From assembly GCA_029237695.1 (NCBI GenBank), contig CM055265.1, positions 220,337,679 through 220,401,678 on the forward strand: a stretch of 64,000 bases of DNA. Direction: 5' to 3'. The position numbers and the translations under genes were made by a program. The stretch comes from Conchocele bisecta (lineage: Eukaryota; Mollusca; Bivalvia; Lucinida; Thyasiridae). Each line of letters opens with the position of its first letter. The first letter of the stretch is position 1. The notes below the pieces were generated by a model. The model was given only the letters and a program-made list of their open reading frames with translations. It did not search any database and was not told the DNA's origin. This document shows positions 1 through 64,000 of the stretch, piece by piece.

Positions 1-129
1 TGTTTTTTATATGTGTTTACAGTATATTTCCTTTAATAGCTTTCTAATCGAATGACATACTTTTATGAAATATACTGCATCAAATGCGGTACACGTAACC
101 AATTATTGTATTGGCGGCTTTAATCTAAT

Positions 130-430
130 AATTTTGTCGTTTTGACGAAGAATCGGTTAACTTAACGTAAATGTACATACAAACTAGAGCACGTGAATGT
201 AAGAAATAAACAGTACTCGATTCTTTGTGAAAGTTATAAGTTATTGTAAATAACTTTCCGAGCCCCCCATAAAACAATTATGTCATCGTATTTGATGCGC
301 CACATACATGTATCATCAAAATCCGTCTGTTTGTTAGGAAAATTTTAAAGAAAATCTACTGTAAAACTTACGTCACAGATTATGTCACGTCGGAAAATCT
401 GGTTCGGAAACCACATGATCCCACACCTTG
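130..430 (+). repeat. H-family MITE, 5'-truncated copy
   Basis: From gtcgttttgacgaagaatcg to cacatgatcccacacctt it matches the right two-thirds of the copy at 56862-57320, including the long shared stretch with actcgattctt and catcaaaatccgtc. The left inverted end is absent. Confidence 0.75.
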
Positions 431-1297
431 GCTTCTAACGACTTTGAAAATAGGATGACATTAAGGTCTCACGGGACAGTGGGCAGCTAGCTTTAAAAAG
501 GGGGTGGACGATTTTCTATATACTTCACTACCGACCCTGTAAGTTACACCAGTGTGTCTAGAAAAATAGGTTTATGGATATTTCTTGAATTTAAAAGGCT
601 TGACTAGGTGTATTTTTTAGAGTATTTCATAATTCTACGAAACTGAATGTTAGCTCCGGTTGATTTTGACATCTTGGAAAATGTCGCCTGCTATGCTGTC
701 TCGCCGGTACGGTTTCGCATCAAAATTTAAGGTATTTTTCGGGCATTTGTAGCGAAAATTTGAACTGGTTATGACCCCGCTTTGAAATCATTTTCAGAAA
801 ATGGTGTGATGTTATAAGTGATAGAACAAGACATAACAAAGTATCTGTGCCTCATATTTTCCTGAAAACAATTCCGATAAATTCAGCCGTGTTGAAATTT
901 CTGGCCAAAAATATGTGGGTGGGGTAACTTTGTAAACAATTAATTGAACACATCTGATGCGGTTACTGAATTTTTATTGTAGCGCGTGATTTGTACTTCA
1001 TTTGCGAGTATTTTTCAATATTTGTCGCAAGAGCCTCCTTAACTGATTGTGAGAGGCGGTTATTTTTATAAGTCACCCGCCGCCCTCAGAAAAGCAGTAA
1101 ATTTTAGCTATTTTCAACCGTCCCGTTTTATTCGTTTGGTATAAAGTTAGCGCATAATACGAACATGTAATTAGAGTGACGCGGCTAGCCAATCAAATTC
1201 TCTGCAGGTGTTATTACACGTGTGTCATATCACATTTATGAAATGGACTACAGCACGTTATAACAAGGTTTTCATGTGATAAATGCACATATTACAC
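431..1297. other. intronic or 3' flanking sequence, nothing recognised
   Basis: No coding similarity, terminal repeats or tandem structure were seen on either strand. The missing TYMP C-terminal exon was looked for here and not found. Confidence 0.5.
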
Positions 1298-1301
1298 TTA
1301 A

Positions 1302-1508
1302 CCCTTAGACTGCTTAGCACGATAATTGTCGTCTGCTGATACTTTATATTTTGCCTTATTTCTCAATAAAGACATGGTTTGACAGCACTTTAGAATCATT
1401 TCCACTGGAAATGATTCTAAAATGCTGTCAGAACCATGTTTTTGATGAGAAAAATCGAAAATAAAAAATAAACAGCAGACGACAACATTTAATTCGGCAG
1501 TGTAAGGG
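1302..1508. mobile_element. A-family TTAA-flanked MITE
   Basis: It is flanked by TTAA at 1298-1301 and 1509-1512, with inverted ends CCCTTA / TAAGGG. The core is a near-perfect hairpin (agaatcatttcc / ggaaatgattct). TTAA flanks are typical of piggyBac-type insertion. Other copies: 5012-5261, 24990-25132 (partial), 30251-30449, 49366-49576. Confidence 0.8.
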
Positions 1509-1796
1509 TTAAGCTTGAAAGTTCATTCTTACCCATTTATTTTACACAACCGCCTGCCTTATCTTGCAAGAATTATCAACGTTTCTGAACACCGACAACA
1601 CCAACCCATATTCAAGCAATGTTAACGGCTGAGCCTGAGCTGTATCACAGTCCAGGCTCAGCCAATCAAGCTGCTTGATTTCAATATTCAAGCATTCTGG
1701 GATAAGGAAGCTGGCAATTATTGACATGATTAGCGCAGTCAGTAGTGTAGCAACCCCACCGGTTTCCATTTCATTTATTAGAAAAAAAAGTATATT

Positions 1797-2155
1797 ATAG
1801 GAATGAATGGCCTTTTTGTGGAATTTATCGGGGTATAAACTTGGAAATGTCGCGGGAATACTGGACGAAGGCCGGAAGGCCTCGTCCAGTATTCCCGCGA
1901 CTTTTCCAAGTTCATATCCCCGATAAATTCAACAAAAAGGCCATTAATTCCTTATAATTCCAGCATTTGAAATAAATTCATCAAGAAAATGTGTTTATTT
2001 TCCGTTTTCTTAAGAATTATTTTTACTGCGCCTCACGGTTACGGAAAGTAGTTCGGCATGGGAGTTTACTGGGATATAAATTTTGGACAGAGACTTGCTA
2101 CGGACCAATCAAATGTTAGGGAATTGTGTAAATATTTTTGTGCTGGAATTATATC
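1797..2155. mobile_element. B-family foldback element
   Basis: A hairpin with arms of about 75 bp (gtcgcgggaatactggacga / tcgtccagtattcccgcgac) is followed by a 200-bp flank running to ttgtgctggaattat. The whole 355-bp unit recurs inverted at 52430-52785, and the hairpin alone at 24535-24691. Confidence 0.8.
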
Positions 2156-2234
2156 TGAGTAGCTACACTTTCGTTGTCTAACATACATTCAATATCTCGT
2201 ATAGTTGTCAACGGTAACTATATCTCGTACCAAC

Positions 2235-2462
2235 CTGTTCCCGGCGATTTGATGTCCGTTACATGTTTCGCCCTCGGAAGAACCGTCATAACGTCTGTGC
2301 CCTTGGCGCAAAGTTTATCTGCTAGTTCCGACGACACGCCCTGAGACTTCAACATGGCGCAGAATTTGGCGATGGCGCTCCCATCGTGCAGCGAGTCACG
2401 GATCATTTGACTCGCCTCTGCGAGGTCCGCGGCCTTACCACAGTTATGGAGGAGCTCGCCGC
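2235..2462 (-). CDS. TYMP: TYMP exon 6 (residues 297-373), last exon in window
   Basis: The acceptor is cacctgtag|GCGGC. The exon encodes [20 protein letters not shown], then [20 protein letters not shown] and [17 protein letters not shown]. This aligns with the family's (D)DGSAxxxFxxMxxxQG region and the start of the C-terminal domain. The donor read as ACAG|GTTGGT is weaker than the others, so the 3' boundary is the least certain in the gene. The following exon should supply the G-x-V-x-x-I/V-D C-terminal domain and is not in the window. Confidence 0.9.
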
Positions 2463-5400
2463 CTACAGGTGATAGACAGTTAGTGTTAAAAATATTGATA
2501 CAGTGGAGCCTCTCTAAACCAGACGCCCTGGGAGGTCCCCATGGTGTCCGGTTTAGAGAGGTTCCACTTTAAACCAGACATATAACCTTGCGAAAGCATG
2601 CGGGTGTGCTTTGCGAACTTGAACAGGCGTTGTTATCAAAGATAGATAACAATGACATCAGTAAACTTACGGACACAGAGACGACCTGCGTGTCCGGTTT
2701 AGAGAGGTTCTACTGTACGGTACTTGTGGCTGTTACGGGAGAAATGGGGCTTATGGGCTTTGCGAGCAGTGTAGCTCCTGATCAAATAGTACAGTAATGT
2801 AGCCTGATAACGATATGTATTGCTTGTGGGAAGCATGACCTTTCAGTGATGGATAGAATGGTGAACAGTGCCGATCCTGATCATACTGTGCGGATGCACA
2901 TGCTGATCTGCATCTACACTGGCTGAAACATACATAAGTCCCATTTCAACAGTCAAAAGCATATACTGTGTGTGCTTGATTTATTGCTAAGACAGCGGGT
3001 CCCACTGAACATTTGGCTACTGTCTGTTTCACGAAATCTGCCCAAATTTTACGACTATATAAACAATTGGTTCGATAATATTATATTAAATCAAAATTTA
3101 AGAATGAACCTTCTTTTTATTTCGTGAAATTTGGTCAAATATTGATTTTATTACGAAAAACTGATTTGTCTATGGAAATTTAACATGGGGGAAAAGGAGG
3201 TGGGGGAGCTGTGGGAGGAGTCAGAAAACGATAGCTTGTAAATGATCCAAGAAAACAAAAGTCACATGGGGAAATTGTTTTTTCGCAATAAAATCAATAT
3301 TTGACAAAATTTCACGAAATAAAAAGGAGGCTCATTCTTAAATTTTCCTTTAATTTAATGTTATCGAAAACAATATTTTTTTTGAATAGTTTATTTGGGC
3401 ACTCTTTCATAAATCACTGGCAGACAGTAAGTGTATATGTTATCTTCTGTCAGTAGCCCAATGAAATGACGACATTCTGATGGGCAGCACATCTATTTTA
3501 TCGGGGAGATAATCCGCGATCGTATATATATTTCCGAATAGTTAGTGCCTACTGACTGGGCATGTACCTTTAAAACAATCAGACACGGCATGGATATGGC
3601 GGTGGGATAAATCGCTTCGAGCAGGTTGTCCTGATGTAAATAAGTGACAAGTGTATAATTGTGTCATTATTCCTAAAGATTACGAGTCGCCGCTATACAG
3701 GTATACTCATTAAATAATATTTATTTTACTGTAGTGACGCGCGTTGGCATCAGGCTATTTTCATATGCAAATGAGGCATGGTATTATTTAATTATTTATA
3801 CTAATTACATGCGTCACCTGAACAAATAATATTTTTCACAAATTATAAAGTATGATAATTGCACATCATAAAAAAAAATAAATACAGAGTTTCAATTGTA
3901 CTGTACGTTAACATTTTAAGGAAACATGGTTATCGCCCCTGATATCAGTGTGGAAAGTTACGTCTGATATAAAATGTATATTGTTACATGGTTTCCGTTG
4001 TTTGCACATATATAGCGCGTGCTGTTTGCACATGGCTTTAGGCAATGCTCACTCCGGGGCCGCGCGTAATGGAAGTGCCTTCATGACGTCACTACGCGGA
4101 AGTGCCTTCATGACGTCACTACTTCATGACGTTCATGACGCGACCCCGGAATATGAATACCGAAAATTATCTACGTTAATGGGACAATTTATAAAAGTAC
4201 TGAAAATACTGAATATAATGCTCAAATTACATCGGTTTTTTGTTGGAAATTTAACAATAACTTTTCATCATGTCCAGCCGTGTGCAAACGTTTGCTGTGG
4301 CCCGAGGGAACTGTTTGAACCCGCGGCCGGCGGGTTCAAACAGTTCCCTCGGGCCACAGCAAACGTTTGCACACGGCTGGACATGATCAAACCTTATAAT
4401 AATGCCAATCAATACGTGGGGTAATGGTGAATGTATGTTTATTTTGCCAGAAAATGTATCAGATGATGTTTCTGATATGAAGAACATTTGTGCCTACTGA
4501 GTGGGCATGTAGCCCGGGTACACACTCCAGAGTATGGTTTAAGGTGGGGGTATGTACATCTGTATGGCGAACAGTGCAGACCCTGAGCAGCTGCGGATGC
4601 GCAGGCTGGTCTTGGTCTACACTTGTCGCATTTCCCAACTTCATAACACGTACCTAACATGACAGTGAGTTCAACGACGTCATCTGCGCCTGCGGAGTCG
4701 CCGTGGAGACACGCGATAGACTCGGCCACCTCGAGAGAGTTGCCGATCATCCGGCCGAGGGGCGTGTCCATTGTTGTGAGGAGGGCCAATGTGCGCATAC
4801 CACACCCTTTCCCCGCGTCAACCTACGTTGGCAATGTACACGCCAAGTAAATATAATACAAATACTACCTAAATTGTCGAGTGATATAAGCACAGTAAAG
4901 TTGAAATAAGCGAGCATATACCTTTTAAATGTATAAATACATTTAAAAGGTCTATTCCCGCTTATTTGAACATATGAGTAACATTTTTGCTGTGGTTATT
5001 GGTAATGCCTACTTAACGCTTAGACCGCTACACACAATAATTGTTGTCTGCTATTGCTTTTATATCTTGCCCTATTTCTCAATACAAACATGGTTTGACA
5101 GCACTTCAGAATCATTTCCAATGGAAATGATTCTGAAGAGCTGTCAAAGCATGTTGTAAATTATTCTAAAGTGCTGTCAAAGCATGTTTTTGATATTAAA
5201 AATGGAAAATAGAAAATAAACAGCAGACAACAACAAAATAAGATAGCGCTGTAAGGGTTAAACATATAGTGTGGTGCAGGCAACCCGACCCTGCCGAGCG
5301 AAACGTTGCCGACCTACTTGCATTGTAATTATGTAATACACCATTGAAAGTGCATTTTCAAATAGTTTAAAAATATGTAAATAAATAGAGAATCTCAAAC

Positions 5401-8400
5401 GAGTTCAAATTGGATATGAGATTTATGAAGTAAGTCGAGCACAGTTTATGCTCCGAGCCTCTGGCGAGGTGCATACATTTCGGAGTTTCATAAATATCAT
5501 ATAAAATGGAAACGAGTTTGAGATTCTGTTTATCACATGACTTCATCCTCCAAAGAGCAGCCAACGTGGAGATATAGAGAATAGTAGGTTAGTGCCGTGA
5601 ATGGGAAAAATATCTGGCAAGGCTTAGGAAACGGGATGGGCGAGGCTCTGCCGAGCCCATCCCGTTTCCGTGCCGCGCCAGATATTTTTTCCCATTCACG
5701 GCACTTACCTACTATTCTATTTATCCCGTCAACACCTACAAATAGCTTTAAAATGCAAAAGATAACTCCAGCCACATCCTCAAAATCGGAGAATCGACTA
5801 GCGTGATAACCGCATCACAATTGTATTGTTGCTACGCACACACAAAATAAGTCTGAGCCTTTTGGAAGCAAACATCGCTTAATGTCACGGTAGTTTGGTA
5901 TATTTTACTCAAAAACATTTTTACACGTATTTCTACTTTTAATAAAGTCGAGAATCATGAATATTAAAGTATATTTAATAATTACACAGCTGTGTAAACA
6001 CGTGTGTTCATGAGATTTTGGAGCGGCAACTTACTCGTTGCGTTTCAAACACACTGTCACTGGGCAGATATTTTACAATTAACAGCATGTACAGTTACTG
6101 TTTGTACACATGGAAGTTGTTGATGTTCAGTGTGGCTCCGGCAAATAGTGACTGGACATATTGCTGATTCGTATTACTGGATATTGTCAGCGATTGAAGT
6201 GCGACACCACTCTGCCTCTGGCCAGTCTGGGTATGTAAAGTTTCATTTTCACACGTGTTTACACTTGTCATAGCCATAGCAGAATTCCCATTGCAGCACA
6301 CACGTCAGCACTGATCTCTACTACTTCAACACCAACATTTTCAGCACTGCCACTACCACTAATGTCGTCCCAGAAAATTTCAAATATTCCTGGATCTAAA
6401 TAATCAGACATCTTTTTTTTTGGAATACTTTTCCAAACTCAAGTAGAATTTATAATTTATCAATGTTTTTGCTTTTTCCATTTTTATTCTTGCTTGCAGA
6501 AGACAGCAAAATACAATGGATTGTGGGACTTGGAAGGCTGCCAGTTAATGCAGCAAAAATGTAAACAAATACTCTTAATTTGTTTTTGTTTTCTTTCTTT
6601 CGGGTACTTTTTTTATTATCATTACATTATTTCATAAGTAAGTGCCAAATTTCAAATGTCAGCGCTTTTCTCAAGCGTATCATTTTGTTTACAAGACTTC
6701 ACCTAAATGTCAAAGGTTACTGTGTCAAAGTAGTTCTAAAGCATTATTGAAACACATATTCATACGCAGTGATTGGGTCGTATTGACTGGATATCAAAAA
6801 TGTTTCACGGCACCGTGTTTCACGGCACATAGGCACTGTGTTGACGGGATAAATCCAATACGTTTCATTCAGCAGACGCCATTGACTATTTTCGCATCTA
6901 GTTAAAAATCTCCACAAAGAAATATACATGTAGTTTTAATCCGAGCAGGAAAATTATTATAATATGCCATATAATTGGTTCCTGTTATTTGTAAACACTT
7001 CATATTACAAAACGGGTGCACATTCGAACACTTTCAGTAATGTTAAAGAGTCACTGACACTTCCAATGACGTTTCACATATGATAACGTCATTGTAAAAA
7101 CACCATTGCTTTGTCGCGCCAATACGGACGTTTGCAATTCAGAAAATGGTCTTCAGACGAAAAGGGGATGGTTTTGTTCTCAAAAATATGATTTTTTTTC
7201 TGAAAAAGTGCAGATTCTGAGGAGACGGCTCGTTAGGGTTTGCAAAAACCGCTACAGCGGGCTTTATGGTTCAAAGGGTCAATTACTACACACTGAACTA
7301 TCAAATTCTCATATTCAGAGACACTGTATCTACAGATGTAGTTACGAACAATAACTCTTGTAATATACTCCCGTACTATCCGTCGCTGCTACGAACGGTA
7401 CGATTGTAGATTGCATGTGTTACTGTTCGCAACTATCTCAGATGATGGCTCGTACATTCAATATGTGATGTTTAGCTTCATGCACTTCAGATTGGTTGAT
7501 ACACCAATCGCACTAGTTGATGTGGTCAAAGTTTGAGAAGTTTCTGTTTTATTCTTCGACGTAGTAGCATAGACATTGATAATACTATACCACCAATATA
7601 TTCTAGTACTAGCTGCATTAATTTAGTAACTATCGATTTCACAAACAAAGTCGCGTTTGTTAGATATTATGTCAGTAATATAGAGATAGTAGGTTTAAAC
7701 TGTATTTATTTCACAACGATTACAAACAAGCGCGAGAGCATTTATACAAATGCTTTCGTTGGCACAGATGAAGTGGTAAGGGCGGTCATTAATGTGGAAG
7801 GAAATCGGAGTACCCGAAGAAACCCACTTGTCCGTTCTGGCGACTACCATACGACCTCACATACAACCCCGGCCGAGGATCGAACCCGGGCCGCATTGGT
7901 GAGAAGCGCGCTCGTTACCGATTGCGCTAACCGGACAACCCATACAAATTGCTTTAAAATGCAAAAATAATAACCCCAGCCATCGCACATATTCATACGC
8001 AGTGATTAGATCGTATTGACGGGATATCAAAAATGTTTCACGGCACCGTGTTTCACGGCACATACGCACTGTGTTGATGGGATAAATATTCAACATGACA
8101 CTTTTTCAGGCCTCATAGGTACAAATGGGTTGAGAAATATCGTGCAAATAGTTTGAACTAATATGTTTCACCACTTTCTGTGAATATATGAGAACCAATG
8201 CCTCTAACATTTTCAGCTCCACTTGGCTCTATTCCAATGTTTGCAAACAGAGAGGATTCAGAGGAGCCGGCTTGAAACAAAGGGTCTCATCTGTATCTGC
8301 AATACTTGTGAATGTTTTACATTTTATTCTTCAACATTTTCCTCTTTTCTGATTAATTGAATGATCTGAAAGCGGAATTGATTATTCAATTCCAGTTACA

Positions 8401-11400
8401 TAGGGGTGAAAGTGTTAACCGACGTATGCATTTGTGCAAATGACTGAATAAATAGGACTTATGAGTTTTGCGGCCAGTGTAGATGCAGATGAGCGTGTGC
8501 GTCCGCACAGTCTGATCAGGATCTTCACTGCTCGCCATTCCATCAATGATCACCCGTCATGATTCCAACAAGCAATATAGATAATTATCTGTCTACAGTA
8601 GTGCATGATTTGATCATCAGCTACACTGGTCACAAAACCCATAAGATCCATCTCTCCAGTAGAATGTGTCTTGCCCTCACCATGCGGGTGGCGAGTTCGC
8701 GGGCCTCGGTCTCTGTCTTGCAGAAGGCGCCCTGCCCCACCTTCACGTCCAGAACCAGTACATCCAGCTTCTCCGCCGCCTTCTTGGAGATAATGGACGC
8801 TGAAATCAGCACAGTAAACCCACTACACCGCCTTCTTAGAGATAATGTATGCTGAAATCAGCACAATAAACCAACTATACATCGCCTTCTTAGAGATAAA
8901 AGACGTTGAAGTCACCAGAATACACACCATATACGCCGCTTTCTTAAAATACTTGCACCGCATAAGCGTAATAAACAATTTATCCACCGCCTGCTTAGAG
9001 ATAATGGATGCTGAACTCAGCACAATAAAACCTCTATGTACGCATCAGCGCAACAAACCCTATATGCACCGCCTGCTTAGAGATAATGGACGATAAAATC
9101 AGCACAAACCTTAAATGCACCGCATCAGCGCAATAACCCCTTTATGCACCGATTTCTGAGAGATAATGAACGCTTAAATTAGCGCATTAGACCATCTATA
9201 CATCGCTTTCATTGAGATAATCGACTCTGCATATCAACACACTAGATAATGGACGCTGAAATCAGCACAATAAACCCCATCCATACCCCGCCTTCTTAGA
9301 GATAATGAACGCTGACACAGCAAAATAATAAATCATCCATACCCCGCCTTCGTAGAGAAAATTGACGCGAAAATCAGCACAATAAATCTATACCCCGCCT
9401 TCTTAGAGATAATGGACGCTGAAATCAGCACAATAAACCGCATCCATACCCCGCCTTCTTAGAGATAGTGAACGCTGACACAGCACAATAATAAATCATC
9501 CATACCCCGCCTTCGTAGAGAAAATTGACGCGAAAATCAGCACAATAAATCTATACCCCGCCTTCTTAGAGATAATGAACGCTGACACAGCGCAACAATA
9601 TATCATCCATAACCCGCCTTCGTAGAGACAATGGACGCTGAAATCCGCACAATAAACCCTCTATACACCGCCTTCTTAGAGATAATGGACGCTGAAGTCA
9701 CCAGAATAAACGCCATATACGTCGAAATCAGCGCAATAAACCCTATATGTACCACATCAGCGTAATAAACCATTTATCCACCGCCTGCTTAGAGATAATG
9801 GATGCTGAACTCAGCGCAATAAAACCTATATGCACCGCATCAGCGTAATAAACCATTTATCCACCGCCTGCTTAGAGATAATGGATGCTGAACTCAGCGC
9901 AATAAAACCTATATGCACCGCATCAGCGCAGAAAACCCTATATGCATCGCCTGCTTAGTGATAATGGACTCTGAAATCAGTGCAAACCTTACAGTAGCGC
10001 TTTTCTGCAGGTGAACTATATGTACTATACCAATACTATACGTATATAATACCAATACGATATGTTTTCTATGCGATATGCATATAGTATAAACGTACGG
10101 TATGTTTGTACAGTACATACCAACCAATATCGTATAGATATACCATTAAAATCGTACGTTTATACGACTTTTATACATGTGTATAATGCTGGTACGTTTG
10201 TATCGTACAAACATGCCAGATTCTGGTATATTCATGCCATATCCGTACGGATATATCGTATATACGAACGGATATCGTATGTTTGTATAATATTTGTATA
10301 GTATGTTTGTACTATACGATGATACGGTACAGACAAACCAATAGTATATGATCATACGATATGCTCATTAAATATACCAATACTATACGATTACGATATG
10401 CATACGATATTAGTATATACAAACAGGTAAGGAGCAGAAAAGCGCTACTGTATATGCACCGCATCAGCACAACAATCGCTCTATGTACCGCCTGCTTAGA
10501 GATAATGGACGCTGACATCAGCGCAAACCTTCAATGCACCGCATCAGCGCAATAAACCGCATCCATACCCCGCCTTCTTAGAGATAATGAACGCTGACAC
10601 AGCACAATAATAAATCACCCATACCCCGCCTTCTTAGAGATAATGGACGCTAAAATCAATTCAATAACAACTATATGCACCGTCACCATAGAGATAATGG
10701 ACGCTGAAGTCAGCACAATAAACCCATTATATGCCACGTTCTTAGAGACAATGGACGCTAAAATCAGCACAATAAACCCATTATATCCCACATTTGTAGA
10801 GATAATGGACGCTGAAGTCAGCACACTAAACCCATTATATCCCACATTCTTAGAGACAATGAACGCTGAAATCAGCACAATAAACCTATAGCCACCTTCT
10901 TAGACATAATGGACGCTGTAACCAGCACAATAAACCCTCTATGCGCCACCTTCTGAAGGACAATGGACGCTTAAATCAGCAGATTAAGCCCGCTATACAC
11001 CACCTTCTTAGAAATAATGGACGCTGAAATCAGCACAATAAACACCATAATTATACATACCCCGCCTTCCTACAGATATTGGACGCTGAAATCAGCGCAA
11101 TGATAAATCCTCCATACCCCGAATTCTTAGAGATAATGAACATTGAAATCAGCACAATAAACCATTTATACACCGCCTTCATACAGAAACAAAAACGCCA
11201 TATTCATGTACTCCGCCTTCTTGGAGATCATAATATAAGCCGATATCAGCACAATAAACCCTCTATACGCATCCTTCATACAGACAATTGACGCTGATAT
11301 CAGCACATTATACATGTATAATGGACGCTGAATCAGCACATTAAACCATTCTATATCCCGTCTTCATAGACATATCGGACGATGAAATCAACACAATAAC

Positions 11401-14400
11401 ACTTGTATATACCGCCTTAAGAAAGACAATGGACGATACAATCAGCACACTAAACGCTCTATATCCCGACTTCATAGATATAATGAACGCTGAAATCAGC
11501 ACAATATACCTATTCACAGACTTCGTAGACATCATAGACGCTGAACTCGGCACTATAAACCCCATATACACTGCCTCCATAGATATAATGGACGCTGATA
11601 TCAGCACAATGAGCCGCATATACACCGCATTCATAGAGATAATGGACGCTGGAATTACCACAATAACCGCTCAAAACACCGCCTTCTGAGAGATAATGGA
11701 CCCTGGAATCAGCACAATTATCCCTATATATACCGCCTTATTAGAGATAATGGACGCTGAAATCAGCACAACCGCATTCTGAGAGACAATGGACGCTGCA
11801 ATCAGCGCGATACACCCTCTATCCACCGCCTGTTTAGAGATAATGGACACTGAACTTAGCACAATAACATATGTATGCATCGCATCAGCGCAAGCAACCC
11901 TCTATGCACCACCTGCTTAGAGAACATGGACGCTGAAATCAGCGCCATACACCCTCCATGCACCGCATCAGCGCAACAAACCCTTTATGCACCGCCTTCT
12001 GAGAGATAATGGACGATACATTAGAGCAATAAATCATCTATACACCGCTTTCAATGAGATAGTCGATACTGATTATCAGCACAATAGATAATGAACGCTG
12101 AAATCAGCGCAATAAACCATCAAAACCCCGCCTTCTTAGAGATAATGAACGCTGATACAGCACAATAATAAATCATCCATACCCCGCCTTCGTAGAGAAA
12201 ATGGACGCGGGAATCAGCACAATAAACTCTATACGCACAAGTATGATGTATTGAAATATTAAAGTAATCCTTCAATGCATATAGAAGATATGACATAATT
12301 GATAAACTCCGGCAAACTTCTTAACATGAGAACAAGCTAACAGTTGTGAAGGTCAAAAGGTCAAGGTCATAGTACGGGCAGTATGGATCTGTGGCATTTG
12401 TCCACAGGCTTGATGTATTGAAATATTTGTATTAAAGTAATACATCAAGGGATATAAAAGTTATGACAGCATTAGGAAACTCCGGCGAACTTATTAATGT
12501 GTGAAAACGTTCGATGTTGTCATGGTCAAACGGTCAATGTCATATTAAGGGCAGCATGGATGTGTGGCATTTATCCACAGGTATGTTGTGTGGAAATAAG
12601 TCATCGTTCAAGGACTATAGAAGTTATGACAGAATTAAGAAACTCCGGCGAACTTCTTAAAGTGGGAATATAAATTGTAGACGGTTAAAAGGTCATATTA
12701 AGGGCAGCATGTGTGTGTGGCATTCGTCCACACGTATACTGTGTTAAAATATTTAATTATATAAGTGATATAGAAGTTATGACATAATTGACATAATTGA
12801 GAAACTCCGGCGAACTTCTTAATTTGCCGGACACACGGGCACACGGACCCACGGACACAAAGGCACACAGACCGAACACTATGTAGCTCCGGCTCAACTG
12901 AAACCTGAGACCGGGGGTATAAACATTGTGGATTTGTCTACGATGTCATTACACGGACTTCATTCGGTAAGGCAACGTAACTCCCACTTCCGACGAATGG
13001 AACTGCAGAGAAATTAGTGGCGACCCTGATAAGCATATCTGGTCGATGCCAATGTGTTATCTGTCAACGTGTAGTATGTCAATGCAAGGCGAGTTTTCTG
13101 ATAATTGTATGTGCAGTGGAACCTCTAGTTCCCAGGGTGTCCGGTTTAGAGAGGTTTCACTGTAATTCCGATGTATGAGCACTGAAACACATGCTTGTGT
13201 GCATTGCAATCATGTGTACGCCGATAAACATCAGCGATATTTGACAGTGAAATCGATAATTATTTGTAATTCCGATGTATGAGCACTGAAACACATGCTT
13301 GTGTGCATTGCAATCATGTGTACGCCGATAAACATCAGCGATATTTGACAGTGAAATCGATAATTATTTAACACATCGACGTCGCAAGGTTGTTCGGTTT
13401 AGAGACGTTCGTCTGTATTGGAAATGTATGTTGATGATCGTTATACGCATACATACGTCTTTAAGTACTCATATACCAGTAGCCGAATTCACCAACATTT
13501 TAAAGAATACTTTTCTAGCAAAGTATACTTTGAGGGAGAAATTTTCAATTTAAGGATAAATTTATTTATTTTTATTATACTGAATCTATTACATTATCAC
13601 AGCCATTACAGTACGACAACAGGTGGGTGAGGTATGTCACAGGTCCGGGTCTTCCATCTGTCTTCCAATTGTGTCTCGCTTAGAGCGGCCTCCTATTATA
13701 AGTGTCCTCATTTATTTTTGATTTCTCGTACAGTGGGGTCAGTGGGGAACGAACCTGTCGTGTTCGTTCGTGTGTGCACTTACACGCTGACCCCATTGTA
13801 AATGGTTGCTGAGCAGTTCAGAATATTTACATATAAGCTTAACTGACAGTACGAATCTAAAATTAAGTTTGAACTTTAATTACATGTATTTAATAATCAT
13901 TTATATAATACTGCATCGGCTGTCGAGGGCGCCTTTTTACTGTATGTAAGCGTCCGATGTATGTTACTATTTTTAGGTATCGCCATTTTATTTATCTATT
14001 TTTAGAAGCATTAACTATGGCTGTCGGTCGCCATTTTTGGGCGACCTTTATAAGCCGGGACCGGTACCATCTGGTACCTCTGGTGTAGTTTAACTACACT
14101 AAATCATCAGATATTCATGCGCGGTGTAGTCGATTGATGTACTAATTTACTTCATAGGCATGTTAATGTATCATTTACATCAGTTTCAAGCATATGCTTT
14201 GGGATTATTTTATAAGTCGGAGCATGTTTGTCATGTGAGGCGGTTTCAATTACAGCCGCTCTGTTTTTGCGCCACCACCAAGGTGGGCACAGGAGATTGA
14301 ATTTACCGTTCGTAACAATAATGAAACCTATATTTTAATTAGTTAATATCCAGAGCAGAATGGGTGCAGGTTATGGGAAAATAGGTCCCACGACATCCAT

Positions 14401-17400
14401 ACGAAAAATGGAAGTAGCGGAGAATAGCAAAATGTGTGGTCATTGGTTTGTTTATACAGGAAAGATCTTTGGTGGTTGTGTATCTGTAACGGTAACTGTA
14501 ATGCTTGGCGAACGCGTGCATGGTGTGTGTAATTGATCAAATGGGATGGTCCAGTACCACGGCTAATGTAATTATTACGCCGTTTAAAACGGATAATTAC
14601 GGATCAGGAGAGGAAATAAATTGTCAGCGTAATAAGCTAAGAACAATTTTCTGTCTGTTCTTTCCTGCCGACGAATTTTGGCTATTAAACTCATCAGAGC
14701 TAAACACTATTTTTAATTTTCATCAATAACAAAAAAGTCACTATCTCATATGTATTGCCCCCGCACTGTGATAAATCCACGATCTCCCTCCCCCCCCCTG
14801 CCCCTCCCCCGCCCCCCACTAAGCCCAGGGTCAGGGTCACATAGTTGATGCATTAGAAATCTTAACGCTCGGGTAAATGTATTATAATATATGTATCCTT
14901 ACACGGATCTGCTTGATATTTAACTGAATATTTGCATACAATCTCTGTCCAGCCCTGACATTAGACAAACCGGATCTACTGTCAGGTCTTCACCACACTA
15001 TAGTAATCCCCCCCCCACACCACTCCCTATGAAAGTAGTAGGATTAGCACTGATCGCATTACTCTTATAACGGGATTAGCCGGATTCATCTCTCGCCTGC
15101 AAGAAAGCTAAACATGCGAATAAGGGCCAAGCCATGGATATCGCGCTCCCCGGCAAGAATTAAACCCATCGTTAAATTACCATTCACGCTGAAACATAGA
15201 TGTTAGGGTGTAGCTTATGTTATGCCTACCCTACTTAATATAGACGTATCATAATTGTATCCATGTTGGCGGCCATCTTTGATTTACCTTTGTTTATGGT
15301 TAAAGATCATTCGGTACAGTTTGGAACACAAGCTTCGCATTAAAAATATTACAAATATGATCTCCAATTATGTTCTATTTCTTTACTATTTTGTCGACCA
15401 ACAGCGCCCAAGAACTTAAGCTATACTTAGCGGCCATCTTGAATATCCCCACATGGTCAAATAATAAGTATATTACATGGACTCATTATTTTTTGTAAAT
15501 AATACATGCAATAATACCGAAATAAATGCAAACAACTGAATTATAAAAGTTCGTGAAAGTGTAGCTATTTATTTTTGTTATTCCACACACATTTACTGCA
15601 CGTCTGTGTGAATATTTGACGGCCATCTTGTATTTATATGAATTTGTCAGTGGAGAATTGTTTTTATAAGTTACCTAAACGTACTTCTATTAATGTAAAC
15701 GCATAATGTAAGTGCCGAACGCCATATAATAATCAAGTCTGAATATTTAAGACAAAACATTGATAACTGGCAGTCGTCTTGAAAATCGCAAAATAGACAA
15801 CGATTTGAACCACCATAAAACCGAATCGTTTCATATATGTTCTAAGGAAGAATACTCAACAATTTAAACAACTTTATCTGATATTTCAAGCATGATATGC
15901 ACGTATATATGATATAAAATATGTTTTTGAACTCGTTTGACCCCTTTGCACATAATGACCCCAAAAGTGACATTGTCCCACCTAATTTGATTGACCGACA
16001 CCGCATTCATGTTCATGAAGGTATGATGTATCAATCTAGCATATTCGTTGCTTTTGCTCTCTTGTGTTGAACAGAAGTCGTTTTAAGCCATTTCTGTTCA
16101 AAGTGCCCTTCCACTATCATGCGTGTAACTGATATTAGTCGAGTAGGCACTCCTATGTGTTCCATAGTGAACCTAGACATTCTGTTTCCTATAAACTTTT
16201 ATTGTTGTTTCATCTTTATATGGTTCCCTAGAACAAATTTAGCTTTGTTGCCCAAAGGTGTCGTTGACAAGTATCAAGAAATATTTGCCAAAAATCAGTA
16301 GAGAATGCGGCGAGCTGGTGAATAACTAATCAACTACGATCTCCCTATCACCAGTCCTCTGCCCAAAAGAGATTTAATTTTGAAGAACAAGAATAATAAG
16401 AAGGGACTGGTGAGTGTTGTGTCCAAGTTCTCCATAGGAGAGTAGATAACCATGGAGAATCTGGACGATTGTGTGTTTAGCCATGATGTGGCAGACATCA
16501 CCATTATATATTATGTCATTGAAGATGCAAACTATCACAAGAACGTTATCCGCATACTTAGCGATGACACAGGTGTGTTTGTCCTACTGGTGTATTGGGT
16601 TTATCGAGAGAAGCTACACTTCATGGTGCAGATGGAGAGACGGGACGGGACAGTGTTCGATATTAATGCCACTTGTACTGAGCCAGGTCCCAATTGTTTG
16701 AAAATACTGGGCATGCACGCCATCGGTGAGTGAGACACTTCATCATAACCATATGGCAAAGGCAATGCTAAAGCACAGAATACGTTGCTTAGTGCTGGCT
16801 TTTTAGACTTAGTTGATGTGTTAGGCGAGCGAAGTTGGTGTCACCACCGACGAACTGATGGAGACAGCAACGGTTTTCTTCATATTTATGTTTGGTTTGC
16901 CACCGGGAACTTCAATAGAAGCTGCCCGCACCAAACTTTTTGCCAGAAAGTCCTAAAATGAAGGTGCTGCCTCCAAACATCTGACAATCAACTCATACAC
17001 ACACGACGTGCCAGTCGTCAGGTAATGTTGTGGAAAGCGGCAAACCAACAAGACCCATCAAACGAGTCAAATGACATCACCAATTTGGGAGATGCGTGGC
17101 GGGGTTCCAGTTCCTGTCACTCATCAAGGTGAACCCACTCCACCACAGTTGGATCATGTATTTAATTGTCAGTTCAAAACACATGGACAGATGTGCATGT
17201 CTTGTGGGTCTTACAAAGAAGATATTTTACGCACATCATACTGCAACTGTTGGTGAGGATGGTTGCTGCAATCCGCATAAGAGGGAAGCTGAAATTGGAG
17301 GCAGGTGATACGACAGGGGCTGTTGAGGAAGTTGTTGAGGCAGATGATGTTGATGATTTTGAGGACTGTATTTGCGAGGATGGTGACATTTGTAATGGCG

Positions 17401-20400
17401 CGCTCTTTGGTGTACCTGACATCGAGTATCTGATTCATGAATGGGAACAAATAAAAAAGTTTTCAAAGAATATGTATTCGTAATGACATACATTATTGTC
17501 ATACCGCAGATAAGTTTCTCGGCTTTCGATTGGCTAGCTTGCCTGGTCATATATATTATATGACCTACCAAGGCCGTCAGACATACAGGAATTGCGATTC
17601 CCCTCCGGCGCCTCGCGTCCAATGAAGACACATTTTGCAAGCGTCTACCGATTGCGAATTGTATTCCTCACTATACACAATAAAACCCCGAATTGATCAA
17701 TAAAAGTAACAAATTGTACACTCAAAACCAGTCTTGTTTATTTTTCCATAAATATTCTTCGCTCATCAAAATATGAGCGAAAAATGCCACAAACTGTCCC
17801 GTTTAATGTTTTCAAATCTCAACAATATTGGCTTCGTGACACGGCTATATTTAGGTCATAAACTATGGGTTCCACGCACGAAATGCGGCGTAGCAATGAC
17901 AGAGAATATTTGGGAACCAGTCGCATTCTTCTAGAGGCACCAAAGGGAGAGCAGATCGATAGAGCAGTGGAATATAAATTAAATTACACGATATAAAGAA
18001 ATTGTCATAAAGTCGTTTTCGATGGATTTCTTACTTCATATTTAGTTTGTTTTCGTTTAATAAAAATACAAAATGTTCATATACGCCTTTGTATTAAGAC
18101 TGACGGTAGAAAATCGAATCTCGGATTATGTTTCTTCCTGAAAAAACGCAAATATCAAAAGCAAAGATATGTTTATACGGCCAAATAACGCATCTGCGGT
18201 ATGACAAATACGTTATTGTGATTTTACACAGGCTATATGGTGTAATATTGCCCGCTATCGCCTCGGGTTAACATACCTCCAGACGGGCACTATTACACCA
18301 TATAGCCTGTGTAGAATCACAATAACTTATAATATGTATTATGCATATTAATGTATACCATTGCGCTGACGTTTTCTTTATCTTATCTGATTAATATTGC
18401 AAATATAATCTAAGTATTATAATATGAGTAAGGATGTGTTTATAGGTTGGAACCGTTGACAAAAATCATATAATTCCAGAATAATTTATAAAGTGCCATA
18501 TATTCTGAACCGGTTCATGTTCTGTCAAATATACTGGTATTCTCAGATTGCTTGTATCACTCATTGCATTATTATTTACGTAATTACTTCATAGAGTAAT
18601 TATAGTTGCAAATAAATATGATTTTCATGGTTCATAACAATGGTTGCAACAAACAGTTGTCATTGAAATTTCTTTTTTTAATAGAAATTTTCATTATTTT
18701 GCATACAAATTTCAAATTTGACCCTACAATTACCTCTAGACCCTTATGATGACAACCAATTAACCATATTATATCATAAAACGGCTCTACGTACACGAAA
18801 ACCTACATAAAGACATATTATACATCATTGTATGACAAGTAGGTAAAAAGTTAGATTTTAAAAATGGCGACTGGCGGCCATCGTGGATTTATGCAAATTG
18901 CGAGATTTGCCCAAGGTTGCTGCTTGGGCAACAAAGCTACATTTACTGTATATATCTGTCGGAGCATGAATCAAGAAAAAAAGTTTATAGGAAACACAAT
19001 GTCTAGGTTCACAAAATGACTACTCGATTATATACAAATAACATATGTTTACACCAACGTCCGTGACAATCTACCCCGACAGATGCAAATATAGCACACG
19101 ATCGTGCCAAGTGCAAAACACAGACGTGCAAAACACAGAGATCTAGATACGCAAATCAACTTGTTTATTCAAACCCCGTGTGCAGCACACGTCTATGAAT
19201 GTCTTAATTAAGTGATCTTCACAATATATATTTGCAGCGTCGTGATTTTCTAGATAAAATAAGACAGGTTAGCAGACATGTAGAACCTTGTATAACACCT
19301 GGTGCCTTCCTGCAGCCCAGGTAGGATTCATACTAGCCCACTAAAACACTGAAGAACCCCTATTGTTCACCCACCCCAGTGTAACCTCCGTTACACTAGG
19401 GGTGGGTGAACAGTAGGGGGTTGGTTCTACAAAGATTTGAAACAACCGACAGCTACAGATACAGATATTTATTTATTCGCTCTGATATTTATTTCCAAAT
19501 AATAACAGGCATGTATACGTATTATAGAAATACACAATACAATGCATTTATTTTGCGAAAATATCATGATATAGCCACTGAAATGTTCAACAATAGGATG
19601 AATGTTAGAAGCCTGCATTGTTGTACTTTACAAAAATATATCCAAGATAAATCCTTAAAAACAATGTTGTAAATAATTCCTTATAATTTCAATCAAAATT
19701 CTACTTCAGCGATGACATTAAATTCCATTTGTATGTCCCCGGTCTCTGTAGAGTCGGGATGCATGTATAGATGTACATGTATAGCGTTTGGACTGTGTGT
19801 CCGTGTGTCCACCCGTCCGTGTGTCCATCCGTCCGTGTGTCTCCGTGTGTCCGTCCGTCCGTGTGTCCATCCGTCCGTGTGTCCGTTCGTGGTTAAGAAG
19901 TTTAGCGGAGTGTCTTAATTATATCATAACGTCTTATCCATTAAATGATTACTTTAATAAATTGTATGTGTGCACAACCGCCACAGATCCATGCTGCCCT
20001 TAATATAACCATAACAGATTGATATTTTACACCTCTGTTTAAACACTTTCGGTTTCAGTTAAGAAGTTTGCCGGCGTTTCTCCAATCTGCCAGTGGGGGC
20101 ATTCGTGTGCCGACAGGCACATTTTCTGTACATAGTGTTAGCAAATTCCAACGAAATGGTACGCCAATGTACACGTGCATTCCTGTGTATTCGTGAGGCC
20201 TCACGTCGCAATCAATCACGTACCTCCACACTAGCGCTGCTATACTGTGTAACTCTCTCGAAACAAATTGAAAGTTAACAGACGTAGGTGTAAGTATACC
20301 AGCCTGACATGGCCATTTTACATATATCTATAAATAAACATGGAATTCCTGTAGGTATTTCCCTGTTTATTATGGCGCGTCGCTATAGTCATGATCGATA

Positions 20401-23400
20401 TATTGCGATTGACAAAACAGTTTCTCATACTGGAGCAGTGGGTAAACTGGCGGCCAACGGTGACACTTGATTTTAATTTTGCACTACATGCGTTCGATCC
20501 ACACTTTGGCCATTATATATATATATACATTATTTTTTTTAAATATTGTTTTTGTGTTTTATAGTGAAGTGTTTTATAATGTTGTGTAAAAGTAAATGCA
20601 CGACTGTTTCGGGATGTGTGCGTTACCTCTAGCGCCAACATAGCAAAAGCGAGAGAAAAATGTATGCCTTTGGCAGGATTCTAACTCACGACCGTCCGAT
20701 CACCAAACAACGGATCTACCCACTAGAGCACTAAACGATGTTAGTATTATTAGCAATTCTATCGAATGTTAATGCGTTTGCGCTGGTATAACAAATACCA
20801 TGTCTACAACATATGACGTAAAGTATTTAAAAATAGCACGTGTTTACAATAATATTTACAATAATAACGCGCCAGCTCAAAACGGTACACCTTTTTAGTG
20901 TATACATGTGGTTCATAATGACCATGTCAATTGTTGTTACATGTAATAAAGATGCATTAAAAAGAAAAAGAAAACACAAAAACAATATTTAAAAAAAATA
21001 TATGTATATGTATAATGGCCAAAGTGAGGATCGAACGCATGCAGTGCAAAATTAAAATCAAGTGCCACCGTTGGCCGCCAGTTTACTCACTGCTCCAGTA
21101 TGAGAACCTGTTTTGTAATCGCTATATATCGATCATGACTAGCGACGCGCCATAATAAACAGGGAAATACCGACAGGAATTCCATGTTTATGTATTCACC
21201 AATGTTTATATAAACAAAGCATGTAAACAACGCCATGTCAGGCTGGTATACTTTCTTTCTTTTTTTAGTGATGCAACACATTAGTAAACACAATTATTGT
21301 TTGCTAATCTGCTTCATCACTGTAATTGTAGATTTATATCGAATTCACGAACACACGTACGTATGAGTTGACTGAAATAAATGAAATAGGGACTCCCCAG
21401 TGGATCACGGCATATATTATTATATTGTAGAATAACATACTACTTCGAATTTGATGAAATAAAATGATGCATTTGATGGATATATGCAAGTTATAGCCAC
21501 CACTATAACGTATATTATGTTCACTTGTGTCGTACTCATTTAGTGCAAAGCCTCTTTATTCGGAGCATCACTTTTACTTCCCCCTGTGGGTCGCCTCTAG
21601 CCACTGTCACATGACCAATATTACTTTAAACAATATTTTATTCATTCAATACAAGTGATAAATGATACATGGTAACTAATGGGATTTGGCCGAAAGCAGA
21701 ACTTATCGTGGTCATCTCCCATACATGACCAATATTCCCACTGCGATTGGTTAACAGGTCTTTTCTGTTTATCAAAATTTTCACTGCAAGTCACAAGTTT
21801 TATATTATATGTTATTTATAGTCCACAAAGCGAAAAACCACATACTGCATATCCAATATATCATCTGAGACACGGCGTCTTCAATGTTACCCATGCGTGT
21901 TCGACTTGCTTCGAAAGAGACCCCGGGTTCGATTCCCACCTCGACCTGCTCCGAATGGCCGATTCGGCGTGTCATTGGGCAAGACAACTTCGTGCTAGCC
22001 TAGTCCTATCGGATGGGAACATGCAAGGTGACAGTGCAAAGCATGTACATTTTTCCCCTCGAGAGCCATTTCTTTTGATGTTTATAATATATTCAATTGT
22101 TTATTTACGTCTCATCAACTGTACATAATAAAATACATACCAATAAAACAATACAGGTGCATGTACAATTGCCATTCAATAAGAATTATAAGAGATGTCT
22201 TAAAACACCAACTTAAAAGGACACCACACCAATAAGCAATACAAAATCAACAAACCATATATGCCTATGGGTTTTGTGACCGGTGTAAATGTTGATCAGA
22301 AACCCATTCGTGTAGTCTGATAACGATTTATACTGCTTGCTAGATGCATGACGGGTGTTTCATTGATGGAATGGCGAAGAGTGCAGCTCCTGATTAGACT
22401 GTGCGGATGCACAGGCTGATCTGGATCTGCACTGGTCGCAAAGCCCATAAGCCCAGTGTATCCACTCACAGCCACACTTATAACAATACCGTAGAAAGCA
22501 GAGGCAACCGAATCTATGTGACCTCACCTGCAATTAGACCAATGCTATCGACAGTGCCTGTGACGTCACGGGTAGCGTACATGATTTTGTCGGCGGGTAC
22601 CAGATTGCTAGTCTGGCCGAAAATGCAGCAGCCGATAGTGTCGAGGGCGGTTCTCATCTGGTCCTGAGATTGCGACACCGTGAAGCCCGATATTGACTCC
22701 AGCTTGTCCAGGGTGCCGCCCGTGTGGGCCAGCCCGCGCCCTGACATCATGGGCACCTGCGACACGTGACTTGAATGTTGTATCACGTGACAATCGATTG
22801 AACATTGATGATACGCGATTCGCAGGTCCGCTTTCCCAAATACATGAGTTGAGCGTATGCTACGCTTATTTACAACGAGTGGTACAAAAGTTTGATTTGC
22901 ATTAGAAATCGCCTTAATGCCTTTGTCGCCCCATCACTAGTATAACTGGCTCGAACATTTGGGGATCACTGTTTTATGTGGATGTGACTGGAGAAATGGG
23001 GATTATGGTATTGGCGACCATGTAGACGCAGATCAGCCTGCGCATCCGCGCAGTCTGATCAGCGTCTACACTGTCGACGTTCTGACACATCTAGCAAGTT
23101 ACTAACAAGCCGAATAGATCCTCTTCATCAGGTTGAATGCGTGTGCTGGTAGACCAGTGACAGTAAAGCTAGTATCTTACTGGGCTGCGACTGTTGGCGA
23201 CAAATTGCGAACGGAATGTGCGAGGGACTTTCCAAAATATCTCGAAAAGTTCGCAGGGGTTCTCAATTTCCTCGCGTGAGTCGCAGGGCCTCGCTCTCGG
23301 CTGGAATTTTGAACATGTTCGCGAAACAAATTTTCTCTCAAAATAGTCACAGAGTCGTCGCGGGTGTCTCGAACCCGTCTCGAACCATTCTCAATTTAGT

Positions 23401-26400
23401 TTCCGTGAGTCAGAAAGAGCGAGAAATGTGAGACAACTTTGTGAGTGGTTGGCGACCTATGAAACTAAATTGTGATTGATTGCAGACAAAAATGAAAATC
23501 TGACATTCCGGGCGCGTGACAGACGCGAACTGCCCTGGGACCCCTGGGACCCCTGGGACCCCTGGGACCCCTGGCACCCCTGGGACCCCTGGCACCCCTG
23601 GGACGCCTGCCTGGGACCCCTGGGACCCCTGGGACCACTGGGACCCCTGGGAGCGCGACAACATTGCGTATAAATTGAGTATAATTTGCGAACAAATTGC
23701 GACATGATTAAGACAATTTCTGACTAAATTGCGACAGTTGCAAGTGCAAAAGAATCGCAATTTCGTTGCGTGAATGTCGCACGAGTGTTGCGCGACATTC
23801 GCACATGTATGCGAACTCCCGGCGAATTTTGGCCCAAATTTCGCCTGCAGTTCGTGCGACATTCACGCAACATTCGTGCGACACGCGAACGTATCGTAAG
23901 TACCAATTCAGTGTGATTCGCGAGTTTGTGTCTACAACTAGTCGCGAGCTGTCGCAGCCCAGTGAGATACTACCTTCACCCAAATGTCTCCAGTCACAGC
24001 CACAAATAGCAGTGCGGCCATTGAAAGAAATTGACAAATATTGGCAAGATTAACACAGGCGATACATGATCACGTGGTTACAACAACAACAACGTCGCCC
24101 ACTCCAAAGTAAGTATTATTTGATAGTTTCTTTAAAATGTTTAATATGCAACGGACTTTGATGAAATATGGCCCAGCAAACGCGTCTTCATGAGCTTCAT
24201 TTGGTGGTATATGGAGTTTGGCAAAGACTTATGTCGTTTTTGCGAAGAATCGATTTCCGTGTCGGAGACACGGACATCGATTCTTCGCAAAAACGACAGA
24301 AGTTTGGGCGAAAATACAGAGACCACCAAATGCAGCTTAACAAGACGCGTTTGATGCGCTATATTGCATCAAAATCAGTTACGTAATAAGGACACTATAA
24401 AAGAATACGTACTTTGAATCGGTACTTGTTGTTGTTGTTAGTACCACGTGATCATACACCTTGTGTATGCCTGAAGTGTGTTCAATGTACGCGCCCACTC
24501 AGTCGGCACACACTGTTCTTTATAGGAATTTAATATAGGAATGAATGGCCTTTTTGTGGAATTCATCGGGATATAAACTTGGAAAAGTCGCGGGAATACT
24601 GGACGAAGGCCGGAAGGCCTCGTCCTGTATTCCCGCTTTCGGCCTTCGTCCAGTATTCCCGCGACTTTTCCAAGTTTATATCCCCGATAAAGATGTGTTT
24701 TCATGGAAAATGAGAAAAAAATGCTATATTTGCGGTCTACTTATTGTTTCTGTAGCATGATATAGGTACCACACAATTTTTATTGCTTTTTGATACTCGC
24801 TACTTCTGATTTCAATTTTGGTTTTTGGCAAATTTATTTGGGTATTTAAGCAAATACGCAGCTTATCCGGAGCTCTGGAAGTCAGACCTGTCTCATCACG
24901 AAAACAACAGTGGCACTTGTGTTGCTATTGGTTACGCGTCTGATCTGTCCATGGTTCAACCCTCACTACGCTTTTTTTAATTTTTATCTTAATTCTTAAC
25001 AAAAAAACAGTTTTGACAGCACAGTGGAGACGATTCTCATGCGCTGGCAAAACAGGTTTTTATCGAGAAATATTGAAAATAAAACATTTCCAGCAGACGA
25101 AAAAATTAAATTTAGCGTCGTAAGGGTTAATTAGAAACAAAATTGCTACCTCGCTGCGATATTCTCCCCTAGATGGCTATCGTAGGCGAAATAGTGTAGC
25201 TAAGGTTTAAAGGTACATGCCCACGCAGCAGGTTACACTGTACTACTACTGTTCATTTTCTGTCATGCCTTATATGAGCTATTTGTCTACCCACTAACGA
25301 GTTAATTTTAATTACGGCGCGTGTTAATTGGTGTTAAATCGCATTTTATATGCCGCGACCAGAAAGGGTATTTTCCGACCTCGTGCTATTTTTACCAATA
25401 CGCGTCACGTGACACGGTCAATCATATCACATCTTTGACATGCGCAGTGAAGTATCGGAAGTTGAGAAGAAAAATATCTGTTCGAGTCTAAATCTAAATC
25501 TCCAGATAACTCCATTTGGTGATCTGGTCGCCAATATTAACCACTCTCTCTCTGTACTGCCTGTCCCTCAGACATTTCGCCTTTTTTTTGGCCGACGCCG
25601 TTTCAACCAATTTCCGTCCTGGACGTTTCGACATATTGGGAAGCCTACTGGCGCGCGTAGTATACTGCGCATGCGCACCACAAGCCGTGATGTGAAAGTC
25701 GTCGCCCCCGCACATTATCAAAATAGACTGTTACCGCTGCGCGTCGCTAACAGTAAATTGATAATTAATAAATGATTATATTTGTATAGCGGGCACTCGT
25801 AATTTTTAGAACTGGTGGAATAGTGACATAATTATACACTTATTTAATTCCTATAAATAACATTTTGTGCCTACTGCGTGGGCATGTACCTTTAATGTAT
25901 GTCTAGTATTGTCTACCCAATGGTCCGTCATATCATTAACTAGTACGTGATTGTGAACATCAGTCGTAGGTAATGGATGTGTTGTATCAGTCGATGTCAC
26001 GGACAAATGTATGACATGTAACAATCTGCACATCATGCCCGTGACTTGAATATCTCTGCCATGTAATACTGCTGATATACATTTTCTCAGGACTATACAG
26101 TACGTGTTATAATATGTTAGGTGGTCTGTAAAATAGATATACATGTATATGCATTTATAATGGGTGTTCCGGGACATAGTCCACATCATTTGTCCTTCAC
26201 CTCAATATTAAGCACACTGTAAGCAGTGGGTGATTATGTCCCGAAAAACCCATTAAATATAATATATAACAATAATATATTTTCTTATATATTACCTTAT
26301 TGAAATGCGCAGCTGGGGCCCGTTTCACTAAACTTTGTACGACTAAAATGTTTGTAAGTCTGTAAATTTACATTAACACTGTTTTATGGTAAACACTTAT

Positions 26401-29400
26401 TGGATTTACATATATTAAACATAGGCTGCATATGCAGCCTATACTCAATAAATGTAAATTCATCAATTGAAATTTCCAGACGTTCCTAAATTTGCACTTA
26501 CGACTGCTTACCTTAACGCCACAGGCAGCGAGTGCGGGTGCCAGAACGAGGCTGACCTTGTCCCCGACCCCACCGGTACTGTGTTTGTCCACGATTGACC
26601 CCTGCCATTCCTGCGGCCACGACAGCACGTCTCCCGAGTTAGTCATGGCCCGGGTCAGGCACGTGGTCTCCTTGTTGTCCAGGCCACGGATGGACATCAC
26701 CATCAACATGGCGCCTGTGGAGAGAGAAATTTTGCGACATTTAAAGCTTACACTATACGTATTTCGCAACGACTACAAACAAGCGTAATTGTACTTATAA
26801 ATACATGTTCAAATTCAGGGGCGTCGGAGCAGGTCCGACAGGTCCGGCAGGTCCGGCCACTGCCGGATCAATACTTTTGACATATTTGTAATTCATGTAT
26901 AAAAAGCAACGGAATGTAAAAATATTTTTCTACAATTTTTATTATTTCTCATCAAAAGTGTATGTTGTTACCACTCAGTTGAACCGTCTCGGCGAGACAG
27001 TTCAACTGAGTGGTAACAACATACACTTTTGATGTGTAGCGGGGGAACCCAGTAGATTCGCCGGACCAATATTATGATGTTTCCGTCGCCCGTGCAAATT
27101 GCGTTGCAGATGGGGCGTTAGGGTAATCTTTAATATGGGATGAAACGTGAGTACCCGGATATTTTACAAGTATTACAAATATGCGCGAGAGCACTTATAC
27201 AAATGCTATCTTTGGCACAGATGGGCGAGCAAGGGTAATCTTTAATGTGTGAGAAAACTATAGTAGCCACTCGGCCGGTGTCGCGACCACGGTGTCATCT
27301 CAAATACTGCCCGATCGAGGATCGAACGAGGGCCGCATTGGTGTCAACCGGACAACCTGGCGACATTTGTGTCTGTGACTGGAGAAATGGGGATAATGGG
27401 TTGTGCGTCACGTGTAGATAAAGATGAGCATGTGCAGCCTCATAGTCTGATCAGGATATGCACTGTCCGTCATTTCATCACTGCAACCGCCTTCATCGAA
27501 TGTATATGGTTTCCAGATTACAGGGGCATGTTTCACTAGTGACTTCGTACGACTAAGAAGTTCGTAAGTGCAAAATTGAAATCCACAATAACATTTCAAG
27601 TGTTCTGACAGGCGATTTTTTAAATTCTTTAGTGAATGTGTTGCATTTAACCCTTTGAACCCGAAATCACGCTATATCAGGTTATGCAAAAAGTGCAGAG
27701 CCAGATGAGCCGGCTCGTAACGAGCCGTCTCATCAGGATCTGCACTTTTCGCAAATAATGTTCATATTTCTTAGAACAAAAACACCCCCTTTTCATAAAT
27801 GGACGAATCTGAAAATCATTTTGTGACCATTGGATTGGTCGGAACATTAGCATATTACAGTCCATTCCAGTTCCTTAGGGTTGAAAAGGTTAATGACATG
27901 AACACGTAGGTATACAAAATGGTAACATTAAAGAAACGCGTTGATGCGATAAGCAACTTCATAGAAATATTCGTACGAACAATTTTATCTTACAAAGTTT
28001 ATAGAAACGATCTATTTTAATCCCCATGTTAAATTCCCATAGTAAAATCTCTTCGCAATAAAATTATTATTTGATGGAATTTCATCTAAATTAGGGAGGG
28101 TGACTTTTTATTATTAATGTAAAAATACTGTCATTTAAATATTTTTTAGATTTGATGTGTGTAATAGCCAAAATGTTCGTCGGCAGCAAAACGTGGAACA
28201 AACAGTAGGCGTGTATATCGTACTTAGTGTCTGCATGTGCAGCAAACATACCGTAAAGGTGAAATATTTGGACCTGTAGCCTAAAGTCCCTGTTGAAAAC
28301 ATCGCATTACCCCACCCACCGGTTGTCGTACTGTACGTAATGTTATATACATTATCGTCCACATGGGGCGTACCACAGGCTGAACAAAAGGACATTACTC
28401 CGTTCAGCACCACATGCCTATACATAATGGTATTGTGAAAAAGTGTAGATCCCGATAAGGAGGCTCGTGACGAGCCGTCTGTTCATGATCTGCACGTTTT
28501 GCAACTACTGTTCATATTAATTAGAAAAAAACACACACACCCTTTGTATAAATGGACTAGTCTGAAAATCATTGTGTAGTGATTTGATTGGTCGGAAAAT
28601 TAACCCATTATCCCAATCCATTCCAGTTACTTAGGGGTGGAAGGGTTAAAGGTACGTGCTCACTCTTCATATTCGAAACACCATCTGAGACATTTTCTGG
28701 CAAAAATAAACATTCATTCACCATTACCCCACGTATTGATTTACACTATTATGCATTTTATATCAGACATAAAGTTCCACATTGATATCATGGGCGATAA
28801 CCGTGTTTCCTTAAAATGTTAACGGACATTACTATTTATTTTCTGCATTTATATTTTGATGTGCAATGATCATACTTTATAATCTGTCGACAATATTATT
28901 TGTTCAGGTGGCGCATTTAATTAGTATACATAATTAAAAAATATAATGACTGATTTGCATATGAAAATAGCCCGATACCACCGCGAGTCACTATCAGTAA
29001 CATAAATATTACTAAATTATTATATCTGTAATTTTTAGAACTGGTGGAAAAGTGTCACAATTATACACTTATATAATTCCCTCGAAATGACAATTCGTTT
29101 CCTCAATTCGTTCCCTCGAATTAACAATTCGTTCCCACGATATAACAATTATTTCCCACGTATTAACAATTCGTTTCCGTGGGAAAAAAATAAGTATGCG
29201 TCCCCAGCGGGGTTCCGTACGTATGAATGTGTCACAAGGTGAGAAAGATGCGCATTGGGTCGGACTCGAACCGAGGACTTGTGGGTTACCATACCGTCGC
29301 TTTAACCGACTGAGCTAACCGGGAACGAATATACACCTTCTCTCCATAGTGAGTTACGAACCGTGACATACTTCTCAGCCCAATTGAAATTCGACCCCGA

Positions 29401-32400
29401 AATTCTATGAATTACATATTTTTGGTAGATTTTGGTCAGTATTTGGCAATCACGGTCTCAAATTCACAGGGACAAATAATTAGATAATTATAATAATTTA
29501 TAATTAGAATAATTAAATAATTGGAGCTAGCATTAAATATTTCAGTAGAGCTAGCTCCAAATGATTTAGAGAGCTATTCAAATGATTTGGAGGTATCTCT
29601 AACTATTTAATGCCATCTCAAATTATTTAGAGCTAGCAATACTTATTAGAGTTTATGTATATTTGGCGTTCCATATTGTATCAGCATAAATGTCTGAAGT
29701 TATATCTTGTTATCTGTCCGTGTGTATTTCGTCAATGCACAGATAGGTACCTAAGACAGAAGACAGGCCCGTAGCCAGACCTGTTTTAAAGGGGGGGGGG
29801 TCGTTTCGAAGTCCTACCGCTCCGACCCCCGACCCCTGGCTACGGGCCTGCAAGACTACGGTAATGATCAGGGGCGTCGGAAGCTTCATTCGATTGGTTC
29901 GGCGAAGGTAGGGGTGCCTTCACCACCATGCATCCCAAAAGTGTATGTTGTTACCACTCAGTTGAACCGTCTCGGTTCAACTGAGCGGTAACAACATACA
30001 CTTTTGATGAGAAATAAGAAAAAATTCAGATTTATGTTTAGAAATCAGTGCATCGGCGGATATAATACATATGTATTATCAAACGAGATCTAGCCGACAC
30101 GAAATAGAAAACCGAACATTCATGTTCAAGTCAACATTGTGGGAAATGCATAGTTCATGTTTATATAATACAGTGCAACCTCTCTACAACAGCCACCCAT
30201 GGGAATACGCAAAACTGGCTGTTGTAGAGAGGTGGCTGTTGTAAGGAGGTTAATGCTGAATTAAATGTTGTCGTCCGCTGTTTATTTATTTTCTTCGATA
30301 ATTCTCATAAAAAAACATGCTTTTGCAACATTTTAGAATCATTTCCAATGGAAATGATTCTAAAATGCTGTCAAAACATGTTTTTATTGAGAAAGAAGGC
30401 AAAATCAATAGATGACGACAATGTTCGTGCTCAGCAGTCTAATGGTTAGATACAGAGGAAATCATCCATTTGGGATATAAAATGGCGGCTGTTATAGAGA
30501 GGGTGTTGTTGTAGAGAGGTGGCCGTTCGGGGAGGTTTGACAGTAGTACTCATTACATTCCTGGCAGTTTCGTTTTGCATACATGAATTATAAATATGAA
30601 TAAAACCTAATATGTTTGTCAAAGTTATCGGTCCGGCAGTCGTCGACCTGCCGTACTTGTTCCGACGCCCCTGATGATGTCAACAGGTGGCTGGCTATAT
30701 ACAGCCCACTCAGCAGGATATGTTTAATTATAAACTATACCCCGTCATAACAAGAACATTGTTTACAAATTAATATAGCAACATGTGGCGCACGTGTTCA
30801 TAGGTCATGTGGGTATAAACTGATGCAATATGGTGCAATGTATTAAAATGTAAGTTGGCAATGTGAGAAACCACAGGTAGTTGAAGAACGGTTTATATTT
30901 CGGTGTTGTATGGGTTATTTCGGAATCTGGTGGTTTGGGTGCATTGTAACCAGTATACAATGTACGTCACCTCCCGCGAATTTCGCGTATAAGTACTGTT
31001 GGTTTCCGATAAATTGGCAAGGGCACGTGACGTCACGGGGTCAGCGGACTATGTCTATTATACCTTTCTAGGGATGTAGCCGTTTGCAGCCCTTTTAGCT
31101 GGCCGAATCGACGCCTTATCTGGAGCAATATAAAGCTTGAAAATGCATGCTCCCGATAGCTTAGGAGATACTTTAAATTACTAACTGCTTGAATGGTGAA
31201 ACAGGCGATTGAAAACCACAATAAAAGTCATATTAAAGTGCTCGGTAAATGCATTCGACTTGAGTTCCTTTTGTGCGAGTTCGAGCCTCGGACAAATTAG
31301 TATTTTTTATTTGTTTATTCATTTTACAGATTCATCGTTTTCTCACTTGTACGAACATGTCTTAGATAGAGTTTGACAAACGGGTCATTGTGACATGTGC
31401 ACTGGGTTTACAGCGTCACATATCAGGATGCACATGACGCAGGGAATACACCATTTACAATTCATTTATTGAATAAATCTTTGACTATCAAACAGCGTGA
31501 AACAAAATCGGGATGTAGACACATTCTAACATTGTCGCCAGTAGAAACGACAGTACGGGGGGGGGGGGGACTCTTGTGGATGTCAAATATAAAATATACA
31601 CAAATTACATTAAATAATGTTAATACAATAAACCTATTAACGACGGCAGATATCTATCTGAGAGTATGAAATGAGGGACATAATTCAATAAAAAAAAGAC
31701 AGCACAGAACCCACAACCCTCAACGTTGATTAATTAGACAAAACAAATAATTGTTACCACTACGCTACATGCATCATATACGAAATGTAAGTATTGGTCA
31801 CAGGTTGATATAGGTGCACGTATGTATAACACTGATTGTATGTTCTAAAATTAGATAATGAAACACAGGTGCATAGTTATCGATTAATATTGACTTGCTC
31901 ATGCATGTATTTCCAATGACCACTTGACGTATGTTGGTGTGATACATAATCGATTCGAGTGCCTGTGCACCCAAACTCTGTTCATTATTGTATTATTAAA
32001 GACGGCCTTATTTCGTCTAAAAGTGAAATCGCATACGTGCGGAACCGAAAACCCAGTAGCTACATGTAAGAAGGGTCACATTTTACAATTCCTTGGAAAA
32101 CTGCTATTATAGCTGGGAGGATATGGTGCACGACACGCAGTCTTAGTACAATACTCAAGATGTTGAGAAAAAAAGGGGTAAAAAACATGCAGATTAGACC
32201 ATGTTTTGGCACCAAACACGAAAATGCTAATGAGGGGACACAATTGAATGTGGCTAATAAGGGGTCACAAAAAATGCAAAAATAATCTGCGACAAATTTT
32301 GATTCTTAAATTGAAGTTTAGCTTTAACTTCCTATGCAACATTTATTTATGGCTGCCCCTTTCGTAGCTGGACAATGTTTGACATATTATTCGCTGAAAG

Positions 32401-35400
32401 ACAGTCTATAGATATACCCATATACTTATAGGAAAGTACCGTGATACCAACATAAATTTATAATTTTACCATAGGAAATATCTCAAAATAAGGGCATTTA
32501 GGTTCATAAATACGGTATAAATCTAAACTTAAATCGCTTTTTCTTGCTAATCTGTTTCATCACATTAGACGGATATCTGATGAGACACAGTATCTTTAAT
32601 GTTGTATATTCAAAGAATTTAGCAAAGCATTGTCTAGAATTAGAAAACAATATGAAAAGCCTTGTCGCTTTCACTGGCACCATGGCCACAAGTCGTATAT
32701 TTATACGGTCAACACAGTGCATATGTGCCGTGAAACACGGTGCCGTGAAACATTTTTGATATCCTGTAAATACGACCTAATCACCGCGTATGAATATGTG
32801 CGGTGGCTGGGATTATTTGTTTTGCATTTTAAAGCCATTAGTAGGTGTTGACGGGATAAATAGAATAGTAGGTTAGTGCTGTGAATGGGGAAAATATCTG
32901 GCGCGGCTCGGAAACGGGATGTGCTCGGCAGAGCCTCGCCCATCCCGTTTCCTACGCCTTGCCAGATATCTTTTCCCATTCACGGCACTAACCTACTATT
33001 CTCTATATATGGGCCGCGCCATACGAAAACAGGTCTTAATGACAACGTCATGAAAAACGGTAAACGACGTCGGAAAAACGACGTTTGCAGCGTCGCTGTA
33101 AAAGTTCACATTTTGCCCTCCCATTTACGTTTACTGGTGTCAGTTAACATTAGGTGTGAACAGAAAACGGAAAATTTATATTATGACGTCATGACTTGAC
33201 GTCGCGTACTTGTGAATACATGTTTGACGTTATGGCCATGGTGTCGTGACAAAATATTATAGCAAGGATACTTGCACGAGTTCCTCGCAGCATCAATGAC
33301 TTAGAAATGCTTCAGGCGCTGTGCATTGTCGCCTAACTGTCGTTCTTTGACATTGTCACTCTTTTTCGTCGGTTATCCTTATGAATTTAAAATGGTGAAC
33401 GCATAATTTAACTGGCTACTTATCTGCGAAGTATTCGCTTACACTGCACCTTGAATCCTAAATAATCTTAAATATGAATAACCTAGTGTATGCCAACGAT
33501 ATTACCATCTGTTATCTTGGGTAAATTGAGACACTTTTGAACAATTCTATCCAGTACTTAGTGAATGATATGCCATTTAATGCCACTCATTTTATCATAA
33601 ACGGGGGTAGACACGCATCTATATAATGTCATATATATCCAGGGTTTGTATTGAATTTGGCAACAAAAAATGCATCTAAATCTCTCTAATATATTCAGAA
33701 TCAGTGATTTCAATGCAGCTCCTTCATTGTTTGTGTATAAGCAATGCATAATGCACAAAACACACAGTGAGGTCGATGGAGTTTTCGAAAAGTCTTGACA
33801 ATAATTGGAAATTTGATGGTCATAAACTTGCTTTTCGCATGATTTGTAGTATCAAATCATCATCTTATCACCTGACTGCATAATAATGTATGTCTGAATC
33901 AGGCGATGGTAATGCGATCCTCAAGAAAGACACACGGCGACAATTATAAGGTATCACGCTACCAAATCTGCCCGACGTCGTGTTTTGTTACAAAAAAATA
34001 ATGTTATAAGCGGCCTACTTCCTACTTTAAAATATTTCGTCGCATACGAAATGTTAAATAATGTCGCTATTATTCCCTAAAATTATTTCAGACAGCAGCA
34101 AACAACAGGGAAACGCCAACACTCTTACTTATTTGAAAATTATTCATACGGAATCCAAATCCAATCGCCAATCCAAAACATGACGTTACATTAATAACAA
34201 CTGCAATAAACATTATTTTCATACTTTGTCTTCGCCTAATGGGAAACACTTGGAAAGGCTACGAGATATCCAAATTTGGTTGACATGCGATAAAAGATGA
34301 CAAATCTATAGGACTTGTCCGGGTATTTTATCAACACCCCTTGTATACGCCGTTGATAAAAACGTCGTAATTTCAACGTCATTGATCTAAAACGTCATAT
34401 AAGTTTTTAACACGCGTCATAAAAATACTTCTAAAATGAAAAATAATTGGGATACATTGATAATTTTGGAGGCATATGGCTTTTAAAAGATGTACAATTC
34501 AGAATACGCGAACAAGTAAAAACTGAAAATTTTGTCATTAAGCCCGGTTTTCGCATGGCACGGCTCATATATGTATTTCGGCTTTCATCTGTATATCTCT
34601 ATGTATGGGCCGCGCCATACGAAAACCGGGCTTAATGACAACGTCATGAAAAGCGGTAAACGACGTCGGAAAAACGACGATTCAAATTGTCTAACGTAAA
34701 ACTTTACATTTTGCCCTCCCATTTATACGGTGGCACAGAGAGGACATGGAATATTTTTTGCGTGCGCACGCGATAGGATTTTGCGTGCGCACGCGATAGC
34801 CGACCATGTCACATTGCGGTCATACAGCAATAGTTATAACACTCGCCATTTCACTTAATATTCACTTTCCCAGCAACCAGTCATAAAAAGAACAGAATGA
34901 TATCTACAAAAGTAATGCGCTTTGTGAGGTTCGAACTCTCGACCAGATAAAATGAACAAAAGTTTTGCAAACGTATGGATATTCTCCCGTTTCGATACCA
35001 CTGAGCCACATTATTTTGCGCACCATGATACACTATTATATTGACATGCATGCACGTGGACTCTATCATGTAGTTAGTATACACGAAAACGAGGCTATGA
35101 TACGATAACACACCTGATCTACCTATATTTGGACTCATCGATTGACCTCCAGCAACTTATTATCGTCTGTCATTTATACGGTCTTTTGGGTGTGTTGACA
35201 GTATATAAGTGGTCCGAAAGTTTGGACCGGTGAATGTGTAGATAATTGATTTCTGTCGTGTGTAATAATTCAGCATTATCAGTTGCACAAAACTATGTAA
35301 ATTACCCAAAACCAACGAAATCAACCAAAATCCACCAAAATATCCACATGTCACCAAAATAATGACCATCAAACACCTGTGTGAGAAACGTGTGTATCAA

Positions 35401-38400
35401 CACTAACCAACCTGTACATTCGGTGCTTTTTAACACTATCGGCGTAGTGAAGTGGTATAACTTTCCATACACGAAGTAATGTAGATGGTCGCCGAATATA
35501 TAGTTGTGCAATTGGCAAATAAAAGACCCAAAAAGCAAGCCAACATGGGTAGTTTAAAAGATACATTTTTCAAAAATATAGTTTTCATCTATGTGGCTGT
35601 TACTGGAGAAATGGGGATTGCTTGTTTTGCGACCAGTGTAGATCCAGATCAGACTGTGCATCTGCACAGTCTGATCAGGATCTGCACTGTTCGCCATTCC
35701 ACAAATGAAGCTCGCGCCATGCCTCTAATAATCAATATAGCGCATTATCCGGCTACAGGAGTGTGCTATTTGATCAGGAGCTAAATGGGTCATAAATCCC
35801 AAAAGCCACATTTCCCCAGTCACAGCCACGTATGCCCTGAAACACGTTGTTGGCGATATTGGCGTTTTTCGCGTAATAGGATATCGTTAATATTCGATAT
35901 TTATGGATTCAGTTTGTATATATACAGCATATGTTTTGCCGCGTTATTGAGCAATATTGAGAAAACAATGTATCGTCGTTTGTTATAGAGCTTTAAGAAT
36001 ACTTTCAACACATTTCCACGTATTACCGGACCATATGATTGGTTAATGTATGTTTAATATGGGTAGCATTAGTGATTTCGGCAGCCTTCGTAAAGAAATA
36101 TGGTAGTTTTACTCATATGTGGGTGTCGCTGGATAAATGGGGCTTATGAGATTTGCGCCCAGTGCAGCCCCTGATCAAATAAATATCACACTCCTGTCGC
36201 CTGATAATGGCCTCTATTGCTTGCGAGAAACTTGGCGGGTGTTTCAATTATGGAATTGCAAACAGTGCAGATCCTGATCAGACTGTGCGGATGCACAGCT
36301 GATCGGGATCTACACTGATCGCGAAACACATCAGTCCAATTGTTCTAGGCACATGCACACAATTATACAGTTAGACGAACGTGTATATTCATTAGGGCTC
36401 GTGTAACAGTTTGACAGCTGGCGCCCGTAGTGACTCCTATAGATCTAGATCATGTACAGTATGTATGATGTGTAAACGCACCACCCACGACACGGCACAT
36501 ACATTACGCCGATATTTCCTCGGAAAAACTACTATTAAAGGTACATGCCCACACAGTAGGCAAAAACTGTTCTCTCTATATATATATGGAAATTAAGTAT
36601 GTGTTATTGTGTCACTATTCCACCAGTTGTAAAAAATACTAGTTCCCGCTATATAAATATAATCAGTTAATAATATTTATCTTACTGATAGTGACGCGCT
36701 GTGGTATCAGGCTATTTTCATATGCAAATGAGGCATGATATTTTTTAACTATTTATACTAATTAAATGTGTCACCTAAAATATAATATTTTCGACAGATT
36801 TTAAAGTATGATCATAGCACATCAAAAAATAAATACAGACAATAAATTGTAATGTCCGTTAGCATTTTTAATGAAACACGGTTATCGCCCCTGATCAGTT
36901 TCATTAAAATGCTAGCGGACAATACCACATGATTATTAATATGTACCCATGTACTTATACATGCATACTTATCGCCATTGCTGTTAAATTGATGTATTGT
37001 TGAAATACTTGGGTAAGTGCTGTAACTAATGTTGTGAGAACTTGTAGCCCAAGCCCATTGTACTTATATGCAACAAACTATGTTTAACCCTTTCACCCCT
37101 AAGTAACTGAATGGGCTGCGATATGTTACTTTTGCAACCAATCCAATCATCGCAAAATGATTTTCAGACTATTACATTTATAAACAGGGGGTATTTGTTG
37201 TTCTCAAAAATATGAAAATTACTTTCAAACAGTGCAGATCCTGATGAGACGGCTCGTTACGAGCCGGCTCATCTGGATCTGCACTGTTTGCATAAACCGA
37301 TATAGCGGGCTTTCACGTTCAAAGGGTTAAAATAGTACATATGTATATGGCTTATGAAACTAATGTTGTGAGAACTTGTAGCCACAGGCATACGGCGTGT
37401 TTCGGCTTTCATCTGTATAACTCTATATATATGAACAAGGCTTCGAACTTTGGTCGGACACGAACTCGTATCATAACAAAATATCATGTTTAGTAGGGTA
37501 ATTTCTGAAGATTCCGTCACCATCATGTTCGTACATTTTTATTGTTGATTTGTCAACTTGAACCATTTTAGAAAAAAAATAGCTTCTATACATTTTTCAA
37601 AAATGATGGGAAAACTTTTTAGAGCACAACATTCAAATTGGCCGCTAACGCCATTTTGAAATATATAAAATGCATTATCTCTGTAATGAGGTAAGCACAC
37701 AATACAAAGGAGGTTTCATTTCCCAATAATTATAACATGTCAACACTACTGGTATGGTTATTTTTCAGTTTTGACCTTTAAATCCAAGATGGCCACCGTC
37801 CACTGTCATAAAATACATACTAGTCCATTGTGTTAGTGGTAGCTAAGCTAAATGTAAAACTAATGTGTATATCATCATTAATTTTAGCATGCTGTACCTG
37901 CTGGACGGATTGTGTGTTGATTTGGAAGTCACTAAGCCATTTAAATCCAAGATGGCCGCCGCCCGCAATCTTGGACAATATAAAAAACAATATTTCTGAG
38001 CGGAAAATTAAGCTAAAGGCACACATGGTGTGACATTTTCACTAATTTCAGCAGACTGGAAGGGATGTTTGTTAGGTTGGATGTTATCACGGCTTGGAAA
38101 TCCAAGATGGCCGCCATCTTCCATCTTGAAAAGACAAAATACAACGTTTCCACGATGGCAAATAGGCTAAACGTATCAAGTCAGCAGTAGTTCACACATT
38201 TTAGCAGTCCATATCTGCTGTAAAAGCAGTTTGATAATTTAGAGACTAGTGTTGCATTGAAATCAAAATGGCCGCTGTTTTGTAAAATCCTTAATGTATT
38301 GTATGTAGGGCAATATAAGTTACAATTACACAACACATCTGTTTTCTTACAAATAATTTATTACCTTGCAATCTTTTTATTGCTTGGCTGTATATTATAC

Positions 38401-41400
38401 TTAGTTTTAAATTCAAGATTGCCTGTGTATTCCATCCATATATCTAGACCAAATAAGATGGAGTATCAAAGTGTGTGGCTGTTCTTAATGGTAACAGTTG
38501 GGAGAAAACCACAGGAATTCATTCGTATTGTTTAATCTTAGGGTAAAATATATTGCAATGTGGGACTTCATAGGATAAACAAATCTAAGATGGCCACAAT
38601 CAGCTGTCTTAAAAATCATACACTGTTATTAGGTCTAGTGAACGCAGAAGTACACATTTTTGTATCCAATCCCAGGCAAATCATGACTCCAAAATGGTGA
38701 AATTATTCCACATTTAAAGGCATACACATTACTATTAGTGGTATGTTATTATGAGTTCTAATGTTGCTACATGAGTCCCAGTAAGTTAATGAATTTAGAA
38801 GATGTCTTGCTTGTTGGTATTACTTCTACTGATAAGTATCAGTCATTTGTCCATCAACTAATCACTGACTGACAGCTATATACTGCTCACAGGTCGTCCA
38901 TAATATTTCTATAAAATGTATAATATGAATCTACAAGGGGCCTCAGTTGTGGCCACATCTAGTGATAAATTTAATTTTATTATAAATCAATTATACATTC
39001 TTGATGCATCCATCTTATATGGCGACTTACCTCTCCAATCACATAGGTGACATGTATGCACGACGTGATTTGTAGAACTACCATGAGTGAAGAGTCAGTG
39101 GTGAGCTAACCACTAATACATGAAAGAAACAATTACATATTGACATACTCCCCTTCTCTACACACCGAATTAGACCATGTTCACCATTATAAATATATAA
39201 AGTATATATGTTTCTCAGCATAAGATGGTATGGAAATATATCTTGATCACTGATTGATGCTATTGATAATAAATTGCTACACCCCAGACAATGTGACCAC
39301 AACTCAAATTAAATAATTGCAGATAGACCCGCATTCTAAATAGGAAATATGATTGTACTATAGGACAAGTCCATAACAAGATTGTTGTTGCTGTTGGTTC
39401 GGGTTTAACGGCCTATCAACAGCTGAAGTCATTTAAGGCTTCCATGGGATTAGTACTAAATCCCATATAGTACCTGTACAAGTACATGCAAATGTTCAAG
39501 TACATGTACAAATGGGGGGGAAATCCAAAACTCAGAACTGAATATTTACAATAAAAATAAACTATATATTCAGCCCTGAAATTAGAATGATCCTGATCTG
39601 ATGCCAGGTCCTCGCCACACCAGAATCGCTTGGCCCCCTCCCAAAAACAGTAGGATCAGTAATAATCTTACTACTTTTATAATGGACAATAACCCAAATA
39701 GACTCCCAGGTTACCAAAGAGCCAAAAATAAAAACGTACCTGAGGCCAAACGAGGAAAATCGTGATTCCTATCAGGAGGAATCCCTACCGTTAATTTACA
39801 CAGTCGCGTTCGCTCGGCCAGCCACCCACTGGCCCTGGTCAGACTTTACATATCGGTTTAGGACTACATTAATCACAAACACATAAATGGACCAGGCAAA
39901 TCGTGATTCCTTAAAGGAGGAACCCATACCGTTAATTTATGCCGTCGCGTTCGCCCGACCAACCACCCACCAAGAAGAGGATGTCAATGTTAGTACTGAT
40001 AAAAATTGTGATTTTGACAACTGACGATTTCTGATGCAGTAACTGCAAAATATAGACCCAGCTAGCTAATTAAAGTCACATATCCAATGCCATATCACTA
40101 TCTACAATCTTAGAAATATATGTACACTTATATAAATTAATTTATCTGATGCATGAAGTCACTGGAGTTGCACTCCTTAGATAACTCACATACTGAGTGT
40201 CATGCATTTTTAGATAGGAATATACCGGACCGCTTCGCTTGTACTATATCGACTTGCTGTACCAGTGATAACAACCTCCCAAGTTAACAATCATTCTTAT
40301 CGGACTCAAAATATATGTGATTTTGTACCTTCGGACATCTGCGTAATTTCATTAAATACGTTTACAAAAATTACAATATTTTTTAATAAATAAAGTAAAA
40401 AATTGGCAGAATTTTCAGAGGACACGCGGAATATAATTCCAAATGTACTCTGAACATTTTTTGTCAACTTTTTACGCCATTTACGCAAAATATTGTAAAT
40501 TTTGTAAACGTATTTCATGAAATAATGCAGATGTCCGAAGGTACAAAATCACATGGCATGTCTCATATATGGTTGCGATCTTGAAATTTGACAGTCATCA
40601 TAATCTCTAAGGTAACAAAACATCACATAAAGCCAATATAGAATGCAAAATTAATGAGCAATCACACTGTTTGTACAGTTACTTATACGCAGTCTCAACA
40701 TTATTGTATTGTCACTTTTTCAAGATGATATAAGGTGGAAATCTTGGATTTCCTGATCCTGATAGCATTCAACCTAACAAATAACCATTCCAGTAGGTGT
40801 GGTCTGCTAAAATTAGCAAAATGTCACACCAGTTATACATGTAGCTTAATTCTCCCCACAGAAATATTGTGTTTTATATTGTTCAAGATGGCAAACAGCG
40901 GCCATCTTGGATTTAAAGGACTTAGTGCCTTTGAAACAAACACACAACCCCTACAGCAGGTGTGGCATGCTAAAATTAGTAAATTTTCAGATTAATTTTA
41001 CTAGTATTGTGTATTTTTAGATGATGGACGGCAGCCATCTTGGATTTCAAAGTCCAAAGTAAAAATTAACTATACCAGCAGTTTTAGCATGATATAAGTA
41101 CGGGGAAACGATACCTCATGTGTGTTTCTTGCTTATCTCATTGCAGAGATAGTGCATTTTATATATTTAAAAATGTCGTTGGAAGCCATTTTGAATGTTG
41201 TGCTCTAAAATGTTTTCCCATAACTTTTGAAAAATGCTTAGAAGCTATTTATTTTCTAAAATAGTTCAAGTTGACAAATCAACAATAAAAAAGGTAGGAA
41301 CATGATGGTCACGGAATACCCGGAAATGTCCCTACTAGTTTCAAATTGTAATTTTTATGCATTCTATGTATTTCTGTAGGATATCGATAATTCTCAAATG

Positions 41401-44400
41401 ATCATATGTACGGTGGGGTCAGCGTGTAAGTGCACACACGAACGAACACGACAGGTTGGTTCCAACCTGTCGTGTTCGTTCGTGTGTGCACTTACACGCT
41501 GACCCCACTGTACTTGTCACTACAATGTTGACGTTAGCGCATGAAGCACATTAATTCATTTGTTATGATACGAGGTTGTGTCCGACTGAGGAAAAAGAGC
41601 TGTAATTCGATATTTTTTGCATAAATATGTTCTAACTACATGTATGTTATTTTAGCAAGGTAACACTAATTCTCAAATAAACACATTAGCGCTAATAAAA
41701 TCGCGGAATTTATTGTGATACGATGTCGTGTCCGACCAAAGTTAGAAGCCTTTTTCATATAAATAGAGTTTTACCGATGAAAGCCGAAACACGCCGAATG
41801 CCTGTCCTTGTAGCTCAAGCCCGTTGTACTTATAGGAAACGGGCAACCAATTGATTTCCCATAGACCCACATTGATTTGGCGGGTTGATTTTCATGAGTT
41901 ATTTCCCCTTTTTTGACGGAACCGTCTACATTCACTTTCCACATCAAGTCGCATACAGAAAAAATTAACCTGCATGTGTAGAGCATGCAAATAATATAAT
42001 AAAATGTTTGGCACAGACATACCTTTCCTGCAGCATCTATTTTATTTATCTCTCTGTCATAATAATAACAATCAATGCCGTTGTCCTGAGAATTTACTCC
42101 TTGTTGCTAAGCTGTACCAGGGTTTACCGTCTATAGTATTCATAAGTTGACTGTGTCCTATATGCAATACACTATGTTTAAACTAACTAATTATGAAAGC
42201 ATGTTCTACATGCGTTTCTTTTCTATTTTGGCGAGTTGTGTTCTCTAAGTCTCAGTAGTGAATATAGTGGAACCTCTCTAAACCGGACACCACGAAAACA
42301 CTCGTGATCTTATTTTTCATGAGTTTTAGAGAATAGTAGGTTAGTGCCGTGAATGGGAAAATATATCTGGCAAGGCTCAGGAAACGGGATGGGCGAGGCT
42401 CTGCCGAGCACATACCGTTTCCATGTCGCGCCAGATATTTTTCACATTCACGGCACTAACCTACTATTCTATTTATCCCGTCAACACATACAATTGGCTT
42501 TAAAATGCAAAGAAATGACCCCAGCAACCGCACATATTCATACGCAGTGTGTAGGTCGTATTGACAGGATATCAAAAATGTTTCACTGCACCGTGTTTCA
42601 GGGCACATACGCCCTGTGTTGACGGGATAATCTTGGTTATTTATATCAGGTGATAATGTCTGTTTGTGATCACATAGCACACAGCTATGATTCATAATGA
42701 TCAAATGCCTGATTTACAGTGAAACCTCTCTAAGCCGAATACCTTGGGGACCTCCCAGGGTGTCCGGTTTAGAGAGGTTTCACTGTACATCCAAATATTA
42801 CGACCGCGTATTGATATGCTGCCAGCCACGAACGAAGGGCGCACCGATACCGAAACAATACAAGCGACCAACGCGTGTTTGGCATGTTTTCAACTTCTGA
42901 CACACATATCTTATTGCTGATACACGCCACGACCCCTCTTTAACAAATTTGACAGATTTCAAATTAAATACGCAACGGCCTTCAAAAAATCTATTCATCT
43001 ATATAGATGATGTAAAATTAAAACCATTGTGTTGACATAATTTAAAAAGGTCACGTATTGCAGATATTGGAAATAATTTCCTTTGAAAATCTGCATACAA
43101 TCTAAAGCCTCATATAGGTACGATGATTATCACAATGAGTATCACAAGGACGGGGTTCGTTTATAGATATAGTAATTATAGGTTGAAATGTTTTCTATAT
43201 GTGCATATAATTATGCACGAGCTAAGTAGCATGCGATATTGCGCGAATTTAGTCGGAACGAGTGGCATATAAATACAAATCAAATAACATATGATATATG
43301 TAAATCACTCACAACTAAGATGCGCCTAAAAATATACAAACTATAAATGAAGTAAACAAGTTACTGATGATTTAGAAGGAACTATTTTACAATGTGAAAA
43401 GTAATTCTGGCACTGATCAATATGGTAAAATATTGACAATTTACTTTCCATTGTGTTTCAATGGCAAACGAATGTACGTATGTTTTATTCTCTGATAAAA
43501 TATCAAGACTATTTGTATTCCTTTCCTATGCTGGATGCAATAAAGACTCCAGTGAATGAAATATACAGCGAATGTGCATGGTAACATTCAAGTCGGTTAC
43601 TTTACACGGTGCATGATCACGTGGTTACAACAACAGCAACAATAGCTGAAAGTGTTGAAATTTCTCCCACTCCAAAGTAAGTATTATTTGATATTGTCAT
43701 TAATATGCAACGGATTTTGATGAAATATGGCGCAGCAAACGTGTCTTTATGAGCTGCATTTGGTGGTCCGGGGAGATCGGCACATACTTATGTCGTTTTT
43801 GCGAAGAATATATTTCCGTGTCGGTAGACACGGAAATCGAATATTCGCAAAAACGACAGAAGTTTGGGCCAAAGTACAGAGACCACCAATTGCAGCTGAA
43901 CCAGACGCGTTTGATGCGCCATATTTCATCAAAATCCGTTAAATAATAAGGACAAAATAAAAGAATACGTACTTTGAATCGGAGGGCTTCTGAAAGTTTC
44001 AGTACATGTTGTTGTTGTTGTAACCACGTGATCATACACCTTGCTTTAGCTCTAGGCAAACGCAGAACATTGAGTTCGTGGTTCCCGGTAATTTAAAATA
44101 TTCGGCTTATTTTTGGTGACCGTGTCAAATTGCAAACTTTCAAAGGAATATTAATTGACCGTCTAAATAGTTATTCCGGTCCTGGATAAACGAACAACAT
44201 TTATAGTTTACTTAGCGCCCGGCGAGCATATTTAACGTATGACTTACTATAAAGTATATGCTACTTACTGAATTTAATTGATGCACTCGACCAGGAAAAT
44301 ACATTGTTTTTTTATTATTATTATGAAGAAGAAGAAGATTTTATTTGACGTAAACTATACAGTTTCTAGTCATATAAATACAATGTTATTTTTATATAAA

Positions 44401-47400
44401 CATATTAAACGATTCTAACTTACATGTATTTGTCATGAAATAATGTAACATTTTGTAAGCATATCCAACTTTCGCGGCCACCTTACCATTGCTTACCTGG
44501 ACAAAATCCATAGTGACCACATGTTTTTTTTGTTTTTTTTCTTAGCTTATATTTAACGGCGGCACTGGCTTTAGGACCTTGCATGCTGCCTCCCAAGAAT
44601 GGGAGAAAGAACGGAGGTAGAGATTTTTGAGAGAAGCCGGTAATTCGTATTTACAGAGCAACTACGAATTATCAATTCCCATTTACAGCTGGGTGAACTG
44701 GAGCAGTGTGGATAAAGTGTCTTGCTCAAGGACACAACGCACGCCGCTAGTCAGGCTCGAACCCAATGACCACATGGTCAATTTCAGCTGACCAATACGT
44801 GATGGTCAGTCGGCAATTTCCGTGATATCGGCTTTTTCCGTAATCTCTCGGAAATCTACAGGTGTCACGTGATGTATGCAATTTTATCAATATGACCACG
44901 TGAAAATGATTTCCAAAGTTAAATATGTTTTCCGTAAATGACATCGCAAATATTTTATACCAAATGTGGAATTAAATATTCTACCTTTGTACAAATAAAG
45001 TTCAAGGAAGTTTAGTTTGCAGTAAATAATTCGCGATGATTATGCTTAAATGCCTCTAAATAAAAACAACACATTTCCATTTATTGACAATTTTATAATT
45101 TGTGACACTTTCACCAATACTAGTTTCGATAATCGGTGGAAATATCGTTAATATTGCCGTGAAATCAAGAGAAAACATGCAACGATACAAATAGTTATGT
45201 AATTTTGTAAACTAACGTAGTCTGACCAAGATTTATAATTCCCGTGTATGTAAAAAGGGAAATCACGTTAATTATTTCTAACCATCGCAAATAAAGTTAA
45301 AATTATATTAAGTATTGCAAGTTGCAATTATGTCAAAGATAATCAAATAAGACAAAGTCTATGCTGATATTACAAATCAGTAGAACATGTTTGCCGTACA
45401 GAAAAATTTAAGAGAACACTTTTTATTAGGGTCTCATAATTTAACGTTGCACAAATCTGGTAATAAAACAGAGCAATATATGCCAGTTTAGCATTATCAT
45501 CCTTATGAACGTGAATTGCACTATCATCAATGGAATTGCAAAGTTATTCACACAAATAACATTAATAATATGTCAGTTGCTATAGGTGTATACTATGATC
45601 AGACTGCGCGGATGTAGACCTTATATGCGTGTGTTGAACCTTATATGTCACAGAAACGAATATATCACACGTGTGAAGTATTCGTGCGAATGCGTCAAAC
45701 ATTTCGGTGAATACTAGCCGAATTCGGCCGAATACATCACAAACCGAAAATCTCACCCAAATATTTTTCACTTTTTGGTATAAACGAATATGTCACACAA
45801 TCGCAAATTTCAAACTGGTCTGCATTATGCCGTGCCACAAAGGTAAGTCAATGGCTAATGTTTCCATATCATCTTTGATTATCGCAGAAAGCTAATATGC
45901 TCTGATTGAACATGAATATTGAGGCATGCTATTTGGCTGGAAACGGTTTCTTTATGTGTACGGACTGACTGATCAAGTGGAGCAAGATCACTTGCCTCTC
46001 ATATCCATGAAATAAATACTATATTCATGTCGTCACAGACAGATTACAAGATATTTACTGCTGCTGAATCAATATGTCTTTGTCAATGAAACACGTTTCT
46101 GGCAAAAAACATACTAGTTACTGATACGCTATCCCACAGGTCAGTAACATACATATATTCTTACTTTATTAAGGGTATGAATTCTCAGGTACATGTAGTA
46201 TTCGCAAACTTACATGTCAGTGATCACGAGATGCAAGAAATTGCAAACTTTACTGAGCAAGATGCACACTTGATTCTGCTAGAAAAACGAGTATAAAGGG
46301 ATAACACAGTTTCAGAACACAATGTCCACAGAAGAAAGTGGCGTTATGGGATTACAGAGATAAACTGAAAGGATCTGAACACATAAGTCTGACTCTTCTC
46401 GAGTCCAAAATGTTACAAGCCGTGCACAATGGCCATCTCGGCATTCAGACTTAGACGAGCGCATGATATTATGTTCTGGTAAAATGGTAGGCAGATGTTC
46501 AATTGAAGATAGAAACTCTGATATCACACTGAGTACCAGGCCACCCATGACAAGCTGTTGCTACAAACATTTCTACATGGAATGAAAAGGAATTTCTGGT
46601 AACTGTTAAAAATAACAGTCACGCAGCATGAAATCCAAAATGGCCATTGGACAGTTGAAAGGGATTTACTATAAGCATAGTGTACCAAGTACACATGTGT
46701 CAGACGAAGTCTGCAATTTGCCTACCAGGAATTTGCTGATTTTGCAAAATAATGGGATTTACTTAATGTCTTTGTGCTCTATGTAGCCAAGGTTCAGTGG
46801 GTTAGCTGAGCGAACAGCAATCATTGTGAAACACAGTTTCGTAAAAACAAAAGGTGAATGTGCAGACCTATATATGGGTATACTGAAATATTGAAACTCA
46901 CATAACCGGCAAGGGATGGTCACCTGCACAGTTATTGATGGGAAAGCGGCTTCTATATAGTTTACTGATCATGTGTGAGCAGGTATTGCCAATACAAGTT
47001 TCGATTTGTGACAAGATCAGATCCAGTCATCAACAGAGCAAGAAACATTATGATAAAAGCAGCTTTAAAATTAAAGTTGGACTCCATAAAGACAGCAAAC
47101 TTTTAAGACCAGTTGTAGTCTGCTAACGCAATACCAGATCTTACAGAGTGTATATGGTGCATCATATCGCCGTAATAGACGCTTTCTCGTGAAGCAATGG
47201 AGAATATGAATATTTACCTTTGCAATGCAATATACAATACCATAATATACACATTATCGGATAAAAGGGATGATTTGCCATAGTTTCATCTTCTTATTTT
47301 AAAGGAAAACACATGTGCTGACCAAGATATCATTTGAAGAAACATAACTATAAGCCACAACAATACGTAATACGTAATACACGTAAATACGTAATACAAC

Positions 47401-49085
47401 ACTACGTAATAGATATAAATTCTTGAAGTGTCAATGTATGTGACACCCTTATTTCCAGCGGCCATTTTGAAGAGAATGGTGTCTGATACCACAGTAGTAG
47501 TTAGCAATAATCTCAACAGTGTGTGTTCATTGTATTATGAGTATAAGCAGAATAAACATACAAAATATCACCACTGCATTAAACATGTATAATACATATT
47601 ATATTGTCAAGTTTAAATGGCGGCCATTTTAAAAATAAAATAGCCGTCATTTTAAAATAATTATGCCAATATTTCTTATCCATAATAATAATAATAAAAA
47701 AACACCACATGTAATTACGTTGACGTTACATATAACTTAATATCGATGGTGGCCATTTTGAAATGCAAAATGGCCGCCATGCGGCTCTTATAAAATGGAA
47801 CCAACTTCTGTTTTGTTATATTTTGTATATAGATATATTTTCAAGCAGACACACACATTCCAATCACAATAGCATTTGAAAGAACATAACTACAGCCACA
47901 GAAATACTAGAATGTGTAACAAATCTATGATGTGGCGATGTACATAACACACTTAGTTTCGGTGGCCATTTTGAAGATAAAGATTATTCGTAGCATAATG
48001 CCAGTTAGCAATAATTTTAGCAGACTGTTTTCAAAGAAATACGAGTATAACCAGAAGGAAAATACAAATTATTACCACGACATTCAAAAATGTTAAATCA
48101 ATACTTTATTTCCAATTTTGAAATGGCGGCCAGTTTGAAAACCAAAATGGCTGATATCTCAAAATGTATTGAACTCATTCTGTCAATATTTCTTGTCTAT
48201 AATAATGTGTTGTTCGCTGTGAAAGCACCACACATAATGACGTTTACCTCGAAATATAAATTTCAATGGCTGCCATTTTGAATTTTAAGATGGCGGCCAT
48301 ATGGCTTATAGAAAAAAATGGAACCAACCTCAGTTTTGTTGCATGTGGTCTATAGATGAAAAAAAAACTTGGTTCAAACAATGTAGCAAAAATATTCACA
48401 AAACCTTAAATAATTACATAACAGAATACACTACTAGTTGGAAGGATTACATATCTGTAATTAATACATGTTGTTATCTGACCATTTTAGATCATAACAT
48501 AACAAAAAGCCTATCTTTGGTCAATTGAAGGGTCAGTGCAAGGAGTAGGCTAAGTCCTCATATCCCTCATGGACTTAGCCCCCGTCTTTCACTAACCCCT
48601 TCACTTTATTAGCATTGTAACACTTTTAAAAGGATTAAATGAAAGGTTCAGACGTATGTACGTTTTATTTAACTCTTTGCATGCTGGAAAATGTGTGGGC
48701 TATAAATAGTTCAAATATAGCAGATGACAATTCATTATATTTTCTTTTATTTCTCCTTATAAATGACATGAATATGTCTTGGAATTTCATTAGAATTGTG
48801 TCCGGAGGACACAATTCTAATGAAATTTCAAGACATATTTACAGAGAGAAATAAAACATATACTCGTAATTCGTTTGGCTGATATTTTCGCCGCTAGCGT
48901 GCAAAGAGTTAAGTACCTAGTTGTGCGTCCTGCGTAGTTCCGTTCACCACTCCATTCACAAAATATTCCAGTTCGTCTTTCGTCAGTTTTCCTCCATCCC
49001 GCTTTTTAATGATCAGCTCCGGAATACTGTAGTTAGTATGTCCCCGGATAACTTCTGAAACACTGTTCGTGTCTGACACATCCAT
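2235..49085 (-). CDS. TYMP: thymidine phosphorylase gene, six coding exons, 3' end outside window
   Basis: The enzyme carries out reversible phosphorolysis of thymidine (and deoxyuridine) to the free base plus 2-deoxyribose 1-phosphate. It is a cytosolic homodimer of pyrimidine nucleoside salvage. Joining 49085-48917, 26714-26512, 22756-22528, 8799-8681, 4822-4654 and 2462-2235 gives one open frame of 372 codons plus one base, with GT-AG at every junction. It carries [18 protein letters not shown] (from residue 99), the family signature [16 protein letters not shown] (129-144), RDVT (R187) and SIISKK (S202, K206). The last three base-binding residues correspond to R171, S186 and K190 of E. 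coli DeoA with a constant offset of 16. The family is usually 440-480 residues, so about 100 residues of the C-terminal domain should lie left of base 1; nothing matching was seen in 1-2200. Introns are packed with transposons. Exons are intact, so the gene looks functional. Confidence 0.95.
2501..2717. mobile_element. I-family repeat
   Basis: Inverted motifs acctctctaaacc / ggtttagagaggtt are repeated at 2501-2569 and 2691-2717. The same ends occur at 13112-13420, 42268-42290, 42716-42788 and, in a lacking-one-base variant (cctctctacaac), at 30173-30540. Confidence 0.65.
2724..2949. mobile_element. D-family MITE
   Basis: The family consensus, seen best at 55911-56144, is about 230 bp with inverted ends tatgtggctgtgactggaga / tctccagtcacagccacata. 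It has a self-complementary core gcctgtgcatccgcacag. This copy keeps the left end and core; its right end is worn. Confidence 0.75.
3019..3428. mobile_element. 410-bp inverted-repeat element
   Basis: The outer ends actgtctg / cagacagt and long inner arms (tttcgtgaaatttggtcaaa / tttgacaaaatttcacgaaa) fold over most of the length. A diverged relative is at 27905-28115. Confidence 0.65.
3640..4513 (-). mobile_element. F-family MITE (minus), split by an insertion
   Basis: It matches the intact copy at 60554-61056 in reverse. The left part is 3640-3975 and the right part about 4400-4513, ending ctactgagtgggcatgta. The interval between them is foreign (3977-4400). Confidence 0.7.
3977..4400. repeat. 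insertion with 58-bp perfect palindrome and duplicated CRE-like motif
   Basis: At 4267-4387 two arms pair perfectly for about 58 bp around a 5-base centre (ggccg). At 4072-4122 the 25-bp unit ggaagtgccttcatgacgtc... occurs twice in direct orientation, each with TGACGTCA, the cAMP-response-element consensus. The insert interrupts an F-family MITE. Confidence 0.75.
4513..4640. mobile_element. D-related MITE fragment next to TYMP exon 5
   Basis: The core gcgaacagtgcagaccctga and gcggatgcgcaggctgg is D-family. It ends about 14 bp from the exon 5 donor. Confidence 0.6.
4654..4822 (-). CDS. TYMP: TYMP exon 5 (residues 241-297)
   Basis: The acceptor is ccaacgtag|GTTGAC. The exon encodes [20 protein letters not shown], then [20 protein letters not shown] and VVELTVMLG. 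This matches the family segment in which M-D-x-P-L-G-R is nearly invariant. The donor is TTAG|GTACGT, phase 1. A MITE fragment with D-family core begins about 15 bp past the donor. Confidence 0.95.
4904..4968. repeat. short hairpin
   Basis: Arms aaataagcg / cgcttattt and accttttaaatgtat / atacatttaaaaggt enclose a small centre, upstream of the exon 5 acceptor. Confidence 0.6.
5012..5261. mobile_element. A-family TTAA MITE, second copy
   Basis: It has the same ends and hairpin core as 1302-1508. A partial duplication of the core (attctaaagtgctgtcaaag) makes it about 40 bp longer. Confidence 0.75.
5388..5527. mobile_element. 140-bp MITE
   Basis: Terminal inverted repeats are agaatctcaaacgagtt / aacgagtttgagattct (imperfect), with inner inverted atgagatttatgaag. 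It lies directly left of a C-family element. Confidence 0.6.
5570..5765. mobile_element. C-family double-hairpin element, left half
   Basis: The first hairpin (taggttagtgccgtgaatgg ... ccattcacggcactta) encloses the gaaacgggatgggcgaggct palindrome, followed by tatcccgtcaacacctaca. The second hairpin is missing here. Full copies: 42327-42630, 53937-54203 and 32690-33003 (inverted). Confidence 0.75.
6095..6411 (-). pseudogene. possible internally deleted transposon coding relic
   Basis: On the minus strand an ATG at 6411 opens [20 protein letters not shown]... for 47 codons. A shifted frame ending at 6095 then encodes [16 protein letters not shown] and [16 protein letters not shown]. The second part resembles, from memory only, the C-terminal end of tyrosine-recombinase-like transposon proteins (Crypton type: invariant 'SLxxY', then a GAxxNxxxFxx tail). 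Start and end of a protein with the middle missing would be a deletion derivative. The match is weak and unconfirmed. Confidence 0.25.
6412..6745. other. AT-rich sequence, nothing recognised
   Basis: It contains poly-T and poly-A stretches with no inverted ends or coding signal that I can support. Confidence 0.4.
6746..6852. mobile_element. C-family second hairpin, solo
   Basis: The segment atattcatacgcagtgattg through tttcacggcaccgtgtttca to gttgacgggataaat is the right half of the C family. Confidence 0.7.
7160..7282 (+). mobile_element. E-family TTAA MITE fragment
   Basis: It shares aaaagtgcagattctgag, agacggctcgtta and the terminal ttcaaagggt with the complete copies at 27651-27889 and 37088-37326. 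Confidence 0.5.
7715..7941 (-). mobile_element. tRNA-derived SINE, type S1
   Basis: Read on the minus strand, the 5' head has an A-box-like TTAGCGCAATCGGTAAC and a B box GGGTTCGATCC 45 bp later, followed by a non-tRNA body shared with 27165-27360. There is no closed acceptor stem, so it is a SINE and not a tRNA gene. Confidence 0.65.
7943..8096. mobile_element. C-family right half
   Basis: It carries the internal linker (gctttaaaatgcaaaaataa) plus the second hairpin, ending gttgatgggataaat. Confidence 0.7.
8225..8422. repeat. diverged E-family copy
   Basis: The end tccagttacataggggtgaa and gtgttaacc, and the gatctgaaagc segment, resemble E; the rest is worn. Confidence 0.35.
8443..8668. mobile_element. 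D-family MITE beside TYMP exon 4
   Basis: The core gcgtccgcacagtctgatca and the right end cttataagatccatctctccagt style match D. The outer end lies 12 bp from the exon 4 splice donor (8680). Confidence 0.75.
8681..8799 (-). CDS. TYMP: TYMP exon 4 (residues 201-240), substrate-binding Ser/Lys
   Basis: The acceptor gctgatttcag|CGTCC completes an Ala codon begun in exon 3. It is followed by [20 protein letters not shown], where S202 and K206 are the base-binding residues, then [19 protein letters not shown]. The donor is ATG|GTGAGG, phase 0. The first 22 coding bases and the acceptor are also the first unit of the tandem array that extends to 12233. A D-family MITE starts about 12-18 bp beyond the donor. 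Confidence 0.96.
8778..12233 (-). repeat. tandem array derived from the TYMP exon 4 splice acceptor
   Basis: Units of about 52-60 bp follow the pattern ccgccttcttagagataatg + gacgctgaaatcagcacaat + aaaccctctatac. Unit 1 (8778-8829) is the genuine exon 4 acceptor and its first 22 coding bases. On the minus strand each unit reads tttattgtgctgatttcag followed by codons for A-S-I-I-S-K-K/Q. Higher-order repeats exist, for example 165 bp (9247 and 9412) and 84 bp (9798 and 9882). Length without the inserted MITE suggests 50-60 units. Many units keep length divisible by three, which explains long incidental open frames on both strands. Confidence 0.92.
9992..10450. mobile_element. 459-bp TA-flanked MITE inside the exon-derived array
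   Basis: It has terminal inverted repeats CAGTAGCGCTTTTCTGC / GCAGAAAAGCGCTACTG with TA on both sides (9990-9991 and 10451-10452), as in Tc1/mariner-type insertions. The interior is AT-rich and full of atacgatatg-like palindromic steps. Removing it restores a normal satellite unit (aaacct-ta-tatgcaccgcatc). Confidence 0.85.
12237..12920. repeat. tandem repeat, four units of about 120-180 bp
   Basis: Each unit has attgaaatattaaagtaat, gaagttatgacataattg, aaactccggcgaacttctta and a 'gtggcatttgtccacag' end. The array closes with a cacacgg-rich stretch (12830-12870). An inverted relative lies at 19788-20110. Confidence 0.75.
13112..13420. mobile_element. I-family element with internal exact duplication
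   Basis: Outer ends are cagtggaacctctag and gtttagagacgttcgtctgta. The interior holds a 104-bp sequence twice in tandem (13162-13265, 13266-13369) with no mismatch seen, so the duplication is recent. Confidence 0.75.
13440..13620. mobile_element. half copy of the MITE at 53609-53826
   Basis: It shares tctagcaaagtatactttga, gggagaaat and attattatactgaat(c/t)tattaca. Confidence 0.55.
13732..13801. repeat. L-family palindrome, half copy
   Basis: The right arm, ending acttacacgctgacccca, and a remnant of the left end are present. The complete palindrome is at 41411-41512. Confidence 0.7.
13802..14930. other. intron 3 sequence, nothing recognised
   Basis: There is a C-rich run at 14785-14820 and a ggtacc palindrome pair near 14060-14078. 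No coding or transposon signal that I can support. Confidence 0.4.
14930..15205 (+). repeat. M-family dispersed repeat
   Basis: Shared motifs are cagccctgacattaga, gtcaggtcttcaccacac, agtagtaggattag, tataacgggattagccgga and gttaaattacc. Relatives lie at 39370-39880 and 53330-53600. Confidence 0.65.
15240..15960. repeat. module series with ggcggccatctt motifs
   Basis: Four spaced motifs (near 15268, 15430, 15619 and 15770, the last degenerate) have similar flanks and a spacing of roughly 150-190 bp. Comparable series occur at 37600-38740, 40860-41240, 47440-48310, 59180-59560 and 61360-61750. Confidence 0.55.
16160..16265. repeat. inverted partner of 18910-19015
   Basis: Here: agtgaacctagacatt, tgtttcctataaactttt and agctttgttgcccaa. 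The reverse complement of 18910-19015 has the same blocks in the same order, so the two segments bracket the relic gene at 16.4-17.5 kb. Confidence 0.6.
16360..17483 (+). pseudogene. decayed transposon-like gene, PIN-like and Cys-rich family (copy 1)
   Basis: Fragments in order, with stops and frameshifts between them: [20 protein letters not shown] (from about 16365), [53 protein letters not shown], then MHAIGE-TGA-DTSS-TAA-PYGKG (TGA at 16731-16733). After a frameshift come [20 protein letters not shown] and [20 protein letters not shown], then [20 protein letters not shown], a Cys cluster (C..C...C..C, YCNC, GCCN) and an acidic tail. I know this as a common, unnamed multicopy family of aquatic invertebrates; the A-D-I-T / SDDTD block resembles a PIN-like nuclease core. 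The order of blocks matches the copy at 62154-64000. The N-terminal half is missing. Confidence 0.75.
17484..18865. other. AT-rich intron sequence downstream of the relic
   Basis: Apart from the hairpin at 18208-18330 I see no gene or clear element. The right boundary of the transposon that carried the relic may lie near 19015. Confidence 0.35.
18208..18330. repeat. hairpin element
   Basis: Arms ttattgtgattttacacagg-ctatatggtgtaata and tattacaccatatag-cctgtgtagaatcacaata surround a 40-bp centre. Confidence 0.7.
18910..19015. repeat. inverted partner of 16160-16265
   Basis: See the left partner. A ggcggccatcgtggattt module lies immediately left at 18873. Confidence 0.6.
19354..19423. repeat. 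hairpin
   Basis: Arms aacccctattgttcacccac / gtgggtgaacagtagggggtt with inner cagtgtaac / gttacact. Confidence 0.7.
19788..20110 (-). repeat. gtgtgtccgtcc microsatellite plus inverted copy of the 12.2-kb repeat
   Basis: The simple repeat of GTGTCC/GTCC units (19788-19890) is followed by gttaagaagtttagcgga, cagatccatgctgcccttaa and gttaagaagtttgccggcg, which are reversed motifs of the 12237-12920 array. Confidence 0.7.
20294..21251. mobile_element. 958-bp element with arms of about 235 bp
   Basis: The outer ends gtataccagcctgacatgg / ccatgtcaggctggtatac continue inward through ggaattcctgt, tccctgtttattatggcgcg and cactgctccagtatgagaac to the ggccattatata centre borders (20294-20530 versus 21003-21251). 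No open frame fills the middle, so it is non-autonomous. Confidence 0.8.
20655..20745 (-). mobile_element. tRNA-like SINE head inside the 958-bp element
   Basis: On the minus strand an A-box-like TAGTGCTCTAGTGGGTAG is followed by a B-box-like GTCGTGAGTTAGAATCC. There is no proper acceptor stem. Confidence 0.45.
21252..21865. other. intron 3 sequence, nothing recognised
   Basis: A repeated catgaccaatatt(a/c)c at about 21610 and 21724 is the only structure noted. Confidence 0.35.
21866..22050 (+). mobile_element. tRNA-derived SINE, type S3
   Basis: The B box is ccgggttcgattcccac (about 21923), preceded by a degenerate A box. The body has gtgtcattgggcaagacaac and tcctatcggatgggaac, a body sequence I recognise as recurrent in invertebrate SINEs. 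Confidence 0.6.
22266..22475. mobile_element. D-family MITE beside TYMP exon 3
   Basis: The core gcggatgcacaggctgatct and right end tatccactcacagccacac match D; its end lies about 50 bp from the exon 3 donor. Confidence 0.75.
22528..22756 (-). CDS. TYMP: TYMP exon 3 (residues 125-201), family signature
   Basis: The acceptor is gtcgcag|GTGCCC. The exon opens with [20 protein letters not shown], which satisfies the thymidine/pyrimidine-nucleoside phosphorylase signature. It continues through [20 protein letters not shown], where R187 is the base-contacting Arg. The donor is GCAG|GTGAGG, phase 1. Family members usually have Gly at position 134 (GLGHTGGT); here it is Ala, a mild change. A D-family MITE begins about 50 bp into the intron. 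Confidence 0.96.
22978..24002. mobile_element. D-family MITE split by an 800-bp TIR element
   Basis: The left end (gtggatgtgactggagaaat) and core lie at 22978-23080 and the right end (gtctccagtcacagccac) at 23983-24002. Between them, 23169-23972 has its own inverted ends agtatcttactgggctgcga / tcgcagcccagtgagatact and is rich in gcgacaaattgcgaa motifs. Confidence 0.65.
23525..23655. repeat. G/C-rich minisatellite, 9-10 bp unit
   Basis: About a dozen units of cctgggacc(c) sit inside the inserted element. On the minus strand they read as Gly-Val-Pro triplets and mimic collagen in a 150-codon open frame. No signal peptide, splice context or conserved flanks support a gene. Confidence 0.85.
24061..24460. 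mobile_element. H-family MITE, complete
   Basis: Ends catgatcacgtggttacaac / gtaccacgtgatcatacacc, inner arms gcaaacgcgtcttcatgagc / caagacgcgtttgatgcgc, and a central hairpin cgaagaatcgatttccgtgt / acacggacatcgattcttcg. Other copies: 43612-44040 and 56862-57320 (different centre). Confidence 0.8.
24535..24691. mobile_element. B-family hairpin with rearranged loop
   Basis: The arms are as in 1797-1960, but the loop contains an extra cgtcctgtattcccgctttc segment, as if one arm had been partly copied. Confidence 0.75.
24990..25132. mobile_element. A-family MITE, worn copy
   Basis: It keeps cagttttgacagcac, cagcagacgaaaaaatt and the right end cgtaagggttaa; the left end is lost. Confidence 0.55.
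25494..25634 (-). CDS. possible first coding exon of an unknown gene inside TYMP intron 2
   Basis: ATG at 25634 encodes [20 protein letters not shown], then [20 protein letters not shown] and WSYLEI before a stop. The block R-V-x-I-G-x-x-x-x-x-W is one I associate with N-terminal regions of multicopy invertebrate proteins of unknown function. Just upstream on the same strand, TGCGCATGCGCA (25666-25677) fits the NRF-1 site consensus, and the surrounding 120 bp is CpG-rich. A clear splice donor was not found, so it may be a retained fragment. Confidence 0.35.
   Translation of the reverse strand: MSKRPGRKLVETASAKKKAKCLRDRQYRERVVNIGDQITKWSYLEI
25666..25677. promoter_or_regulatory. NRF-1-like palindrome
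   Basis: TGCGCATGCGCA lies in a CpG-rich patch about 32 bp upstream of the ATG at 25634. It matches YGCGCAYGCGCR; function is inferred. Confidence 0.45.
25785..25897 (+). mobile_element. F-family MITE, right end only
   Basis: It runs from atagcgggcactcgtaattt to gcgtgggcatgtacctttaa. A detached left end (taaaggtacatgcccacgca) is at 25208-25230. Confidence 0.6.
26159..26254. mobile_element. 96-bp MITE
   Basis: Ends aatgggtgttccgggacata / tatgtcccgaaaaacccatt form an imperfect 20-bp inverted repeat. Confidence 0.65.
26313..26503. mobile_element. G-family MITE truncated at the TYMP exon 2 donor
   Basis: The left end ggggcccgtttcactaaact and central palindrome ataggctgcatatgcagcct are intact. 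The right end stops at cttacga, eight bases from the exon 2/intron boundary, and lacks its last 40 bp. Complete copy: 57573-57823. Confidence 0.8.
26512..26714 (-). CDS. TYMP: TYMP exon 2 (residues 57-124), phosphate-binding loop
   Basis: The acceptor ctctccacag|GCGCC restores a Gly codon with exon 1. The exon encodes [20 protein letters not shown] and onward to the phosphate-binding [13 protein letters not shown] (residues 100-112), ending [10 protein letters not shown]. The donor is AAG|GTAAGC, phase 0. In exon and intron order this is the second coding exon, 22.2 kb downstream of exon 1. A G-family MITE starts at intron base +9 and supplies a second GTAAGT ten bases further in. Confidence 0.95.
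26817..27050. mobile_element. Z-family left end with J hairpin
   Basis: caggggcgtcgga at 26817 is the Z-family terminal repeat. At 26957-27033 lies the J hairpin (gttgttaccactcagttgaa / ttcaactgagtggtaacaac). No right end was seen. Confidence 0.6.
27165..27360 (-). mobile_element. tRNA-derived SINE, type S1, second copy
   Basis: It shares the body (cacttatacaaatgctatct, tttggcacagatggg) and the tRNA-like head gaggatcgaacgagggccgc with 7715-7941; the head is deleted in the middle. Confidence 0.55.
27366..27485. mobile_element. D-family MITE, left half
   Basis: It runs from gtctgtgactggagaaatgg through tgtgcagcctcatagtctga to tccgtcatttcatc. Confidence 0.65.
27522..27612. mobile_element. G-family MITE, left fragment
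   Basis: gggcatgtttcactagtgac and cttcgtacgactaagaagtt, followed by a gttcgtaagtgcaaa block. Confidence 0.55.
27651..27889. mobile_element. E-family TTAA MITE, complete
   Basis: TTAA flanks at 27647-27650 and 27890-27893. The palindrome gccggctcgtaacgagccg sits between gtgcaga / tctgcac arms. It is exactly 239 bp, as is the copy at 37088-37326. Confidence 0.8.
28425..28645. mobile_element. E-family MITE, left end lost
   Basis: It shares ggctcgtgacgagccgtct, aaatggactagtctgaaaat and the right end gggtggaagggttaa. Its TTAA directly abuts the next F-family element. Confidence 0.7.
28650..29085 (+). mobile_element. F-family MITE
   Basis: It begins aggtacgtgctcactctt and runs through attcaccattaccccacgta to gtcacaattatacacttata. 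The right terminal 30 bp is missing. Confidence 0.7.
29086..29185. repeat. 21-bp tandem repeat, half of a foldback
   Basis: Units of taacaattcgttcccacga, as in the larger foldback 52858-53220. The adjacent ccccagcggggttccgta matches that element's end. Confidence 0.65.
29218..29335 (-). mobile_element. tRNA-derived SINE, type S2
   Basis: On the minus strand, TTAGCTCAGTCGGTTAAAGC (A box) and CTCGGTTCGAGTCC (B box) are 40 bp apart. The 5' TTCCCGG cannot pair with the 3' CCAATGC, so there is no acceptor stem. Confidence 0.6.
29465..29645. repeat. degenerate A/T-rich tandem repeat
   Basis: aattatttagagctag-type units recur in both orientations. Confidence 0.5.
29764..29850. mobile_element. 87-bp MITE
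   Basis: Perfect 15-bp ends CAGGCCCGTAGCCAG / CTGGCTACGGGCCTG, with a G-run in the interior. Confidence 0.75.
29869..30673. mobile_element. Z-family element holding three nested repeats
   Basis: 13-bp ends CAGGGGCGTCGGA / TCCGACGCCCCTG are flanked by ATGAT on both sides (29864-29868 and 30674-30678), a likely 5-bp target duplication. Inside are the J hairpin (29939-30009) and an I-like element with cctctctacaac / gttgtagagagg ends (30173-30540), itself interrupted by an A-family MITE (30251-30449). Confidence 0.75.
30251..30449. mobile_element. A-family MITE nested in an I-like element
   Basis: It has the caacattttagaatcatttcc / ggaaatgattctaaaatgct hairpin core with cgtccgctg / agatgacgac subterminal blocks. 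Confidence 0.75.
30705..30850. repeat. N-family dispersed repeat
   Basis: It matches 51172-51325 in reverse: gcaacatgtggcgcacgtgt, tcataggtcatgtgggtata and actgatgcaatatggtgcaa. Confidence 0.7.
31236..31310 (+). mobile_element. possible tRNA-like SINE head
   Basis: The B-box-like gcgagttcgagcctcgg follows an A-like aaagtgctcggtaaatgc by about 35 bp, then an AT-rich tail. Weak. Confidence 0.35.
31690..31772 (-). mobile_element. possible tRNA-like SINE head
   Basis: On the minus strand, TAGCGTAGTGGTAACA (A box) and GGGTTGTGGGTTCTG (B-like) are spaced about 45 bp apart. Confidence 0.4.
31775..32685. other. intron 1 sequence, nothing recognised
   Basis: AT-rich, no repeats shared with the rest of the window and no coding signal. 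Confidence 0.4.
32690..33003 (-). mobile_element. C-family element, full length, inverted
   Basis: The second hairpin (32700-32800: gtgccgtgaaacacggtgcc) precedes the linker and the first hairpin (taggttagtgctgtgaatgg ... ccattcacggcactaaccta). Confidence 0.8.
33004..33130 (+). repeat. O-family repeat
   Basis: It shares atgggccgcgccatacgaaa, cttaatgacaacgtcatgaa and ttttgccctcccattta with 34600-34725. Confidence 0.7.
33131..34540. other. intron 1 sequence, nothing recognised
   Basis: No coding similarity or terminal repeats seen. Confidence 0.4.
34543..34725. repeat. O-family repeat with hairpin
   Basis: Arms tcattaagcccggttttcgc / cgaaaaccgggcttaatga lie at 34536-34640; the 3' part is the O-family block. 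A directly repeated ttttgcgtgcgcacgcgata follows at 34755-34798. Confidence 0.65.
34910..35022 (-). mobile_element. tRNA-like SINE head, type S4
   Basis: On the minus strand, TGGCTCAGTGGTATCG (A box) and GAGAGTTCGAACCTC (B box) are separated by about 60 bp with an intron-like AT stretch. A worn tRNA pseudogene is the alternative. Confidence 0.5.
35591..35833. mobile_element. D-family MITE
   Basis: Both ends are present (tatgtggctgttactggag / ccccagtcacagccacgta). Confidence 0.8.
36114..36356. mobile_element. D-family MITE
   Basis: The left end is tatgtgggtgtcgctggata; the core gcggatgcacagctgatcgg is present; the right end is worn. Confidence 0.7.
36533..36930 (-). mobile_element. F-family MITE, inverted, right part replaced
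   Basis: It starts ttaaaggtacatgcccacac and runs through tttcatatgcaaatgaggca. At 36890 it turns into a short inverted copy of itself (tgtccgttagcattttta / cattaaaatgctagcggaca). Confidence 0.65.
37088..37326. mobile_element. E-family TTAA MITE, complete, inverted
   Basis: TTAA at 37084-37087 and 37327-37330. The palindromic centre is ggctcgttacgagccggctc; 239 bp. Confidence 0.8.
37600..38740 (+). repeat. module series with aagatggccgcc motifs (left arm)
   Basis: Repeating blocks of about 150-180 bp each contain tccaagatggccgcc or a variant, followed by attttagcatg/ttagcagact-type text. Confidence 0.6.
39370..39880 (+). repeat. M-family dispersed repeat, longest copy
   Basis: It starts ttgttgttgctgttggttcg and ggtttaacggcctatcaaca, and ends in two versions of atcgtgattcct...gaggaa..ccctaccgttaattta (39770 and 39905). 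Confidence 0.65.
40319..40555. mobile_element. P-family MITE
   Basis: Ends tgattttgtaccttcggaca / tgtccgaaggtacaaaatca are perfect for 20 bp, with inner arms aatacgtttacaaaa / ttttgtaaacgtatt. A second copy is at 54415-54625. Confidence 0.8.
41411..41512. repeat. L-family near-perfect palindrome
   Basis: Arms tggggtcagcgtgtaagtgc ... aacctgtcgtgttcgttcgt, total 102 bp, centre ggttggttccaacc. A half copy is at 13732-13801. Confidence 0.8.
42327..42630 (+). mobile_element. C-family element, full length
   Basis: Both hairpins are joined by the linker cacatacaattggctttaaa. It sits between two I-family ends (42268-42290 and 42716-42788), suggesting insertion into an I element. Confidence 0.8.
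42716..42788. mobile_element. I-family hairpin
   Basis: cagtgaaacctctctaagcc / ggtttagagaggtttcactg around cccaggg. Confidence 0.75.
42789..43610. other. intron 1 sequence, nothing recognised
   Basis: No repeats shared with other parts of the window and no coding signal. Confidence 0.4.
43612..44040. mobile_element. H-family MITE, complete
   Basis: Ends gcatgatcacgtggttacaa / ttgtaaccacgtgatcatac. The central hairpin cgaagaatatatttccgtgt is close to that at 24061-24460. Confidence 0.8.
44565..44765 (-). mobile_element. SINE, type S5
   Basis: It contains ataaagtgtcttgctcaagg, acacaacgcacgccgctagt and caggctcgaaccca, a conserved SINE 3' domain and B-box-like end that I recognise from several invertebrate groups. 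No tRNA stem. Confidence 0.5.
44770..46300. other. intron 1 sequence, nothing recognised
   Basis: AT-rich; a repeated tcacacaa/aatatatcacacg pattern near 45650-45800 is the only regularity. Confidence 0.4.
46310..47130 (+). pseudogene. decayed Ty3/Gypsy-type LTR retrotransposon integrase
   Basis: In shifting frames: [14 protein letters not shown] (zinc-finger region before the core), WYKMVG-like residues, [27 protein letters not shown] remnants of the second catalytic Asp region, [19 protein letters not shown] (after the catalytic Glu position), then [17 protein letters not shown] and the basic C-terminal part to 47126. Multiple stops and frameshifts make it nonfunctional. No LTRs were identified. 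Host is a TYMP intron, same 5'-3' sense opposite to TYMP. Confidence 0.7.
47320..48345 (+). repeat. two-copy tandem repeat of about 540 bp with ATGGCGGCC motifs
   Basis: Copy starts are atatcatttgaagaaacata (47328) and atagcatttgaaagaacata (47867). Each carries several (a)atggcggccattttgaa motifs and ends with aaaatggaaccaac and ttctgttttgttat-like text (47790 and 48317). Confidence 0.7.
48673..48908. mobile_element. TTAA-flanked MITE next to the TYMP exon 1 donor
   Basis: TTAA at 48669-48672 and 48909-48912, ends CTCTTTGCA(T)GC / GC(G)TGCAAAGAG. The central near-perfect palindrome at 48764-48842 is gaatatgtcttggaatttca ... tgaaatttcaagacatattt. piggyBac-type flanks. Confidence 0.85.
48917..49085 (-). 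CDS. TYMP: TYMP exon 1 (start codon to residue 57)
   Basis: The ATG at 49085-49083 is the first in-frame ATG after an upstream in-frame TAG. The exon encodes residues 1-56 plus the first base of codon 57. It contains [20 protein letters not shown] and then [15 protein letters not shown], matching the family's N-terminal helical region (PELIxxKRDGGxLxxxEIxxF). The donor is CTAG|GTACTT, phase 1. The MITE at 48673-48908, with its TTAA flank at 48909-48912, ends only three bases from the donor GT, so intron positions from +5 on are transposon sequence. Confidence 0.92.
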
Positions 49086-49240
49086 GTCTGTTCTCAGAGC
49101 AGTTTTAACATGTATTATTATACCATAATACTATCACAGCGCGATTGATCGTAAATACGCACGTGGCAGCGGCACCGGCTGTATAAATAGATCGCGCCAC
49201 TACGAATTCGCCGAGGTGAATGAAATGAAAAAAAACAATC
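49086..49240 (-). promoter_or_regulatory. presumed TYMP 5' region
   Basis: This is sequence upstream of the TYMP start codon, moderately CpG-containing around 49140-49210. A palindromic CACGTG E-box lies at 49160-49165. TATAAATAG at 49183-49190 reads on the plus strand, opposite to the gene, so it is not a good TATA box for TYMP. No transcription start can be fixed from sequence. Confidence 0.3.
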
Positions 49241-49365
49241 AGATAAGTGTGGTGTGCAAAAACCGGCGCTGTTCACGTATAACTAGCTATCATCCTAGCA
49301 TAAATGCACAACTACATGTAGCAACAGGAACTCGGAAATGAGAGTACTGGAACAATGCAATTGGG

Positions 49366-49576
49366 CTGAATGCTGAATTGAAATTTGTCGTCTGCTGTAA
49401 ATTTTTATTTCCCATGTTTACTGATCAAAAACATGTTTTCACAACACTTTAGAATCATTTCCAATGGATGGAAATGATTCTAAAATGCTGCCAAAACATG
49501 TTTCTATCGAGAGAAAAGACAAATTATGAAACAACGCCAGACGACAATGTGTAGTTACCTCATTCTAAGGGTTAAT
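49366..49576. mobile_element. A-family MITE upstream of TYMP
   Basis: tttagaatcatttccaatgg / ccatggaaatgattctaaa-type hairpin, with gtcgtctgctg / cgccagacgacaa subterminal blocks and taagggttaa at the right end. Confidence 0.75.
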
Positions 49577-50078
49577 CACTATTGTTACCGTGCAGGCGCC
49601 CGATTACATGCTAGAGATATGTTGGTGTGGTGGTGTATAATCCGCTCATACAGCATTCATAGACGCCTTCTGGCAGGAATATGTGAGAGTTCATGCAATT
49701 CCTAATCTATGTTACAGAAGGTATGCGTAACAGACATATCGGAGAATGGCGGGAAACTACGCGATATAGTCCACGTGGGCAGCTCGGGGAAAATGGACTT
49801 AAAGGAGAATATCCGATCTCGGCTCCATTATTTTCAACGGATGTACGGTTACGCACATATTGAAGTAACGGACCGATGTCTATACATACATTAAATATAC
49901 CGAAAAACGTCACTAAATGAGCTAAAAAAACCCAACTTACTCCCTCCTATACACATTAACCAAGGTCCTATGTTTTTAATGGGCCGTACTCGGACGGCCT
50001 TGAGACAACGGACTCTCACGAAACAGTCAACCGATTTATATCGTTGTCGCCTAGTGTAGCTTGGGCCTTGCACTCTAA
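49577..50078. other. upstream region, nothing recognised
   Basis: No coding signal supported. Confidence 0.35.
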
Positions 50079-50079
50079 T

Positions 50080-50151
50080 ACAGTAATTGTAATACGCACG
50101 AAGGCCGGGACTAGCAGGGTCCCGGCCTTCGTGCGCGTTACAATTACAGTT
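50080..50151. repeat. 72-bp palindrome
   Basis: ctgtaattgtaacgcgcacg-type arms with aaggccgggac / gtcccggcctt around tagcagg; three mismatches seen. Confidence 0.75.
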
Positions 50152-50668
50152 TTACCGTTGACCGTGATGTAGTGATATAGTGCAACCTGTTAACTATAAA
50201 GCGGAAATTGTGCAGCTAGGTGTGGTGTTGGGTGTGGGGAGGGGATTGACGACTGCGTACATGTATGTCGAATAGTGCTAATGGGATCAGACAATGCTAC
50301 TTCATTACACTTGTATTTGTATCTAACAGTTTATTATGTACTGGTACGAGCAGCTTGTTCCCCGGGGAAAGTTTAACAAATCCGAACGTTGAATGATGCT
50401 TCATGTGTACATACAACCCATCCCGTGTCGAATACGTATATGGGTATAAACATTTGTAAATTCTCATTTGTCATTAAAGTTATATATTGTTACGGTTCAA
50501 CTGAGTAGTAACAACATACACTTTGAATGAGAAATAAGAGACAAAATCAGATCTTTCCAAGTATAAAATATGTTGAAATCTAAACACGGCAAATGTTGAA
50601 GGATGTGTGCGCCGTACACGTCCCGTCTGGACCCGCCCCTGAGTAGTGTGTCCCCGGGCTACATATAC

Positions 50669-51165
50669 ACACAGGTGAAATACTCGGACCTAGGATCCAA
50701 TACTTGGCTCATTTGCAAAACATTACCCCAGCCACGCATTTCATACACTATATCGTACAGCCTGGCTGACTCTGGAGCATGCTCGCAGCGAGCTACGCAA
50801 CCAGGGGCTTAAAGTAGGTCACTCCGTTAAAGTAGGTCACTGACATTACAGTAGGCCATTCACATTACAGTAGGTCACATACATTAAAGTAGGTCACTCC
50901 GTTAAAGTAGGTCACTCCTTTAAAGTAGGTCGCTCACATTAAAGTAGGTCACTGACATTAAAGTAGGTCACTGACATTAAAGTAGATCACTCCGTTAAAG
51001 TAGGTCACTCCTTTAAAGTAGTTCGCTCACATTAAGGTAGGTCACTGACATTAAAGTAGGTCACAGACATTACAGTATGTCCATCACATTAAATATGGGT
51101 GAGTGGGGTAATGTTTTGCAAATGAGCCAAGTATTGGGTCCTAGGTCCGAGTCTCCCACCTGTGA
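50669..51165. mobile_element. K-family ends enclosing an AGGTCA tandem array
   Basis: Ends acaggtgaaatactcggacc-tagg and cctaggtccgagtctcccac-ctgt are inverted, each followed inward by ttggctcatttgcaaaac. Inside lies the tandem array 50812-51090. Confidence 0.65.
50812..51090 (+). repeat. 18-19 bp tandem repeats each with an AGGTCA hexamer
   Basis: About 15 units of gtaggtcactgacattaaa or gtaggtcactccgttaaa. Ten carry exact AGGTCA. A five-unit higher-order pattern (ccgtt, cctt, cgctcacatt, ctgacatt, ctgacatt), about 94 bp, occurs twice. AGGTCA is the nuclear-receptor half-site consensus. Confidence 0.85.
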
Positions 51166-51171
51166 CTTACA

Positions 51172-51325
51172 TTTGAATACATTGCGCCATATTGCATCAG
51201 TTTATACCCACATGACCTAATGACCTATGAACACGTGCGCCACATGTTGCTGTATTAATTGGTAAATAATGTTCTTGTTATGACGGCGTATAGTTTATAA
51301 TTAAACATATCCTGCTGAGTGGGTT
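51172..51325. repeat. N-family dispersed repeat, inverted copy
   Basis: Partner of 30705-30850. Confidence 0.7.
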
Positions 51326-51419
51326 ATATAATGCCACAGGTGGAAGAATCGGACCTAGGACCCAATACATTGCTCATTTGAAAACGTTACCCCACCCACC
51401 CATTTCACCTGATCAGTTC

Positions 51420-52304
51420 ACAGGTGGAAGACTCGGACCTAGGACCCAATAAATGGTTCAGTTTCAAATTTTCTGCTGACTTACGCCTCTGGCAAATAAT
51501 AAATGCCTTAGATCCCCAAATATATTCACTTTACACATCTGTGTTTAGTATATTGTTAGTTACACAAGTTTCAGCTACCAACGTTACAGAGAAATATCTC
51601 TTTCCGAAAGAATCCCACACACACATCGCCACCTGATTGGCTGTAGTATTTGTAACGCTCCAGTTTAGGTTTTCCCGTGACGTCATTATTGATCATTCTG
51701 CGAATATAACAAAGGTAATCTGAAAGTTCACGGAAGGTTATGTCGAAATGTTGGGACGTAAATCAAAATAAACGCACGTTTTAGATCATTCAAGGTTAGT
51801 GAATGACACTTATTAGTCACAAATTGTAACATCGGATGTATTGATGTTTATTTCAGTGATTCACGTCAATATGCTGAGACTGTAATGTTTATTTCAGTGA
51901 TTCACGTCAATATGTTGAGACTGTAATGGGATTTCATCCAGATGTTACACGTAATCTATGCTTCCACAGCCTACACAAATGTGTGACATTCTTTCGTACA
52001 CACACTTATCGCCTTGGATGTGATAGATAATGTACCCGTAACTAACGAAATGCTTAACTTAAGTAGATGATTGAAGTGAATATATTTGAAGCCCTAAGAC
52101 ATTTATGGATTATCAGAGGCATAAAAGTCAGCAGAAAAAATCGAAATGTGTGGTGTTTGAGCGAGTCCGAAACTACGACATTTTCCCAAAGTCTTTCCTA
52201 CCTTGAAAACCATATAGTGTATATTGTACGGAAATTGGTGGGTGGGGTAACGGTTTACAAATGAGCAATTTATCAGGTCCTAGATCCGAGTCTTCCACCT
52301 GTGC
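51420..52304. mobile_element. 885-bp K-family element
   Basis: Ends cacaggtggaagactcggac / gatccgagtcttccacctgtg. A 41-bp unit (gtttatttcagtgattcacg...) is tandemly duplicated at 51845-51927. No supported coding region. Confidence 0.65.
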
Positions 52305-52429
52305 ATATACAAGGGCTGATAAAATAATACCTGCACTTTGGTCGGTATATTGAACTTTGACACAGAAATTAAAACGACATCATCAGAAACACATACACGA
52401 TACTCAATAATGTTTACACAGTTTATAAT

Positions 52430-52785
52430 TCCAGAACAAAAATATTTACACAATTCCCTAACATTTGATTGGCCCGTACCAAGTCTCTGTCCAAAATGTA
52501 TATCCCAGTAAACTCCCACGCCGAACTACTTTCTGTAGCCGTGAGGCGCAGTTAAAATAATTCTTAAGAAAACGGAAAATAAACACATTTTCTTGATTAA
52601 TTTATTTAAAATGCTGGAATTATAAGGAATGAATGGCATTTTTGTGGAATTTATCGGGGATATAAACTTAGAAAAGTCGCGGGAATACTGGACGAGGCCT
52701 TCCGGCCTTCGTCCAGTATTCCCGCGACTTTTCCAAGTTTATACCCCGATAAATTCCACAAAAATGACATTCATTCCTATATTGA
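52430..52785 (-). mobile_element. B-family foldback element, full copy
   Basis: The inverse of 1797-2155: flank (attcttaagaaaacggaaaa) first, then the hairpin gtcgcgggaatactggacga. Confidence 0.8.
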
Positions 52786-52857
52786 GTACACATAGTGGTT
52801 AGTTATCTCGCACGCATTGAAAACATCATCATGCATGTCAGCGAAACGATTGGTATC

Positions 52858-53220
52858 CATTCTACGGAGCCCCGCAGTTCCTTCGATTTAACAATTCTTT
52901 CCCTCGATATAACAATTAGTTCCCACGAATTAACAATTCGTTCCCACGAAATAACAACTTGTTCCCTCAAAGTAACAATTAACATTTCGTTCCCACGATA
53001 TAACAATTCTGTTCCCACGAAATAACAAGTGTTATATCGTGGGAACGAATTGTTATTTCGTGAGAACGAATTGTTAAATTGAAGGAACGAATTGTTAATT
53101 CGTGGGAACGAATTGTTCAATTGAGGGAATGAATTGTTATTTCGTGGGAACGAATTGTTATTTTCTGGGAACGAATTAATAAACAATAATTCTACGTCCC
53201 CTGCGGGGCTCAGTACCATT
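52858..53220. mobile_element. foldback built of converging 21-bp tandem repeats
   Basis: Ends tctacggagccccgcag / ctgcggggctcagta. The left half has units of taacaattcgttcccacga, and from about 53033 the same unit runs reversed (tcgtgggaacgaattgtta). On the minus strand the 21-bp unit reads as repeated N-N-S-F-P-R, a by-product of unit length. Confidence 0.75.
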
Positions 53221-53329
53221 CACGTGTGAATGGATTAAATACGTCATGGATAAAACGATCTTTTAATTTACTGTTCATTTAAAGCCGGGCCAACGGGTTC
53301 GATCCCGCATGTAACCTGCTGCATTGGTG

Positions 53330-53600
53330 AGAAAATACCAACATCAGAACGGAATATTTACATCGAAATGAAAATATATTCCGCCCTGAAATTAGAATCA
53401 CCTGCCAGGTATATACCACGTCAAAGTCACTTGGCCCCTTCCCCTAATACCACGTCAAAGTCACTTGGTCCCTTCCCCTAAAAGTAATAGGATTAGGAAT
53501 AATCGCATTCTCATACAATGGGCATAACCAGATTAAACCCTCACATACAAGAATGACAGAGACGTACCCGAAGGCCAACCCAGTAGCCGATTTCATCAAA
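53330..53600 (+). repeat. M-family dispersed repeat
   Basis: accacgtcaaagtcacttgg and ccccttcccctaa are tandemly doubled (53410-53480); the rest follows the 14.9-kb copy. Confidence 0.6.
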
Positions 53601-53608
53601 ATTGCAAT

Positions 53609-53826
53609 GTATACTTATCTAGCAAAGTATACTTTGAGGGAGTAATCATTTATTTTTCCCGAAATGCATTATTTCATATAGAACTAAAGACTGCGTATAT
53701 TTGATGATTAAAAGTATGCAGAATTATTATACTGAATTTATTACATTATCATGCAATTATGTAATAAATTAAGTATAATACAAATTTATAAATGTATCCT
53801 TTGCTAGATAAGTATACTTTACAATG
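53609..53826. mobile_element. 218-bp MITE
   Basis: Ends tatacttatctagcaaag / ctttgctagataagtata, with inner ttattacattatcatgcaat centre. Confidence 0.75.
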
Positions 53827-53936
53827 TTGGTGAAATAGGCTACTGGTTCTCCGTTCGGGATACTTGTAAAGATGAATCCCGATAGTTAAATTACCATCGC
53901 ATTCTCCGACCTGCCATCCACTGGATACTACGAATA

Positions 53937-54203
53937 TAGAGAATAGTAGGTTAGTGCCGTGAATGGGAAAAAATATCTGGCAAGGCTCAGGAAACGGGAT
54001 GGGCGAGGCTCTGCCGAGCACCTCCCGTTTCCGTGCCGCGCCAGATATTTTTTCCCATTCACGGCACTAACCTACCATTCTATTTATCCCGTCAACACCT
54101 ACAAATGGCTGTAAAATGCAAAAATTGTATTGACTGGATATCAAAAATGTTTCACGGCACCGTGTTTCACGGCACATACACACTGTGTTGACGGGATAAA
54201 AAA
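53937..54203 (+). mobile_element. C-family element with shortened linker
   Basis: First hairpin to 54080, then a linker lacking the catattcatacgcag block, then the second hairpin ending gttgacgggataaa. Confidence 0.8.
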
Positions 54204-54213
54204 CATCTAATGA

Positions 54214-54290
54214 CACAATACACAATACGTAATACACAATGCACAATACACAATACACAATACACAATACACAATACACAATACGTAATG
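54214..54290. repeat. acacaat microsatellite
   Basis: A 7-8 bp unit (aatacac) repeated about ten times. Confidence 0.85.
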
Positions 54291-54414
54291 CAAGTCATTG
54301 CTCACACGTTTCCTTTCTTACAGTATACAATATATTACAATGGCAGACGCTTGACAAGGAACAGGTTGCTGTATGACGTAATGGCGAGTATATATGAGAC
54401 ACGCCATGGGAGTT

Positions 54415-54625
54415 TGTACCTTCGGAAATCTGCGTAATTTTCATTAAATACGTTTACAATATTGACAATATTTTTCATAAATTAAGTAATAAATTGACAA
54501 AATTTTCATATTCCGCATGTACTCTGAAAGTTTTGTCAATTTATTACTTAATTTATGAAAAATATTGTCAGTTTTGTAAACGTATTTCAGGAAATTACGC
54601 AGATGTCAGAAGGTACAAAACCCCA
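54415..54625. mobile_element. P-family MITE, second copy
   Basis: Ends ttgtaccttcggaaatctgc / gcagatgtcagaaggtacaa; same centre type as 40319-40555. Confidence 0.75.
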
Positions 54626-54640
54626 TGGTGAGTCTCAATT

Positions 54641-54871
54641 ATGTGTCTGTGACTGGAGAAATGGGGCTTATGGGATTTGTTACCAAATAGCACATTCTTA
54701 TTATTATTTCTGATAACATTCTATATTGCTTGTTATAAACACGGAGTGCGTTTCATTAATGAATGGCGAACAGTGCAGATCCTGATCAGACTGTGCGGAT
54801 GCACAGGCTGATCTGGATCTACACTGGTCGAAAACCCATAGGCCACGTTTCTCCAGTGACATCCGCATATA
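54641..54871. mobile_element. D-family MITE
   Basis: Both ends and the core gcggatgcacaggctgatct are intact. Confidence 0.75.
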
Positions 54872-55145
54872 CAATAATTGTTCCAGTCTACCGAATTCAG
54901 CGTGGCTGGCAGATATAAAGTAAGTGGGTCGCTATTTCTGGATGTTATACATTGTTTTCATTTCTTCACGGCATTTCTGCTGTAATTCGGTCAGTATTCA
55001 CGCGCACGAATCTTACGGCAAGTACACACCGCTCTCGGATACATCACGTGCAAGTAAAGGGAGATAGTTCATGACAGGGAAAACGGCTTGCGAATAATAC
55101 AGATAAGTTCACGCTGTGCATACACACATTGTGTTAGATCAGGTG

Positions 55146-55350
55146 GCCGTTTCACTAAACTTCTTACGACTAAAATGTTCGTAAGTGCAAATTTAGGATA
55201 TCCAGCTGCATGCTCAATAAATATAAATGCAATAATTGATTCCAAGAAAACATTGTTAATGGGAAATTTACAGACTATCATAATTGTGATTAGTCCTAAA
55301 TTTGCACATACGAACATTTTAGTCGTACGAAGTTTAATGAAACGGGCTCC
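55146..55350. mobile_element. G-family MITE
   Basis: Ends gtttcactaaacttcttacg / cgaagtttaatgaaacggg with gttcgtaagtgcaaatttag inside. Confidence 0.75.
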
Positions 55351-55458
55351 ATCAGCATTTTCTCACTTAATCCCAAAATAATCCAACAATTAGCATGGAC
55401 AAACCAATGTTGGATGTTTAGGGGTGCAAGCGTTAATGACACTTGGAGTGATTAAATC

Positions 55459-55680
55459 ATATGTGGCTGTGATTGGGTTTTGCGATCAGTGTATATCCAG
55501 ATCAGCATGTGCATCCGCACAGTCTGATCAGGATCTGCAATGTTCGTCATTCCATCAATGAAACATGCTTCTAACAAACAATACCACATTTGTTCAGGCT
55601 ACATACGATTGTTATTAAATCAGGAGATGCACTGGTCACAAAAGCCATAAGTCCCATTTCTCCAGTCACATCTACATATG
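55459..55680. mobile_element. D-family MITE
   Basis: Left end tatgtggctgtgattggg (10 bp deleted), right end tctccagtcacatctacata. Confidence 0.75.
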
Positions 55681-55910
55681 GGACCAAGACTTAGTGATGT
55701 TGCTGCTTCCAAAATGGTCAGCAATTCATTTTTGTATACACTGGCTCTCATAAGACGTCAACATTAGTTATGGACCAACAAATTACTTACATACTGTCCA
55801 AGAGTGTATTGTGACGTTATTCAGCTATATTGTATTGTATTACATTTATCGACGTGACACGCGTGCTATATATGTTTTTCTTTCAATTTACCCATATACA
55901 GTAAAGTCAT

Positions 55911-56144
55911 TATATGGCTGTGACTGGATAAATGGGGGCTACTGGGTTTTGCGACCAGTGTAGATCCAGATCAGCCTGTGCATCCGCACAGTCTGATCTG
56001 GATTCACACTGTTCGACATTTCGTAAATGAAACACCTGTCATACTTCTAACAAGCAATGCGAATCGTTATCCGGTTACATGAGTGCGCTATTTGATCAGG
56101 AGCTACAACGATAGGCCCCATTTCTCCAGTCACATCCACATATG
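55911..56144. mobile_element. D-family MITE, best-preserved copy
   Basis: Ends tatatggctgtgactggata / tctccagtcacatccacata; the core gatcagcctgtgcatccgca is self-complementary. Confidence 0.85.
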
Positions 56145-56184
56145 ACACGGCGCAACGGTTTACCAACTCGTTGAGTCCGATGAG

Positions 56185-56396
56185 CCACGTAGTTCAAATT
56201 TAGGATCGTCTGTAAATTTCAATTGATGGATTTACTTTTATTCAGCACAGGCTGCATATGCAGCCTATGCTCAATAAATGTAAATCCAGTAATTCTTTAC
56301 AAGAAAACATTGTTAATGTGAAATTTACAGACTATCATAACTTTGCACTTACGAACATTTTAGTCGTACGAAGTTTAGTGAAACGGGCCCCAGTAT
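56185..56396. mobile_element. G-family MITE
   Basis: Central palindrome aggctgcatatgcagcct; right end cgaagtttagtgaaacgggc. The left outer end is lost. Confidence 0.75.
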
Positions 56397-56491
56397 TCTA
56401 CTAATAAAACGTTCAGTTGACCTTAGAAGGTAATTGTGGAAGATGTCCACAAATATTTTAACCCATTACATTAGGAATACATATTTCAGTG

Positions 56492-56572
56492 AAAGTATAT
56501 GTTGTGACCTCTCATTTGAACCGTTTCGACGAGACGGTTCAAATGCTGGTCACGACATATACTTCTAAGCAG
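56492..56572. repeat. J-family hairpin, variant
   Basis: gtatatgttgtgacctctca / catttgaaccgtttcg arms with a cgac centre; diverged from 26957-27033. Confidence 0.65.
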
Positions 56573-56861
56573 ATATAAAGAAAATATTTATATATTTTTT
56601 TCACAAACGAAATGACAAATTCTCAGCATGAGATGGGTTAATCTGTTTTAATCAAGTGTAGCTTGCTTTCTATAGCACATGTCTTTGTGATATCAACTAT
56701 GACAACGCATGTTTTACATGTATAGCGGCATGGAGTACTATTTATGTGAATGTATATGAAACAATATTCATATACGCCATCTTACAATAGTCTGTATATA
56801 TATAGTATGACGGTATTGTACATTTGCCGAAGTTCAAATTGGTCACCCTATAATTCAGGGT

Positions 56862-57320
56862 GCATGATCACGTGGTTCTAACAACAACAACAACAGTGGC
56901 TGAAAGTGTTGAAATTTTGAAAGTATTATTTGATATTTTCCTTAATATGAAACGGATTTTGATGAAATATGGCGCAGCAAACGCGTCTTCATGAACTGTA
57001 TTTCGTGGTCCAGGGAGTTTGGCACAGGCTTATGTCGTTTTGACGAAGAATCGGTTACAGTAAATGTAAATAAAAACTACAGCACTTGAATGTAAGAAAT
57101 AAACGGTACTCGATTCTTTCTGAAATGTATAAGTTATTGTAAATAATTTTCAGAGCACCCATAAAACACATATTCCATCGTATTTGGTGTGCTACATGTC
57201 ATCAAAATCCGTCCGTTTCTTAGGAAGATTTTAATGAAAATCTACTGTAAAAATGACGTCACAGATTACGTTATGTCGGAAAATCGGGTGCGTAAACCAC
57301 GTGATCATACACCTTGATCT
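56862..57320. mobile_element. H-family MITE with long alternative centre
   Basis: Left end gcatgatcacgtggttctaa, right end aaccacgtgatcatacacct. The centre is the non-palindromic segment also found at 130-430. Confidence 0.75.
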
Positions 57321-57572
57321 TATATTTGTCTAAAAACATCCCAAGTATAGGGTGAACAATTAGAAGTTCGCGCAAGTGTGTGTTTCTCAGGGGCCAGTTG
57401 ACTCAAAGCAATAAACTATTTATTGTATTTGTATAACGATCTGGCCTGTTCATCAGGTTTTAAATCAAGTATCAATCTGGTAATTCTGATGCAATACACA
57501 GTAAATGTCATCCGTTATATATAATAAGGCGGTATGTTCGGGGTGGCTAGTCTGTGTATACCGTGTCGCCAG

Positions 57573-57823
57573 GGGCCCGTTTCACTAAACTTCGTACGAC
57601 TAAAATGTTTGTAAGTGCAAATTTAGGATCATCTGGAAATTGCAATTGATTGATTTACATTTATTGAGCATAGGCTGTATATGCAGCCTATGCTCAATAA
57701 ATGTAAATCCAATAAATGTTTACATGAAAACATTGTTAATGTTAAATTTACAGACTATCATGAATTTGCACTTACGAACATTTTAGTCCTACAGAGTTTA
57801 GTGAAACGGCCCCCAGTGATATA
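57573..57823. mobile_element. G-family MITE, complete
   Basis: Ends ggggcccgtttcactaaact / gagtttagtgaaacggcccc with central tgtatatgcagcctatgctc. Confidence 0.8.
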
Positions 57824-57829
57824 CACTCA

Positions 57830-58426
57830 GTAGGGGTTGGTTAGAAGGTCGGACCCACGCCGGGTCGCCTTGGAGCGCCAATTGATAGTCTGAACACGGG
57901 TGTTAACCCGGCACTCTGAGATCTAGGTTAATTGCGAATACATCCGCTATACGAGCGATTGCGTGTTAATAAAAGTATGATAGCAGAACTACTCCGTTGT
58001 TCGTCTTAGAGATGTTCCACTGAAGGTGCCATTCAGATGATCACAACAACCATGGGTCTCACTGTGAGAGAAAACCCGTAATCAACTCCTTACAAATAAT
58101 ACACCGCGAAGAGAACACCCGTAATTGCACCCTATTATATTACAGTCAAAATAAAGTTATTTGAAAAGTTGGGGAGAGTCTCGACCAATGTACAATATTA
58201 ATGGGATTGACCTCGTTCCAAAAATGCACTCAAATATATCTAGTTCATAGAAACAGCTGCGCAATTTGGATTTCAAAATATTTACGTGACGTCACGTTTG
58301 ACGTCACACAACGTGACGTTAAAACGGGGGAAACACGTCAGTATGTAACTATTCATACGCACAGCACAAGTCTTTTGCTTACAATCTTTCAAATATGCAT
58401 ATATATCCGCCGTGAAGTGTAATAAA
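57830..58426. other. upstream region with a partial I-family end
   Basis: gttcgtcttagagatgttcc at 58000 resembles an I end; a repeated tgacgtcacgtttgacgtca lies near 58287. Otherwise nothing recognised. Confidence 0.35.
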
Positions 58427-58592
58427 TTGGATATTCCATCGTACATCTTTGAATAGCGGAAATAATGCACTCATGTCCGTCGGCTTTCGTGCAAGCAACT
58501 CGTTCCCTACGCTCACTCTTTGCTTACGCGGAAGCCGACACACACTCGTGTATTATTTCCCGCTATTCAAAATGTACGATGGAATATCCTCT
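58427..58592. mobile_element. 166-bp hairpin element
   Basis: Arms ggatattccatcgtacat / atgtacgatggaatatcc, then gaatagcggaaataat / attatttcccgctattc. Confidence 0.75.
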
Positions 58593-58641
58593 ATGTACTC
58601 TGCTAAACGTCGTGTGTGCTAGAAATAAAATTACTTAGATA

Positions 58642-58863
58642 CATATGTGGCTGTGAAAGGGGAAATGGGCTTACGGGATTTGTAACAAGTGTAGCCCCTG
58701 ATCAAATAACACACTCGCGTAGCTTGATAACGATATAATGCTTTTTAGAATCATGACGGGTGTTTCGTTTACGCAATGTCGAACAATGCAGATCCTGATC
58801 AGACTGAATCTACATTGATCGCAAAACCCATAATCCAAATTTCTCCAGTCACAGCCACATATG
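58642..58863. mobile_element. D-family MITE
   Basis: Ends acatatgtggctgtgaaagg / ctccagtcacagccacatat. Confidence 0.75.
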
Positions 58864-59179
58864 ACTGTAGTCCGGGTGCAAATGTACATGTACGTATACA
58901 AATCCGGCACCTCATGTTAATTGTTGGTACCCGATGAATTTATAAACTTGAATGTATAAGGTTTCCAAAATATCCGGGTACCATTTTTTTAAACCATGGC
59001 CAAGGTCATTTCAAGGTCATTGAACTTCATACATGCTTTGGGTCCGAATAATGATATGGATATGATAATTTGCAGTTCTTATTGAATGGATAACCGTATA
59101 AATTGCTCAGAAGATCGGAATAATAGGTATCCTGCATCTTACTAGCAGAAACACACACGTATTTTCAATATACGACGGT

Positions 59180-59560
59180 TATATTTTCAAAATGGCCGCC
59201 AAAAGACTACATTTTCAAATAGGCTGGTATGTAAGACACGTAGGAGAGTAATTTCATGTATATATACCTATAGTTGTAGTTCAAAGCATCGTATAAGAAA
59301 TGTATTGATGCCGCTTTTTATACCTTACCATATTTAAGTTTCAAAATGGCCTCCAAACTGCATTTAATTTGTTTCTTATAAATACAGGCTAAAATAACTT
59401 AGTAGTGATGCCGGTGCACACATCCATATATTTGATTAATAAAATGAAATAAGTCAACGTAATCGGCTATTGATAATAATGTCTTTGCCAGCAATGGCAT
59501 AATAAGCACGGAAATCATGTTTAGTTTCAAAATGGCCACCAAAATAAAACGATTTGCCAA
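59180..59560. repeat. module series with aaaatggccgccaaa motifs
   Basis: Three motifs near 59193, 59345 and 59530, spaced 150-185 bp; they continue at 61360-61750. Confidence 0.55.
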
Positions 59561-60553
59561 ATATAGACCAGTGGAAAAGTAAAATAGTGAACTTCATGTG
59601 GATACTTTAAGCCATGCATTCAATATCAAAGATTCTAACAATACACCAGAAATACATGTGTCAAATATTCGATGAATATCACAGTTGCTAGTCAAGTATA
59701 TAAATACTTCACACACATGTATATTGATTACTTGCAAGTTTATACACATTTCGAACATACTAGCTGTGTCTATACCCACATATTAAGTATGAAAGAATCT
59801 AGCACTCACGATGCGAAATAACATATCCAAATTATGTCACATACTCGATGAGGTTTTACTATACATGTACATGTATATACATGTATGCTCCTTAATTTGT
59901 GAATATGCTGCACAAGGATATGGCTTAATTTGAATAGCTACACATATTTTCTAGCATACTTAAATACTATTAATTTCCATTGTGGTTATAAGGAGTTGCT
60001 TACTTGACTAGGTGTTCACATATATTAAATATGTTTATAGCGTGCTCATGGGTATCCCATACCAGGGACTAATATTTTGGTTATACGGCTCTGCATATGT
60101 GTTGTATGAATGGCATGCATAGTTTGTAGCACTTTTGAAGGTGATGATATTCATGACACATGCATGGACTACATTAGTTTTCATCAATACGATGTACCGT
60201 ATATACAAAACTATACACTATGTAGTTACAAAGATATAGTCTTTTCGATAATTTGAAATTAAAATTCGTCTTAAGCTGAATCTGATACATATACTGCATG
60301 TATAGTGGAGAAATTCTAAGAATGGTATTTGCATATCATATGCTCTTTTTAGAACTCAGTTAGCGAGTTGAAACAGATACTTTTTATTTTAAGTAATTTA
60401 ATCATTCCAGTAATGATAAGCTTCCTCCTAATGAAGGTCACAAGACTGGGTTGTTTGTCTATTTGCAAACTCATCGCATGTTTATTGGTGTATACTAGAA
60501 AGCAGAAAACCATATGGACCGTAGAATCAAGGTAAATAATGTCAACATGTTAA
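59561..60553. other. AT-rich sequence without supported features
   Basis: Contains short acatgtatata runs at about 59860. No coding signal. Confidence 0.4.
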
Positions 60554-61056
60554 AGGTACATGCCCACTCAGTGGGCACAGAATGTTATTTATATCAGAGA
60601 CAACAGCTGACACATTGTCTGGCAAAATAAGCATTCATTCACCATTACTCCACGTATTGATTGGCATTTTTATGCATTTTATACCGGACGTAAATGTCCA
60701 CACTGATATCAGAGGCAATAACCGTGTTTTCTTAAAATACTAACGGACATTACTATTTATTCTCTGTATTTATTTCTTGATGTGCAATTATCATACTTTA
60801 AAATCACTCGAAAATATTATTTTTCCGGTGACGCATGTAATTAGTATAAATAATTAAAAGACATTGTGCCTCATTTGCATATGAAAATAGCCTGATACCA
60901 CCGCGCGTCACTATCAGTAAAATAAATATTACTAAATGATTATATCTGCATAGCGGGCACTCGTAAGTTTTAGAACTGGTGGAATAGTGACACAATTATA
61001 CACTTATTTAATTCGTGTAAAAAAAGATTGTGTGCCTACTGAGTGCGCATGTACAT
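60554..61056 (+). mobile_element. F-family TTAA MITE, complete
   Basis: TTAA at 60550-60553 and 61057-61060; ends AGGTACATGCCCACTCAGT / ACTGAGTGCGCATGTACAT; 503 bp. Confidence 0.8.
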
Positions 61057-61359
61057 TTAATACTATAAAATGCGCAATTTAGGAGGACATAAATTTTAAC
61101 GAGACTCTTAACCATTATATATGCTATTTTTATGAGCTTATATTATATAAGGAAGATAGTATGTCAGAATGCTCTGTATTCAGAACTGATGGGCTTGGCC
61201 ACGTTCTTCTATGATATCCGTAGTCCAGGCATTAAACAGTTGAGGTTGGACAAAATTGTTGAGAAAGGTTTCTCAACTGATATCACATCATTGATAACTA
61301 TAGGTTAAGAAAAAAAATAGTTTACCATAATTTTCTCTGGGAAACTGTCTGAAAGTAGG

Positions 61360-61750
61360 TCAAATCGAAGATGGCCGCCGTCAAAATTGCCGAATATAGG
61401 AAATTGTTGTACGTATGGAACACATGATGGAAACTACACATATAATATGTCGATTTACATTAGCTCAAAGAGCGGAATTCAATAATAGACTACAACTACA
61501 ACCAAATAGGGTCACCTAAAATTCAAAATGGCCGCCAAAAAGAGCTAAAATGAACACAATTATGACATTTATGTCCCATTAAGGTCACTAATGAAAATAA
61601 ATATTGCTGAATGATTGTATAATGACAATGGGCTGGCAGATGTCATATACTAAGCATCAGTAATACACTTAGTGTGTCTCTAACTACTATTTTCTAGGAA
61701 TATAGTGACATGTAAGAACTTAATGCAGGTATACACATGGCGGCTGTGTT
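61360..61750. repeat. module series with atggccgcc motifs
   Basis: gaagatggccgccgtc (61368), caaaatggccgccaaa (61527) and catggcggctgtg (61737) precede the transposon-like gene's 3' end. Confidence 0.5.
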
Positions 61751-62153
61751 TCAAAACTTAACAATTAAGCACATGTTATGTATGCTCTTACTATACTTAA
61801 CTGATAGTGCACATACAAATCACGATATATGTCACGGTCAATCTTTGTTTGATCAGACGGTTTCACGAAACCAAGATTGGAACCAAGTTGAGCTGAAAAC
61901 ATTTTGTCAATGTAGACCATCAATCTGTCAGATTTGTGTCTGTTTGTAACAAGATTGACTGTGACAACCAAATTCAATCTGACTTACATATCTGGTTGAT
62001 CAAACTAAGACTGACCGTGGCAACATACACCATGTCTAGGTCACCAACAATGTGTCAGTCATCACAATACACATGTATGTATGTCTACAACGAACGCCAC
62101 TGATTTGGTATTAGTATCTCCATGGAGAATATAAATGAGAATGCCAGGCATAA

Positions 62154-64000
62154 TTAATCAGTTGTGTCATTTGAATAATGACTTTCCCCATTTGTACACG
62201 CTATTCCCTTACAGTGGCCACAAGCCAAAGAACACAAAAGTCCATTTTTCCTACACGAACATGTGTTTTTGTCACACTTTCCACTACAATTACATCTAAT
62301 AATCTGAAGTAGAGATGTAGGAGCGGCAACTTGGTCCATTATATGTGGCTTCAAACTTGGCCCATGTGGTGTTGTACGGAGGTCCCAACCCCATTCGGTT
62401 GCCTCCATGGTGTTACCCTGCCAGACCTGTACCTGGTGATAAACCCGCTGGCTGTGGAACCTAGCAGCATCTGAGGTCGGTGGAAGTCGTTCAGGGGGCA
62501 AGTAGCTGGCACTTGAAACAACCTTCTCCGAGAATTTAGATACACGTTCATGATTCAAGTCCGAATCGGGCTTACTGCCATAGATTGTCAGAAGGGCCTG
62601 ATTCCCAGCTGTCTCAATGTCGTTGTGACTAACTGCTGCCACCGAGAATGATTTTGCGAATTCTTACAGACCACGATATCTGCCCATAGCCGAGAGTTTT
62701 CCTATGCCATAGGGTCTTGATGTAGTGTCTCATCCCGACAATGCATGGATAGAGAGCAGGGAGTGGCTAAGTTCAGGATCTAAAGTCTCTTACAAGACGG
62801 GTACATCAATTAGCTTTGTGCTAGTCTGAAGATAGATTGGTTCGTGTACAGTTGGCTTGAAGTGATGTTGTAACAGAATCAGAAGGTCAGTATCATCCCC
62901 TACAACAACCACCGGTTTTGTCCGAGCGAGCTCACAGGCAGACATTGCAATGTCATAGTCAGCATCACCAAGTGAGTTGTCGACTTGAATTCCCTCCTTT
63001 TCCATCTCAGATCCCAGCAAATCAATGAACTTCTGCTTCTTTCTTGTATTTGCCATGAACGGTTTTTTCTTCTTCATCTTTAGCTGCATATCTGGTGTGA
63101 AATCCACATTCACACCCATATCATTGCCAGTACACCTCTGATGTGTTTCATCTTTCGTAGAAGGACCATACTCATAGCCATCAAACACAACAAGAGCATT
63201 GCGGAAGTGACTGCGTACAAACTGTATATAAAGTTGACAAATGTTTACATATGATGTGGACTTCGACCATGGAAGGCGCTGTAACATCGCACCTCCATCA
63301 ATGACGTAGGCAACGCCAATAGGACACTCACTGATAACACACAATGTGACCTGTTTGACTAACCCATTCAGGAGATCGGCCTTGTCTGCAAGTCGCATAA
63401 GGAGCTTCTTATCGAATAATGATGTCGGATATGAGCAGTTCATACTGGAACAGTGTTTTTGTATCAATGCTGCCGATGCCGGTGACAAGTAGGCGCTGGT
63501 ATAATTGCTGAGGATCGATCTCAATTGTACCGCCATCCACTGACACATACACTGATGATACTAGAGTATTTACCTGTTTGGTTTTGGAAAATCTATGTTT
63601 CGAAACCGACATTCCTTTCATTGATGTCAGGATTGCAGTACCGACAGTTTCAGCTGAATCCACATTTACCGAACCTTCAGATATCACTCCTGATGACAGG
63701 CTGCGCAGTTCCTTGGATTCCTTTGTGAACGGCTTTCTCTCTTCGAGATAATCCATGACAGACTGAAGATCTTTGGCGTCACGTTTGAATTTTGCCTGTT
63801 TCAGATCTTTATGCGTCTCCATTGCACTGGTGGTCGAGAGGCCCGCCACTTCCAGCATAGCATTGTGTATTTCACCGCATACAGGCATTGATAGTGGCCA
63901 GACCAGACTGGTTGACGCATCAAAACCACGACCTCTAATTAGCCCACCAACCGATTTCAAACTGTTCATCAGGACTTGTTCAATGTACAGGTCACTAAAT
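62154..64000 (-). pseudogene. decayed transposon-like gene, PIN-like and Cys-rich family (copy 2), 5' end outside window
   Basis: Read from the right edge, the frame is open from base 64000: SDLYIEQVLMNSLKSVGGLI, RGRGFDASTSLVWPLSMPVC ... DGGTIEIDPQQLYQRLLV. Around 63420-63440 a one-base frameshift moves to CSYPTSLFDKKLLMRLADKA, YVIDGGAMLQRLPW, RNALVVFDGYEYGPSTKDET and the acidic GDADYDIAMSACELARTKPV / VVVGDDTDLLILL block (PIN/FEN-like Asp pattern). The same frame then crosses TAA (62790-62792), TGA (62730-62732, inside HALSG-TGA-DTTSRPYGIGK) and TAA (62664-62666). It ends with LPPTSDAARFHSQRVYHQVQ, WGWDLRTT and the cluster CNCSGKCDKNTCSCRKNG plus CSLACGHCKGIACTN. Same block order as copy 1, different subfamily. 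I do not know an assigned function. Confidence 0.8.

Follow-up and report, generated by a model that had tools for sequence, protein, structure and literature searches.

A tandem array of exon 4 acceptor copies in intron 3 of a bivalve TYMP gene: probably a large, mostly neutral "mirage" minisatellite

How can a gene tolerate dozens of copies of a coding exon's own splice acceptor directly upstream of the true one, and what, if anything, are these copies for? The locus that raises this question lies within the window (the whole 64,000-nucleotide stretch of DNA analysed) and belongs to a TYMP gene on the minus strand, for which we modelled six exons (2236..49085, the end of exon 6 being approximate). 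The modelled product of 372 residues matches human thymidine phosphorylase (2j0f; E=2.4e-113), and its best protein-database match is 70% identical. Exon 3 (22528..22756, minus strand, placed by homology) is the last coding exon ahead of the array-bearing intron and is followed by a CAG/GTGAGG donor after base 22528; exon 4 (8681..8799, minus strand) is preceded by the true acceptor region (TTTACTGTGCTGATTTCAG, 8800..8818, minus strand), and the other exons lie at 48917-49085, 26512-26714, 4654-4822 and 2236-2462 of the same strand. Exon 4 starts in phase 1, (G)CG TCC ATT ATC TCC AAG AAG, and encodes A-S-I-I-S-K-K (model residues 201-207); both this peptide and the exon 3 donor, as given in an earlier note on this DNA, agree with the gene model. 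Two residues of the peptide (Ser202 and Lys206) we take to be substrate-binding. A search of the window for known structured RNA gave no Rfam match at the gathering score. The genome holds three further TYMP paralogs, hereafter B, C and D, the window gene being A. We propose, with a probability of roughly 0.8, that the array is a large, mostly neutral "mirage" minisatellite, which grew by unequal exchange and is spliced over.

The array (8800..12226, minus strand), delimited by a fuzzy scan and TRF, comprises 48 degenerate copies of the junction with a commonest spacing of 54 nt, each unit joining the 3'-terminal part of TYMP intron 3 to the opening ~24 bases of exon 4. Scanning with a 43-nt junction consensus at an edit-distance cut-off of 13 gave 49 copies at <=13 edits across exon 4 and intron 3; the true junction is the final one. 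The remaining 60.3 kb of the window contained no copy at <=13 edits on either strand (best 14), and the reverse strand of exon 4 and intron 3 gave just two matches, at 16 edits; left outside the cut-off were one match at 15 and two at 16 edits in the window gene, as well as weaker ones at 14-16 edits in B and at 15-16 in C and D. Compared with the true junction, the 48 units are on average 0.818 identical (range 0.651-0.953), and 32 of them reach at least 80%. Hence, the comparison of the units with the exon 4 start that the earlier note had proposed gave a match far above background, and its view of the units as copies of the exon 4 acceptor and first codons is borne out. Periods of 54, 82/83, 56 and 163 nt, among others, were reported by TRF, and grouped units recur inside the array (e.g., with the 163-nt period that TRF gives at 9244-9710). 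The unit nearest to exon 4 (8828..8870, minus strand) has an AG-intact acceptor lying 52 nt 5' of the true acceptor, and reading from it reaches a TAG stop at codon index 9. As a correction to the earlier note, the 48 units over 8800-12226 are not continuous: a 459-bp insertion (9992..10450, unstranded), flanked by TA at each end and bearing terminal inverted repeats of 17 bp, splits units 29 and 30. The exact terminal repeat of this insertion was not found in intron 3 of paralogs B and D, and one arm of it is present in C. Intron 3 also contains other repeats besides the array and the insertion.

All four TYMP paralogs carry the array in intron 3, with 48 (A), 50 (B), 19 (C) and 43 (D) units, and the mean identity of the units to the true junction is 82-83% in the paralog arrays. 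A whole-genome DNA search, in which very common words were passed over and only the best candidates scored, placed 38/38 matches in intron 3 of these four genes, some reaching into the exon 4 head, and found the array nowhere else in the genome. Since the array occurs only at TYMP intron 3, and does so in all four paralogs, this distribution argues that exon 4 is the source of the array and that the array is older than the TYMP gene copies; the satellite at another locus, which the earlier note named as a refuting case for related species, did not turn up in this genome, and seeding by the exon 4 acceptor, with units far above background, is supported. In line with that age, position-matched units (those with >8 differing sites were not counted as matches, and gapped cells were set aside) are much closer to each other than units are to the true junction: they differ on average at only 1.25-1.45 of 43 sites among A, B and D and at 1.94 of 43 between A and C (17 pairs), while A and B are 88.7-96.5% identical over the larger alignable blocks of intron 3. 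Among A, B and D, the 24 most distal units correspond one-to-one and the variation lies in the proximal part; the number of units varies between paralogs, i.e., the array shows the length instability that marks mirages. In paralog B, the unit at -106 has 23 bases of the exon's TCC-type head and then the tail of another unit, as if the head had later been copied from the exon a second time, with an exchange breakpoint inside it. All four paralogs have intact junctions and reading frames in those exons that were found. However, no exon 6 match was found in B and D, and pN exceeds pS in 4/6 paralog pairs; some TYMP paralogs may therefore be decaying, in which case they would carry little weight on constraint.

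Are the copied acceptors usable? The AG is intact in 37/48 units of A, 39/50 of B, 16/19 of C and 33/43 of D. In A, 17 array acceptors (YAG) match or exceed the true one in pyrimidine count, and 7 share all of its last 13 intron bases. In all four paralogs, the GT sites lying 10-120 nt from an array acceptor fall short of 8/9 of the donor consensus; the real donors score 8 (exons 2 and 3), 7 (exons 4 and 5) and 6 (exon 1) of 9, and 24/252 GT sites near array acceptors reach 6 or 7, equalling or bettering the donor of exon 1. Given this likeness of the acceptors, along with the GT sites scoring 6-7, it is quite possible that array acceptors are occasionally used. The earlier note spoke of dozens of near-perfect 3' splice sites, many in units divisible by three. 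The AG counts in A and the distances between successive acceptors (divisible by three for 23/48 units, exactly 54 nt for 18/48) support this picture, but just 5 of the 37 AG-intact acceptors of A share the frame of exon 4, and all five run into a stop. Across the four paralogs, no AG-intact array acceptor (0/125; 0 of 37, 39, 16 and 33 in A-D) provides a stop-free in-frame extension into exon 4.

We suggest that a segment straddling the intron 3/exon 4 junction was tandemly duplicated, the structure of the units being evident and the mechanism conjectural, and that unequal exchange or slippage may then have multiplied the duplicated junction to ~48 units. The array would have arisen before TYMP was duplicated into four copies and would have been carried along with the gene, its copy number presumably changing further after the gene duplication and its units evolving mostly neutrally. 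The spliceosome would join exon 3 to the exon-proximal acceptor, which is probably favoured since no other acceptor borders the body of exon 4 with its donor; use of upstream acceptors would give transcripts that run into premature stops and are lost. Possibly, the array is tolerated because of both of these effects. The open frames and intact junctions of all four paralogs suggest that TYMP is spliced correctly despite the array.

The array might alternatively be a general satellite or mobile element whose likeness to exon 4 came about through insertion or capture, and the other repeats of intron 3, together with the terminal-inverted-repeat insertion, could be taken in its favour. We consider this very improbable, as the whole-genome search places the array at TYMP intron 3 only (on the same 38/38 matches a dispersed satellite was rejected) and as the bases common to exon and array encode residues found in human and other bivalve TYMP, which points to the exon as the older partner. 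Still less credible are longer protein isoforms with repeated A-S-I-I-S-K-K and a hydrophobic linker, even though the spacings of 54 nt and of multiples of three would suit them and the exon's frame stays open over parts of the array. The lack of any stop-free in-frame route to exon 4 and of any GT site of at least 8/9 near the array acceptors speaks against such isoforms, as do 15 TYMP proteins (8 from named bivalves) compared by eye, which show no insert at the exon 4 start. Direct protein extension, another suggestion of the earlier note, thus appears already contradicted, by 0/37 acceptors in the window gene as by 0/125 over the four paralogs. Tandem alternative coding exons were rejected for want of a stop-free in-frame extension and of a donor scoring at least 8/9, though some score 6-7. 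A regulatory role is somewhat less remote, albeit improbable: use of array acceptors would lead to premature stops and degradation, lowering the TYMP dose, with copy number tuning the level. Such poison splicing would be consistent with the AG kept in 37/48 units, with the 17 YAG acceptors equalling or exceeding the true site in pyrimidine count, and with the finding that every AG-intact unit in the four paralogs reads to a stop or a frame mismatch; stops, however, are expected by chance in such sequence, and the AG-intact units nearest to exon 4 differ between paralogs. In every one of the four arrays, the AG columns depart slightly less from the consensus than the remaining columns do (deviation 0.115 vs 0.141 in A, 0.110 vs 0.130 in B, 0.079 vs 0.127 in C, 0.116 vs 0.141 in D). 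Between paralogs, by contrast, they change about as often as the others, in 8/248 vs 134/4967 cells (Fisher p 0.55; A, B and D compared pairwise in three comparisons with non-independent cells, C left out); all 8 changes fall on the G and 0/124 on the A. Selected acceptors were rejected on these grounds, less firmly than selected coding repeats; codon position 3 is not the quickest to change (20/961 vs 34/969 at position 2). With no clear constraint on AG or codon positions, the decoy or selected role offered in the earlier note is not upheld; mostly neutral expansion, its other option, is the best reading, given the AG comparison and the lack of an open extension.

The mirage reading draws on known systems. 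In amphioxus, "mirages" are described in Adh3 and in the globins BflGb6 and BflGb9, with similar repeats in PGBD5 and troponin C, and splice signals are found in many but not all copies, the copy number being unstable (PMC3087553, PMC3902484). The BflGb6 repeats consist of an intron end and the adjoining exon start, those of BflGb9 involve the exon's 3' boundary, two BflGb6 haplotypes have 6 and 3 units, and RT-PCR suggested undisturbed splicing of the globins (PMC3087553). The TYMP array is similar in that its units span an intron-exon boundary with the true junction at the end, the AG is present in many but not all units and the copy number varies, here between paralogs. It differs in its bivalve host, in its ~48 units (vs 6 and 3 in BflGb6) with a commonest spacing of 54 nt, in its presence in four paralogous genes and in that splicing is deduced from sequence rather than from RT-PCR. 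In a narrow search of open-licence literature, the name "mirage" was found for lancelets only and not for molluscs; the TYMP array extends such repeats to a mollusc, and it seems to have been re-fed from the coding exon. Moreover, the 37 AG-intact array acceptors and the three further array-bearing paralogs form a natural experiment that sets a true acceptor against close copies. A human polymorphism with a duplicated junction, of which the more distal copy is used and normal mRNA is made (PMC2630376; "donor" in its text, 3' splice site in the title of Romano 2002), involves a single extra copy, unlike the TYMP array. The human CBS 31-bp VNTR at exon 13-intron 13 (PMC1395315) is likewise a tandem array at an exon-intron boundary, but at the donor end of the exon. 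Intron gain by tandem genomic duplication, in which copied splice-signal sequence gives new splice sites (PMC3443670), differs in that at TYMP an existing intron was lengthened and no new intron was seen.

Since boundary repeats are described in amphioxus (PMC3087553) and other exons of this genome show them too, a satellite at a splice junction is only in part as unusual as the earlier note held. We surveyed 28 of 71 myosin matches, several of whose exons come from clustered, related genes and are non-independent, and whose edges, taken from the profile match, may be displaced by some bases from the real exon boundary. Junction-straddling duplicates, checked with junction probes, occur at 3/28 myosin exons (L075, L084 and L087), although the more degraded L075 copies (8/27 and 9/31 edits) may be due to chance; three others of the 7 scoring edges (L085, L090 and L094) are, by eye, intronic repeats beside the edge. 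These three exons and TYMP exon 4 could indicate that tandem duplication in this genome favours splice junctions as hot spots rather than striking them by chance. This seems improbable, as a close 40-mer copy lies nearby at 7/56 exon edges vs 16/80 intron points (from 20 of these loci) and as none of the other 11 edges among the six exons of the window gene has such a copy (minimum 12 edits); in this small sample, junctions show no excess over nearby introns, and we rejected them as hot spots. Tentatively, and with more doubt than confidence, we speculate that junction-straddling duplication is frequent genome-wide, that introns partly grow by copying their own splice sites, and that the spliceosome routinely picks the exon-proximal copy among near-identical ones. 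If so, frequent junction duplication would continually put exon definition to the test in nature, and would supply a stock from which introns could be gained. Among random points of the window, 23/300 have a close 40-mer copy nearby.

The earlier note had placed a tandem array of acceptor copies at exon 4 of the thymidine phosphorylase gene (TYMP), and this observation proved correct: our edit-distance scan (≤13 edits) returned 49 matches between exon 3 and exon 4, the true junction included, and none in the remaining 60.3 kb of the window on either strand, where the best score was 14. The 48 array units (8800-12226, minus strand, upstream of exon 4) consist of at least the last 19 intron bases and approximately the first 24 bases of exon 4, with a mean identity to the true junction of 0.818. 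The commonest spacing is 54 nt (18/48), a phase noticed previously but broken at the last unit, whose distance to exon 4 is 52 nt in A (the TYMP copy of the window) and in its paralogs B and D, and 88 nt in paralog C; the remaining spacings are 50-57, 80-83, 34, 39, 62, 97 and 113 nt, with 541 nt across an inserted element. This 459-bp element (9992-10450), bounded by 17-bp terminal inverted repeats and flanked by TA at either end, interrupts the array; its exact repeat was not detected in intron 3 of B and D, and intron 3 of C has one arm of it. Just past the array, intron 3 also holds a perfect 104-bp tandem duplication (13161-13369, two copies, 100% matches), presumably of recent origin, and a 19-nt unit similar to TTAAAGTAGGTCACTACA recurs about 15 times at 50809-51093, beyond the six modelled TYMP exons.

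The host gene lies on the minus strand of the window (C1:220337679-220401678 in the 1.89-Gb genome), and its exons 1 (48917-49085), 2 (26512-26714), 3 (22528-22756), 4 (8681-8799), 5 (4654-4822) and 6 (2236-2462, end approximate) have open frames and GT/AG junctions; the 3' end of the gene seems to fall outside the window, the model comprising these six exons. Its product matches human thymidine phosphorylase (E=2.4e-113) and both Pfam PF00591 and PF02885. Among the best 17 protein matches, the nearest shows 70% identity, and the nine named proteins are all from bivalves (Mercenaria, Mya, Mactra, Sinanodonta, Pinctada and Mytilus), which points to a bivalve host.

A protein search of the genome revealed four TYMP copies on C1, A to D, with no exon 6 match in B or D. 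The array adjoins exon 4 in every one of them, with array sizes, not counting the true junction, of 48, 50, 19 and 43 units in A, B, C and D, respectively. Moreover, a genome-wide DNA search with 467 array bases, in which very common words were skipped and only the best candidates scored, gave 38 matches, all 38 in TYMP intron 3 of A-D and part of them extending into the head of exon 4. Sequence divergence indicates that the array predates the gene copies, since its units are ~18% off the true junction versus ~3% of sites (1.25-1.45 of 43) between A, B and D when units are matched by position. Matched units of A and C differ at 1.94 of 43 sites, and where longer stretches of intron 3 align, A and B are 88.7-96.5% identical. 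Units 0-23 correspond one-to-one across A, B and D, with gains, losses and insertions confined to the exon-proximal half of the array; many distal units are also lost in C.

Paralog B suggests how units could be re-seeded from the exon. Its unit at -106 reads CGTCCATTATCTCC AAGAAGGCG, followed by the tail of a different unit, and carries the TCC of the exon instead of the TCT found in almost every array unit. When the 106 nt from -158 to -52 are compared with the following 106 nt, only 2 of the first 75 positions differ and then 19 of 31, the match holding up to exon base +23. An unequal exchange with one breakpoint within coding exon 4 would produce this pattern and is its putative mechanism. 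The TYMP cluster (C1:220339914-220812642, loci L009-L030), whose four copies have open frames in the exons found, shows pN above pS in 4/6 paralog pairs (e.g., 0.060 vs 0.042 for A-B), which is unusual for a housekeeping enzyme; in the A-C and C-D pairs pN is slightly below pS. A 2.16-Mb contig carries an unbroken thymidine phosphorylase-like frame (L001, C895:1778669-1779421), perhaps bacterial sequence co-assembled with the host.

Many units still resemble working acceptors. The AG is kept in 37/48 units of A, 39/50 of B, 16/19 of C and 33/43 of D; by pyrimidine count, a crude measure of strength, 17, 24, 7 and 0 of these AG-intact units, ending in YAG, equal or exceed the true acceptor (12 pyrimidines in D), and 7, 11, 2 and 0 units match the final 13 intron bases of that acceptor exactly. 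The question of interest is what lets the true acceptor prevail over array copies identical to it. Scored against the donor consensus, no GT site around the array acceptors reaches 8/9 matches, and the real donors of exons 1-5 match at 6, 8, 8, 7 and 7 of 9 positions; from these scores, donors within the array may be weakly used, since 19 of 252 sites in A have 6 matches and five have 7.

The functional reading offered in the earlier note, in which the array could lengthen the protein or act as a decoy, is unsupported. We followed the exon 3 reading frame from every AG-intact array acceptor through to exon 4: 5/37 in A, 16/39 in B, 9/16 in C and 17/33 in D are in frame, none is also free of stops in any of the four paralogs, and protein lengthening by direct extension is thus ruled out. 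Matching units among A, B and D gave 124 pairs (42+42+40), not independent of one another, in which the AG columns differ in 8/248 cells against 134/4967 for other columns (p 0.55), a test blind to weak selection or to selection on few units; all eight AG-column changes are on the G. In the same units, differences fall at codon positions 1, 2 and 3 in 17/963, 34/969 and 20/961 cases, hence no synonymous excess is seen. However, what counts against an absence of selection is that, in plain rates, AG columns within A deviate slightly less from the consensus than other columns (0.115 vs 0.141), with the same direction inside the B, C and D arrays.

In amphioxus, tandem repeats of intron-exon boundaries are named mirages (PMC3087553), to which a further paper adds PGBD5 and troponin C (PMC3902484); human CBS has both a duplicated junction with the distal copy in use (844ins68; PMC2630376) and a 31-bp VNTR at exon 13-intron 13 (PMC1395315), and there is support for intron gain through the duplication of splice signals (PMC3443670). 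The TYMP array shares with amphioxus mirages its boundary-spanning units, partly kept splice signals and unstable length, but differs in size, in host group and in being carried by four paralogs. Mollusc-directed literature searches, which returned no paper, gave no mollusc case.

Junction copies were also sought at other exons of the same genome, using 28 myosin-head exons (20 + 8 loci) of 71 matches and scoring 40-mers that recur nearby within 8 edits. Such copies occur at 7/56 exon edges, compared with 16/80 intron points of the first 20 loci and 23/300 randomly placed points of the window that avoid its exons and the array; hence, boundary copies look like the share of high local duplication that crosses exon edges by chance and is tolerated. 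Exon interiors gave 0/19, shuffled trials (n=20) never fell below 12 edits, and the 11 other edges of the six window TYMP exons have no junction copies (minimum 12 edits). Junction-straddling copies were found at three myosin exons: an acceptor copy at L087 (1 edit of 22), a donor copy at L084 (5 of 26), and copies on both sides of L075 (best extra acceptor 3 of 27, best extra donor 4 of 31). Intronic tandem arrays border two more donors, beginning at or just past them (L085, 761-1241; L094, 663-1162), and the L094 units contain GTGAGT-like donor sequence. By eye, a short dispersed repeat resembling gtccggtttagagaggttccactgta appears at ~2510-2600 and ~13120-13170 of the window and also in L084 and L087, close to two of the duplicated junctions.
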